Positions 1 through 64,000 of a DNA stretch of 64,000 nt are shown piece after piece. This DNA is from Paracyclopina nana. Taxonomy: Eukaryota; Arthropoda; Copepoda; Cyclopoida; Cyclopettidae. The notes beneath the pieces are model-generated. The model had not been told where the DNA came from and made no database searches. It worked only from the letters and a program-made list of their open reading frames with translations. The position numbers were made by a program, and so were the translations under genes. Location of the stretch: assembly GCA_019096065.1 (NCBI GenBank), contig JAGUCH010000009.1:1188001-1252000 (forward strand), written 5' to 3'. Numbering within the stretch: position 1 is the first letter of the stretch; each line of letters begins with the position of its first letter.

Positions 1-75
1 CTTCTTCTTCCAGCTCATATTCAGACAGAGAGAGGAAGAAGAAATCCAGCAAAACGAAGAAGAAGAAGAAAAAGA
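1..75. repeat. Purine/pyrimidine simple repeat (GAA/CTT)
   Basis: The first 75 bases are rich in CTT at the left and GAA/AAG triplets at the right. They lie just past the poly(A) signal of the neighbouring minus-strand gene. No coding potential is evident. Confidence 0.6.
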
Positions 76-81
76 ACTGAT

Positions 82-87
82 TTTATT
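82..87 (-). terminator. Poly(A) signal AATAAA of the leftmost gene
   Basis: The minus strand reads AATAAA here, 38 bases past the stop codon of the minus-strand gene ending at 125. This is the expected place for its 3' end signal. Confidence 0.6.
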
Positions 88-124
88 TGAAATGAGATCC
101 ACAAAAATAATCATACACAATTGA

Positions 125-3100
125 TCAGTGCTTGTATTTTGATCTGTCATTTAAGGGGATCTCTAGGAAGTCATCATCTGAAGAGGATGAGCACTCATCT
201 TCCTCATCATAATAGGGATCGCCTTCATCAAAGAGGACACCATCGTACTCAAGCACATTTTCACCCATTGTTGTCCTAAAACAAAAGGAAAAGCACCTCT
301 TATGTGAAACCTTCCTGGATGAACAGCCTTAACAGCCTTTAGTTCAGCAAAATTTACATAATTTTTTGAAAAGTGCATCAAGCCTCTTTCTTTTGGAATT
401 TCAGTAATTTTCTGAGTTAAATTACATAATTTGCAGAGAGCATCTACTAATATAAAAACACGCTCTTTTCTCTCAAGAAACTTAATATTTTATTACTACA
501 ACGTTGTAATATTAATAGAGATTTACGCTAAGACTTTTCCAAGATTTTTGAATTGACTTTGAACCATTTTCCTAAAAACACGTTAAGTGCATTTTTTAAT
601 TGCATAGCGTTACTTAGCACTAAGCCTTTTTTACAAGAAAAAAATAATTCTCATATTTTGTGGGCCTATTTAAAATTTGATGGCTTTTTAGTGGCTCCAC
701 TAATGTAATTGAAAAGTTCAAAAGTTGACATTGAAGTGCAGGGGTGGACCATATAGTTTGTCAAAGGCTGAATTAGATTACGTGCAACAAGCTTTCACGA
801 GATAAAAGGTGGAAAGTGACCCCTAGTAAGCTTCTTCTTTTCGAAAGCACTTTCAATTCATACTTTGTGCTATACCAGATGATAATTTTGAACTATTAAT
901 TCATTTAGCTGCAACAAGTGTGATCACAAATTCTCTTGCATTGCTACTAAATGGTTTACTCTGGTTTTGTATTTTACTTTTAACGAAAAATGCACACATA
1001 TTGGGACTCAAAGGCTAGCAATCTAAGCCAAGTGCAAGATAATAAAAAGTCAATTATCAATTTAGCTTTTTCAAAAACTGTTATGAAACTCTTATGTACT
1101 TTTTTGTGTGGCTTCTGCAGGTCAAGATTTTCATTATACTTTAGATAAGCTGAGCATAAACCGTTTATTGGCTGGCTTAGGTGCCAGATGTGAGGTTTTT
1201 CCTATGACAGCAATGCTTACTTCTCTTACATAGTTGATCTACTGGTATAAAAGAAAGCCCTTGCTCTCAAGAATACAAAGTTGGGTAGGAAATCAGCAAT
1301 TACCAAGATGGATTGCTACACTTGCATATATATTCACTTACCATACATCCCACCTCTTATTGTCATATCTATTTGCAATTCTGCCAGAGTCTGAGAATTG
1401 GTGCATCTCAATGCCGCCATCCTCGTAAAAGTCATCGTGCATCTTGGGATCCAGAAAGAGGTTTTTGCTTTTACTGCTGCTGCTTGGTCTCCTGGTAATT
1501 ACTGAAGTGAGGAAAGACAGAAATCCAGCAGATTTGGAACTGCTTGAAGTTGGAGCCATTACAGGCTGCTGCTGTTGCTGAGGCTGCGGAGGCCGCTGCT
1601 GCACTTCGGGACTTTCAAAACGCTTGCGAGCTCTTGACAAAATTGGACTGTTTGTGATCTGATCCCCTAGCTTTCTTGTCATCCTGCGAGGGGTGCTCAG
1701 AGGAGATGGAATATAGTTGCGCCTCAAGTTCTTTGGCCTGTAAAAAATAAGGTCTGATGAGTTTAAAAAATCTAAAAATTATCTGAGCAATGCAAATGGT
1801 ATATGTGCTAAGCTTAGTAAGCTATTGTCAGCTGACGTCTGCCCACGCTAGCCTGCAGCAAGGCGAGCCAGGCCACCTGTCAACCTGACTTAGCTTCTTT
1901 CGAGACTTAAGAAACTTGCGATAGCTTTGCTACTATATTATAGCTTGAAAACGCGATTTTAAATAGCGATAAGCCAAAAAAAGTATGTACCTAAGCAGCA
2001 ATAATTTATCAGAGTTCAGCTTGACTGAGCAAAAGTCAGACTTTTGAAGCATGCCATGGCTTTGCTTAGCTACTTTTGGCTTGAAAACGAGCTGTACTCA
2101 CTCACAGCTTTATTCACTGGTGAGATGGCCCAAGAGAAATAAATGTGAGGAAATGAGTGCTTTGGTCGCATTTCTATGCCTTTTCATCGGTTATAAGTAT
2201 GATTGGATATTCCTGATCACTCATTTCGAGGCCCAATTGCTATTAAGTCTCCAACAGCAGAAGGTACTTGACCTAAAACTTCTATAACTGTAGGTGGATC
2301 CCACAACATTAGGCAGCTAAGCTTAAGCAAAGCAAGGTAACTTTGATTGCATATTTCTCAGCAACTTCTCAGCTGATTCGAACCAAAATTGGTAGGATTC
2401 ATCAGAGTTGCCTTATAATTGTTGTTGTCAAATTTAGTGCAAATCCGAGGCTGCTAAGTGGTACCCAATTTCCCTTTGCTTAACCAAGCTTTGCTTTGCT
2501 TAAAACCAATCTTTTGAATGTGACCTCGGATTTGGACTGAATTAGGCATGAACAATTATAAGGCAACTCTGATGAATCCTACCAATTTTGGTTCGAATCA
2601 GTTGAGAGGTTGCTGAGAAATTCGCAATCAAAGTTACTTTGCTTTTGCTTAAGCTTAGCTGCCTAATGTTGTGGGATCCACCTTGTGTCTCTCTGTGCTT
2701 GGTATTTGCCCCGCAATTATCCTCCTTGTATCATCACTCTTGCGAGATAATTGTTTCCAGATGGATCTAAAGCGCAATAACAAAATATGTTTTTTCATCT
2801 ATGTGGCAAGCCATGATAGAAGAGATGAGTGTGAAGCTGATCAATTTATGATCTCTATTTGTATCCACGTAATATTGCCTCCTAAAGCAGGATGCTACTA
2901 CCACAGCAAACCAAAGAAAGATTTATTAGGGGGCAAGTGCAAAATTGCCACTTACCGGCTAATAGAGTTGCAAAGATGGTTATCCTCTCCTAACAGGCTG
3001 TTTGCACTTAGGTCATCATAGTAATAAATGCTGAAAAAACAAGTACATGAAAAAGTGCTCCAATTTCGTATTTTTGTATCATTTTGACTTACTGGTCGTG

Positions 3101-3280
3101 AATCACAGCAATTTCTGGCTCTTGAGCTGCCGATTTGTTAAGAACACTCTTGTAGGGCTTTTCCTTTTTGACACCAGCTTTTCTTCTGTTGTTCAGCTCA
3201 GTTGCAGTTGCAGCACAGAAGTCTTCTTCTTCTTCTTCATTGAGAAAAAGTTGCTGCGAGACGTGATTTCCCGATGCCAT
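125..3280 (-). CDS. Three-exon gene for an unrecognised, probably disordered protein (about 244 aa)
   Basis: I do not recognise the family. Exons (minus): 3093-3280, 1342-1737 and 125-275. Donors GTAAGTC and GTAAGTG and two AG acceptors join in frame, and the coding total is 735 nt. The N-terminus has an acidic run (EEEEED) and then a lysine-rich stretch. The middle has SP/TP sites in a basic context (IPSPLSTPRR), a glutamine/proline run and a serine run. The C-terminus is acidic (DEEDECSSSSDDD) and ends in a basic tail. S/T-P sites near basic residues suggest a phosphorylated nuclear protein, possibly cell-cycle related; that is inference. An in-frame ATG at 3292 would add four residues. A poly(A) signal follows at 82-87. 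The intron at 1738-3092 carries a foldback element. Confidence 0.6.
2292..2683. mobile_element. Foldback MITE, copy 1 (AGGTGG ends)
   Basis: The two ends are long inverted repeats: AGGTGGATCCCACAACATTA at the left is matched by its reverse complement at the right, and the match continues inward past the AAGCTTAAGC segment and a GGTAGGATTCATC block. The flanks show TGT on both sides, a possible 3-bp target duplication. There is no ORF. It lies in the first intron of the leftmost gene and shares its inner block and architecture with the element at 7054-7439. Confidence 0.75.
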
Positions 3281-3292
3281 TTCGTGGCACAT

Positions 3293-6200
3293 AAAGTAAT
3301 GCTATACTGCTTCTCTGGTGGATGTCAGTTTCTGTAGACAAAGGGAATAATAATCTTAGAACTTTCGAAGGAGATTGCAGAAAGCTTCCGTCAGATAAAA
3401 TGCTTTGCACCACTTGGTGGAAAGTTCTTTGGAAAGCTGCATAATCGCAACACAAGAGATCATGTTGATGAAAGATTGACATAGCAAAAAAGCTTTCACT
3501 TTCGAATCGTGAAAGCAGGGCCCCATAATAGCTACTCTATTAGTCAACATGGAGGAAATTTCCATGTTGAAAGAGAAGATTCTGATTTCTGATATTCTGC
3601 AATTTCAAATCCTTTATGGCAAAAGTTGGAGTTGGCCACAAAATATTCAAAAGTTTCCATCGCAAAAAGTTGGGCTTTCTAATAATGCCACAATGTCCTT
3701 TATATTCTATTTAAAAAACTAAAAATGTTGGATGATGCCGTAGAACATATTTCATATCATTTATTTGTGGAGAAAAGGTTTTCTCTTTGTTGTTTGTCAT
3801 ACCTAATCAGTATTTATGGAGAAAAGCTGATAGAAAAGCTTTACCTTCCTTTCTCCTTTAATCTTCAAATCCCACAAAATAATGCACTTATAAGAGATTA
3901 ATTGCTATATTCACCTTTGATTCTAGCCTCTTACCTGTTCATAGTATTTTACGTCAATATATTTTATGTCGTGTTCATCTAGAGTGTGTTGTGCAGATTT
4001 TTACACACTTTTTTCGGCATCTATTCAATGAACCTTTCATCACACATAAAGTTGGCCGACAACGATCTTCTCTTTCATATGAGAAGGAAGAAACTGTCTA
4101 ATGTCTATCAAGCAAACTTTCCACTTTCTTTTGGAATCTACTTTGCAAAATGACACTTTCGAACTGCTGTTGGTCCTATATAGAGAAATTGGACACAAAA
4201 GATGCTTTTTCCCTTAGATATGCGCGAGCTAAAGCATAGAACACAAAAAGTTTGTCTTTTTGCTGAAGCAGGAAAAAAGTTTTTTCACCCAAACTTTTCT
4301 CATGTATCTTAATAAAGAATAAGAAGCTATATCTTATATGTAATGAATTGGACCAAAGCCTTTTTTTGAGTGTGCCTTGAATGACTTCTAACCAGATGAT
4401 GATAGAGAAGGAGAAATTCCCCACATTTTACCAATATTTTCAATGCTCCCAACTTTGAGAAGAATTGAAGAACTTTTCCAAATGACAAAGTTGTCAACCA
4501 TTCATGGATGAAGATAACCATGATGATGATGGAGAAAAGTTTTGCAATTCGTCACATAAAAGTGAAAAGCTTTATTTATCAAATTATGGTACGTCCAATC
4601 AAAGATTCCTTTTTAAGCTAGGTGCAAAAAATGTAACTTTCTATCACAATGTGTGGTCAAATACTTTTAATGCCATCCTAATCGGATGCAATAGGCTTAT
4701 GTATCCGAAAGTATTGTAAATGTAAGCTTTTGTGTATTGCAATATTTGGGTATGGACAATTTGACAATTTGACAAATTGTCAATTTTTTTCTTGGAGGAA
4801 GAAAAACAGGGAAAGCTGAAATGCATATAGCATATACTATATTCTGCTTGGCATCGTATGCAATTTTTTCAAGTTTTACTTGAAAACTGCATCACATGAT
4901 GTCGAATGGTTTTTTTTTCTCTGAATCAATCTGATTGAATTTCATACCCATGGAAATGGCAAGTTTTGCAAAGAATCATCAAGATGGTTTCTTCCAATAG
5001 TCCTTTGAAAACTGTGCATACAAGGGCAAAATCTGCAGATGTCATCATGATCAATCAAAGAAAGTTTGAGCTAGCAACTAACTTACTGCAAAAATTCTCC
5101 AAAAAGAAGAAGAACCATATTTGCAATTTTCTGCTGGAAAAACCTTGGTAAATGGAGTAAACTTCTATGTAACGTTGCTGAGAAGCAAGAGAACATTTCA
5201 CGTGAAAATATGCTTACTTTGAAGTACTATTTGCGGGGATGGTGTTCTCTGTTGGATGCCAAAGCTCCAACTGAAGATGCTTTTTCCAATTGAGAAATGC
5301 TCTTGGAGACCTTCAGCGGCCTCAACCGCGACCTCCGCAGCAGGAGCAGCCTCGAACGCCGACCACTTGATGGAATGAGATTTCCAAAATACAGTGACCA
5401 AAAACACAATGTTTTGAACAAAAGCAGCTTGTGTGTGAATAGCAGCCATTTGAGTGCATTAGTGGTCTGAATGTGAAAATCAGACCACGGGCTTTCTCTT
5501 TTGTGCCATAGAAGTAAAATTGGCCCCATTTCGGGTGGGGAAGAGTGGGCTTATTATGATCTATGGCTCTGGATCACAATATGTTTGATGCATGGCTTTT
5601 TCATGCAAAAATAGTATGCAAATCATGTTAGGTGTCCAAAGTCACATTAGAAAGCCCTGGATCACTCGAGGCAAAAATTGCCGAGTTTAGGAATCGAATG
5701 TCCCAAGGGACTTGATTTTCAGCGTAAGTTTGTTCAGCTCTCAAAATTGAGATGAAAGTGAACAAATTGCGAAATGAGATGAGCGTGAGAGAGTAAAATA
5801 CATTCCAATTTACTGAGTCATCCAATGAACATGGTGGCACGTTCTTCTCAGAGCAATTTTGCCTCTCTTCTTTCATCTTTTCTTCAGCGCAGCTTTGATG
5901 CAATTGTAGTTGAGCTTTGAAAAAGATCCTTCTACATACTGATCGCTTTCGAATTTTTCACTTGCTTTGAATTTTTTTCCAATATTGGCATGCATTCAGC
6001 TTTCAAAGCTTCCTTTTTTGCCCCAACGATTTCCACGATCTAAGAACTTTTTTCATGAGTATTTTCACAGCACACAATCCATTGAGAAATTCAACCATTC
6101 GATATTTGAGGTTTTTGCATTTTTCGATTTGGTTTTTCACAACACCAGAGGAGTTTCTATGGAAAGACAATCCAGATTTTAGATACCTTTATTTATTTAT

Positions 6201-6527
6201 TTCCTCATGAAAAAGTTCTTGAATGCCTTTATTACATTTCTTAGCTCAGATTTAGTTGCACAGTTCTGGTATTCAAGCTATTTGAGCATTTCAGGAATTT
6301 GGCAGCAACAAAGCCTCTTCTATTGAAGCAAATTGTGAAGCGTTGGGCATCAGGGAAAATCTGCAAATTCCACGCATAATAAATATGAAAGGCTGTAAGC
6401 AAGTAGCTTTCACCATTCTTTGCTCAACAAAAGCGAAAATATCTTTATTTGCATTAATTAATATTAGTCATTCTTTTTGCGAGCCATAATTTGCTTTCAC
6501 ATCGAAAACTAGCTTCGTAGAGGAGAT
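3293..6527. other. Intergenic stretch, no supported gene
   Basis: It separates the start of the leftmost minus-strand gene from the poly(A) signal of the phosphorylase kinase gene, so it should hold the leftmost gene's promoter. Open frames are short and show no family I know. A small palindrome around TTTGACAATTTGACAAATTG lies near 4757-4786. A GC-richer patch at about 5290-5370 has a weak minus-strand open frame ending at a GTAAGC donor, which I could not support as an exon. Confidence 0.5.
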
Positions 6528-6533
6528 TTATTT
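6528..6533 (-). terminator. Poly(A) signal AATAAA of phosphorylase kinase gene
   Basis: The minus strand reads AATAAA 23 bases past the TAA stop codon (6556-6558), a normal spacing for a short 3' UTR. Confidence 0.6.
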
Positions 6534-6555
6534 CCGAAAGGTACGTGCTCCAATT

Positions 6556-9500
6556 TTACATAGGAGCACATTCGATATTTCCTTCATCCGGGAATTTATC
6601 AAGGACAGCGCAGACTCCCCTCACAATGTAGCACATTGTTCCATATTGGCCACTCGGCGCGGAATCGTAGAAAAATCTGCAAATTCCTGCTGAGCCGCAT
6701 TTGGCTGCTTTCTTCGAGTCTTCTTCCACGGCACAGCACAGCGTGGCATCTCCATGCATTTCCAGTTGGTCTCGCAAAAAGATCCGATTGGCCTCATGCA
6801 CAATGGCTTCCACGTCGACGATGTCGTCCAGCAGTGGAACAACTTTGTTGACGACCGATTCAGACAAAATGATCAGAGCTTCGACCAAGAGTTGCCGGAA
6901 TTCCGGTTCCGGAACGGTGTTGAGCACGCTTTCTACCTCCAGAGCAAACTTCATTTCCCCACTCGTCATCTAGAGCGAAACAAAAATTAGAAAGCTGCCT
7001 TGGTCTGAAGCCTGGCTACTTTTTTATACGCTGTGTTTGAACATCAACTCTCAAGGCCGATTTCATATTATCGAAATCAAGCTAAGACAAGCTAAGCAAG
7101 GTTCTTTGGAGGCTAATATCTCAGCAAATACTGAGTGTATTGGCACCAAGTTTGGTAGGATTCATCAAAATGTCAACCTACAGCAGCGTTCCAAATTTGG
7201 TTAAGTTCCGAGGCCGTTTAGAGAAGGTCATTTTTTAAGCAAAGCAAGGTGTATAGCTTGTCTTTTTAGGCAGGTAAAGTCAGCCTATGGAAGGAATCCT
7301 CAGATTCAGTTGAAATTTGGTATGGTGGCTTTTTAGGCTCTTCTCATGAATCCTACCAAATTTTTGGTGCCAATACACTCAGCAGTTGCTGAGCTATAAA
7401 GAACCTTGCTTTTTTGGCTTGTCTTAGTGAAATCGGCCTTCAGGTTGATTTTTAGCTTTCTAAACTGGAATTCAACTCAAAAATGAAGACGATACTTGGC
7501 GCCAAGGCTTTGGCGGAAAAAACTCAAGAATATGCATGAGAAGTTGGTGCTGTGTTAACTCAGCAAATCTAATTAAAGCCCACCAAGTTGGTGAAGGCAG
7601 AAAGTTAAGCACAATGTTACCCCTTGCGTCAAAAATGTGTCCAAGGTTCGCCCGCGAATAGTGATAGCTCTGCAGTTCTCCAGAATCATCCACACTTTGG
7701 AGTAGAATCCCACAGGAACTCGATTGAGAGCTCCATCCAGTCTTCTCCTCCTCATCCAAATGCCATGTCTCTCCTCTGCTGGTTCGTCTTTTTCCTCATC
7801 CGGACTGCTATTGCTTTCATCCTCGTCCATCTCATTCTCATTTCTAGCCGACTTCTGAGGCAAATTCTACAAGAAATAAAGGAGCAAAAAATAAGTACTT
7901 TTATATATAATTGATTTTCTGATTATGGAAAAGCAATTTACGAGTGTGTAAGGGTTAGTTTACTCAGCACACAAGTTGCACGAGCTCCCCCCAAAATTGA
8001 CATCTATGTGGAGAAAGCCTCAATTAATGGGAGTAAATTGAGTTAGGTCGATAGAATGTCAATTTTTTCGGGTAGATGTAACTCAAGCTAACAACAGACG
8101 TATGTTGGTACACCAGTAGGCGTAGATATTAAAAGAGGAAGCAAAAAAAAAAGGTTTTTATGCCTTTGGAGTTTAGGTAAAATAATTGAACCTTGGAAGA
8201 GGATTGACGTAAAGGAAGTGAAAGCATCAATTGAGTTATGTCGAGATAAAAGTAAGATTTTCTATCGATGAAGCTCAAGTTACACAAGTTGGTACTTTGC
8301 CAGCAAAAGTACAATAAAGTTTGATTTTTCATGGTAGAGATGACGTAAGTGTAATAAAAGTCCAAATTGGGAGCTGTTTTAGAACTATTTTTTTTATAGA
8401 CAAAGCTAGAGTCACTCAGGTAAGTACATTGCTGCTATTAGCAGTAGTCTAGGTGCTTCTAGGTGGGTTAGCAGTATCTAACAATAATTTCAGTCGATTT
8501 TTGTGGTTAGTCTGCTACGCAGAAGCAAAAAGAATAGCCTCTATAATTGTACCTGGACACTGGACAAACCCATCCATTCACGAGATCTTTTGCTCGCAGT
8601 TTGTATAACTTTCTGAAAATCGTATAGAGGTAAAAAGCAGAATGGTATAAAGTTACTCAAGACTAAGATTGATTTAAAAGCAGCATGCTTTCCTTTGACT
8701 GCTCAGACTTTTACATCAATTTGCAAATGGCAAAATCTTCTGAGCAATCAGTTGCTGTTTTTACAATAGGACTTACGTTAAAGTCAACCTTGTACTGTTG
8801 CTAAAAATACAGGTTCAGGCTTAGTCACGGTTTTCACAGTGTGGTGTTCAAGCACAAAAATAACCGCATTGAACATATGCTTAAAAAAGGTAATTTTACA
8901 CCTGGTGCTCAGTTTCAGTCTCCACTGAAATCCATTATGAAATTGGCAAATCATTATCTTCCGCATCTTTGATCGTAGCATGGTTGCGGTTGTTATCGGT
9001 TCTTATTTACTGACGAGGTTGCGATGTCAGTAAATAAGAAGTGATAACAACCGTGACCAAGTCACGATCAAAGACGCGGAAGATAATGAGCCATGAATAA
9101 GTGCTCGCGCCAAAGATAGAAACGAGGTTTTGCTCAGTAATGGAATATGCTGCAGATGAACACCACATGAGAGCAAAATGGGAAAAATGTGGCTTACCTT
9201 GCTGACGCGATTCGTGTCGCTAATGACATTATATCCGCTTTGGCCTTTGGAGCTGATGGCAAATTCCCTTCCGGACATGACATGATGTAACAGATTTCTC
9301 ATCTCGTATGGGGACAAGCTCATCAATTCGTCTGAAGCGTCGTCATCATCTTTGATTTTCAGGCATCGAGCCACCTCCGAGATCAGAACTTGGATAATCA
9401 ATCCTAGCCTCAATCTCAACATGCCGTGGAACAATTCCGGCTCGGTTTGGATGAACATGGACAAGTAGACGAGGAGCTCTTGAGTCAGCATGGTCATGCA

Positions 9501-12500
9501 CTCGTCTCCGTGATTGGCTGTGTGTATGATTTGCAGGAGATCGCGAGACTTGAGCACGCCACCGGATATAATGATCTCGTTTTGGGGAGGAAGGCCCACC
9601 GTGACTTGCTTTTGGCGGACCAGCAAATCTGTCACGGCCTTCGACAAGTCCTCCACCCTCCGACCCAAAAAGCCTAGAAATACACACTCATATGGATTAC
9701 GTTTGTGCCATCATGGATGTCAAAGGAAAATCTTGGCTGCAATAAATAATGATAACATGATATCGAATTTCAGGTTTGCGCTCCGGCAACAATTTATAGA
9801 AATTGAGCCTCATTTCCAGGATAAATAAAAAATTGAAAACAGTGATCATCACATGCTGGCAAAGTAAACATGCCTCAATAAATTGTTTTTATGTGAAACA
9901 TGAGGGCCGTATTCTCAAGGCAAAATGTAATGCAAATCATAAGGGATAAAATAATGTCCTCACCCGCTGCTTGCCTGACAATGGCCCAACTTTTCTTGAC
10001 CAGAGCTGTTTCGTAGAGAGTTGTGAGCAGGTCCCGAATTTCGATCTCCTTGTCAAGCTAGAAAAGCAGAGTTTCTTCTTCATGAATAAATACATAAGGA
10101 TGGAAAATATGATTACCTGGCTGACGTGAAACTTGTGCCTGGTTCCATAGCACAACACCAAATAGTGGAGGATATCAACCTGTTCCTCAATGCTAGGGGC
10201 ATTGGCTAGCATGTCCACAAGCTGGTTGACATCGAACTTTGAGTATGGAGACTCATTCAAGATCCTGAAATGTAGAATGATTTCCAAATGAAATCCCATG
10301 GCAAAAAAAACCAAATCGAGCCCCATTTTAAAAAAGGAGAATTATTTTGCCACACTCACTTTTGCTGTTCTTCAGTGTTGGCAATCTCCAGGACGAGATC
10401 CTCTTCGTTCTCTTCTTCGTCTCCGGATTGGTTTCTGGACCTGCTTGGCACATCTGTTCCAGATGGGTGCCTTGAGAGTTGTTGCACTTTGCTCATGTCT
10501 GCAAAAAAAGGAGAACGCAAGTCATCCTCTTTGCCAATATAACGATTTTTTCTCCTCATCTCCATAAAAATAGTGCATAGTTGGAAAATCGATGAAAAAC
10601 AGGTTTTACCATCATGCTTTGACCTTGATCTTCGAATGGAGCCTCTCATCGAGTTCTTTTTTCTTCCAGGGCTGCCATGATGATGCCCACTTGGTTTATG
10701 CTCCCCCAGTAGGTGAAAAACAGACGATACAGGCCTGCCCAACTGCTTGCTCAAATACCTAAAAAAAATAACATGACAATTTTAAAAGTATTTAGACGCC
10801 ATTTTGTCACCGAAAACTATCTTAAAATAAAAAGTATAAACCAGATTTTTAGTCACAACCGAAACTTTTACTTTGAGTTCAGCAGCATCTAATGGTCGAA
10901 ATTTTTGGAAAAAAAGCATCAGAACCCAGTAGGATTATTTTTGCTGCTAAAACGAATTTACAAATTTTTTGAGAAAAAAACCTTGTGAAAAAGTCAAGAG
11001 GAACTGGCTGGAATTTGCTATTAGTTCAGAGTGTAATATTTTGCCGAATTTCGTGAGATATGGAGCAGCTGAACCGGGCCGTACTTTTGAATCTCAGGTT
11101 GGAGCATGTCCGGATTGCCCTCATCGATGGCACCCAAGAAGCTCAAATCGGTGATACACGTGGTCCTCAAAAATTGCTCATATTGACCCATGACAACCCT
11201 CGTGCCATTGATGTAGCCAGCTTTGAGCTTTTTCAAGGCCGATTGCATGGCAGCCGGCAGCTGGCCATTTTCCAGCATGTTCGGCCCCATGACAAGGCTT
11301 ATGGTCGGCCTTCCGGAGGCTGACCAACATTTGGACAAGTAATTGAGGCCATACTCCAATGTGGTCATCATGAGTGAAGTGTCGCAATCCATGTAATTCC
11401 GCGAAAAGTCGAAACGTTGCGGGGTGAATGCAAACACTTTGTCTTGGATCTTGTACAACTTGCTCGTGGTTAAAATGCCCACGTCTCGATTGCGACGACC
11501 GGTTAGTCCCAATTTTTCGCTACGACCAAGGCAGGTGTAGAGTCTGGACAGGACACGAGCTGGATGCACTTCGATATTCGAGACCTGAAAAGCACGAAAA
11601 AAGTCACTTTAATTTCTTTTGCATCGCTGAGTTGGGCTGAGTTCATCTGCTTTAAAATTAGGGTCGTCATATTAGGAAAAGTTCCATGTACAAACGTGTA
11701 CTTAAAACTGCTTATATAAAATTCTAAGTGACAGTATTTTAGTACATTTTATTTAAAAAATTGTTTAATAAATAGCGTGAGACTAAATAGTGCGAAAGAC
11801 AAAGCCGAAAAATCTGCGAATGACGATGTGCTCTTAAAATACTTTTTTTCATAGTATGAAGCAGATGAGCAGGGCCTGCATATTTTAATCAATTAATGTT
11901 ACAAACTGCGCCGAGATTTTTTTCACAAAAAAACCCTACTTTTTTAGGTTTTTTAAGGGCCTACGTAAATTGGGCTGAGCCTTTACTGTCCCATTTATTT
12001 TACCTCTTTGAGTGTTTTAACTTTGTAGCCCGCTTCTTCGAGCAAATCTTTGATCTCTTTGTCTTTGGCAAGCACAACTACTTGAACAATCACTTCAGGC
12101 CTTTGGAACGAGCTGAGCCTTCGGTTGATGGGATCCAGCTCTCCGCAGGCGATGAATGATTCTCGAAGAAGCTGCGAAATCACGTACAGAGACTGAGCCC
12201 ACATGAGTGGAACCCGGCCCGTGGCTACGTACTCTTGTGAGCCGGGCTCAGCGAGCTCAGCGTCCACTTTGTCCAAGGGAATGGCATACAATTCCGGAAT
12301 CAGCCGGATCCCCAGGGAAGTGTGGATCAAAAGGCCATCCAAGGCCTTCGAGTATTTGTCAGCCTCCTCGAAATTGCCCATAAAGTAGCCATTGATAGCG
12401 AAGTAGCAGAAAAACATGGGCCATTGGCTCTCTATGTTTTCAAACACTCGCAGCTCCCAAGGCTCGTAGTGCAGTCGGCTGGAATCCTCCTTGGGATTTT

Positions 12501-15500
12501 TGTACCTAGAAACATGCAACTTATGTAATTTCCACCCGACGGAATGCAGTACATTTCAGAAACAGGTTCTGGTAAAAAAGTGGCCAAGTCATGTCAGGTC
12601 ATCATGACGTATACGCGCACTTTTCTTTGTATCTAATGCTCCAGCTGAAAAAAGAAGCATGATTTACATTAGCCAACATCTGTTGGCCAATCAGAAGTTT
12701 TCATATGTCATGCTTTTTTTACAAGTTTAAGAAATCTCTTAATAATTAATAAATGTCCTAGAAGATCAATTCGATTTCAAGTGCGTTTTTTGAACTTATT
12801 GCTGCTAAAGGCAACCATCCAGCCAGACGTTTTATGATAGTGAACCCAGACTGCTTTATTGCTTAAATTGGTCTGTCTTGGTACTCTTATCGCATTTTCT
12901 TCCCGCAGTTGGATGGCGACACAACCAAATGACTTCCAAAAGTCGCAACAAAAAACAAAGATAGCTTCTTTTTGCTGCGCGCATGTTTTTTGTCTATAAC
13001 AGCCATTGTCCATTTTATTTTACTTACACAAAAAGAATAGAAAATATCAAAAGAAATTTGTAGAGTTTCGGAGGATTCATGCTATTTATACGGAATGAAA
13101 GCACTGCATGAAAATAAGATATGAAAATCAAGGCAGTTGAGCACAGCCCATAATCTCATTGATTTCAAGCTTAGGCCCTGTTCACCTGCAAAATAACGCG
13201 CGATATTATGCCGAAATATCCGGTATTTGTAAAATCATTTTTCAGATTTTGACTTCGGAATCGATCCACTGGTACCAAAAGTCATCCTACACCAAAAATC
13301 TCATTAACAGTTTCTCAGTATTTCTCTCCAATATTTTTGCCAAAATAACGGCTATAATAAGCAGGTGAACAGGCCCGTAATTCGCAAAACGACGCAACTC
13401 TTTTATGTCCTGTTCATGTATGCCCCAAACTCCTTAGGAAAATGCACGAAAAACACCTCAAGGAAAGGAGAAAAATTGTCTTATGACAAGCGCCAGCTGA
13501 TACTAAAAAAATTAGATCGACTTTAAGCCAACTAGAAAGTAAACAAATATAATTTGGGCAACTAAGCACTCCGCATTTTAGCCATTTTGAGCAAAATCAC
13601 TAGTTAAATTTCATCTCTTATCAAAGAAACGTTAAGAAAGCTAGTTTGTTTTGAAAAAAAGCAGAAAACCATGAGACAAAATAGCAAAAATTGCCATTAA
13701 AAACGCTGCTCGGCCCCAAGCTGAACTGTAGAGTAACAGCCAGCAACAGATTCACTTTTCCTTATGGCAATTTTTTCCATACCTTAAGGCATTCTTAATA
13801 CATGAACAGGGCATTACGACTCAAAAAGGCCTTAAGTACACTTGCGTTATTGGCCATAATAATGCCGCTTAAACCCGATGTCCAAGAGGCGTCGCCCGTA
13901 CGCGCGTGGTAACAGGCAGAAACCATATCGGCTTTTGGGTATAAAAGGGACGCAACGAGTGTAACTCAGCATCATCTTTTCAAAAGAGCTCAACAAACCC
14001 ACATCCGCCATCATGCAATCCGTAAGACAAAATACAGCAATACATTTACTCGAAAACACTTAAAAATCACGCACACATATCCAGGCCATCGTTTTCCTGT
14101 GCCTTGTGGCCGCATCTCAGGCATTCACCTTCTACAATGCCCCTGTCATCGCTGGATACAGCGGCCTTGCCTACCAGGCGTAAGCAACTAATTTGCACAA
14201 AATACAAGCGTGTATTTTGAAGAATGTATTCTCCGTTGCAGAAACACCTGCTTCCCCCAGAGATGCCAAGCTTGCAGGGAGTCCTTTGCCAACGAGCCCA
14301 TTTCCACCTATGACTGCGAGGGCAAATGCGGACTTTGCGAATTGTGCAGGAACACCCCCAACGTTGTGCCAGACTGCACCAGATGGTGTGATGGAGTCAC
14401 CATTGAGGCTTGCACCGACAATTGCAAGAGAGGACAATCTCTTTGTCTTGCTTGCGCACCCACTTGCGGTGTTTTCTAATTCCCCTTAGAATTGAATTGA
14501 TGAAAATAAAACAAAAGCTGAAAAATCCAAAACTTGTCCGATTCTACTGCTGCGGCACGGGAGATTTCAACGCCAGCTAGTTTATAACTTACCAAAAATC
14601 AAAAACACACTATTGTTTATTTTTTTCGGTTGGAGATTTCAACGCGAGGAATTTTACGCGAAATGCGCGGATTCTGAATTTTTAGTTCGCCAAAATCCAA
14701 ATTTAACCTTAAATGAAGGCTTCGATGGAGAAAAATTAAGCATTCATACAATGTATGCAAATAAAAAGTTGAGATGCTTTTTTCCCATCACAAAGCAGGC
14801 AAATCAAAGAAGTTGCAGGAATTTTAGAAAAATACAAACAACAAACTAAACAAGCAAAAATTATGGAAATCATAAATTCATGGGAAAAAATATGATCCAT
14901 GACTGTCTTCCTACGGCCAATATTCAAAATTGAGGTGTGAAACAAAAAAAGCAAAATAATGGTGAAAAAGTTATGTGGCCACACAAGTCCAAATCCATCT
15001 TTTACTTAAGTTACGTAAGATGACCAACCATCAAGTAACTTTGAAAAACCAGTTTCAACTCAAAGACGCTAGCATCTTTAGTTTCAACCAACGAGTTTAT
15101 CTTTATGGCTGGGCTGCATATAGCTAATCGTACTTTGACACTTGATACAAGAACAATATGCACATGCATAGCTAAATGTAAGAAGGACAATCTGCTGTAA
15201 AATAAAATGCAACACGTTTCAACCTTTCAGTCCAAATTTCCTTTTTATGTATTTACAACATCTCCTTTTTTCAAAGGTATCTCATGCAAAACAAATTATT
15301 GAGGCGCAAAATAGAAAAAATTGAAAATGGCAAACAACTTTTGAAGAAGTCTAAGCATTTCTTATTTATCTTTCATTATGTTCTATTAAGGAATAACTGC
15401 TTGGCAATTTTAGAATTTTGATTTCAAGACAGGTATGAAAGCAATTCAGATGAGGTTTTTTTTTTCAAACAAAAATGACTGCCTAGCTACAACGACCTGC

Positions 15501-18500
15501 AGCATGTGCACCACCTAAAAATCCAGTTTCTGCCTTCACTCAGGTCAAAAATGAGGAAAACTTCGCCCATAAAAGCCAAAGCTTGGAGGGCTCTCCACCT
15601 CAGTATCTCTTCAGCACCTGAACCGCCATCATGAAATCTGTAAGCCTCGAGATCAAGACGGCCATTTTCCCTCGATCCCAATTGAAATAATATTTTTTCC
15701 CTTTCAGATTCTGGTTTTGCTTTCGGTTGTGGCTATCAGCCAAGCTCAATATTACTACACTTACCCAAAGGCTGCAGTGGTGGGTTACGGTTACCCATTC
15801 TACAATACCCCGGTTCAGGCCCCAGTCCAGGTCCCAGATATTAAAAAGTACGTTAACTTTTAGACTCATTATTTGGAACCCAATTAAATACATTATATTA
15901 TTTTTTAACAGCCCATACTGCTTTCCTGAACGATGCCAAGCGTGCAAAGACTCATTCGCCGAGGAGAATTTGTTGACCTATGATTGCTATGGAAAATGTG
16001 GCCTTTGTTCGCTTTGCAAGAACGCTGGCAAGGAGGTGCCCGATTGCGAAAAATGGTGCAAGGTTTCAGAGCAGGAGTGCACTGATAATTGCCTCAAGGG
16101 AAAAGGAATCTGCACTGTTTGTGCTGGTGCTTGTGGCCTTAAACTTTAAGTTGCTAAGAAATAAAGATTCTCGAGAATTTCGGTCTTGGTCTTGTGATGA
16201 AAATTACCTGCTGATGACTATAAAAGTAGCATGAAAATGTCGTGAAGCTATAAAAAAACTTTGTCAAACTTTAGGCTTCGAAAGAGGAGAAGTTGTGCCT
16301 TTTCAGCTGAAATTGGCAGTTATTAACACAATTTATATCCCGTTCATGTGCCCCCAAATTCCTACCGATAATGCACGTCGAACGCCTTATGAAAAGGAGA
16401 AAAATTGTCTTACGACAAACGCAAAAGTAAACTTCTGCTGATGCTAATACTTAGGAAAAAACGGGTCAATTTTAAGACTATTGAAAAGTAAACACTCAAA
16501 GTTTATTTCAATTTCAGAGCCAAACTGGTTACTTTTGAATCAATATGTTTCCCACAAATTCACATGAACCAACTCAAAAATTGCAGCGTTATTACATGTA
16601 AGAAACAGGTGAAATTATCAATGTTTATCGTAATATTGCCCTAAATTTGTTAACTCGATTCCTGGTTCAACTAGTTGAGAAGCCCTTCTTAAGTTGTTTG
16701 ATAGCAAAACTCCGTTGCCTTATGACAATTTTTTACTTTCCGAAAAGCAACTTTGCACATGAACGGGATATTAGCTCATCTCAAAATTAAGCCATTATTT
16801 TGTTGGTGAACCGAGCCTAAGACGTTGTTGCATAGTCACGCAATTTATGTAGCTGCTACTTAAATACATTTTACGCACTGTAAACCGAATTTCCTTGTGA
16901 GTAATTCACTTTGCCGGTTGACTCAGCTTTTTTGCACTCCCGATGCGCTATGAAGTAAATGACAACCCTAGGGTTACTTTTTACTTAGTAAATGGTAAAT
17001 GACAACCCTAGGGTTACTTTTTACTTAGTAAATGGTAAATGCGAACCCTAGGGTTACTTTTTACTTAGTAAATGGTAAATGAGAACCCTAGGGTTACTTT
17101 TTACTTAGTAAATGGTAAATGAGAACCCTAGGGTTACTTTTTACCAACAACAAGTCAGGTTGCATTTCTTGGTCATCCTGATCGCACATTACTTCTTGCT
17201 GATCTTGGGCTTCCTCCATAGCTCCAGATTGAACACTATTACTGGTTGGAACAAGGATTTCCAATTCTTATGAACAGAAGCCAAATTTTGAAATTGCGCT
17301 TGATTTCGGCAAGTTCATTACTCACTTGGAAATTCGGTTTAAGTGCATAAAATTTGTACCTGCTGCTTTTCGGGACTTCGAAGGTGCGGTAAAAATTGCG
17401 CTCGTGTGGTAAACATAAAACCTCGACTCACTTTTGACCTCGCTTCGCTCGGTGAAAAGATTCGTCTTGGTTTTTTGTTTACCATACTCGCGCAATTTTT
17501 ACCGCACCTTCTCAGTCCCGAAAAGCAGCAGGTAAAATACTATTATGCTATAAGCTATTTTGGTAGCAAAAAGTACGAAAGACTTAAGGGCCTGTTCACC
17601 TGCTTATTATGGCCGTTATTTTGGCAAAATATTGAAGAGAAATACTGAGAAACTGATAATTTTATTATTAGAGTAGGAGGGCTTTTGGTACCAATATATC
17701 GATTTCGAAATCAAAATCTGAAAAATGATTGTGCAAGTGCCTGATATTTACAAATATCAGCATAATATCCCGCGTTATTTTGCTGATAATATTGCAGGTG
17801 AACAGGGCCTAAGCCTAAGTTTATGTCAAGGGTTCTGCAAGAATGAATTATCTGTGGCCTTTACAGCATTTTTAATTGGAAGACAATTTTTAGCATTAAT
17901 TCATCACGTGAAAATAATTTTAATTTACACGTTTCACGTTCAACCGAGTGCAAAAAGGCAAAAATAACCTTGAATGATCATCAACTTTTTTTGGTTTATA
18001 AAAAAATATCGTAATTGTTTGTAGTAGGCCAAGTAAAAATGAATGATGTTTTATTTTAAGATTTTTCACCAAATCCAAGTAGATGTGAGTAGACGAACCA
18101 ATGTACGTTGGTGTAGAGCCCAAGATTTGTCCAAGTTCGGGCGCAGCATGAAGATACTATAGCAACCACCCTAATTCCAGTTTTCAAGCTTCTCCCGGGT
18201 CATTATACTGAAAACTTCACCCATAAAAGCAGAAGCTTGAGGGCCTCTTCACTTCAGTATCTCCAGCTCTCCCAAACCGCCACAATGAAAGCTGTAACTA
18301 GCAATTTTAAATTCCCTCTTTATCCCCAAACCATTTTTTCCCTTTTAGCTTCTTGTATTGCTTTGTGTCGTTGCCGTCAGCCAAGCTCAATTTTACTACA
18401 CTTATCCAAGGGCTGTCATGACGGGTTACGGTTACCCATTTTACCAAGCTTCGGCAACGCCTGAGCCAGAGTAAGCCTCTTTTAAGCTTAAAAAATGTGT

Positions 18501-21500
18501 TATTTTTGAGTTTTTCAATTTTGCCAAAAAGGCCATATTGCAATGCCGAACGCTGCCAATTGTGCGAGGACTCATTCGGAAAGGAGAATGTGTTGACCTA
18601 TGATTGTTACGGGAAATGTGGCCTTTGTGCACTGTGCAAGTACGCTGACAAGGAGGTGCCTGATTGCGAAAAATGGTGCAAAGTTTCTGAGCAGGAGTGT
18701 ACCAAAAATTGTAACAATGGAAAGGCCATCTGCACCGTTTGTGGCGCAGCTTGCGGCCTCAAGCCTTCGTATTAGGGCAAGCACCAGAAATTTAACGAAT
18801 AAACAAATGATTTTTGACATGCATTCCAAACAAGTTTCATGAATGTCAATCATCTAAAATGCATTGTCTTGATCCAAATCTGACCGCGTTGGCAACAAAG
18901 GAAGGGGGAAAAATAAATTGGCATATCGTAAAACATTTTACATTACAAGCAAAAAACAGCAAGATTGCTATTGGCAAAAAGTGCATTTTTTGCGACCAAC
19001 TTTGCATTATGAGTGACTAAAGAGCCATGCACAATATAATGAAATAAATAATTTGTGGGTTTTTGTTTAGGTTGTACTTCATTTTTGAAGGGCCCATTAC
19101 GCAACTACTCAAGCAACAAAGGGTTAAAATAGCTAAAAGCCATCCATCACAAGTGAACCGACGCGGTTTTTTTACGGAGCAAAAAATTGGCCGACGAACG
19201 TTAAAATTAGCCGCAGATCAAATTACCAAATTAAATGGATTTTCACAGACCAACAAAAATAGCCAGAGCCTTGTTTGTTTCAGTCATTAGTGAAGATTTA
19301 TGGCGAAATGCGCGAGCATTCTAACTTTAGCCTAAAGGCAGATATTTTTTGCCATGGATGAAGAAGAAGGGCACATACCTACAATTACCAAAGCTGCAAA
19401 TAATTCATGTACGCGTCGTTGCCAAGCACATGAAAAAAATCCTCATTTTCCTCTCAGTTCGCAATCCTGAGAACTCAGCTGTGCTCTTCAAAAACCTGCG
19501 CATTTCCAATAGTTTTGAAGTCACGCACTGCCAATTTGGCTTCAAAAGTTCACCAAGTGCATAAATCTTTGTGGAGCTCCAAATAAAATATTCACGAAAA
19601 GAAAAGTTTCCATTCTGGTTTTTCAGCAAATCCAAAGATGACAGCCCAAATCTCATAGTTTACTACTTTGATTTTAAAACATTGTGAGAGTCGAAAAATC
19701 TAAAAGTTTAAAGCTAAAAATGGCATGCTTACCCATCTCTGAGGAACCTTTTGCATCCATAGTTGCCGCCCAATTTGGTCAGGATTTCATCTGAAGTTAT
19801 GGAAATCAAGGATCGATCATTGACCGCAAAAGCTGGATATCCAATGACAGTCAATAGGGCAGCATCAGTTTCCTTCGACAGAGATTCTCTTGGTAGCATG
19901 CTTTGGAGCACAGCACGACATTTCTGGATTTCATCTGCCATCACGTGGATCACGGAGGATGATCCACCCCTGACACCAAAGAGGTCCAGCTCATCCATGG
20001 CCTCAAGGGCAGCAGTGGCCATGCCAATGGAAGAAGAGTTCAATTCCAGGATGCCAGTATTGGATTTGTCACCACGTTCCCAAATGCCATAATCTGGGAT
20101 GCAATATGCGGATTCGATGTAGAAAACGAGGTTTTGCACGATGGCCACTTCGTCGAGGGTGTAGATGATTTGGAGGCCGGAGGCTGTCATCTCAGCCAAC
20201 ACGAGCAAGTACAAGCTGACAGCATCAATCTGAAATCAAATCAAGGCCTTCAAGATTCGAGGTTTCGAGATTGGAAATCACAATCGTTCCTATCATTTAA
20301 AAAAACTTATGCCCTGTTCATGTATTAAGAATGCCTTAAGGTATGGAAAAAATTGTCATAAGGAAAAGTGAATCTGTTGCTGACTGCTACTCTACGAGTT
20401 CAGCTTGGGGCCGAGCAGCGTTTTTAATGGCAATTTTTGCTATTTTGTCTCATGGTTTTCTGCTTTTTTTCAAAACAAACTAGCTTTCTTAACGTTTCTT
20501 TGATAAGAGATGAAATTTAACTAGTCATTTTGCTCAAAATGGCTAAAGTCAGGAGTGCTTAGTTGCCCAAATTATATTTGTTTACTTTCTAGTTGGCTTA
20601 AAGTCGATCTGATTTTTTTAGTATCAGCTGGTGCTTGTCATAAGACAATTTTTCTCCTTTCCTTGAGGTGTTTTTGGTGCATTTTCCTAAGGAGTTTGGG
20701 GCGTACATGAACAGGACATTACTCATACAATTCAAAACGGGATATACTAAAATACGCGACTTACGCGACACCTAAAATACGCGACAAATGCGACACCTAA
20801 ATTACGCGACATACGCGACACCTATAATAAGCAACATAGGCAACAAATATTTTTTACCTATACAGCTTGATGGCACCTGATTTTTAAAAATGCTTATTGC
20901 CATTAAAATCTTTGGCCCTGTTCACCTGCATTATTATCATCAAAATAACGCGCGATATTATGCTGATATTAGCAAAAATCCGGTAATTGTAAAATATTTT
21001 ATGAGATTTTGACTTCGAATCTAGAGCTCTACATACACCAATCTAAAAATTCTCAGTTCCTCAGCATTTCTCTCCATACTCCAATATTTTGCCAAAATAT
21101 CCACCATAAAAAGCAGGTGAACAGGCCCTTTATATTTTTTCATTGGTCAACATCTCACCAAGCAATGCTATGTGAAACTAGGCTTTTTTAGAAAGCTACA
21201 TCAGTTCAATGGGACAAAGCTCACCGCCAGGAGGCCTAAAATGCTTAATTATTCTTCTAAAAATGCAAAGAGCTTCTATTGGCGCGACCTTTTTTTAAAA
21301 AAATGCTGAAAGAAAGGAAAAGTCTATTGTAAATGCTTACAGGCTTTAAGAGCATAGCTTTAGGAGTGCGTGTGTCGCGTGTGTCGCATATTTCAATAGG
21401 TTGTCGCGTATTTTAATAGGTTGTCGCGTATTTTAATAGGTTGTCGCGTATGTCGCGTGTATCGCGTAATGTCGCGTGTATCACGAATGTCGCGTGTATC

Positions 21501-22538
21501 GCGTAATGTCGCGTGTATTGCGTGTGTCGCGTGTGTCGCGTGTGTCGCGTGTGTCGCGTGTGTCGCGTGTTTCGCGTATGTCGCGTGTATCGCGTATGTC
21601 GCGTGTATCGCGTATGTCGCGTGTATCGCGTGTGTCGCGTGTATCGCGTGTATCGCACATGTCGCGTGTATCGCGCATGTCGCGTGTATGTCGCGTATTT
21701 TAGTACATCCCATTCAAAACCGACTTCCTTAGAATGCTTTCCAAAATCGAGCCCATTTTGGCAATAAAAACCCTAAAATGCTTATGAAGAAAACTGAAAG
21801 CTACAATTGGAATAAAAACTAGAAATTCAGTCTTTTTGTGGCATTTCCATTTGAAAGCTATCTTGCTAAAAAATTAAGTTCGCTTGTCATTTTGTTGAAT
21901 AATTTAGAAAGCGTTGTACCTGCAAGTGACCCCATTCGTGATCTCCAACCACTGGGAGGCCAGTTTTGTATCCAAATTTGGCATGGATGCAGTCCAGAGG
22001 GGAAAAGTTGTCCTTGAACCGCTCAACTTTGTCCAGTTGCCTGGTCATGGCAGTGAGCAAGCCTCTCATGCATTTGATGCTTGCCCGCTCAAGCTCATAA
22101 GCTTTGGCCCTCTCCTCGTCATAATCGGCATTCTTCTTGTATGCCAATCCCAAGGCCCAGACTCCAAGCGTGGCATAGACATTGTCACGGATCCAAGCAT
22201 GGCCATTGTCGTTTTCTGACACCAATCCCGTGTTTGGATCCTGAAAAATGCAAAATCAAAGCTTCTGCTCTAAGTTGTGCTATGCAAAACATAGATGGCG
22301 CTCGCGACGCATCCACAGGAGCAAACAAAGCAAAAAAATCTTGGAATCCCTCAATTTGAAAGAGATAGAAAAACTCCATTTGAGCAACGTTTTCCAGCAT
22401 TGGATATTGGGTTGTCATCTTCAATTTCGATGTAAAAAAAGAGGTGAATGTGTAATAAGTACCTGATTCTGGAGAATGGTCTTGAAAATGATCCTGGAGT
22501 AAGACTCCAATTTCGCTGATGGCTTTCGGCTTCTCATG
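6556..22538 (-). CDS. PHKA: Phosphorylase b kinase regulatory subunit, alpha type
   Basis: This is the large regulatory subunit of the calmodulin-containing kinase that activates glycogen phosphorylase. Exons (minus): 22463-22538, 21920-22240, 19733-20229, 12004-12505, 11085-11584, 10610-10758, 10360-10498, 10117-10264, 9964-10057, 9198-9673, 7621-7866 and 6556-6969. The protein is about 1186 aa, close to the family's usual 1200+. The N-terminal glucoamylase-like half carries [29 protein letters not shown] and [10 protein letters not shown]. The C-terminal half carries [31 protein letters not shown] and YDSAPSG. It ends in CAPM, a CaaX box expected to be farnesylated as in vertebrate PHKA. 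A basic serine segment (SIRRSRSK, exon 6) looks like a phosphorylation site. The 76-nt first exon has one base too many at about 22500, so the start (22538) does not read through as given. The introns host three opposite-strand genes and many MITEs. Confidence 0.93.
7054..7439. mobile_element. Foldback MITE, copy 2 (AGGCCGATTTC ends)
   Basis: The terminal inverted repeats read AGGCCGATTTC at the left and GAAATCGGCCT at the right. The similarity continues inward through GGTTCTTT, AATACTGAGTGTATTGG and GGTAGGATTCATCA. TCA flanks both ends, a plausible 3-bp target duplication. There is no ORF. It lies in the last intron of the phosphorylase kinase gene and is related to the element at 2292-2683. 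Confidence 0.75.
8841..9167. mobile_element. TIR element (GTGTTCATCTAC family) with a second element nested inside
   Basis: The left end reads GTGGTGTTCA and the right end TGAACACCAC. Similar ends recur across the window. The palindromic element at 8951-9089 lies inside it. The pair sits in the phosphorylase kinase intron only 31 bases from the donor side of the exon at 9198-9673. Boundaries are approximate. Confidence 0.5.
8951..9089. mobile_element. Near-palindromic 145-bp foldback MITE, copy 1
   Basis: The left arm TCATTATCTTCCGCATCTTT is matched at the right by its reverse complement with few mismatches, and the pairing continues through TTGTTATC and TTCTTATTTACTGAC to a short loop. The first few bases of the left end appear to be missing compared with the copy at 44261-44405. 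Confidence 0.85.
13174..13376. mobile_element. MITE family A, copy 1 (GGCCTGTTCACCTGC ends)
   Basis: The terminal inverted repeat is GGCCCTGTTCACCTGC at the left and GCAGGTGAACAGGCCC at the right. The interior carries subterminal ATAACGCGCGATATTATG and CCAAAATAACGGC segments shared with the copies at 17588 and 20914. There is no ORF. It is about 200 bp and lies in the large phosphorylase kinase intron. Confidence 0.85.
13406..13813. mobile_element. MITE family B, copy 1 (TTA target duplication)
   Basis: The ends are TGTCCTGTTCATGTA and TACATGAACAGGGCA, flanked on both sides by TTA. It is about 408 bp without an ORF. Its sequence is nearly the reverse complement of the element at 20310-20718. 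TTA/TAA target duplications and this kind of terminus fit PIF/Harbinger-type MITEs; that assignment is inference. Confidence 0.85.
13940..13946 (+). promoter_or_regulatory. TATA box of secreted Cys-rich gene 1
   Basis: TATAAAA lies 73 bases upstream of the ATG at 14013, leaving room for a start site about 30 bases downstream and a short leader. The two paralogous genes have CATAAAA in the same relative place. Confidence 0.6.
14013..14479 (+). CDS. Secreted 14-cysteine protein 1 (113 aa)
   Basis: Exons are 14013-14021, 14085-14179 and 14242-14479, all with GT/AG borders; total 342 nt. The first exon codes only MQS. A hydrophobic signal peptide ends near SQA (residue 16), followed by a tyrosine-containing linker and a domain with 14 cysteines: C-x4-C-x2-C-x13-C-x3-C-x2-C-x2-C-x9-C-x3-C-x7-C-x3-C-x6-C-x2-C-x3-C. 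Fourteen cysteines could form seven disulphides. The second intron falls just before the first cysteine. A TATA box is at 13940 and AATAAA at 14505. I do not know the family or function. The gene sits inside a phosphorylase kinase intron on the opposite strand and is the most divergent of three paralogues. Confidence 0.85.
14505..14510 (+). terminator. Poly(A) signal of secreted Cys-rich gene 1
   Basis: AATAAA lies 26 bases past the stop codon at 14477-14479. Confidence 0.6.
15568..15574 (+). promoter_or_regulatory. TATA-like box (CATAAAA) of secreted Cys-rich gene 2
   Basis: CATAAAA lies 63 bases before the ATG at 15631, inside a CCCATAAAAG context also found upstream of paralogue 3. The shared context supports a conserved core promoter. 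Confidence 0.55.
15631..16149 (+). CDS. Secreted 14-cysteine protein 2 (128 aa)
   Basis: Exons are 15631-15639, 15708-15847 and 15912-16149; total 387 nt. The architecture matches the neighbours: a three-codon first exon (MKS), a signal peptide ending near SQA, a tyrosine-rich linker ([15 protein letters not shown]) and 14 cysteines in the pattern C-x4-C-x2-C-x13-C-x3-C-x2-C-x2-C-x9-C-x3-C-x6-C-x3-C-x6-C-x2-C-x3-C. Conserved elements include TYDC-x-GKCGLC and VPDC. AATAAA is at 16160-16165. It is much closer to paralogue 3 than to paralogue 1. Secretion and disulphide bonding are inferred; the target is unknown. Confidence 0.87.
16160..16165 (+). terminator. Poly(A) signal of secreted Cys-rich gene 2
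   Basis: AATAAA lies 11 bases past the stop codon at 16147-16149. Confidence 0.55.
16336..16770. mobile_element. MITE family B, divergent copy 3 (TTA target duplication)
   Basis: The ends are TATCCCGTTCATGTG and CACATGAACGGGATA and are flanked by TTA on both sides. Subterminal similarity to the 13406 and 20310 copies is visible, for example GGAGAAAAATTGTCTTA and the CTGATGCTAATAC region, but the middle is diverged. About 435 bp, no ORF. Confidence 0.75.
16875..17346. mobile_element. TIR element containing a 40-bp tandem array
   Basis: The terminal inverted repeats are TAAACCGAATTTCC near the left end and GGAAATTCGGTTTA at the right, followed inward by GTGAGTAAT and its complement. Between them lies the 40-bp tandem repeat at 16955-17143. 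No clear target duplication was found, so the exact ends are uncertain. Confidence 0.6.
16955..17143. repeat. 40-bp tandem repeat, about five copies, with palindromic core
   Basis: The unit of exactly 40 bp contains the 12-bp palindrome AACCCTAGGGTT followed by ACTTTTTACTTAGTAAATGG. Five copies lie head to tail and differ mainly at the bases just before the palindrome. No coding potential. Confidence 0.95.
17358..17533. mobile_element. Short foldback element (ACCTGCTGCTTTTCGGGACT arms)
   Basis: The outer arms ACCTGCTGCTTTTCGGGACT and their reverse complement pair perfectly. An inner arm, AAGGTGCGGTAAAAATTGCGC, is mirrored by GCGCAATTTTTACCGCACCTT. The result is a near-complete 176-bp hairpin. 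It is packed between other MITEs in the phosphorylase kinase intron. No ORF. Confidence 0.8.
17588..17809. mobile_element. MITE family A, copy 2 (TAA target duplication)
   Basis: The ends GGGCCTGTTCACCTGC and GCAGGTGAACAGGGCC are flanked by TAA on both sides. The interior resembles the copies at 13174 and 20914 in reverse order (CCGTTATTTTGGCAAAATAT, ATAATATCCCGCGTTATTTT). Short size, TIR form and 3-bp TAA duplication fit a PIF/Harbinger-type MITE. Confidence 0.85.
18222..18228 (+). promoter_or_regulatory. TATA-like box (CATAAAA) of secreted Cys-rich gene 3
   Basis: CATAAAA lies 63 bases upstream of the ATG at 18285, the same spacing as in gene 2, within the same CCCATAAAAGC context. Confidence 0.55.
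18285..18775 (+). CDS. Secreted 14-cysteine protein 3 (124 aa)
   Basis: Exons are 18285-18293, 18349-18470 and 18532-18775; total 375 nt. It has the same plan as the two paralogues: a three-codon exon (MKA), a signal peptide ending near SQA, a QFYYTYP linker, then 14 cysteines with the same spacing as gene 2. Intron positions and phases are conserved across all three genes, and exon 3 begins just before the first cysteine. It ends in a short tail after CGLK that the others lack. AATAAA is at 18798-18803. Function unknown; extracellular or cuticle-associated roles are possible but not shown by the sequence. Confidence 0.87.
18798..18803 (+). terminator. Poly(A) signal of secreted Cys-rich gene 3
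   Basis: AATAAA lies 23 bases past the stop codon at 18773-18775. Confidence 0.55.
20310..20718. mobile_element. MITE family B, copy 2 (inverted relative to copy 1)
   Basis: The ends are TGCCCTGTTCATGTA and TACATGAACAGGACA, flanked by TTA on both sides. Over its whole length of about 409 bp it matches the reverse complement of the element at 13406-13813 with few differences, so one or both insertions look recent. No ORF. It lies in the intron between phosphorylase kinase exons 2 and 3. Confidence 0.87.
20914..21128. mobile_element. MITE family A, copy 3, nested
   Basis: GGCCCTGTTCACCTGC at the left and GCAGGTGAACAGGCCC at the right, with TTT on both sides. The interior contains ATAACGCGCGATATTATG as in copy 1. 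It is inserted inside the 973-bp TIR element, so that element is the older of the two. Confidence 0.85.
21366..21705. repeat. 9-bp satellite GTCGCGTGT / GTCGCGTAT
   Basis: A long head-to-tail array of GTCGCGTRT units with some variants (TTAATAGGTTGTCGCGTATT at the left end). Because the period is divisible by three, all frames stay open and give meaningless repeating peptides on both strands. The array ends exactly at the right TIR of the enclosing element. Confidence 0.95.
22291..22300 (+). promoter_or_regulatory. Weak CTCF-like core (TAGATGGCGC)
   Basis: TAGATGGCGC matches the ten-base core YAGRKGGCGC but lacks the upstream CCGS half. It lies in the first intron of the phosphorylase kinase gene. 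It is the only core match I noticed left of 45 kb. Confidence 0.25.
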
Positions 22539-23071
22539 TTGTCAGCCGATCTTCAACTACTTCATAAGTTTACCACTATTTGACAACTCTAGGCTGTCAA
22601 ACTTAAAATACGCATTGGTGTATTTTGTAACAGATAAAGGAATGATGCTGGTACAGGACTGTTCTCGCTGAAAAACACAGCTGTACTAATGTTTGTTGTT
22701 TATCTTCCGGTCAGCTGATTGGGACGCTGCGCGCCATTGCTTGTTTACGGCGGGAAATTCAAACTTGATAAAAATGCTACGGATCCCAAAATTGACATTT
22801 TTCAACTTTTTTAGCGGAAATAGCGAAAATTCAGAGAAATGCCATAAAATAGCAAATGAACAGAAGGCTCTTAGGAGACTTATAACCAGAATGTATTTCA
22901 GCAGTTATTTGCAGTTATGATAGATATAACACATTATTCTTTTTTCAATTATAAGCTGCAGAGCACCTCTAAATCATTATTTTTGCGTTTGGATAGCTGT
23001 CATGCTAAGTTCAATCCATAGTTCATAGTATTAATAATAAGCTCACAACCTGCATTGTTGATATGATATTA

Positions 23072-24838
23072 TTATGATTGCTCCTCCTTCTTCTCCTCAG
23101 CCAATCGTTTCATCTCCACGTGGATGAGCTCATACTTTTCATGTATTTTGCGCTTGTACCAAGCCTCTTCCCTGTCCAGAATCAGCAGGAAATTCTTCAA
23201 CTCTGGCATGGAGAAGGACTCCCAGTCGATTTCTCCTGGGTCATTTTCTTGCAGGACAAAGACACATTTGAAGTCATCTTTAAGGCAATTATTTAATGCT
23301 ATCATCAAAGGCCTGTCAGAATTTTCCAGTTTCCTAAGGTTGATTCTTCCTAGAGTGGCCCTGCTCCTCACGCTCCCCGAAATGGTGACAGTGGAGTTGT
23401 CAGAGCCAGCTGAGGATTTGCGCCTAGTTTCTACAGCAAATGGCCGCTTTTCATACAGCATATATTTGTGAGGGTTGTCCACGATGCGAAATTTGGCCAA
23501 CAGGGACCGAATCACGTCGTGAGTGGTCGTCGCAGAGGTGACGCACAATGCTTTTTCCGTCTCGGGTGGAAGGTAAAATGAGGTGAGCGTTCGGTGCTTT
23601 TCTGAGTTCTGATGCAGGGAATCTTGCGTCAAATTGAGGACGGATGGAGGCCGGGTTCCTGGTAGCACATTGATAGGCCTTGACAAGTTCATGATCACTC
23701 GAATGAAGCCTTTGCATTGACCTGGGGAGAATACAATAAAATGATTATAAATAGAAACAATTAAGACAACTTTGATGTTCATTTTTAAAGCAACTAAAAG
23801 CAAAATTTCGAGTAAAATGCGTCAAGATGAGAAAAGTTACCATTTTCAGTTATGGTTTCTTGGCCGGGTGGAAAGCCATCGTTGTAGAGCATTATGGCAG
23901 ACTGGAATTCGTCTTGAGCAATCATGGAATCTTCGATGGCACTGTCAACCAGAGTTTTCTCATCGTCAGTCTCCAGACTAGTCACATCATCACACGTGCT
24001 ATTCTCGTCGATTTTGAACGCACTCATATCGACATTCTTCAACGTTCCCTCGTTGTCGTCCTCATCATTGTTGAACACCTCATCCACTTCCTCATCAGCA
24101 ATGGTGGAGATGTTGGCCAGCGTCGACAAGTCTCCGCAACTCGATCCAGAAGAGGACGATGAGGACGAATTGGTTGACTTTGGCCTTTCAAAGGCCGTAC
24201 AATTGAGTTGCACATTTGCCTTGCACTTGTTATGACAGGTTAAATTACAATTGGCACATCGCATGGCACCAGTATCATAGAGGCCCCAAATGAGGTCACG
24301 GCACAAGTCGCACCACGTGGGATTGAACGAGGCCACAACAACGAAATCGTGGCCTTTGCCAGTTTGCAACTCGAGGTCTCCTTCGGCCACCGTTTTGAAG
24401 CTGGTCATCTCGATCAGTTCACTGACATTGGCTGAGGTTTGTTGGCCGCCCACGGAAGACGAGGCCTCTTGCAATTGGCTTTGGCACTCCCAGTAAGCCC
24501 CAGAAGTTGAGGCCGGAGACGACGGCGACGAGGACATGGACGTCGAGGCCAAATTATTAGGCGTCTTATTACGGCGGAAATTCCCGATGAAGTTCATCCC
24601 ACCCGAGATCAAATGGCCGATTTTGAGCTCGAAACCGCTGAAAATACCCTCAGAAGTGGTCAAAGGCGAGGCCGCTCCTCGGCCTGACCTCGAGGCTGGC
24701 CTTTGCCCGTTGGTGGACTGGCCGTTTCTTCGGAAGGCCGAGGGCAAAGTTTTGTAGCCCCGACTTGTCTGAAAAATTCGGTTTGTATTAGTATATTAGT
24801 ATTTGGAGACGCGGATTTTTTGTCCGCGAATTCACCAT
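23072..24838 (-). CDS. RASSF: Ras-association domain family protein with C1, RA and SARAH domains (RASSF1/3/5 branch)
   Basis: A scaffold of the Hippo/MST kinase network. Exons (minus): 24836-24838 (start codon only), 23841-24768 and 23072-23721; total 1581 nt, 526 aa. A C1 zinc finger spans about residues 141-191 (HDFVVVASFNPTWCDLC through CHNKC and LNC). An acidic linker and an RA domain follow (GFIRVIMNLSRP, TSFYLPPETEKALCV, HKYMLYEKR). The SARAH helix is at the C-terminus (IDWESFSMPELKNFLLILDREE), through which RASSF proteins bind MST/Hippo kinases. The domain order and SARAH match RASSF1/5 and the single fly Rassf. The start is an inference: ATG at 24838 sits directly before GTGAAT, and the 67-base intron contains TACTAAT and a TTTTTCAG acceptor. 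A further upstream exon cannot be excluded. Confidence 0.9.
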
Positions 24839-24839
24839 G

Positions 24840-25484
24840 TTTGTTTTTGTTGTTGTTTTTGACGTTTGTAGATCAGAAAATCATGATTTCGAGGTAATCT
24901 CGATGTTTTCTCGATAAGCAAGGAGAAAGCTCCTTGGACCTGACCACAGAAGTAGAGTAGAAAGTCGACAGCTATTGACTCAGAGTTGTTTTGTTTCACG
25001 AGTAGACATCGCTTCGATTTTTAAGTCGAGCCAATGATCTTTCAAAAATATGTAGGTTTTTTGCGAGCTGGAAATTATTAACCTTTTCTCTTTGATTTAT
25101 TGAAAATATTTCAATGACTATAGCTACTATTGAAGCAAGCGGAAAACGTTGAATTTCAGCTATGCAACAAAAAAAACGAGGCTAGAATGCCTAAAAAATG
25201 ATATTTCACTTTTTTCAAAATCAAGTGAAAGTAGCGCACCATTAATCCGTCCATTTGAAAAAAGTGGCTTATCGCCGACAAATTACCCGAAGACAAGCTA
25301 AAAACCAGACAAATCAATTATCCAAAAATGGTTGATTTTTGAGATTTAGTGAAAAAGAACGGAATGGAAGCTTAGTCAAATCTCAGAGCGGTCTACGTGA
25401 CGATCAGCTGAATGTTTTCGCAAACTTTTGCACCCAGAGTTTTAGAAATATTCTGAGCTGATTAGAAAAAGTCGTCAAATCGCC
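24840..25484. promoter_or_regulatory. Intergenic gap between divergent genes
   Basis: The gap of about 650 bases lies between the presumed RASSF start (minus) and the signal-peptide exon at 25485 (plus). The position would suit a shared promoter. I see no clear TATA box or repeat in it. Confidence 0.35.
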
Positions 25485-25637
25485 ATGGAGAAACAAAATT
25501 GGTGGCTCTGCGTGGCCGTCGCGGTTTCGTCTTCTATCGAGCAAATTCTCGGCCAAGAGCATCATGGCGTCGTCATGGAAATGGGCGTTGGGCCCGAGAA
25601 AGGCCACGGGCATGGCCATCTTCATCACCCTAATAAG
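25485..25637 (+). CDS. First exon of an unknown secreted or luminal, His-rich protein
   Basis: The exon codes 51 residues, starting MEKQNWWLCVAVAVSSS, a short hydrophobic segment that looks like a signal peptide, then a His/Gly-rich tail (KGHGHGHLHHPNK). It ends in frame at AAG followed by GTAGGA, a plausible donor. A His-rich stretch after a signal peptide occurs in ZIP7-like zinc transporters, but no membrane exons follow, so this is only a comparison. A possible second exon begins after CTGCCACAG at 26113 (KKRKVSPASS) and runs to GTAGGA or a TAG at 26221. Weakly supported. Confidence 0.4.
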
Positions 25638-26223
25638 GTAGGAAATTTCCATAGTAATATTCTGAGCCGTTTTAAGTCTGCTTTTCCGTGATTCGAAACC
25701 TGATTTATTGTATTCCATGTTGCTGATTTGAATCATTTTTTTCATGACCCATTTTATGCCTAATTTTTTAAAGTTAAATTCAATTTGAAAAATGTTGACT
25801 TGTATTCTGCATTTTTCAAAAATTTGTCAATGTTTGCTTTTAGCAAGTCGAGGTACTTTTTTGAATTTGGACGTACTATTATATGGTAGAAAATACCAGA
25901 TGTTTCGTGAGTGTTCTGCATTACCTTATTTTTATGGAATACCAGGATTACCTTCAATGTTAGGAGTGTTTGAGCATAGTTCACTGGAGAGAAACAGCGA
26001 AGAGCTGAACGTGCTCGGTCATAACATCCAGTAATTTTCTACTTGAGCACAGATTAGCTCCATATCCTCAAAAATGAGCTGTTTACTCTACTGCTATTTT
26101 TAGCTGCCACAGAAAAAGCGCAAAGTAAGTCCGGCGTCCTCACTCAACTTTGCGCTTTGGAAGATCAGCAGCAGGCTTTCATGCCTGGGCCCATTTTTGG
26201 AGGCTTCTCTGTTTTCTGGGTAG

Positions 26224-29200
26224 GAAATTGTGGAAGAAAGCATCTGCAGAAGTAGAGACCTGATTGAGAAAGCGTTGGAAAACTGGAGGAGTGAATGTGA
26301 AAGCCTAAAGAGAGCACACTGCTAAAAGCACCACCAGCAGCCTTCTTCTTCTTCTTCTTTGCAGCCTTGGCAGCATAATTTTATTTTCTTCTTCAGGCCT
26401 CCCCATTACGCTCTTTAAATTGGATTGACCTTGAAGAATTCCGGCTTTTTTAATTTTCTTTTCAATCGCTATGCTGAGGCATTCAGCCTCTTTGCCATTT
26501 TACCATTTCAAAGGATTTTCCCCTTTTCTCGGGTGGCATGAAAGCTTAATGGGAAAATGGCTTTGGAGAAGTGCCCCCTTTTTTGAAGTAATTTTCCATG
26601 AACCTTTTGCTGCAGCTCTTTGCAAAGCTCTAAACGCGCCATTTTCCCATTTCGAATGGTAAAAATAATGCATAGCAACACTTGCTGCGTGTTTGTGGCC
26701 TAATTTCGGCTTCATTGATTTAGGGAGGTTATCAATTATAAGTTCATTTTTAGTCTCTTAGCCTGACCTCTAACGAAATGAGCCTGAAAAAGGCTATAAT
26801 TATACTTTATTTGACCTGGAACCGATTGCGTGCAAGGCAGCAAGTTGTATCTGGAAAGGGAAAGATGCTATTTTTAGCCTGGTACAAATGTGAGAAAACC
26901 TTGGGGATGATGTTGGTAATAGCTGGAGGCCTAGCACAGCAATAGACGAAACTTGTTGTGGAGCAACTTCTTTTACGAGAGAAATAAGCGTCTAGTGGCC
27001 TCAAGGTGAATTTCTACCCACCACTACCACCAAAGAAGCAAAGAGGAGAAAGTCTGCAATAAAAGCTACCTCACTACTTTTTCTCCTTGCCAATTTTGCT
27101 CATCAATTGCGCGTTGTAGATGCTGCTGCCATAGTTGGAAAAGTCTTTTGTGTGTGCCTCGTGCTATAGAGAGAGAGCAAACTTTTTTGAGTTGAGGGAC
27201 ACATTGTTTATCTTCCGCCATGATATTCTTGTCAAAGCTAATTTCGAAAGTTGCCCCCAAGGGATGAGATATTACGAAATTATATTAAGCTTCGCAGAAT
27301 ATCATTTCGTTCCAGAGCTTTGCCTACCTATTGTTGGATATTTTTTTCTTGCAAACACACACATTCTGCTTTTTATTTTTGGTGATGATGCAACTAGCAT
27401 CAAATGTTGTAGTTGACGAAAAAAAAGCCTTATTTTGAGGGGATCATCTGCTGAAACAAAATTAATTTGGATGAAAGAACACGTTTAAGATTGTTAGTAA
27501 AATGGAGAGGCCATTGTTAGGTTCAAAAGTGAAAGATTGCAAGTACAGGTGAACCGTACCAGACATTTTTTGTGTCTGGACCATTTGTCTTAAGTGCTCT
27601 TGCTGTGTCAAGCTCTACCTACATGATGTAACACTATTATGCGGTGTTCATCTACTTCCCATTCGGTTCTTGATAGTAAAAACGCCATATCTGACGCTTA
27701 TTCGCAAAATGTTCCCTAACTCGAAAAGTTAGAACGTGATGATTTTTTGAGTCAGAGATGAACGTCTCAGTTGTGCAGTTGTAGTAACCCACTTTTTATC
27801 ATTCAAAGTGGCAACATCAAGGCCTTGGCCATGTTCTTTACTACATCGTTTTTCCTAGCAGTGTATTGTTGCAGCGAAATAAAGAATCCCGAGTTTTTCG
27901 CGTGGGCCTTGGTGGTCAAAAAGCATAAAAAAGCCGGATAGCAGAACTACAACAAACATTTTTACAGCATTTGCAGGAAAAAGTAGAGAGCACTCCCATT
28001 TTCTCTATTATTACTCCCAGTCTATTTTAGGAAGCTGCTTCAACAAATGCAAAAAGGATACGAGAGTTTGCACCAAGATCAAGGGCTGCTAATGCAGTGC
28101 TAGTTCATAATTATGCCAAGACACTGCTAGTACAGCAGCATGCAGTAGAAGTTGTATGCCGAACAGTTAGTTCCAAAGGAGCTGCTTTTGGTGGTGCTGG
28201 TGCTGTTAGCTGCTGCCACTGCTGTTACAGCCTCTTTCTTTTGAGCTGGGTCTTCTCCACTACATCACTACTTTCCTTTCTCAAAGGCATTTCAGTAAAG
28301 CTTAACATAGTGCATGTAATACATAGCTGGTTTTTTCATTTGATGTAACTTAGGTCCTTTTATATCTCTTGGGTGCGAGCGCACCTCATGTTCTATATAG
28401 GAGTGGATTTTGGGCGGAAGCCTTCGCGAAATCCTATTCAAATGCGTGCGATGAACGGCAGCAGAAGCAGCAGTATTTTATGTGGGCTTATAGTTAAGGT
28501 TCTTTTCTGACCGCATAATTGCATGCGTGTACGAGAGCAGGAAGCTGGTGAAACTTTTCGGAAGCCTCTGTATTCCTTGAGTATTCTTGTGTGTTGCTGT
28601 TGGTAGCTCTCGCAGATTTTGCGAGAAGAACTGCAACGTACTAACGTATAACTTGCACTGTGGGCCACGAGACGTTAATAACCCCCCCTATTTCTCTGCA
28701 TCTGCCTTTCGTGTGTTTAAACACACATTTTGGCTTGACAGCCATCTTTTTCCGATTTCTCGGGGCATGAAGTTCCATGTGCCTTGAGCAAGTAATGACG
28801 TCATCGATTTCCATTTTCTCCCCAACCAAAAAAAGCCTCAGTTCAGAAATCGAGGACTTGTTGCCAAATGTCGATACTAGAATAGACGAAATAAAGGGAT
28901 TCACACACGAATGAAATGCAAAGGCCGATTGACGTTCGCGTACTTTCCATGCCAAAGCCTTAATTGTATGTGCTAAAATAGCTATTGTCAAGATGTATCT
29001 AATTACAGGGCTAATATGTAAGTTTTTGCGCGGAAGAGGAGCTACAGTTTTAATATATCTATGTAGAGGCTTGCTTCACTTTCACGCACTCACACACTTT
29101 CGTGAAAGGTCAGAGGAGACGCAAAAGCCTCCATAGCAGCCTCCGCAGTCGCGGCAGCCTCTGCAGCTCAGAGCAGGTTTCTGACGGCGACGTCGACAGC

Positions 29201-29270
29201 CTCTGCTGCTGCCATATACTGAGCTATGTTATAGTGTAAAATGTGACATCAGTCGCAGTAGTGAGCCAAA
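26224..29270. other. Intergenic stretch, no supported gene
   Basis: No exon of a known family was seen. There are CTT triplet runs near 26345-26360, a fragment GCGGTGTTCATCTAC near 27640 that resembles the end of a common TIR family, and a pair of GCAGCCTCYGCAG-rich copies near 29140-29210 just before the ANKIB1 start, probably its promoter and leader. Confidence 0.4.
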
Positions 29271-32200
29271 ATGGGCAGCTCCTCGTCCAAATTCAAAAAG
29301 TACCTCCAACATGGCGACGAGTACGCGGCCATGCAGGTGTATCAGCACTCGGCTGAGTTGCGGAGATCGCTGCAGCCAAATTGCTCGTATGGTGACAATC
29401 ACCACCATAACACGCCGATGCATTACGCGGCCAAACACGGCATGAAACACTTGATACGCGCGTTTCTCAACGACCTCGGAGGAAACCCCAATATGTAAGT
29501 ATTACACTTTTTTTATTTCCCATCATTGCCTTATTGCTACTTGACTGATTGGCCGAATTACTGGCAATCCATGTGCGGCATAATGTGATTATGGAGAGCT
29601 ACCTCATCGCCCAAATGGCTGCCTTAATCGACATACGAAGCAACCTGGAAGTTTGTCATGAGATTGAACCATGTGGTGTGTTCATCAATTCGACGCAGAA
29701 TCAAGTTGCTTCAGCTTCAAAAGCAATTTTCAATATACTGAAGTTGGATTGTTAAGCACAACGTTCAGATGTCATAGGGCTTTGCAGATGAACTCCACAT
29801 TAATCTCGTTTTGTCAGTACGTGCAAGCCATCATCAAAGTCATGTGGTTGCCTCAAGATTGCCTGTCCAGGCTTATGACAGCAGCCTGGAGCATAGCAGC
29901 GGAAAAGTTTTCTTATCCACTCACACTCGTTTGATTCCTGTTGCAGCCGCAATGCTCGAGGCCAGACCTCGTTGCATTGTGTATGTCAGATCAGCCATCA
30001 AAAGTCGCCCTCAGCCCTTGAACGGAGGTCATACAGCGTAATACTCCTGCTAAGCTGGCGAGGCCCCCGTTTGCCCTCTGGAGACCGCGAGAGAGTCGAG
30101 GTTTTCGCGAAAGACATTCGAGGCAACACCGCCCTGCACTATGCGGCCTCGAACGGCCTCAAGAAGTGCGTGGAGTACCTGGTGGCCCACGGGGCTGACG
30201 TCTACGCCGAAAACATTGACGGCCTCAACGCTGCCGACCTCGCGCTGCGAGAAAACCACAACGACATCGCGTTGTTTCTCGAGGCCAGAATGGCCTTTAC
30301 GGCCTCCACCCCTGCGTCAGCAGCGGAAGACGTGACCTCGGAGGACGTAGCTTCTGACCGCAGCAGCTTTGAGGTCACTGCGGCCGACGAAGAGGCGCGG
30401 CGGAGCAACTGTGGCCTCTTGAGGTCGCAAGACTTGCAAGAGGCCAAGGAGCAAATTATTGTCGAGGTGGCTGACACTTTTGACTTGCCCATTTTCAGCG
30501 CTGAGTCGCTGCTCAAGCACAACGACTGGTCTCGAGAGGCTGTCCTCGAGAGTTGGCAGCGAGACCCCGTGGAAACGTGCCTCCATGCTGGCATCCAGCC
30601 TCCATGCTCAGGTAGACACACATAACCCACTAACGAGCCCTCAAAATCCAATTAATCCAGCTTACACTGGAATTTTCCTGTGAATTAGAAAGCTGCTGTG
30701 GAAACGTGAAAAGGCTACTACTAGCTCTTTTGTGCTCATGAAGAAGCCATTTTCACATGCACAAAGTGGGCTAATGCAACTGTAAAAAGTCAGCTTGCTC
30801 CCTTTTGTCGCAGTAGCAGAGTAACTTCTGCTTGGCCGAAAGAGTCTCGTGTTTCAGCTGCCAGCATCTGCAAAATACGACTCATGGGTGCATACTACTA
30901 CACTTTTGCTAACTGCGCAGTTGGGAAAGAAATATTCAAAGTGGCTCCTTTCATGATAAATGGCATTATCGAGCGCTGTTATTCACCTATTGACAAATCT
31001 TGGCGTCAAACAAAGCATTCAGACTGGCTGGAATAATTGATTGTCTTAGTTGAAAATGAATTCAAGATATTGGCATTTTGTAGTCCATACTGAAATTATA
31101 AATTGGCATTCTGATTTGCAGTACAACCACAGTCGTCTGACAATGTCCGCACCAGCCTTCAGGTTCCGGTAGCCAAGCCGAAAATCTATTCGGAGAACAG
31201 CTTCATTGTGGACGAGCAATTAGCCGAGGATGAATGCTTGTGTGAAGTCTGCTGTGATCTCATAGACACTAATGACCAAGGGGATCCATTGATGCCATGC
31301 AGGCATAAAATATGTGCAAGATGTTGGAAGCTCCACGTGTCAGCAAAAATGCAGGATTCCATTCCTTCGCCACAGCAGCAGGTAATTGTGGAAAATTCTA
31401 GAAAGCCCTTCCTTGCCATTTTTATTCTCAGATATGCAAAATTATTTTTTAGTCTGTAGTGGTGCAGAAATCGATGGTTTCATCTGGCAAAGTGAGTGTA
31501 TTGAAAAAAGATCATGTCTTGGGATAATCTCTCAAGTGCCCCTCATTCTATGTATAGAAAAGGGCTGAAGCACATCCATAGATGTGTATATGCCACATAT
31601 CTCTTTGCGGCATCATCGTTTTTCTGTGGAGACGAAAATAGCCTCTCAGTAGATTACTTCTGCTGTGACCCTTTTATGGCATTAAGTGTATCAGCAAAAA
31701 TATTGCCTGCAGTGCATGCAGAAAGAGAAAGCCACTCTTATTCAACTGAGCAAGAATTCCCCCAAAAGGGAAACCTTTCAATAGAAATGAAAGCTATGTA
31801 TGGTCAAAGCCCGGGAAAAAGGATCTCGAATTGCCTTTGGCACATCATTGAAATTCGAAGCCACCATTTTGCCAGTCTCTGATAACACAGAAAGAGCATT
31901 TGTTCTCGTTGCATGCTGAATACATACATTATGCAATCAGCTTAGGGTAACAAAAAAGGAGCTCGCCTCAGCTATTTACAATGCCCTTCTTCTCCTTCCA
32001 GATTTCTTGTCCAGCTTCTGACTGCAATGTCACCGTGCCCATTTTTGCTATGGAAAGATGCTTGGGTGAGCAGCAGCCATTGAAAAAGGCCAACAGCAAC
32101 AACAAGAAAAACCTGCTGAACATCCTCGAGGCTCGTCCTTCTGAAATTGCCTCGTCAACGAGTTTCTCCAAGAAATGCCCAGTGTGCTCAAAAACGGTGT

Positions 32201-35200
32201 GCTTTGCACCAGACTCCTATGAAAGGGATGGCATCAAAATTTCCCATTCGGTTGATTGTGGCAACGGCCACTTTTTCTGCTGGGAATGTGGCTCAGCTGA
32301 CGGCCACGCCCCTGTGGGCTGCAGTTTGTACTCAAAATGGCTGGAGAAGTGTGGGAGCATCGACTCCTCTCGACTTTTCTCGTGGCTGGAGACGAATTCC
32401 AGAGGTTGCTCAAATTGTGGCCAAATGGTGGAGAAATTAGATGGATGCAATCGAGCCCAGTGTGGCCAGTGTGGGTGGGAGTTTTGCTGGGTTTGCCTCG
32501 AGAATTGGAAGAAGCATCCTATGTGCAATCGATTTTTGGAGCTGACAGCCACGACTGCAAGCAATGAAGAGCTGAGATTTGTTCACTTCTACGTCAGATT
32601 CAGGAACCACAGCAACAGCAGAAAGATGGAAGAATCGAGGATCAAGGCAGACATGACTGATATAATTAGGTATTCTTCTACATAACATATGCAGTACAAA
32701 GGAACTTTCTTTTTTCGTGAGAGAAAGTCGGAGAAGAAGAAGAAGTATTGAGGCGTTTAAATTAGTTATATTTGTGTGCATGGCCATGATGGCTTGGCAT
32801 GCATCATTAATCACACAGAAAGAAGAAGAATGGCATCTGATGTTTTTTTCTTCTTCCATTATTGCAAGCTAACAAGCTAGAAAACAACTTGGCAGTTTTC
32901 GTGATGGTAGCATTTTATGACTGAGATAAGGTGCTGAGCAGCTGTTGCCAAATTGCACATGTAGGAGGCCAAGATAAGGTGAATTGCCTTTTCTTGACAT
33001 CTGCTGAGTCCTTGCTATACGAGTCTACTAGCTATGCATTGAAAAAAGCCCAACGACCTCCACAAGATGATGAGATTAGTAGGTAGTAGCTGCTGGAAAA
33101 TGAAATTTGATGTGCAAAATGTGTCTTCTCTCACTTGAGGTGGTGCTCATACTTCAAAGTAGTCTTCCTCTTGAAGAAGCGAGAGAGAAGCCTTACATTT
33201 ATGGCCTTCAAGCACTGAAGTAGAAGAATTTCTCACTCTCAATTCATGCATTAGAAAATTGGACCTTTCAAGAACTCAGGGTGATGGTGGTTCTTTTTTG
33301 TAAATTTAATTTTGCGTTGCAGCAACAACTGTTATTGCCCAAGGAGGCATTCCATGTTTGCCTCTGAGGCTCTATTGGCCTCGTCCACAAATGCGGCAGC
33401 TGCTGCGGCCTCGAGGTCGAAATTTTACGAGGAGGCCGCGTGGGAACTCCTGAAGACCAGGTCCATTTTGAAGGCCAGTTATGTGTATGGCTATTTCCAT
33501 TTGGACGAGCATAAAGCCACCAAAAGTCTGTTTGAGCTGATGCAGCACGAACTCGAGGACATTGGGGAGAAATTGTCGGAAATGCTTCAGAGGCCGTCGT
33601 ACCTGAAAACGCCCAAACGAGTCCTCGTCCAGGCCAGCCAATGTTGCTTGCGAAAAAGAACAGACTTCTTGAAGGCCATCTATAACGGCCTACAATTTGA
33701 GGATCCCTGGAGAATCAACAGAAATGTTGCTGCTCCACAAGGAGGCAATGCTGCTCAGAACAAACGAGATCAGAGGCAAATTTGGACCAAGACACTGAGC
33801 CTTCCCAGCAAGTAATTATAATCGCCTTCTCCGAACCTAAAACATATAAGGGCAAAGCAACTCCGTAACGTTCATTTACGGACAATTTTCGTATTTTTAA
33901 AGCCATCAGTTCTATGGCTTGATATTTAATCTGACATGAAGAGAAAAGTATCCTTGACGTGTAGATGAACGTTACATGCAACTGTTTTGCATCTCGCTGT
34001 AGCCTCTCAATCAATGTCCATGTTTCTTGCCATGTTATACAAGGCGAGAAGCATCAGTAATATTTGCCCACTACTAGTGACATCTGGCGGCCAAATGCAA
34101 ATCTCCCATTATTCTATTTAGGAAATGCCAAAGGCCAGGATGCACCAACAGTTGTTCTAATGTGCGTTCGTCCTTCAAAAGCTTCTGCAGCCCAGCTTGT
34201 GCTCAACAGCCTCCAATAAAGGCCACGGTTGTGCTGACGAAGGCCTCGGAGTCCTCCGAAATTCGTCGAGTCTTCAACGACTTGCACAACACGTTGCCAC
34301 GCAGCTCGAAATCCGAGGCCGATCTCCTGAGTAAATCAACCGCAAAGCAGCAGCAGCAGCCTTTATGCAAAAGGGAAGGCTGCACAAATTACGTTGGGAA
34401 TTGTGGCACAAGCAATGACTACTGCAGCGTTGCTTGTGCACACTTCGTCAACAGCCTCAAAACGCACGAGAAATCCACGACTTCAGCCTCTGAAAGCAAA
34501 GTGAAAGCTGCAGGATATCAGCCTCTGGTCAATGAGGGCGGATCCACGACCTCGGAGGACACATTGAAAGCCTCAGTCAAACAACCAGTCGTGTCATCGC
34601 CAGTTGAAACCACCAGTCAGAGGAAAACCAGGCCCAAATTGTTTCGGCAAAAGTCATTTGAAATCATTAGTGACTGCGAAAGCGCAGATACGAGCCTGGC
34701 TGATGTGAGTAACATCGTTTCCGAGGCTGCTGCCAATCCGACAGCTGTTGTTGCTGAAGCTTTGAAAATTAAGCGGGCAAAACAAGCTGAGGCCACTGAT
34801 GTCGCTGTAAGCAATGGCACCAAAAAAGAGGTCGCCAATATGAGGAAAAAGAGGCCAGCCTTGACAATCAAGATCCAGAATAGCTCCTTTCAGGACAATG
34901 ACAACGACGAGGATTTTGCCTCGGAGCTCGATAAATCTCCCAACTTTTGCATTTCAGGTAACTTTGTCGTTGCAAAAGTTACCTTTACTGGCAATGCCCA
35001 CTTTGCAGTAATCCGTCTTCTTCTCTAAGAAATATTCGGCATAACAACATATTTTTAAGATGAATTTGGCTCATTAACTTTTTCAAATCAAAATTAATGA
35101 GGCTTGATTGGCATCTGTCAATCTGGCTCTCAGTTCTCAAAAGTGAAACTTTTCATTGACTTGCAAACTTCTTCAGGTGTCAACATAAGTCGAAGCCCTG

Positions 35201-35679
35201 GAGGCTCTTCAGCGGCCTCAGCCTCACTCTCTCCCAGATGGCTCAACAGCCTCAGTGGCAATGCCAACAATCGAAACCGATCGTCTAGCTTGATTGTCCC
35301 TCCTGTGATTCGTCGCAAAGTATCTTCACCATCCTCTGGTGGCTCACCTGGTTCCAAATCCTTGCATTTATCCCCTCTCGTCAAAGGTGTGAGGAAAGGC
35401 CAAACAACAGCCTCTTCAACAACCACAACACCCAAATCGCCCACTTTGTTTACCTTTCCTGATCCTGGATCAGCAGATTCGTCTGCAGTGGATTCCGGAT
35501 TGTCCTCCATTGTCCACGTGGATCGATACCTGAGTAGTGAAGATTTTCACGAAGCCTTGTTCTTTGAGAAGTCACCAAAGTCTGGGCAAAAGAAGAGGTC
35601 ACGTAGGACCAGCTCAGCTACAAAGAAGAACAAAAATACCGACAACAACAACCAGCCTTTGTCAGTGACATTGATTTAG
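29271..35679 (+). CDS. ANKIB1: ANKIB1-like ankyrin and RBR E3 ubiquitin ligase (1214 aa)
   Basis: An E3 ligase of the RING-between-RING type. Exons: 29271-29494, 29947-30611, 31122-31381, 32002-32669, 33323-33811, 34122-34957 and 35177-35679; total 3645 nt. The N-terminus MGSSSSKFKKYL keeps the ANKIB1 start and a possible myristoylation glycine. Ankyrin repeats follow (NTPMHYAAKHGM; NTALHYAASNGLKKCVEYL). RING1 is near 333-365 (CLCEVC, MPCRHKICARCW), the IBR is near 442-490, and RING2 begins at Cys519 with catalytic Cys532. The Ariadne-like helical part follows in exon 5 (LLKTRSILKASYVYGYF, RPSYLKTPKR). RING2 reads GCNRAQC where the family has GCNHMxC. The C-terminal region has two short cysteine modules (771-795, 851-874) and ends in VTLI, a possible PDZ ligand. 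Vertebrate UIM sequence was not seen. AATAAA is at 35826. Confidence 0.92.
29672..29800. mobile_element. Short TIR element of the GTGTTCATC family
   Basis: TGTGGTGTGTTCATCA at the left and GATGAACTCCACA at the right are inverted relative to each other, about 130 bp apart. It lies in ANKIB1 intron 1. Ends are similar to, but not identical with, the other copies. Confidence 0.45.
32452..32454 (+). other. ANKIB1: Codon for Arg534 next to catalytic Cys532 of RING2
   Basis: The bases are CGA. In most RBR ligases the residue two after the catalytic cysteine is histidine (C-N-H), which assists thioester transfer; CAC or CAT would be expected. The flanking zinc ligands are present. Confidence 0.85.
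33863..33976. mobile_element. Possible short foldback element in ANKIB1 intron
   Basis: CCGTAACGTTCATTTACGG at the left and GTAGATGAACGTTAC at the right form imperfect inverted ends about 115 bp apart, related to the GTGTTCATCTAC termini. Weak. Confidence 0.35.
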
Positions 35680-35825
35680 AAAATAGATCACTGCCCCATC
35701 CTTCCTCTTTCTTCGATGAGAAGCATGATATGTCAATGTTTTGCTAAAGTTTGCTTGAAAAACTATCTTGTTGTTATTCGCTAAGAGAACCTAAACTGTG
35801 ATGGATCACGACGCATTTTGCTTTA

Positions 35826-35831
35826 AATAAA
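35826..35831 (+). terminator. ANKIB1: Poly(A) signal AATAAA of ANKIB1
   Basis: AATAAA lies 147 bases past the stop codon. The next gene's first recognisable acceptor is only about 200 bases downstream. Confidence 0.6.
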
Positions 35832-36027
35832 GAACAGTTTACATCATCGTGCATTTTACCCTTGTACTCAATATACTATAAAGTCCCACTACTCAGTAAC
35901 AATTGTTCTTTCACGGATTTTCTTAATACTATGCTTGTGATTATGCCAAAAATAAATCAATGTATTCCATCGGCTCAGAACTTTGGTCAATTGATATCTT
36001 ATTATATGTTATGTATTGTTTTTGTAG

Positions 36028-37511
<1,484 letters not shown>

Positions 37512-37627
37512 TCATAACAGTCTAACTTAGGCCACGATTCCCACGCATTTTTTCTACTATGACTGCGACTAGCTACTCTTAATTATATGAAAATAGACGT
37601 TACACCTCTGCCTCGTGTTCGATGATA

Positions 37628-37633
37628 AATAAA
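37628..37633 (+). terminator. RNF121: Poly(A) signal AATAAA of RNF121
   Basis: AATAAA lies 116 bases past the stop codon, within ATAAATAAAAGC. The opposing RASSF7/8 gene ends about 370 bases further on. Confidence 0.6.
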
Positions 37634-38000
37634 AGCTTTTAGGTTGAATTCTCAAAAATATATTTGAATCCACGACATCATGTGACAAATCATTGATGGC
37701 ACACAACGACAACTAAATATTGTAATTGTAGTAGTAGAAAGGCACACGCAAAAACGAGTAGAATTGTGAAGAATCAATTATCTAGAAATATGTAATATAG
37801 GTGTATAATATTAGTTTTTCATCAGTTATGCGATCTGCTTCTTCTTCATCATCGTCGTCAAGGCACAATTTAGGGAAGTAACACAGTGACATTAATTTCT
37901 TTTTTTTTCGAGTCCACCTTCGTTTTTTTTGCAAATCTTCATCACAGTGATTTTCAATATGTAGTAGTAGTGCAGTGTGTTGAGGAAGGGAAACCAACTT
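37634..38000. other. Gap between convergent genes, no further gene supported
   Basis: The gap should hold the 3' UTR of the minus-strand RASSF7/8 gene. No canonical minus-strand AATAAA was seen. The plus-strand open frame overlapping its right end is the shadow of the last RASSF7/8 exon. Confidence 0.5.
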
Positions 38001-41000
38001 TTAAACCCACACTCCATGTGGATTTTTGCTGGTTGGAACGGCATTTTCCAGCTGACGAGGACTGCCCATCATTTTACGAACCTGACCTGGTTTGGGAGGA
38101 CCTGAAAAATAATTTGCCCATTAATGATCACATAAAGTTCATCAACGAAAACGAAACTCGGAATTCAAATTTACTAAATCAAAAAGTCAATAAACAAAAA
38201 TAAATCTTGATGAAGCCAAAGAATGTAAAATTAGACATTCTGAGTTTGATTGTTACCTATGCAACAGTTGACATAAGCTGCATGTGTGAAATCCAAGAAA
38301 TGCATCATAAAATTAGTACATGAAAATGACTAGATATTTACCATCAAGGAACTGCTTGGACTCCTCTAGAGGCGAAATAGCTAATGACTCCATGTTGACT
38401 TCTCTCATTTCCTGGATGAGTTTTTCCACTTCAGCTTTTCTTCGGTTGATTTGGTCCTCCACATCTTTGACCTGAAGCAATAAAAATGGCGGATTAACCA
38501 CAAGGAAAATCATTATTATCATTTTTGTTAAAAATACCTCCTTGCTGAGCTGCTGATTCACGTTGGCTGCCTCCTCTGAATTCTTTTGCAAGTTTTTAAT
38601 CTCCATTTGAAGTCGATCAATCTCTTGAGCAAGCTCAACTTCCCGTTGACGGCTTTTTTCCAGAGACATGCTTCGCATTTCATCTCCAAGGCGTCTGGAA
38701 ATAAAATCCAATTTGTTATTGGTGTGGTCGGATCATCCTCAAAAATTGAATTTCAGCACGCGGAAAAAAGGCCCTTTTTGCCACGTGGACTTTATGAAGC
38801 ATGCTAACCCTATAAAATGACGTCATCACAATTTACCCTAGGATAATTTATCACACTTGAAAATATGAAAAGCTCCCACTTTCCTCGGGAATTTTGCAAT
38901 AAATCAAGAGCCAGGGAATTGCATTTTTGCAAAGCTCCAGTTTCCCTTTAGCGTGATATGCATCCGCGCACAGTGGGCAATTAATCGCGCATCTCAATAT
39001 CATCTCGCATAACTCATGAATTCATTAATCCCAACTCATGAGCCGGCCAAAATGAGGGCTAAAAATTGTCAAAACAGGAAATACTGCCGAGGTGCGCGTG
39101 GCGGCAAAATTATAATCCACTGTGGAGCGTTACCTAAGAGTTTGATTTGTCTTTTGCAGCTCTTGATCAGTTCCGGCTAATCTTTGTTTGAGCTGCATTA
39201 TTTCCGCTCGGATGTTCGGATCGTCGTCCTCGCCCCTTTCTAAGGCCAGCAGCCTCAGCTCGTCCTCATTCCGGTGAGCGGCCTCTTCCAGTCGCCTGGC
39301 CTCAACCAGTACCATTTCCAATTGACTTCCTGGCTGCGGTGCATACTGAGGCTGCGTCTGCTGTTGTTGTTGCTGGTGGGGAAGGCCAACGACTTGGCCT
39401 TCAAGGTAGTTGGCCTCTGCATCACACTGCAACAAAGTCAACAACAATTGCTTTAATGCGGTGTTCACCTATGGCATTGCTTATTTTATACCGTCTGACC
39501 GTTCAAAATTGGACGGTGCGGGAATCAAAAGTTTGTGTTATGAATTTATGAATTTTGAGGCTTAATGGGTATCGTTGGAAAGCTTGAACCTTTGGACATC
39601 TTTTTTGTTTTCTGACAAAATGAAAAATATTTTTGAGAATTCCGCGTGACTTCTAATACTAAATGATGCATTTGTTTTTTCGTGCCAATTTTCTGGGTTT
39701 CCTTGGGAAAATTAAATTTTCCCGGCTTATTCCTCTTTCCATTTATTTTTTCTACTTTTACAAAAAAGATGGAAAAAGGCTCAATCTTTCCATCGATATC
39801 ATTAAAAAGTCCTGTGTTTATTGAATATGTGACAAAAAGTTTAGATTCCCGTACCGTCCAATTTTGAACGGTCAGACTGTATATGCCTATTAATCCAACT
39901 ATCTGAGGTTCGAATCTAGGCTGTCAAAACCACTTTTTTGTAACTTCGTTGGAATTTGGATTAGGCCCATGGAATATGAGGGGCATAAAATTACTTTATG
40001 TCCCTCAAATTTGATTCCAGGGCCATATTTAATATCCCCAAAAAATGCTTAGAAAGAACTGTGATGAAGGTGGCATCAATTATGAATGGTAGGAGAAAGC
40101 CTCGTTAAAACACTTATTATCACTTACGTGCTTGATTTCAGCTTGTTGTGACTGCAACGTTGTCTGTTGCGCAGAAACGAGGTTAAGGAGCTCGGAATAA
40201 TCAGTCGGTTGATGATGCGCCTGAAATCAAAATAATGAACCACGTGGCCTTGCGTTAGCTAGAGGCTGAACTGAAAAATGTGGCACTGGAACTATGCTAA
40301 GTTCCTCTAAAAGATTTTGCATCAAAATCTTTTGTTCCTCTTTAATCTTCGTCTTTCGTACTTAAGGCACGCTATTTAAATAGCTTATGGCTTAATCTCT
40401 CGCTCTATTTCCATAATCACACTATTTGAATAACACATAGCATAAATATAAATAGCGGTTATTTATATACATTTATGCTATGAGCTATTTAAATAGCGTG
40501 ACTATTACCGGTTATTTAAATATATTTATACATGCAATTTAAATAGATTTTATGCTATGAGCTATTTAAGTAGCTTGACTATACAAAAATAGCGTGCCTT
40601 AAAGAACGCATTTAAATAGCAGCTTCTAAAATACATTCAGAGGCTATTTAAATACATTTTATGCTATGAGCTATTTTTAAAGACTAAGTCATATAAAGGG
40701 TGTGTCAAATTTTTCGAATCAGACTCTAGGGCTTAGTCTCTTCTGGAGATTTCATAGTGACCAAGCCACGGTCATTATCGATTCTTATGTAGTTCCATCG
40801 CAACCTAGTCAGTACATAAGAAACGATAATGACCGTGGCTTGGTCACTATGAAATCTCCAGAAGAGACTAAGCCTAGAACAGCTCTCACCTGGTAGCCGA
40901 GGTAAGCTTGCTGCATCTGTTGCCTAGAATAAGGAAGCCCTTGCTGGTGGTGAAGAGGGGCCGCAGGGTAGCCCTGCTGCTGCCCCCCTCGGGGTGGGCC

Positions 41001-44000
41001 CACCAGCGAGCCCCTTGAGGGGTGTCTACTGAGATGCGGGGTTCTGTGGGTGGGAGGGGGGCTGTAATGGGGCGCCCGGACGGGCACGTGTTGCCCTCGG
41101 GCCCCGTAGCGGGACTCGGGCGGCGGGGGCTCCCTGTAGGGCGGCGGGTCAGCCGGACTAGAGTTTCTCGGGCCGGGTGGGGGCCGGTAGGCTGGCGGCC
41201 TCAAGGCCGGCATGCTCGCCTGTTTTGAGAACCCGTACACTTCACCGTTGACTCCGGCGCCGGAAGAAGCCGCTGTTGCCCACGTGGGCATTTGTGTTGC
41301 TGATGTGGACTTGGGCAGGTGCCCGTTCGAGGTGGTCACGTGACTAGGCCGGTCAGGGTAGCTGTTGCTCGAGTCGCTGCCCGTCTTGTCCGAGCCCCGC
41401 CCGGAATCCGGGCTTAACCGCGATCCGCCGGATTCCGCATTCAATTTCGGCCCCCGGCCGTTTGGGGCTGAAGCGGCCGGTGGGGCAGCATTGGGGTACG
41501 AGGCGGCGGGCGGCGGGGGCTTCCACACCGCGGGCGGCTCGGCCGATTGTGATTTGGGTAATTGAGGAAACTTGGCCGCCCTTTGCACTTGGGGTGACAG
41601 CAAAGGGCCGACTTGCGGGTGATGGCTGGCCTTGTCCAAGGCCGACCTTTGCAGGATGAATTGAACGTCGTGTGCGTATTCCCCCCATTTTTGTAGCACC
41701 TGAAAGCAGCCTTTGGATTAGAGGGCCTCCGCAATCTAGCGTAGAGTAAACAAGCTAAAGACAACAAGGGCGGCTCGCAATGTTGTCCTAATTAGTCACG
41801 CAACCCTAATGAAAAACTAACACTGAATTCTGACGTGGTTTCTGAGAAAATCAGCTGTACTCATTTGGAACACTTTCCAAATGGGGTCAGCTGTTGCCTC
41901 CTGTATGCTACCCTATAACGCAGTAAAACGCAGGGTTCTAGAAATTCCTCCGCGACTTCGTTTGGAACAGTTAATGGGGGATTTTGACTAAGTAAAGTGT
42001 TCCAAATGAGTACAGCTGATTTTCTCTATGGGTTACCCTGCTTAACGTAGTGCTACGAAATCGCGGAGGAATTTCTAGAACCCTACGTTTTACTAAGTAA
42101 TAGGGTAGCATACAGAGGCAACAGCTGACCCCATTTGGAACAGTTCATGGGGGATTTTTACTAAGTAAAGTGTTCCAAATGAGTACAGCTGATTTTCTCT
42201 ATGGGTTACCCTGCTTAACGTAGTGCTACGAAATCGCGGAGGAATTTCTAGAGCCCTAGGAAAGCAACAAGCTGGCTCGCAATGTTGGCCCACATTAGTC
42301 ACGCAACCCTAATCAAAACAAAACGTTCCATGCAGGAGGATGGATCCGCTTTGATGGTGTACCCAATATTCCAATATGTTTGTCCTCTTTACCTTTAATG
42401 GATGTTCTTGAGGAGCCAAAAGCCTCTCGTTGTTTCTCCATCGTTCGATGAGGGTGAACCTCCCAGTTTTGCCTGTGGCATGGGCAAGAGCATAGACAAC
42501 ATCCTGAAAAACAAGGAGAAAAGGCCAATTTTAGGACTGCCATAGCAGGGGGTAATTGCTCCTGGGAGCCTTAGTAGCTTTTGTCATGCAAAGTAGGATT
42601 GGGGCCTTCATTGCACTTTCATGATTGATGAGACCAGGTGCAAAAGGTTCTCTCCTTTTTAACTGCTACTGCGCTACTTCATTTTGCCTATAATGTGGCG
42701 TTCATGTACCTATATTCAGCAAAGGCAATTTTATTGCCCACTAAACTATTCCATTGCTTTTTGACGATTGCTTATACAGTTTTTCAAATAAGTATATCAT
42801 TTTCACTTTGTTTAATGAGGCTCGATAGTCAACTCTCAGATTTACTTTCAGTTTCCCGAACGTCAGCATTTTTAGCTGTTGGTAGCATTTTACACATTGA
42901 TATGCCAAATGGCAAGAAGTCTTTCAAAGTGGAAGATTTGGCATCTCCTATGTATTGCTGGTGAACCGCAGCGTTTCCATATGTTGTTGATCTACGAGCG
43001 GGCAACTTTCTGGCTTGATTTGGTACCAACTCACAAATTTCACCATCATTTCTTGGCACCGAAAAGTGATGCCCTCCTCTCTCATTTGCGTTTCAAATTG
43101 GAGAGGATCCTTCGGTAGCCAATTAAAATGCCGTTTTTCTTTGCCATTTTGACATTCCCATTTCGTGGAAGGAAAAAAAATCAATCTCAGAAATTAGTTT
43201 GGATGGATTGCCAATGGAAATTTACCCACTGTGCAAAAATACAGTTTACATGCAAAAAAATTCTCCTGTCGTCGCCACAAATGTTAAAGATTTCCTGCAT
43301 AAAAGGGAAAATGGTCACTAAGTGCCAATATCGCTCGTTTATCTTCTTCTATGCAATTTCAGTGAATTTTGGCCAACTTCTTGCATTGCATTATGCAGTA
43401 CATCAACTAAGTCCAGTGTTCATCTACTGCAAAGCTACATAAAATTTTCTTACTTTTTATGGTTAATTTCAGTTTTGGAGGCTGAAAGCAAAGTTGCAAG
43501 ATGACAATCGCGTCTCATTAATTTTAAGCATTTGATCTAAAAAAGCCAAACAAAAAACAGCTGTTCGCGGCAGAAAACTAACAGCCATATAATTGAGTAG
43601 ATGAACACCACATTAAAGTGTGATACTTCAGCTGAGAAATTTTCGCCATTTTCCACTCAATACTGGCCACTGAAGTAAAAAAGCTCCCTTCAATCTAGAA
43701 AAAACCGAGCATCTCAAGAGAATTGAAACTTCACGCTTGCAGTTCTCGCATAAAAAGAACCCACACTGCACGGTGAAAAAAGGCGCAATAAAAACTTTTG
43801 CAGACCAAAAAAGTGGAGGGAAAAAAGTTGTGAATATTTTTTTGATATGGCATTTGAAAGGTGCCAAAAAAAAGAAGTTGCGATTTGGGAAGAGAAAAGT
43901 GAAAAATGACTGCCATGCATGAAAGAGTTCCAAATATGGGCCCAAGTCAACTTTCTACAAAAACAAACAAGAAGAAGTGACAAGTGACCTGTTTTGAGCT

Positions 44001-46114
44001 TGATTTGCTCACAATTTTCCATGTGAAGGAAAATGGTTATTGATGGTTGCACGCCGTCACTTTGACACTTTTATGGACCCGTGTGTTCAAAATCACTGCA
44101 TTTTCGCACACTACAATGTGTGTAGACCATAACACAGCCGGTGGGGATGCTTATTGTCTTGTCCATGCCATGACTGAAAAGAGCCTTAAAAATAGCAGCT
44201 CATTTCTGGAAGATGAGGAAGGAAGTGTTGAAACTTTGAGAGTAACAAAAGTTACTCTTAGGCTCATTATCTTCCGCGTCTTTGATCGTGACTTGGTTAC
44301 GGTTGTTATCGCTTCTTATTAACTGACATTGCAACCTCGTCAGTAAATAAGAACCGATAACAACCGCAACCATGCTACGATCAAAGACGCGGAAGATAAT
44401 GAGCCTTAGTAATTAAAAAGGCATGCAGAGTAGATCATGATGATGATGATGTGGTGTTCATCTACTGCAATCTTTTTTCTCCTTAATTTTGAAAGGCAAA
44501 ATAGTAAAAAAAATAACCTCTCTCTGTCTATCCCATTTGAGTCTTATAATTGGCCAACTTTGGCACATGGAACAGCAGAGAAGCCAGGCCAAAGTTGTTG
44601 CCAACTTTTTTCCAGCCAGATTGTTACAATAATTTTAAGAGCTAGAAAGTGTATTTGTTCAAAAGTATCTATTACCTATCTTTGAATAAGCAAATGAATG
44701 AAAGGTATTAGAGGAATGCTGCAGCCAAATTAAAGAAAGCAATCTCAGCAACAAATAGTCATAAGTCATAAGAAGTTACTTATTAGGGATTTACTCCTCT
44801 TGATTATGCAACGTTCAAATTAGTCTTTTTCTGCGCAGAAAATATGGCCATTTTACGATCTTCATTAGTTTATGTCGTGAGGTTTGAATCAAACTTCTTC
44901 ATGTCACGATTCACGAAGGAACTTTTCTCCCTTCTTTTTCTAGGGAGGAGGATGAAAAAATCCCTCGTCAGTTTCCCGAACTTTTGAAATAGATTATTAC
45001 ATAATAGCGAAAAGTCGCCGCCAGGTGGCGCTAAGAGTGGCCGCGATGAATGCTTGACACGAAGATTACCATCAAATGCATTTTCAACAGCAATTTTAAA
45101 AGCATTTTTGATTCCTTCGACTATAAAGCTTTTCTACATATTTTAGAGCCGTTTTTATTGATAAGATCAAATGAGAAAAAATCGTAAGCTGTTGATATTT
45201 CATTTGATTGATAGATTTAATTAGAGGTTTTGGGCAGAAAACAGCCACAAACTTGCCTAATATATTTTTTAGCTAATTTTATATTCTGTGTGCAGTGTCG
45301 GAAAAATACCAATGCGCAAAACCAGACACAAAATTGCTTGATTAGAAAATATAGCGCAAATTTCGGCCGATGAATCAATTTGTATCAAGTAAAATGCGCC
45401 TTTATACCAACTGAGATAAGGATAAAGAACTGGAAAAACCTTGGAATTTTTCCGGTCGGGTGGGCGGCAGTTTGAGTTTTTACAAACTGAGATGAAATGT
45501 GATTTGAAAACCAGCCAACCCCGCATGTAGGTTAAATAGCTGGATGTCATTTCCCAAAGTGGATAATCAAGCAAAGCAAGCAAAGAAGGAAAACCTCTTT
45601 GAAGCTTTTGAGCAATTTAATTTGTGTCAATCATGATGATGGAACTGCACACATTTGTGCCTATTCTGAGGGTAGTAGTAATATTTGGAGAGCAATTGGA
45701 TTTTCGCAGACATGAAAAGAGCGTAAAAAATCAATTGGGCCCAATTTTCTCCATTCAAGATTCACACAAAAGTGACGCAATTTTGCCCTCATCTTCCAAA
45801 AATACAAGCCAAAAATTAAAGAAAGCAACAAACATGAAAATTATGGAAGTAAGTAAAATGACAATTGGAGTCCCGCTGATTTCAGCCAGAAAATTGTAAG
45901 ATAAACAAAGAGCAAAATTGCTGAGATGAAGATGGAATGAAGAAGTAGCGCCACTGATGTGAATGTCAACAAAAAAAGTGGTGCCATTTGTGGTTTGATC
46001 TTTTGGTGGTAAGGCAACAGCAACAAAAAAAGGTCTTCTTACCTGACAAGTGGTTTTGTCAGTGACACCACAAACGATTCGTTGAATCCCCTCCACCCAG
46101 ACTTTGAGCTCCAT
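38001..46114 (-). CDS. RASSF8: N-terminal Ras-association (RASSF7/8-type) protein, 588 aa
   Basis: An N-terminal RASSF, linked in flies and mammals to cell junctions and growth control. Exons (minus): 46043-46114, 42393-42503, 40890-41699, 40128-40220, 39134-39426, 38538-38694, 38342-38471 and 38001-38101; total 1767 nt. The N-terminal RA domain (residues 1 to about 85) starts [18 protein letters not shown] and contains [18 protein letters not shown] and [19 protein letters not shown] proline/serine-rich linker of about 250 residues follows. Then comes a long coiled coil ([52 protein letters not shown]) and the C-terminal tag MGSPRQLEN...KNPHGVWV. The proline-rich exon is GC-rich. Fly Rassf8 is of similar length; RASSF7 is the alternative name. 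Several MITEs lie in the introns. Confidence 0.93.
39491..39879. mobile_element. Tc1/mariner-like MITE with TA target duplication
   Basis: The ends are CCGTCTGACCGTTCAAAATT and its near-perfect reverse complement AATTTTGAACGGTCAGACTG; the match extends for about 38 bases to GGGAATC. TA flanks both ends. About 389 bp, no transposase. It lies between two RASSF7/8 exons. Confidence 0.85.
40362..40602. mobile_element. AT-rich TIR element with internal degenerate repeats
   Basis: TTAAGGCACGCTATTT at the left and AAATAGCGTGCCTTAA at the right are perfect inverted ends. The interior repeats variants of TTATGCTATGAGCTATTTAAATAG in both orientations, and one more copy lies outside at about 40635-40678. 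No ORF. Confidence 0.7.
40730..40874. mobile_element. Near-palindromic 145-bp foldback MITE, copy 2
   Basis: The left arm GGCTTAGTCTCTTCTGGAGA and the right arm pair almost perfectly through CATAGTGACCAAGCCACGGTC to the middle. TAG is present on both sides. It has the same length and central block (TTCTTAT, AACC, CAGTACATAAGAA) as the copy at 44261. The right end is 16 bases from the donor side of the large RASSF7/8 exon. Confidence 0.85.
41762..42312. repeat. Complex repeat block bounded by 48-bp direct repeats
   Basis: A segment reading GGCTCGCAATGTTG...TTAGTCACGCAACCCTAAT occurs directly repeated at 41762-41810 and 42265-42312. Between them are nearly two tandem units of 173 bp (GTGTTCCAAATGAGTACAGC through GCGGAGGAATTTCTAGA) and a partial inverted copy at about 41841-41955. 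It lies in a RASSF7/8 intron. No ORF. It could be a composite foldback transposon or a local duplication. Confidence 0.75.
43415..43612. mobile_element. Short TIR element of the GTGTTCATCTAC family
   Basis: AGTGTTCATCTACT at the left and AGTAGATGAACACCACA at the right, about 198 bp apart, no ORF. It lies in the first coding intron of RASSF7/8. Confidence 0.6.
44261..44405. mobile_element. Near-palindromic 145-bp foldback MITE, copy 3 (TTA target duplication)
   Basis: GGCTCATTATCTTCCGCGTC pairs with its exact reverse complement at the right, and the stem continues through GATCGTGACTTGGTTACGG with a few mismatches. TTA flanks both sides. This is the best-preserved copy of the family seen at 8951 and 40730. 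Confidence 0.9.
45018..45031 (+). promoter_or_regulatory. CTCF-like site (CCGCCAGGTGGCGC)
   Basis: Exact match to CCGSYAGRKGGCGC, which differs from the usual CTCF core CCASYAGRKGGCRS at one position only. Confidence 0.55.
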
Positions 46115-48077
46115 TTTTCTCAGTTTAGTCTGGTTTAGTGCGAGTTGATCTCACAGCACAAATCATCGTTCAGGTTGCACCAAAAAAAAGCCTCTGCTTG
46201 TCATTATAATTGCTCTCGCGCCCCACCAACCACACAATAATACACACAACTTTTGGCACCTTAAGGGCCAAGTTTTTCCTCTTCTTCCTCTTCAGTTGTG
46301 TGCGAGGATCTTCCTCACATGGTAATTGAGTTCGACAACTTTTTTTGGCACTTTTTCACACTCGATGAGCCAATTTCCCAATGGAACCAGACGCGAGTTC
46401 AACGGCAAAAAGGACGATGATATCCTGGAAAAAATGAGAAACAGAGAAATTAAGGCTTTTTCAATAGTGCACAGTGGGCCATTTTCCCGCAAAAATAACT
46501 GGAACCAACTAACTTTTACAAGGTTCAATAGTAATCGGATTTTAATGCTGATACCCAACATTTGCTTTGATTTCCGCTCTCTTTTGAATGCAAAAGCTTA
46601 TTATTATGCTACTCTGAATGAGATCAAATGAAGAAGCTTCTGCACAGCAGTGGAAGCAAAACAAATTAAGCCCGCGCACTAATAAAACTTCCTTTGCTGC
46701 AAAAGCTACCGTGAAATCTGATACCAAAATAGTATCCAAATTTGAATCAAAGCGGAGGGGAAGAAAAGTGTAGCAGACCTAATTAGCCAAATTTTTAAGC
46801 TCCAATTTTTTTCTCAAAAAAAAAACTTCTCACAATAGAGCCAAAAATGTTCAAAAATAGCCATTTTCGCTGCTGATTCCCCTGTTATCACTTGATTGAA
46901 GCAATTTAACATCTGCTCACAATTAGCTGGTTTCTTTCTGCTTGGTTAGGCCAAATCAAACAAAAACTCACGACAATTTCACAGCTGCAATTTGATGGGA
47001 AAAAGATAGCTGTGCGTGTTGTTGGCGCTTTGCCGGTTTCCTTGCGACTGAATTCCGCCTTCTGCTACAGTTGTAAAGCGGCCCTGCATAAGACAAAATT
47101 GCTCCGAGTTGTAGCAGAGGAGAAAGCACCCAAAGTGACTGGACAGACTGTACATTTGCCACAAAAGTCAAGTGTGCTGCTTTCAAGCATGACACTCTCT
47201 TTTCCTCGCGCACAGCAATCATTAATGTGCACTAATGATCGAAATTTACTCGGGCTTTTTAGCTCGGCTCATGCTTGCTTAGTCCTGCAGTTGTCAGATT
47301 CTGCTTGGCTGACTTTCCGAGACTTTCCAAAGACTTTGACATGCTTTGTTTAATTCCTGAAATTCGGAGAGATGTCACAGAGACACAGTGAGCTCAAAAA
47401 GGTCAACAGCATGATGCTTTCCGAAGCTTTTGTTGACACACCTCCAATTGGGCTTTGCTCACGGAGGCTCTGGTAGTAATGATTTTTGCCGCTAGGAGGA
47501 GCTTATGATACCCCAGCTAATAGCATTGTAAGCTAAGCGGGCTGAAAATTGAATTTCGATCTTTTTCTGTTTGCACCCGCCCCGCTACTAGCCCCGATCT
47601 AAAAATATTGAACCTCCGATCAATTTAAAAAGCATCCAGATTTTATATATTTCAACTACTTTACTCTTTTTTCAGTCTTCTAATTTTTGAAAAGCAAGTT
47701 TTTATCTTGTTTTGTAGCTATTTTAAGGGCAAATTCAGTAATAATTGCATGCTTTGTAGGACAATTTGCAGAAGAAAATCACGCTTGCTCAAGTGTGGTG
47801 CTTATTGGAAAAGGCAGAAAATCTCTCCTTTCTTGACAAAAATGCCAAATATTTCGTTTTTTTAAGTCAAAAAGCCAAATGATAACGATTATGCGACGAA
47901 CTAGTTGAAACGACACTGAAAAAGAATCGGAGGTTACTTCTAATGCCATCTTTTTTACATTATTCGGAAAAATGTAACTACACCGTGAGCAAAGCCCAAT
48001 TGACGAGATTTTGAAGCTGCCGCTGCCAATCCGGCCCGCTTTGAAATGCGGCCGTGCAGCCCGCTGCGCAGGAAGGC

Positions 48078-48091
48078 GCGCCACCTAGCGG
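48078..48091 (-). promoter_or_regulatory. CTCF-like site (CCGCTAGGTGGCGC on minus)
   Basis: Exact match to CCGSYAGRKGGCGC on the minus strand, in a locally GC-rich patch (48020-48110). Confidence 0.55.
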
Positions 48092-49290
48092 AGAATCCCG
48101 GTGTGTCAGCCGAGAATTCTTCCAACTTCAGATGCATTCCACGTGACGTTTTGCCATTATTAAATTTCTTTGCTGTTACAAGTGGGACACATTTTATCAG
48201 AAAATGGGAGCTGTTATCACCAACTTTCTTCCTTTAAAAGCTGATTGCCTGATTTTCGAAACTTGCTTTTTTAAGGCGATTCACCAACTTCTTTGCAGGA
48301 AAATTAATCACGTGCAAAGATCAAGTTTGATGCTTTATTATTTTCTGCTACATCTTTTTTCGGCATGCCAGCATCAAAAACAGCAGAGAAATCAATTTTG
48401 CAGCCATTTTATGCTATGGAGCTGCCAGTCACACGTGGCAGAAAAAACAGCTGAAACGATCATAAAAAGAACGAGTTTTCTCGGCAAAGATCAGATTTCC
48501 TCCTTGGTAATAAATGCACACATCCACTTTTTTGTCGCAATTAATTCCATGTAACAGGAGTCAAAATGGAAAAAAATGTAATTTCATGCAAGACTAGAAA
48601 AAGTGATGCACTTCTTGAATAACAAAAAGAATGCGCAAGGAACGAAGCTGTCATTAGATATTGACAACTTCTCCAGAAAAACAAAAATACCTTGATTTCA
48701 AGGCTATGCTCCACTTGCTGATCATCTACGACATTTCATTTTTTTCTTTTTTGTGTGTTAAATTCTCGGGGCAATTTTCTAAAAAGAAAGACTTGGTACT
48801 GTTTTAGAGCTCGCCAAAATTGAAATTGATCTCGGATTTTTATCTAGGCAAATTCTTTTAGTTGTATATTGGCAACAAAGCATCATATGTGTTAGCTGGT
48901 GGTTTTCTCCGCCAAATAACCGTTCAATCTTGCGGTTCAACGGAAAACAAAATGATGTTGTTTGTCAGCTTATTCTTCTACTTCTTCTGCTCCTGCTGCT
49001 GCACTGGTGTGAAAAGTGAAACTTTTGCACTAATTTCCTGACTTTATTTATTATTTAGCTACACAGGAGCACTTGTTGTTGCCTACAAGTTCCCAAAGGT
49101 TCAGGACCTTCATCTTCCGTTTGCCAGCTCAAAAAAATCCCCACCAGATGTGAACAAACAATGTGGGAATAATCCAGGTTTTTAGTGGCCCCACAATTAC
49201 TCTAAGGCTTCTCGGACAATATTTAAGGCTTCCCTTTTATTTGCAAATAAGCCGAGCAAATGAAAAATGTCTCACACTGAATTAATTTCG

Positions 49291-49304
49291 CCGCCAGATG
49301 GCGC
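49291..49304 (+). promoter_or_regulatory. CTCF-like site (CCGCCAGATGGCGC)
   Basis: Exact match to CCGSYAGRKGGCGC followed by T, as in the usual CTCF core ending GCGCT. Confidence 0.55.
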
Positions 49305-50744
49305 TCTGGTGAGTTATTTTGTTAACAAAACCTGAGCTGAGCAAAAAATTGCTTCCCCCTTTTAGCAAGCAAAAAAGCGTAGCCTTGGGCCGAATTCGGT
49401 CATTAAAGAGGTTCCATTGATGAAACTTTCACAAATGGCTCTTTTTTTTATTCATTTTGGGCGGGTGGGGGAGCGTTTCTTTGGCACCACATTTAATCAA
49501 CATCCTGGCAATTTTTCGATTTGAATGCTCTTTTTTACATTGCAGCAGTATTTCTAATTTCTACCCCCACCCTAATCAATTTTCGGCTAAACCAATTTGT
49601 CTGGCGGGCTAAAAAATTCTTTCTTGTTAAGAAATTCGTGCAGTGGCGCCAGTGAAAGTGGAAAAGGGGTGAGCAATACACAAAAAGTGTTCCCAATTAC
49701 ATTGAAAGAACACAGGCCCAATTATCCGTGTAATGGATGGCAAAAATGTGCTCACCCTTTGGAAAGTACATAAATATTTCAAAATGAGCCATTCGGAATG
49801 AAAAAACAGACCATTGGGGCTTTTCTACCCTTTTTATCACAGTGTGACTTCTGGGGACTCTGATGGAGAAAAATTAACTTCTTGTAGAATGAGCTTTTTC
49901 TGGTGGGGATTTCCCTTACAAAAGCATTGCACATAAAACAAAGGGAAAAGGCATTCAGATGTAAATGAATGTTGCTGGAAAAATTGTACATTTTTTAACT
50001 CTACAAAGCTACGGTCGTAATTAAATGAGTAGTTTTGGGCTTTTCTCCAAGGATTTTACAAAATTCTGGTACTTGGAAGAAATAATCTGTCATTAAGGAG
50101 AGAGGCAATAACTTGTCATTAGGACACTTGAGGCCAATCTCGCTCGCACAGTGGAATGAGATGGAAAACTCGACACTTTTATGTATACTGGACCATGAGT
50201 GTGCACTTAGTGAGCCGTGAGCGTTCCAAGACATCTTACTTCTATGTCGGTGAAATTTGAGTTTGCACACTGGGTAATTTGCCCCGAAAAAAGCTACGCA
50301 TTTAAAATTGACAGCTCACTGAGAAATCGTATGTGGCATGAAAAACGCAACATTTTAGTTCCTAAGAATGAGTTTTTAGCTCCAGCTTTCCCCACAGTGG
50401 AGATGGTGGCTTAAAAAGAGCCACCCTTTACTGGCCCTTTATTTGGCTTCAACTCTTTCATTAGTTATTCAGATAAAAAAAGTGGGGATTTTTGGCCAGC
50501 AGCTTGCATGCAGCAGCGTCGTAAAAGTTTTCCCTTTTCTTAGGCTAAGCCTCTTTTTGAAGCTTTAAAAACCGGCTTGAATTTGCATATTTGTCAATTG
50601 AATCTGTCAACAATTGGAAAACCTTTCAAAATGCTAAAATATCAACCCTAGGTTTTGATTAATTTCTCATGTCAGCTTTTACAAAAATATCACGTAAACT
50701 AAAAAACTAGGGCCAACCAAATCAGTTATAGGTTGGTTAGGAAA

Positions 50745-51225
50745 TGTAAAGTAGGAGATTGGGCTGACTGGGAAGAATGGGTAGACTGGCAGACTGGGCC
50801 TGCATGGCAGACAAGGCAGGCTTGGTAAACTGGCAGACTTTGCAAAAAGGGCAGACTTGGCAGGCAGGGCAGGCTAGGTAAACTTGGCAGGCCAGTTCAA
50901 CTAGGCAGGCCAGTTAAACTAGGCAGGCTAGGTAAGCTAGGCAGGCTAGGTAAGCTAGGCAGGCTAGGTAAACTAGGCAGGCTAGGTAAACTAGGCAGGC
51001 TAGGTAAACTAGGCAGGCTAGGTAAGCTAGGCAGGCTAGGTAAGCTAGGCAGGCTAGGTAAGCTAGGCAGGCTAGGTAAACTAGGTAGCCTAGGTAAACT
51101 AGCAGGCTTAGTAGGTAGGGCAGGCTAGGTAAACCAGGCAGACTTGGCAAGTGGGGCAGGCTAGGTTAACTAGGCAGACTTGGCAGACTGGAAGGACTAG
51201 GCAGACTGGGCAGTCTGGGAAGACA
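50745..51225. repeat. 18-bp minisatellite (GGCAGGCTAGGTAAACTA)
   Basis: Between about 50880 and 51150 the 18-bp unit GGCAGGCTAGGTAARCTA repeats head to tail with few changes. It decays on both sides into looser 9- to 10-base units (GGCAGACTT, GCAGACTGG). The period is divisible by three, so a repeating open frame appears on the minus strand; it is not a gene. A CTCF-like core follows at 51245. Confidence 0.95.
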
Positions 51226-51244
51226 AGGCAATTAGGGGCGAAGA

Positions 51245-51258
51245 GCGCCACCTAGCAG
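51245..51258 (-). promoter_or_regulatory. CTCF-like site, weaker (CTGCTAGGTGGCGC on minus)
   Basis: The ten-base core TAGGTGGCGC is perfect; the upstream half differs at two positions from the other sites. Confidence 0.4.
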
Positions 51259-52082
51259 AATATTTTGGCCCAAATAAAGGCAATCTCAGGCAAAGTAGGG
51301 CATAACGTACCAACTTTGAAGCTGCCTAATGCAACAAACTTGAGTTCCTAAATTGAGCCTCAGAGATGATGCGGACAAAGGAGGGAATGAATTTCCATTG
51401 TGGAAGAAAAAAAGCAATTTCTTTCCCGCTGGTGCAAGGACATAAATGAGGTGCGAATTTTCAGAGTGGGCGCTTCCCACTGTGCATGATGATGCATTAA
51501 TGGCTCGGGTATGGTGTGCAAAAAAAACCGTGAAGAAAAAAACCTATTTGGCTAATAGAAATCTCCCTAAAAAACCACATTGGGCAAAAAGCATTTTAAT
51601 GACCACTGCATAATAGCTGAGAAAAAAATATAAACTTAAAAATACGTTCTCAATTTTTGGAAAGTGACTGCTAAACTAAAGCTCAATTGAGATAAGAAGA
51701 GCAAAAAAAAATTCTTGTACATTACAGTGTGAAAATTCGATATTGATAGGGCAATTTTTGCACTGTTTTCGCAGTGAGACGGCATTATCAGAAAGAAAAC
51801 AAAAGGAGGTCAAACTTTCACAAAAGTTATTGTTTTCTGACCACACACACACGGGCGAAGCCGAAAGCAAAGGTCACTTCAAAAATGCACTTTTTTGCAT
51901 CATGCATGTATGATTTTCTGATTTGAGCCCAGAGTATATACATTTATTTATATTGGTATAGGGGGAAGTCGTGCAAAAAGAAACTCAGTCATGCAAGGAT
52001 TGTGATACTCAATATACCAAATCATGACACAGGTCACCGGCAACAAATAAAGGGAAAATTAGCATTAGAGCTAAATATTGAA

Positions 52083-52096
52083 CTCCTAGAGGGCGC
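52083..52096 (+). promoter_or_regulatory. CTCF-like site, weaker (CTCCTAGAGGGCGC)
   Basis: The ten-base core TAGAGGGCGC is perfect; two mismatches in the upstream half. It lies 185 bases from the stronger site at 52268. Confidence 0.4.
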
Positions 52097-52267
52097 CACT
52101 GATGTCACTCGAAAAAAAGAGGCTCAGAGATCTTGAATTACTTCTCATACGTCATGCTGAGAAGAGAAAACGACATTGTTGAGCTTTGCTATTAATTTCA
52201 TGAGTAGGTGCTGATTTATGTTTACATTTGAGTTATTTGTGTTCAAGCTGAAAGAGCAGCAGCAGCA

Positions 52268-52281
52268 GCGCCCCCTGCCGG
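52268..52281 (-). promoter_or_regulatory. CTCF-like site (CCGGCAGGGGGCGC on minus)
   Basis: Exact match to CCGSYAGRKGGCGC. The core CAGGGGGCGC is the form most often seen in vertebrate CTCF sites. Confidence 0.6.
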
Positions 52282-54562
52282 CCAAACGTTGAATTTAGTG
52301 CTGCATATTTCCAAAAAGATACTACGTACATCAGAGTTCAGAAAGGCCACTTCAAAGGCCTTTTTAGAGGTGATTCAGACTTCAAAGAAAGCACTAAAAC
52401 TATATATGCTATGTATGGCTTCTTTTAAAGGGGAAATTAACCCTTTTGCCTGTATTTGATGCAGCCAGAGATAAAAAGTCATAAACAAAGTTGCGAATCT
52501 GGCCATATGCTTAATTTTGTGCAACCTTCTAGGACTATCTCTTCTAGCTTTGGAATAACAATGAGCTAGGATGGCAAAAGGCCAAATCACATTCAGTGCA
52601 TCTTGAAGGAAGCTCCAAAAATCACAATATGGCTGAAAGGCAAGCCAAAATAGTCAATAGCACACAATTCGCAGACTTTTGCTCCAACATTTAGGTCTTT
52701 TTTCATCACTTTTTTCAATTTTTATGATTCTAATATTTTTTGGCAAGTATCTTAGAAATGGGAGTTTTCCATCTTCCAGTTTTTTGCTTTCACTCCAAAG
52801 CACTGAAATGGAAGTGAAAATGCAAAAGTGCCTCAAATGCAATAGATGAACATCACATTTGGCCCCTTTTAGTTGCTGTTATCTACCTTCTTCTGCTGTG
52901 GACCTTCTAACTCTCACTACTATTTGTGTAGTAATCTCGAGTTCTGGAGTTGACAGCACCTTAATTTGGAGCAACTGAGACAGTTAAGTAACTGGAGAAA
53001 AATACCTGAATTTGGTAAGCAGCTCAGAAATAAGGTGGAAGTAGCAGGTGTTTGATTCTCTCCTGCAAGTGAGATCTGCCACAGCACAAAAACCTGGGCC
53101 ACATATGGTCACCCAAATGGCTCAATATTACCCACCATCTTCAAGCTATAATTAGGTTTTATATAGCTTTCTTTGAAGAAGTAGTTTTTTTTAATGCACT
53201 GATATGTTGTTGCATTATAATGCTTTTTTCCATGCTCTCTCAATTCTTCAGAGGGAAAAAGGTAGAGCACATGCCCACTGTGTGGGATAAAATGGACCAT
53301 TTTTCATCTGCTGCGGTGGCCAGTGTGCAAGCAAATCGACTTGCCACAACTAGGTTACATTTATTAACCCACAGTGGTGCAACTTTTTTTTGCTCCAAAA
53401 GCTTAAAAGAAATTTATGTACTGCTTTGACTGCATTACTCTCGTTTTCTCCCAGTAATCTAGATAACTGAGATGAGCTGGGTTGTAAATGGCAAAACATA
53501 AAACCGAAAAAGAAATTGGAAGTTATGGCCGCAACTTCTTCAGAGTGCTATTACATTTTTAATCCTCTGGCTTATGGTATATCCATTATGCAAGCAATAT
53601 GGAGTAATGCTACACATGCTATATATGCTATTAGAAAAACCTGCCAAGTTGCCCTACTAGCAATTTTTCTGCTAAAAAAAACTTTTTTAAGCAAATCTTC
53701 GTTGAAATTCCATTCGATGTTCCTTACCTAGGAAAAATACGCAGATGACTTTTTGTCTACACAAATCAACGAGGAAATGGCTTTCCCTATGGAGCTTTTT
53801 TAAATGCCCTCTGGGACCAATTGGGTCACACTAAGGTCACACTTTTTGGTGGCAGAAAAAGCTGACTGTAAAATATATGTAGGCTTGAGTTTGAGGCAAA
53901 GTTACGCAGATTTATCAAAGGCTTTTTGAGAGTGCATAACTGCATGATGGTAGGAGGATGGCATAATGATAGAATGATGGTTTTTCAAAGTCATTTTGAG
54001 CAAATTCAGCAATGTGAGTTAGATGATAAGGTATGATTTACGAGGGAACATAAATCGAGCTGCTTCAGTAGGCAAAAAAAACCAGACTCACAAAGTCTGG
54101 ACAGCTAACTAGCAATGTAATTCTGCCATTTCAATGCCCCCTCTTTTTGCTGTAATGAGAAAATGCTTTTAAGCAAAGTTGCAACCCAAGGTAATAACTT
54201 TTGCTCTTCAGCTTCTGATGAGGGCAAAATTATGCTACTTTTCTGCCAAACAATGGTGCATGAATCATCATCACTTTTTGGCTGGAAAAGTGATTGCAAT
54301 TCTGGAATTAAAACTAGCATGTGAAAGCTTTCTATTTTAACCACGAGGGAAATCGTTCATACCATATCCAAAAAAACTGGCCATATTTTCTATAATTATT
54401 TGGCCCAAGAAAACACAGGAATTACCTTGTTTTTTTAACAGATCAACTTTAGCTCCATCAAGGTTAAAAAATGAGCCTCCAGATGCATTTCTAATGCTGG
54501 AAACCAGCCAGTATGAGTGCCTTATCTTAATTTAGTCAGTGACTGTGAATAAATTTGCGGCG

Positions 54563-54576
54563 GCGCCCTCTAGCGG
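54563..54576 (-). promoter_or_regulatory. CTCF-like site (CCGCTAGAGGGCGC on minus)
   Basis: Exact match to CCGSYAGRKGGCGC, flanked by extra GC-rich bases. Confidence 0.55.
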
Positions 54577-54906
54577 CGGAAAAGTGAAGCCTCCTCATGG
54601 CTTAGCCATCAAAAGGAAGCCGAATTACAGATGGTAATTCCTCCTAATGCACCTTAATAACGACTTGCAACATGACTATTAGAGGAAAGGTAAACCCCGT
54701 AAAATATGGTGCCAAGGGAGAATTTTGTGGAAGCAGGAGCAGAAGGAAACTATGGAAGTATATGTAGTAGTGATATATAGCAGCAGATGGGAAAGCCACT
54801 TTCCTATACCACTTTCTTCTGTTATTGCTGGCTGACATCATAATACTGCCATTTTTGCTATTGAAGTCACGTAATCGAAGACACAATTTTCCCAGCCACA
54901 ATTTAT

Positions 54907-55404
54907 TGCGGTGCTCATCTGCTCAAGTCAGGAGGGAAAATCCTGACGTTACCAAATGTTTTCCTTTCTTGCTCAATTTCAGTTTTTTCGACATAAAACC
55001 AAATTGAAAGACCACAAAGAAAGACAATAGCCTTAGTGGAACTTAGTTGCGGTATTTTAGCACAGAGTGGCGCTTCAGTCGCTCATCGGGGCAGTCCGAA
55101 AAAAAATGCTCTAAAACTCGGTTTAAACTTAGCTGAAAATGCCAAACTCCCTTCAATGCGTCGAAATATCATCAAGTTTGCCTCAAAAGTCCATTAAAAC
55201 CCACTGAAACCCTTGAATTACGAAAATAATCTGCCCCGATGGAGCTCCCAGCGCCATCTCGCGTAGGAATTATCCCTACTCAAAACTGTTGTTCCACTAA
55301 GGCTATTGGCTTGGATTTGGAGGGGAAAAAATTTGCCTACCGACTAACCAAAAAATGTCGCCAAAACAAAGATAATGAGATAACGCTCAGATGAACACCA
55401 CATA
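54907..55404. mobile_element. TIR element of the GTGTTCATCTAC family with a nested element
   Basis: GCGGTGCTCATCTG at the left and CAGATGAACACCACA at the right. The separate TIR element at 55030-55303 lies inside. The pairing of these two ends is inferred from position. Confidence 0.4.
55030..55303. mobile_element. 274-bp TIR element with TA flanks
   Basis: CAATAGCCTTAGTGGAAC at the left (55025) and GTTCCACTAAGGCTATTG at the right (55308) are perfect inverted repeats. If TA is the target duplication the element starts at GCCTTAGTGG. The interior contains a weak CTCF-like core (GAGATGGCGC, minus, 55251) and no ORF. Confidence 0.65.
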
Positions 55405-55803
55405 AAAGCACTTCCCCACCCGGAAAGCAGACGCAAAAAAATCACCTTAGATTGATCCAAGTCGCAACTCTTTTGTTGTTTGAATGCTGTGAAAATGGCT
55501 TTTTTACTTCTCTTCCTTCGCCAAAGACCTCAAAAGCATTCTTTTCCAACAATCTCCCCTTTTCCCCGTGGGAAGAAAGCGAATTTTCCCTTACCTGAAA
55601 GGAGAAAAAATAATGGGTAACATTTCTCTTCCACATCTGTCCCCAGCAATCCAATTACATATTCGTACGTAGTGAGCAAATGAAGCAGCTGACTAATAAT
55701 AATGCATTGTTTGCTCAATCACAGGATTTATTCATACAGACATGGTGTAGAGCAAAGGGACCAACTCTGCAACAGGGTGCCTGAGTTATTGTGCTTCTAT
55801 CCA

Positions 55804-55968
55804 GATTGTCCCACCAAAAGCAGAGTAAAATTAACTCCATTGCTATGAGCAACATTAATTCTATGATGAATTTGGGTACATTCCATAACTGGATTTTGTG
55901 CCCGAGAATTATAGGCTCGGTTCGTACATGACGGCTGATTTGCTCCACTTTTGGTGGGACAATCTGTA
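55804..55968. repeat. 18-bp inverted repeat
   Basis: AGATTGTCCCACCAAAAG (55804-55821) and its exact reverse complement (55951-55968) are separated by 129 bases. It may be the remnant of a short foldback element. Confidence 0.6.
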
Positions 55969-56374
55969 CACATTCGAGGCCCAAGAAGAAAAGTTGCATT
56001 TCTCCTCAGGCCACCACAATACGACTACAATTCCAGTATATACCATCATCACCACTGAAGTAAGTCTAGAAAGCTCGATAAGAACAACGGCTAATCTATC
56101 GAAGTTTTACACCCAATAAAGATGCGCCTAATCCACGAGACGTGAGCGTAGAAGCACCCGACGGCCCATACTGGGTATTTGTAAAATCTCTACAGTTTTC
56201 AAGCAAAAAATCCACTAAAATATACAAAAAAGAGCAATATCTGAGTCTACTCCACACCAAGCATGTCAAGCATTGTATATCGGGAAAAAAGTAAATCTCT
56301 TTAGTATGGAGAATAGCAATACAGTGAATTATTTCAAAACGATGTCAGGTGAAGCAAAGAGTTGCTCATTAGAG

Positions 56375-57170
56375 CACAGAACAACACAGCGCAGTATAGC
56401 TCAGCGCAGTAAAGCGCAGCGCAGCAACGCAAAGTGCAGTGAAGAACCAAAGTAAATTTCAGTGCAATGAAGCACAGCGCAGTATATCACAGCGCAGTAA
56501 AGAAAAGAGAACTGCATTGGACCACAGCTGCACAGTGAAGTAAAGCACAGCGCAGTAAGACTCAGAATAGCGACGGAACCAAAGTGTGGAGGAGCACCGC
56601 GCAGGTAAGCATAGCGCAGTAAAGCACAGCGCAGCAAAGCACAGCGCAATGAAGTAACGAAGTAAAGCCCAGTACAATGAAGCACATCGCAGTATACCAC
56701 AGCGCAGAAAGGCACAGCTCAGTAAGACACAGCGCAGTAAGGTACAGCGGAGTAAGGCACAACGTAGTAAGGCACAGCGCAGTGAGGCACAGCGCAGTAA
56801 AGCACAGCGCAGTTAAGCACGAAAGTGAAGCCCATTGCAATGAAGCACATTGCAGAAAAACATGGCTCATTAAAGCACAGCGTTGTGAAGCAGCCACAGC
56901 GCAGTGAGGCACAGCGCAGTAAAGGAACAGCGCAGTGAGGCACAGCGCAGCAAAGCACAGAGTAGTGAAGTAACAAAGTAAATTCCGGTGCAATGAAGCA
57001 TAGCGCAGTATATCACACCGCAGTAAAGAAGAGAGAACTGCATTGGACCACAGTGAAGTAAAGCACAGCGCTGGAGGACTCACAATAGTGGCGAAGCACC
57101 ACCCAAGGAACCATAGCATAGAGAAGCACAGCGCAGTTGAGCACAGCGCACTGATGCACTGTGCAGATTA
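56375..57170. repeat. About 15-bp degenerate satellite (AGCACAGCGCAGTAA)
   Basis: Nearly 800 bases of AGCACAGCGCAGTAA and variants (GGCACAGCGCAGTGA, AACAGCGCAGTGAGGCACAG). The cleanest part is about 56700-56820. Longer-range similarity between 56460-56560 and 56990-57080 suggests a higher-order unit. Open frames of up to 185 codons here come from the repeat and are not genes. Confidence 0.92.
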
Positions 57171-57724
57171 ACAGAGAAGCATGCAAAAGTTTGGCACAAC
57201 AATTAGGAATGAGCTTCAGTAAGCAAGAAATGAAGAGCTGCTGCAAGTTGTTTGCAGTTTGCATTTTCCCCACAAATTCCTTCGAGCATTTGAATAAAAA
57301 TGCTCGTGGTTGACTAGATAAATATTTGCTCAGTGCACGGGCAATAATCGTTTATTTCCTCCATCCATTTTTGAAGAGAGTTGCCATTCAGCAGCGGTTT
57401 TATAAGAAACTTGCAGCATCAGCAGCAAATATAGCATTTCTCTGTTTTGGGCATGTAATTATTGCTGTATTGCCAAGCAGGCAAAATAAAGGAACTTGCT
57501 CATCTGAGACAAAATGTGTGGCTACTCAGTGCTACTGTCGTAGTAATGAGAGGACAACAAAGGTACTTGACACTGATGGATGTGACAAAGACTGAATATG
57601 ACATTGAGGCTTCAGAAGAACAAATTTTCTCCTTCTTCAGCCCCACTCGTGATTGTGCAACCAATTCACCCAGGGTCAAAATCTTTGATCGACACTGGAG
57701 CAAAAAAGCACACCTCCAGAATCA

Positions 57725-57924
57725 TGTCCCGTTCATCTACTTTATCATGCAAACAACGACATTTCAGTTCTTGTTCAACCTTTTAATTTTTTGGCAAAAT
57801 GACAAAGGCAAACAACCAAAATGAGACTCGATTGTCACATTGCAATTTTGCTTTTAGTTGAAGGTACCTGAAAAATTGAAGGCACTAGGAAAACATTTCA
57901 CCTTTTAGTAGATGAACACGGCAT
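57725..57924. mobile_element. Short TIR element of the GTGTTCATCTAC family
   Basis: TGTCCCGTTCATCTAC at the left and GTAGATGAACACGGCA at the right, about 200 bp apart, no ORF. Its outer bases resemble both the GTGTTCATC group and MITE family B. Confidence 0.6.
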
Positions 57925-60900
57925 AAAACAGCCTTGGCACGACAACGTCTGCAAAAGACTCTTTGAAGAGCGGCCTTTCGGACAATTTGGAGTACCTCCT
58001 TATAGCATTTCCTATTATTGCTTTCTAGCAGCCATTTTCCTTTTTTTCAAAAATAGCTAGGAGAACAGTTTTTGATACAGGGAAAAAACATTGCAATCAG
58101 TTCTCTTATCAATTGGATGAAAGGAGCTATATTTGCTTTGCACTGAAAAAAACAAAAAGCTTAACATAATATTTATATGCTTGTACGTACACCACAGTAT
58201 CATCAATCACAATAAATAAGCTGGCTTGCAAAGGGGAGGCAAAACATTTCTTTTTTCTGACATTATGTAACCTCCCTCTTTCTGGGCTATGTCAACACAA
58301 TTTGCATAGAGTACCACAAAAATGTTCCACTCTTGCTGAGAAATGACCAATTTTATGCTATGAGGCAGAAGTGGGAGAAGCCTCAGAGTGTGAAAAATGG
58401 GTCTTTGAGGCTCAGTGTCAAAGTGGATACCTTTGAAAGATTGCAAAGCTGCTTTTTCCTTATCTCTCAAGGGATATAGTAAAGTAGCAGAATAACTTTT
58501 TTCTGCTGCTGCAACATATCTGAAAATGACACCTACTTCATGTAGAATGTGAGAAAAATCACCTATAGAAGAGACTATGTAAAAATAGGCCTCTTAATGA
58601 GCCATTCATAGTTGGATGAATGAGAAGTTAATCAGCTTTTGCTAAGAAACAAAGGATGTCTCCCCAATCAACTTGAAAAGTGGCTCAATAACTTCCTTGA
58701 AAGCCATCAGGCAAAAAGCAAGTGTAAAATATGCAAAAGTTCCCTTGACACTTGACGGACAATCCAGCCTTAAATTATGGATGAACGCAAGTTTTCTTTG
58801 AGAAAATGTTTCTTAAGAATGGACCACATATCTTGATAAATGGGCGTGATGACAGACTAATGCCACTACTGCACCTGGCGTCCTTAAACGGAACTAGGCT
58901 CAACTTTTTTTACCTTTGGAGTAGGAGTAGGAAAGTTTGAGGCTTCTTCTTTTTAAGTGGTCAAACTGTAGTACACAGTGGTCAAACTTTGATAATCCCT
59001 TCTTCCATTTGAGTTGGCCACTCTTGACTTTTCTCAGCTAATTCGTGCTGACAACTGCATTCAAGATGATGATGAGTTTCTCTGATAAGAATTTGCTATC
59101 GTATTCCAAAGTCCCCATTTTGCTGTTGATCTATATAATATGCTCAAAAATGATGACTTTTGAACTGCCACAAAATAATGACCATTTCGAAAAATATTTT
59201 CCACTTTCACTTTTGAAATGCTACACAATTGGGAAACACAAGCTTAAGTAAGTTATGTACATATTCCATCAGCTTGCTGCAGAGTGTGAGTAAAAAATTC
59301 CCCTTTTGCATGAAAAATTGGCTCGCATCAGTGCACAGTGGGCTGAAATAATTTTGCTATTAAAGCCCTTTTTTCACGCTTTACTTTACGCTCAGTTTGA
59401 ACAGTTTTGAGTAGTGTACAGCGATTTTTTTTTTAAAAAAAACAGCGGTGAAGTGGCCAAATATGGTGTGTAAAAAAAAAGAGCTTTAATGTTTAATTTG
59501 AGCTTGCTAACAAAAGAAAGGTTTTTGTAAGCAGTACATAAAACCCACTGCGACTGCAGCGCCATCAAAACAAACAGCGGAACTTTCTGAAGCTTAAATG
59601 TGATGCGTTATATTTCCAGCACAGCTCATTTTTTATTCGAAAAAACAAAGTTGATTTGACAAGCGTGAAGCTTCCCATTTGTTTTGCCACTTTTCTAGGC
59701 TTTAGACTCCATAAAAGAATAATTTTACGCCATGATCAGAGTGGCATAAATCAATCATAAAAAGCGCCTTTTTTCCCATTCCTCTCACAATTTCGGGAAC
59801 GAGAGGCAATTTTGCCAAAGAAAACTGCTCAAGGATTTTGTGATTAGAAAAGTAGCACGACGACGATTTTCCAGCTGATCATCATCATCGATGAAAATAA
59901 TGATCACTTCACTCAGCAGTAGAAGAAAGTGAGGATGATTGCACGGTAGGAAAAGAGAGCATAAAAAGGCACCTGCCGGGGATTAATCGAGCAGCCTTCA
60001 CTCACACTTTTTCCAAATTAAAGGCAACGTTCAGCAATTGAAAAAATGAAATATTTTCTTCAAAAAACTAAATCAAAAATCCAATTTGCATTAATGTTTG
60101 GTTGAATTTCCCTTTTTAGCACACAAAAACCTAGATGAACTCCACATGAGGATTGAGCTGCTCCAAAAAATATTGGTAAAATAATGATTGGTATTTTACT
60201 GCTGCACACCTCACAGGAAACACCTGCACGCTGTTGTTTTTTGGACACTTTTTAATAGAGCAGAGCCTAAATTGGCTGGCCAGAAAGTGTCAAGCACCAA
60301 TCAAGCCATAAAATTCGACAAAAAAGTGAATTTCCGGGGCAATTCCGATTCAGGCCATAAAATGATTTGAAAAAATGGATATTTTCTATTTGGCCAATTG
60401 AGGCATGTCAATAGAGTGCTTTTGACGCGTAAAAAGAAGGCAAGCAGAGAAAATTGAGCTAACATCTCGTTATGCCGGATTTTTGCCCAAATCCGTCTTA
60501 TTTTTTTTCAGCTTCGCCAACTTCAATGATGATGTCATTTGAAGCTGCACTTGCCATTTCAAAATAAGGCTTTTAAAAAGTTTTCCATTTTGTAATTGCA
60601 CAAAATGCTACGCTTTCAATTCTGACAAATGTCAAGAGGTAAAATCTTCATTTTCATCACGGCAGTACGAACTGAAAATATGAGCTAATTTAGCCAAATT
60701 CAGTGAAGACTTCATGCACTTTTCTTTTGTCACGAGAAGGGCGTGCCACGAATGACACAAAAGTTGCTGATTACCATCGCTGATACCAATATGCATAAAT
60801 GCAACTCCTTTTTCACTATGGGAAAAAGCACCAATAAAAAAAGTCTCCAAGGCTTCAAAAAATGGCTCTTCAAAAACGCCTTAATTTTCCAAAAAATAGA

Positions 60901-61808
60901 TAGTACAAATGAAGCAATTTTCCTATATGGAGGAGTTTTGGGGATTTTGGGGATTTTTGGCGCTCTGTTTGCCCAGTGTGCAGAATCTGGAGAAATGTAT
61001 GACGAGGAGAAAACTTGACAGCTCATTGGACCTTCCTCATTAGCAACACAAGCAAAGCAATCATTAAGAAATGCAACTTCATTATTTTTGTTTGTTGCGA
61101 CGCTGCTGCCGGCTCCGGAGGGGTGTGCAAACATTGCATTTTGGCAAAAAATCCCGCTCGCTACGAAAACCTCTTGAGTGTGGCAAATGTTGGACATTAG
61201 AGGCCTAGATAGGCCGCATTTGCCCCCCGCCGAGGATCTATGAAATGGATGCAACATGATGAAGCTCGTTGAAATGCCAACCCTTGCATAATTGGGATTA
61301 GAAATGCTTGTTGCCCAACTTGGCTGGAAAAAATATGGCCTAGAGAGTGATGCAAAAATACGTCCAATTTTATATCGGGCAATTAAGCAATAGCCCATAT
61401 GAAGGTTGGAGCAAAATAGCAAAAGTGCATCAAATTCCAGGTTTTTTTTCGTTGCAGCAGTTCAATTTGTATCAATATTCGGGGGCTTTGGGTTTGATCC
61501 CCGAGTGACCGGAAAATGGAAAGAAATGCGACAATGCGCAATGTTTACATGTACTAGCATCGATTTTTCACAATTTATAGCACATGCCACGTGAAAATGG
61601 CAGGATCGGATATCAGGGAAAAAATCCGCGGATTGAGTTTCATCCTGAGCGCTAAGACCTTGTTAAAGAAGTCTCAAAAGTTTTTTTTTTTGTCAAAGCA
61701 ACAAACACACCATTGAAATTGGACTCCAAATGACTCATTGCAGTTTCACTTTCACGCACACACCAATAACAACAACATCGATCAACAGGTTCATTTTTTT
61801 CGGCTTAC

Positions 61809-62260
61809 CTTCTATTTGGGGACGAGTTGAGCGCCCATTGAACCAGGTGGCGCTGGCGTCGCTCACTTAATTTTCCAAAACAAAAACACTCTTTTCGAAG
61901 CACTTTTTCATATGTGGCACGGAAGAAATGGCAGCAACAAAGTCTTGCGCAGCTGAATTCACTTGGACTGAAATTGAGCTGAAATGGTAGACTGACGACG
62001 ACCTGAGCTGAACGCTCACCTGGCGGGCTGAGGGCGGGTGGGCAGGCGGGCAGGTGCGGCCAAAACGAACTGCTCGTCGCGAAGAAGTAGGAATCGTAGA
62101 TGAAATGGCGGGCCTGCCCTCCGAAACTGCTCACGCTCGCCCTGAGCAGACTGACAACCAAAAGCCAAAAGAAGGAGACCAAAAGAAAAATCCTTCGACT
62201 TTGCTCGATTTTAGGCGTGCTGCCATCATTGTCCCGAAGCTTATTTCCGAACCCAAACAT
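61809..62260 (-). other. Possible non-coding or 5'-end exon of a minus-strand transcript
   Basis: A GC-richer stretch on the minus strand ends at AGAAG followed by GTAAGCC, a good donor. An open frame of 151 codons covers it but shows no known domain and runs into a stop just past the donor. It could be a distal first exon of RASSF7/8, whose start codon is 15.7 kb downstream, or of an unrelated transcript. Confidence 0.3.
61840..61853 (+). promoter_or_regulatory. CTCF-like site, weaker (GAACCAGGTGGCGC)
   Basis: The core CAGGTGGCGC is perfect; the upstream half differs at two positions. It lies beside the donor of the possible minus-strand exon. Confidence 0.4.
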
Positions 62261-62836
62261 CGATGCTTTTCAAGCTGCCGGGAATTTTCTTAGTTTTAAG
62301 TGCTCCGTTGCATTTTTCTACGGTCACAACTCCAAAGCTTCAGAATTGCCATTATTTTTTTAATTCTCAATATTTTTTTATTTCTTAGGTTTTTATTGCT
62401 CTCGTCATTTCTCAAAAACACTATGATTATTTAGTTAAAATAGAATTCAAGTTTTTTGCCCATGCATTCTGAGAGACAGAAAAAATCGTTTTTCCGAGCA
62501 TATGTTATTGGAGGATTTTTTATTGGAAAATTGGGTTCTTCTCAAATCAACTCGGATGTATTAAAGCAAACTTTGAATCCATCGATGAACTTTGGCTGCT
62601 TTGGAAATCGACTCATCTCTAATTGGAAGGCGAACGCGCGGGCAGGTGCAAATGCACAATTCTTACCTGTCCAACTGTCCCATTGGCGAAGGCATCGTTA
62701 CCAGAACATGACAATCGGCTCAGTTTGGCGTTTGTATTCAAAATGCGGCTATTTCCACGCAAAGCAATTCCATGCCGCGCTGTTTTACTATTGGTACCTG
62801 GCCGATTTGCGCAAATCGCCAATAATGCGGCATCTC

Positions 62837-62850
62837 GCGCCATCTAGCGG
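62837..62850 (-). promoter_or_regulatory. CTCF-like site (CCGCTAGATGGCGC on minus)
   Basis: Exact match to CCGSYAGRKGGCGC, about 130 bases upstream of the possible plus-strand start codon at 62981. Confidence 0.55.
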
Positions 62851-62980
62851 CGAATTCGGGAACTTTGCGCGGCTTTTTTTTAATGCTGCCCCTTTTTTCC
62901 AAGTTTTTCGCTCGGGCTACAGACATTCGAGAACTTTTGTGGAAATCCGAAGCTCGGGTGGATGGGACGACAATTCTTTT

Positions 62981-63005
62981 ATGGCAGACTCGGACAATGT
63001 AGTAG
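62981..63005 (+). CDS. Possible first coding exon of a gene running off the right edge
   Basis: ATGGCAGACTCGGACAATGT begins an eight-codon stretch (MADSDNVV plus one base) that ends at a strong donor, GTAAGTAAC. The MADSD start and the donor look like a typical initiating exon. The same frame is open upstream to about 62456, which could be 5' leader or an extended N-terminus. No further exon is in the window, so the product is unknown. Confidence 0.35.
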
Positions 63006-64000
63006 GTAAGTAACTTGAGACAATTGAGCACACGGGGGCAGATTTGTCAAAGACTTCGCCTTTGGGGCACAAACGACGGCGAAGAAGTTGCCAATGCTGC
63101 AATGCAGCACACCAAGTTAATTTACTACAATATTCTCTTCGCGGCTTTCTTCGCACCAATCAGGCTTAATATATGGAATGCTACGCATATCTTTTGAGCC
63201 AGCATGCTTAGCAAGGCGCATTGCATTGAATCACTTATTATTTTTCTCGATGATGTGATTTGGGGCTCAATTAGCCCAGTGTGGCGGACATTCTGCCCAC
63301 TTGCCGCATTTGATTCATTTCTGCCATAGTTTTGAGGGGCCGGGTGGAAGCAAATTCCAGCTGAAAGAAGCACAATAGCACCCCCAAGACACTAATAAAA
63401 AAGGCAGGCTGCCATTTCTTTTAAAAGTTCAATAATCTCTCATGATTTTACCATTTGTAGCCAATTTCGGTCAAATAAAAGAAAATCGTTCCAAAAAGGG
63501 TGTCTTTTTCGCTAGCCAGGCAAAATTCCCTTTTTTTTAAGGGAAATTCAAAAATGTATACATCTTTGATGACCTCATTCCTTGAGCTCATCCGAGTGTG
63601 TCGTAGTGCAGTAGAGGTGATTAGGGATTAATCAGGAAACAATCTTTCTTCAGTGCACACTGGGCCAAGAGGTGATCTAGTGCACACTCAAATGTGACCC
63701 AATATGTCTTCATTGTTTGCATGTCAACAACTTCTTCCTGGGTAAGTTTGCTTTTGCAACCGGCTCATCGCCTAATTGTAATCTTTTCCCCTCTTGAGTA
63801 AAATTCGGGAATTTCACGTACGATTTGGCTTAGATTCTGAAGAAAACTCGCTGGAGGCCTCCGAAATATTTGCTTTAAAAAATCGCTTTTCGAACCTAAC
63901 TGATGCTCCAATTATTTTTATGAACGCTATTTTGATCACTCAATTCCTGGAGAACCTAATATTTCGTTATCTGCAAATAGAGCTTTTTGAAATTGCGCGG
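63006..64000. other. Right edge, no supported feature except one recurrent motif
   Basis: It is probably intron of the gene starting at 62981 or intergenic. A GCACACTGGG motif is at 63655-63664. No exon was recognised. Confidence 0.35.

Follow-up and report, generated by a model that had tools for sequence, protein, structure and literature searches.

The 64-kb window, by which we mean the whole stretch of DNA that was analysed, contains one of the two densest clusters of CTCF-type sites among the listed matches of its genome: six full-consensus and one near-consensus predicted CTCF sites spread over 18 kb. Given this density, the mostly noncoding 18-kb stretch is probably an insulator of a type already known, albeit a putative one. 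The reading favoured here, to which we give a probability of about 0.5, is that the homotypic cluster of predicted sites provides a RASSF8/10-type gene with a redundant boundary for its 5' territory. On this reading, CTCF would occupy several redundant sites and thereby form a boundary for which a set orientation is unnecessary, and this boundary would separate the RASSF8/10-type promoter and regulatory DNA from an upstream dehydrogenase gene. The binding of CTCF, the insulation and the identity of the shielded gene are the parts of this reading that we infer.

A scan of the whole window recovered exactly the six matches to the 14-mer CCGSYAGRKGGCGC listed in a preliminary description of this DNA, with the same strands, and likewise found no full match across the first 45 kb. 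The first, CCGCCAGGTGGCGC (45018..45031, +; matrix score 27.7), falls within the first intron of the RASSF8-type gene, and the second, CCGCTAGGTGGCGC (48078..48091, -; 30.0), upstream of its ATG exon; the others are CCGCCAGATGGCGC (49291..49304, +; 28.6), CCGGCAGGGGGCGC (52268..52281, -; 25.6), CCGCTAGAGGGCGC (54563..54576, -; 25.6) and CCGCTAGATGGCGC (62837..62850, -; 27.5), so that successive full motifs are separated by 3.1, 1.2, 3.0, 2.3 and 8.3 kb. The score matrix derives from 67 distinct sites located elsewhere in the genome; because an assumed leak was added to the fixed core columns, the scores are relative. The near-consensus candidate CTGCTAGGTGGCGC (51245..51258, -; 23.0) matches the core and is located immediately past a minisatellite with an 18-base period. 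Three weaker sites were also found where they had been described: ACGCGAGATGGCGC, a match to GAGATGGCGC (55251..55264, -; 15.5), and the core matches GAACCAGGTGGCGC (61840..61853, +, core at 61844; 13.4) and CTCCTAGAGGGCGC (52083..52096, +, core at 52087), the last scoring 10.6, a level also reached by shuffles. The analysis added a weaker candidate absent from that description, CCGCTAGGAGGAGC (47489..47502, +; 17.7), and a further core, TAGATGGCGC, at 22292(+), outside the cluster. The CCA form of the 14-mer does not occur anywhere in the 64 kb.

The motif is not peculiar to this locus. Across the 91.95-Mb genome, the 14-mer has 362 matches and its reversed pattern none, a search with one mismatch brings the total to 774, and the core occurs 4168 times, tandem arrays included, against 240 for its reversed control. 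These counts support an enriched CTCF-type motif, which we take to be the CTCF motif itself; its YAGRKGGCGC part presumably corresponds to the form of insect CTCF. The G at position 3, singled out as a departure from the CTCF core, is present but not specific to the cluster, since it is the usual form in this genome (362 G, 177 others). No literature was found for AGGTGGCGC together with CTCF and Drosophila. In a separate count, TTAGG repeats, which are associated with arthropods and make an arthropod the probable source, gave 9278 overlapping matches genome-wide, the listed ones being located at both ends of C1.

The RASSF neighbour named at the outset was borne out as a RASSF8/10-type gene on the minus strand that adjoins and overlaps the cluster. 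Its ATG exon (46043..46114, -), read by eye, encodes 24 residues at the start of the RA domain and sits between the first two full sites; the RA domain, assembled from three exons, gives a match to PF21712 (E 7.2e-15). Further exons occupy 38313..42503 (-), the second coding exon running from about 42503, the third from about 41700 and later ones to about 38.3 kb; exon borders were set by eye, and the last segments probably belong to the same gene. The cluster covers intron 1 of this gene together with its upstream territory. Codon scans delimit a stretch of low coding signal at 46115..64000, which contains all full sites but the first of the six and continues past the end of the window as far as a short-chain dehydrogenase gene on the minus strand (PF00106; matched by Pfam at C9:1253801-1254022, with a probable further segment down to C9:1253538). 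The coding signal is 0.02-0.04 at 42-64 kb versus 0.27-0.29 in the first 42 kb, the latter values being inflated because the training set of the codon model consisted of 16 stretches within those 42 kb. The description of the region as gene-poor therefore holds for the coding signal, but the interval does include the RASSF8-type ATG exon. Hidden genes in 44-64 kb were considered and rejected: ten open frames between 43.7 and 63.0 kb reached the cut-off of no Pfam family, and codon scoring yielded weak candidates only, near 61.9-62.3 kb, one of which was compared with Pfam and had no match. No Rfam family of structured RNA reached its gathering score anywhere in the window.

The preliminary description had emphasized convergent pairs as a sign of loop anchors; among 71 neighbouring site pairs 1-20 kb apart (neighbours, which are not the same as mapped loop anchors), 19 are convergent, 18 divergent and 34 on the same strand. 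With no orientation preference among these pairs, the weight placed on convergence is unsupported. CTCF neighbours are likewise reported to be without orientation preference in echinoderms (PMC13317027) and in a compact annelid genome (PMC7854359). Several observations stand against the boundary reading: ordinary sites are located in normally coding DNA, other clusters can be gene-dense or intermediate, the enrichment of matrix hits is modest, no orientation rule is apparent among neighbours, some finger contacts of the CTCF-like protein have changed, and the annelid motifs are interpreted as gene-regulatory.

The first of these observations also bears on the alternative that survives best, namely that CTCF-bound sites act as promoter or enhancer tethers within the RASSF8-type gene's own regulatory landscape rather than as domain separators. 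The sites, which might lie in a long intron of the 5' untranslated region, would then activate or time the RASSF8-type gene. One site in intron 1 and five upstream of the ATG exon, at distances of at most 17 kb, would suit such a role, and so would the 66 ordinary site loci, whose coding signal is normal (median 0.18; the loci are the first listed matches rather than a random draw, and two pairs overlap). The CTCF motifs of Dimorphilus are mostly at promoters (PMC7854359), and clustered sites in the mouse are nearer to transcription starts than single ones, which fits tethering (PMC6945661). The sites here, however, are scattered across 18 kb without a focus at one point, and we regard tethering as possible but on balance unlikely. 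Clusters elsewhere in the genome differ in context. One on C7 equals the present cluster in density and, over the 20 kb examined, is similarly low in coding signal, which favours the boundary reading; among five clusters sampled one is gene-dense (L076, 0.33) and one intermediate (L078, 0.19). The spans examined were 20 of about 24 kb at C7:1.52 Mb, 10 kb at C8:2.47 Mb, 7 of 22 kb at C4:1.21 Mb and 7 of 16 kb at C7:4.99 Mb, and the sample excludes the tandem-array clusters at C7:322 kb and C9:175 kb.

A second alternative is that the motifs are a redundant or near-neutral accumulation with little local function, since a long noncoding stretch leaves room for CTCF sites to appear and persist. 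From base composition, about 0.0013 matches to the 14-mer are expected per 64 kb, so the motif is rare by chance, as had been claimed, although the figure given then was 0.01. The fairer null was judged to be the density across the genome itself (362 per 91.95 Mb, or 0.25 per 64 kb and 0.07 per 18 kb). On that density, the Poisson probability of at least six sites in 18 kb is 1.7e-10, an overly generous figure, since the sites are generally clustered. Of the 341 gaps between listed sites, 46 are shorter than 5 kb, tandem copies included. The comparison with the rest of the genome that had been proposed puts the cluster at the top, six sites in 18 kb being the joint maximum among the 351 of 362 matches listed. 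The other eleven, of the form CCGCCAGRKGGCGC, lie on C9 beyond 1237304 or on C10; none is inside the window, which was scanned whole, and they could enlarge a cluster elsewhere. When sites less than 1 kb apart were merged, leaving 333 of the 351, six sites within 18 kb appeared in none of 2000 uniform placements (sizes of C2, C4, C6, C8 and C10 estimated, those of C4 and C8 about 4 and 9 percent low) and in none of 2000 jittered ones, with shifts of at most 250 kb, whereas 5 of 2000 shuffles of the observed gaps produced them. The cluster interval holds nine cores versus about 0.8 expected from a total that includes tandem arrays. Matrix hits number 5.5 per 10 kb in the cluster versus 3.1 in the flanks of ordinary sites; by this looser measure, therefore, the enrichment is less than twofold. 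The gap shuffles leave some room for near-neutral accumulation, and mouse clusters contain many species-specific sites, with losses that have no detectable local effect on expression (PMC6945661). Against it are the 4000 uniform or jittered placements and the first 6 kb of the window, which also lack coding signal in the tiles scored and have zero full sites. We consider this alternative improbable.

The genome is predicted to encode a CTCF-like protein with eleven fingers, in agreement with a check that had been proposed; its gene, read by eye, is at C3:4997170-4997949 with flanking exons. At contact positions -1, 2, 3 and 6, fingers 3 and 4 are identical to vertebrate CTCF and finger 5 has one change, so the helices predicted to read the core appear conserved. 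Finger 7 differs at two positions and retains arginine and aspartate, finger 6 differs at three, and fingers 8, 9 and 11 at two or more. A different C2H2 protein with the same motif could in principle read the sites, given that the 179 genome-wide matches to the CTCF query include a large zinc-finger expansion, mainly on C5. However, identity to the query reaches 56 percent for the C3 gene versus 34-37 percent for the ten next-best matches, and the C3 recognition residues in fingers 3-5 are almost unaltered, which makes another reader very unlikely.

That the 14-mer belongs to a dispersed transposon family is scarcely credible: some cores do occur in tandem arrays, for instance at C1:1157510-1160325, where ten copies follow one another about every 312 bases, but the flanks of 66 fetched loci (a sample that leaves about 290 of the 362 sites outside it) are unrelated, save two overlapping pairs with local duplications, and the 500-base flanks of the window sites share with 73 loci a single 47-base stretch, motif included, so that these comparisons give no sign of the transposon origin raised as a possible objection and contradict a transposon-borne motif family.

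A broader form of the boundary reading, doubtful at present, is that the genome retains a small number of gene-poor islands in which CTCF sites are arrayed, the densest being this cluster and the one on C7, and that these islands form strong boundaries around selected genes irrespective of orientation. If true, CTCF insulation would here follow a non-vertebrate mode, perhaps an ancestral one, in a genome where most sites are single and located in gene-bearing DNA.

Among titles and the openings of abstracts, no comparable CTCF cluster is described for Daphnia, insects, mosquitoes, arthropods, mites or chelicerates, and no evidently related literature was found for CTCF, RASSF8 and insulators in combination. 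The CTCF core of Drosophila ends in GGCGC, and this ending, together with an arthropod-type CTCF, is what the cluster has in common with Bithorax insulators such as Fab-8. Fab-8 is a Drosophila CTCF insulator of the Bithorax complex (PMC2749850). Insulators of that type adjoin a Hox gene; here, the neighbour is a RASSF8/10-type gene, the consensus favours CCG at the 5' end, and the insulator is a putative one. Mouse CTCF clusters likewise consist of several redundant sites, each less than 10 kb from the next, and are concentrated at domain borders (PMC6945661); the gaps of 1.2-8.3 kb between the full motifs here fit that spacing. The mouse sites are bound ones, identified by ChIP-seq and examined relative to domain borders, whereas ours are motifs in a 92-Mb genome. 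Dimorphilus gyrociliatus also has a compact genome, has retained CTCF and has neighbouring sites without clear direction (PMC7854359). Its open-chromatin motifs are mostly single, at promoters, and interpreted as gene-regulatory rather than architectural, unlike the many sites over 18 kb of low coding signal described here. For early animals, orientation-dependent CTCF loops and orientation-free boundaries are both considered viable scenarios (PMC13317027). A compact genome in which a predicted eleven-finger CTCF-like protein is combined with a sharp motif, some dense clusters and unbiased neighbours offers a convenient test case for the mode in which CTCF acted in early animals.

A direct scan of the window returned exactly six full matches to the CTCF-type 14-mer, at 45018(+), 48078(-), 49291(+), 52268(-), 54563(-) and 62837(-), with the positions and strands of the preliminary description and, as it had said, none in the first 45 kb. 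The same scan recovered the three weaker YAGRKGGCGC cores it had listed at 51245(-), 52083(+) and 61840(+), together with the GAGATGGCGC site at 55251(-); it added a core at 22292(+), beyond the cluster, and returned no CCA form (A at motif position 3) in the window. Base composition predicts 0.0013 chance matches to the full motif per 64 kb, or about two per genome. A matrix built on 67 sites from outside the window gave seven window matches scoring at least 20, every one within 45-63 kb; the next best were 34077(-), outside the cluster (18.9), and 47489(+) (17.7). At a score of at least 10, 11 matches fell in 44-64 kb versus 4 in the first 44 kb, and five shuffles of the window held 1-5 apiece. 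The flanks of 66 site loci (the first-listed genome places, a non-random sample) carried 60 extra matches at this score in 191,664 bases. At 5.5 versus 3.1 per 10 kb, the looser-matrix excess of the cluster over ordinary-site surroundings is thus less than twofold. Two minisatellites lie inside the cluster, at 50806-51230 (18-base unit, GGCAGGCTAGGTAAACTA), which ends 15 bases before site 51245, and at 56387-57028 (15-base unit like AGCACAGCGCAGCAA).

The RASSF7/8 neighbour previously proposed is a minus-strand RASSF8/10-type gene; its first three coding exons, when joined by eye, give a match to PF21712, the RA domain of RASSF8-10 (E 7.2e-15). The ATG exon, also read by eye, lies at 46043-46114(-), which places site 45018 within intron 1 and the remaining five sites upstream. 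By a codon-usage scan with a model trained within the first 42 kb, the coding fraction is 0.02-0.04 in 42-64 kb versus 0.27-0.29 in that training stretch; the region is gene-poor, as described, but the ATG exon lies inside the cluster. Past the window, a short-chain dehydrogenase segment (PF00106) occupies C9:1253801-1254022(-), and a probable further segment on the same strand reaches down to C9:1253538, ~2.7 kb beyond the last cluster site. The sites are thus spread across most of the DNA that separates the dehydrogenase 3' part from the RASSF8-type 5' part, and some of this DNA may lie inside a 5' untranslated intron. Most likely, CTCF would occupy several of the sites, which would together form a redundant boundary for the RASSF8-type gene's 5' territory, a reading to which we assign a probability of about 0.5. 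The main rival, concerning the same arrangement, would make the sites promoter or enhancer tethers within the gene's own landscape, and we regard it as rather doubtful. Elsewhere in the window, a second RASSF-type gene (23072-23821) carries RA and Nore1-type SARAH domains, and similar cysteine-rich open frames at 15691-16149 and 18422-18775, the latter with no Pfam match at E 0.01, are perhaps duplicates.

Across the 91.95-Mb assembly (G000, ten contigs; the window is C9:1188001-1252000), there are 362 full motifs (171 forward, 191 reverse) versus 0 for the backward-read pattern, and 4168 cores versus 240. A base other than G at motif position 3 gives 177 matches versus 10 for the control (A 71, T 25 and C 4 among 100 listed), so that G is this genome's usual form and the 14-mer of the preliminary description comes close to the consensus that the genome itself uses. 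Beyond the core, a set of 74 distinct sites that includes the window's six weakly prefers T directly 3' of the motif and T two and three columns ahead of the G-rich column preceding it. TTAGG repeats are also present, and mark the genome as probably that of an arthropod.

The genome encodes a strong CTCF candidate. With the vertebrate CTCF finger segment as query, one of 179 matches stands out, C3:4997170-4997949(-), at 56 percent identity (E 1.1e-78); the ten next best are 34-37 percent identical and lie on C5, where C2H2 zinc-finger open frames have expanded densely at about 6.8-7.6 Mb. Read by eye, the C3 locus has the eleven fingers expected of CTCF, across several exons, and from its sequence we infer a CTCF orthologue. 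At helix positions -1, 2, 3 and 6, fingers 3 and 4 have the vertebrate residues, finger 5 differs by one, finger 6 by three, and finger 7 retains the arginine and aspartate with positions 2 and 6 changed; the outer fingers also differ from the vertebrate ones. By the usual finger code, GGC is read by finger 4 and GRK by finger 5; the finger 7 arginine would presumably face motif position 3, where G fits.

Among 351 of the 362 full motifs, six in 18 kb is the joint maximum, shared with C7:1523159-1538681; at a 25-kb span the C7 cluster holds seven. After sites less than 1 kb apart were merged (333 remaining), two non-overlapping 18-kb runs of six persisted; the largest run was five in 2000 uniform and 2000 jittered placements (up to 250 kb), and when the observed gaps were shuffled, 5 of 2000 trials gave six or more. 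Sites cluster generally, with 46 of 341 gaps below 5 kb, tandem copies included, versus 2 percent expected; near-neutral accumulation of sites, the next rival after tethering, we consider improbable. Contig densities differ (60 listed full motifs on C7, 7.1 Mb, versus 39 on C1, 17.8 Mb). Judged from positions, apparent tandem arrays carry a core or full motif per unit at C1:1157510-1160325, C1:988099-988608, C7:321837-322504 and C9:176560-176965, one with ten copies spaced ~312 bases; such arrays could concentrate CTCF.

Ordinary sites sit in gene-bearing DNA (median coding fraction 0.18 in site-centred 3-kb loci, with none in 15 of 66). Of four other clusters, read in pieces, C7:1514932-1538681 (seven full motifs in 24 kb; coding fraction 0.00 and 0.07 in two 10-kb pieces) is a sister of the window cluster, with many motifs and little coding signal in the pieces read. 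The piece at C8:2473247-2482469 (four full motifs in 9 kb) has a coding fraction of 0.03; motifs there surround a lone exon whose immunoglobulin-like match falls short of Pfam's cut-off, and possibly lie inside a long-intron cell-surface gene. The pieces at C4:1.21 Mb and at C7:4.99 Mb, which holds a Ric8 gene, reach 0.19 and 0.33. Little coding signal thus marks three of the five clusters in the pieces read, the window's included.

A transposon family as the source of the sites finds no support in this sample: masked 400-base flanks of the 66 loci have no common sequence, apart from locally duplicated stretches in two pairs of overlapping loci (L004/L005, L022/L023). Between 1-kb pieces around the window sites and the loci compared with them, the sole match was a 47-base stretch including the motif; the minisatellite beside site 51245 matches itself. 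One ~150-base element of the 44-64 kb stretch, at 44257-44410, recurs elsewhere in the window and in locus L074. Separately, a 398-base element at 39487-39884, in what appears to be a RASSF8-type intron, is 94 percent identical to L009:2291-2686, in an intron of the CTCF-like gene. This element, whose inverted ends of ~125 bases are 76-78 percent alike and which recurs as partial copies in L011 and L014, resembles a young non-autonomous DNA transposon.

The strand order of the cluster is + - + - - -, and convergent pairs had earlier been given weight. Among 71 neighbouring pairs of listed sites 1-20 kb apart, 19 are convergent, 18 divergent and 17 + 17 same-strand; neighbours are not mapped loop anchors, and these counts leave a convergent-loop code without support. 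According to PMC13317027, echinoderm borders lack an orientation pattern, and whether the vertebrate CTCF mode is derived is left undecided there; neighbouring CTCF motifs in Dimorphilus are likewise without clear direction (PMC7854359). PMC5094011 infers that the panarthropod ancestor had CTCF and that the ancestor of Pancrustacea had CP190. No earlier description of such a cluster was found in the open papers searched, judged from titles and abstract openings. Both CTCF clusters and fly CTCF insulators have been described before; what is new here is a dense CTCF-type cluster in a probably arthropod genome. A counterpart for the proposed redundant boundary comes from mouse, where domain borders are enriched for clusters of CTCF sites spaced less than 10 kb from one another (PMC6945661).
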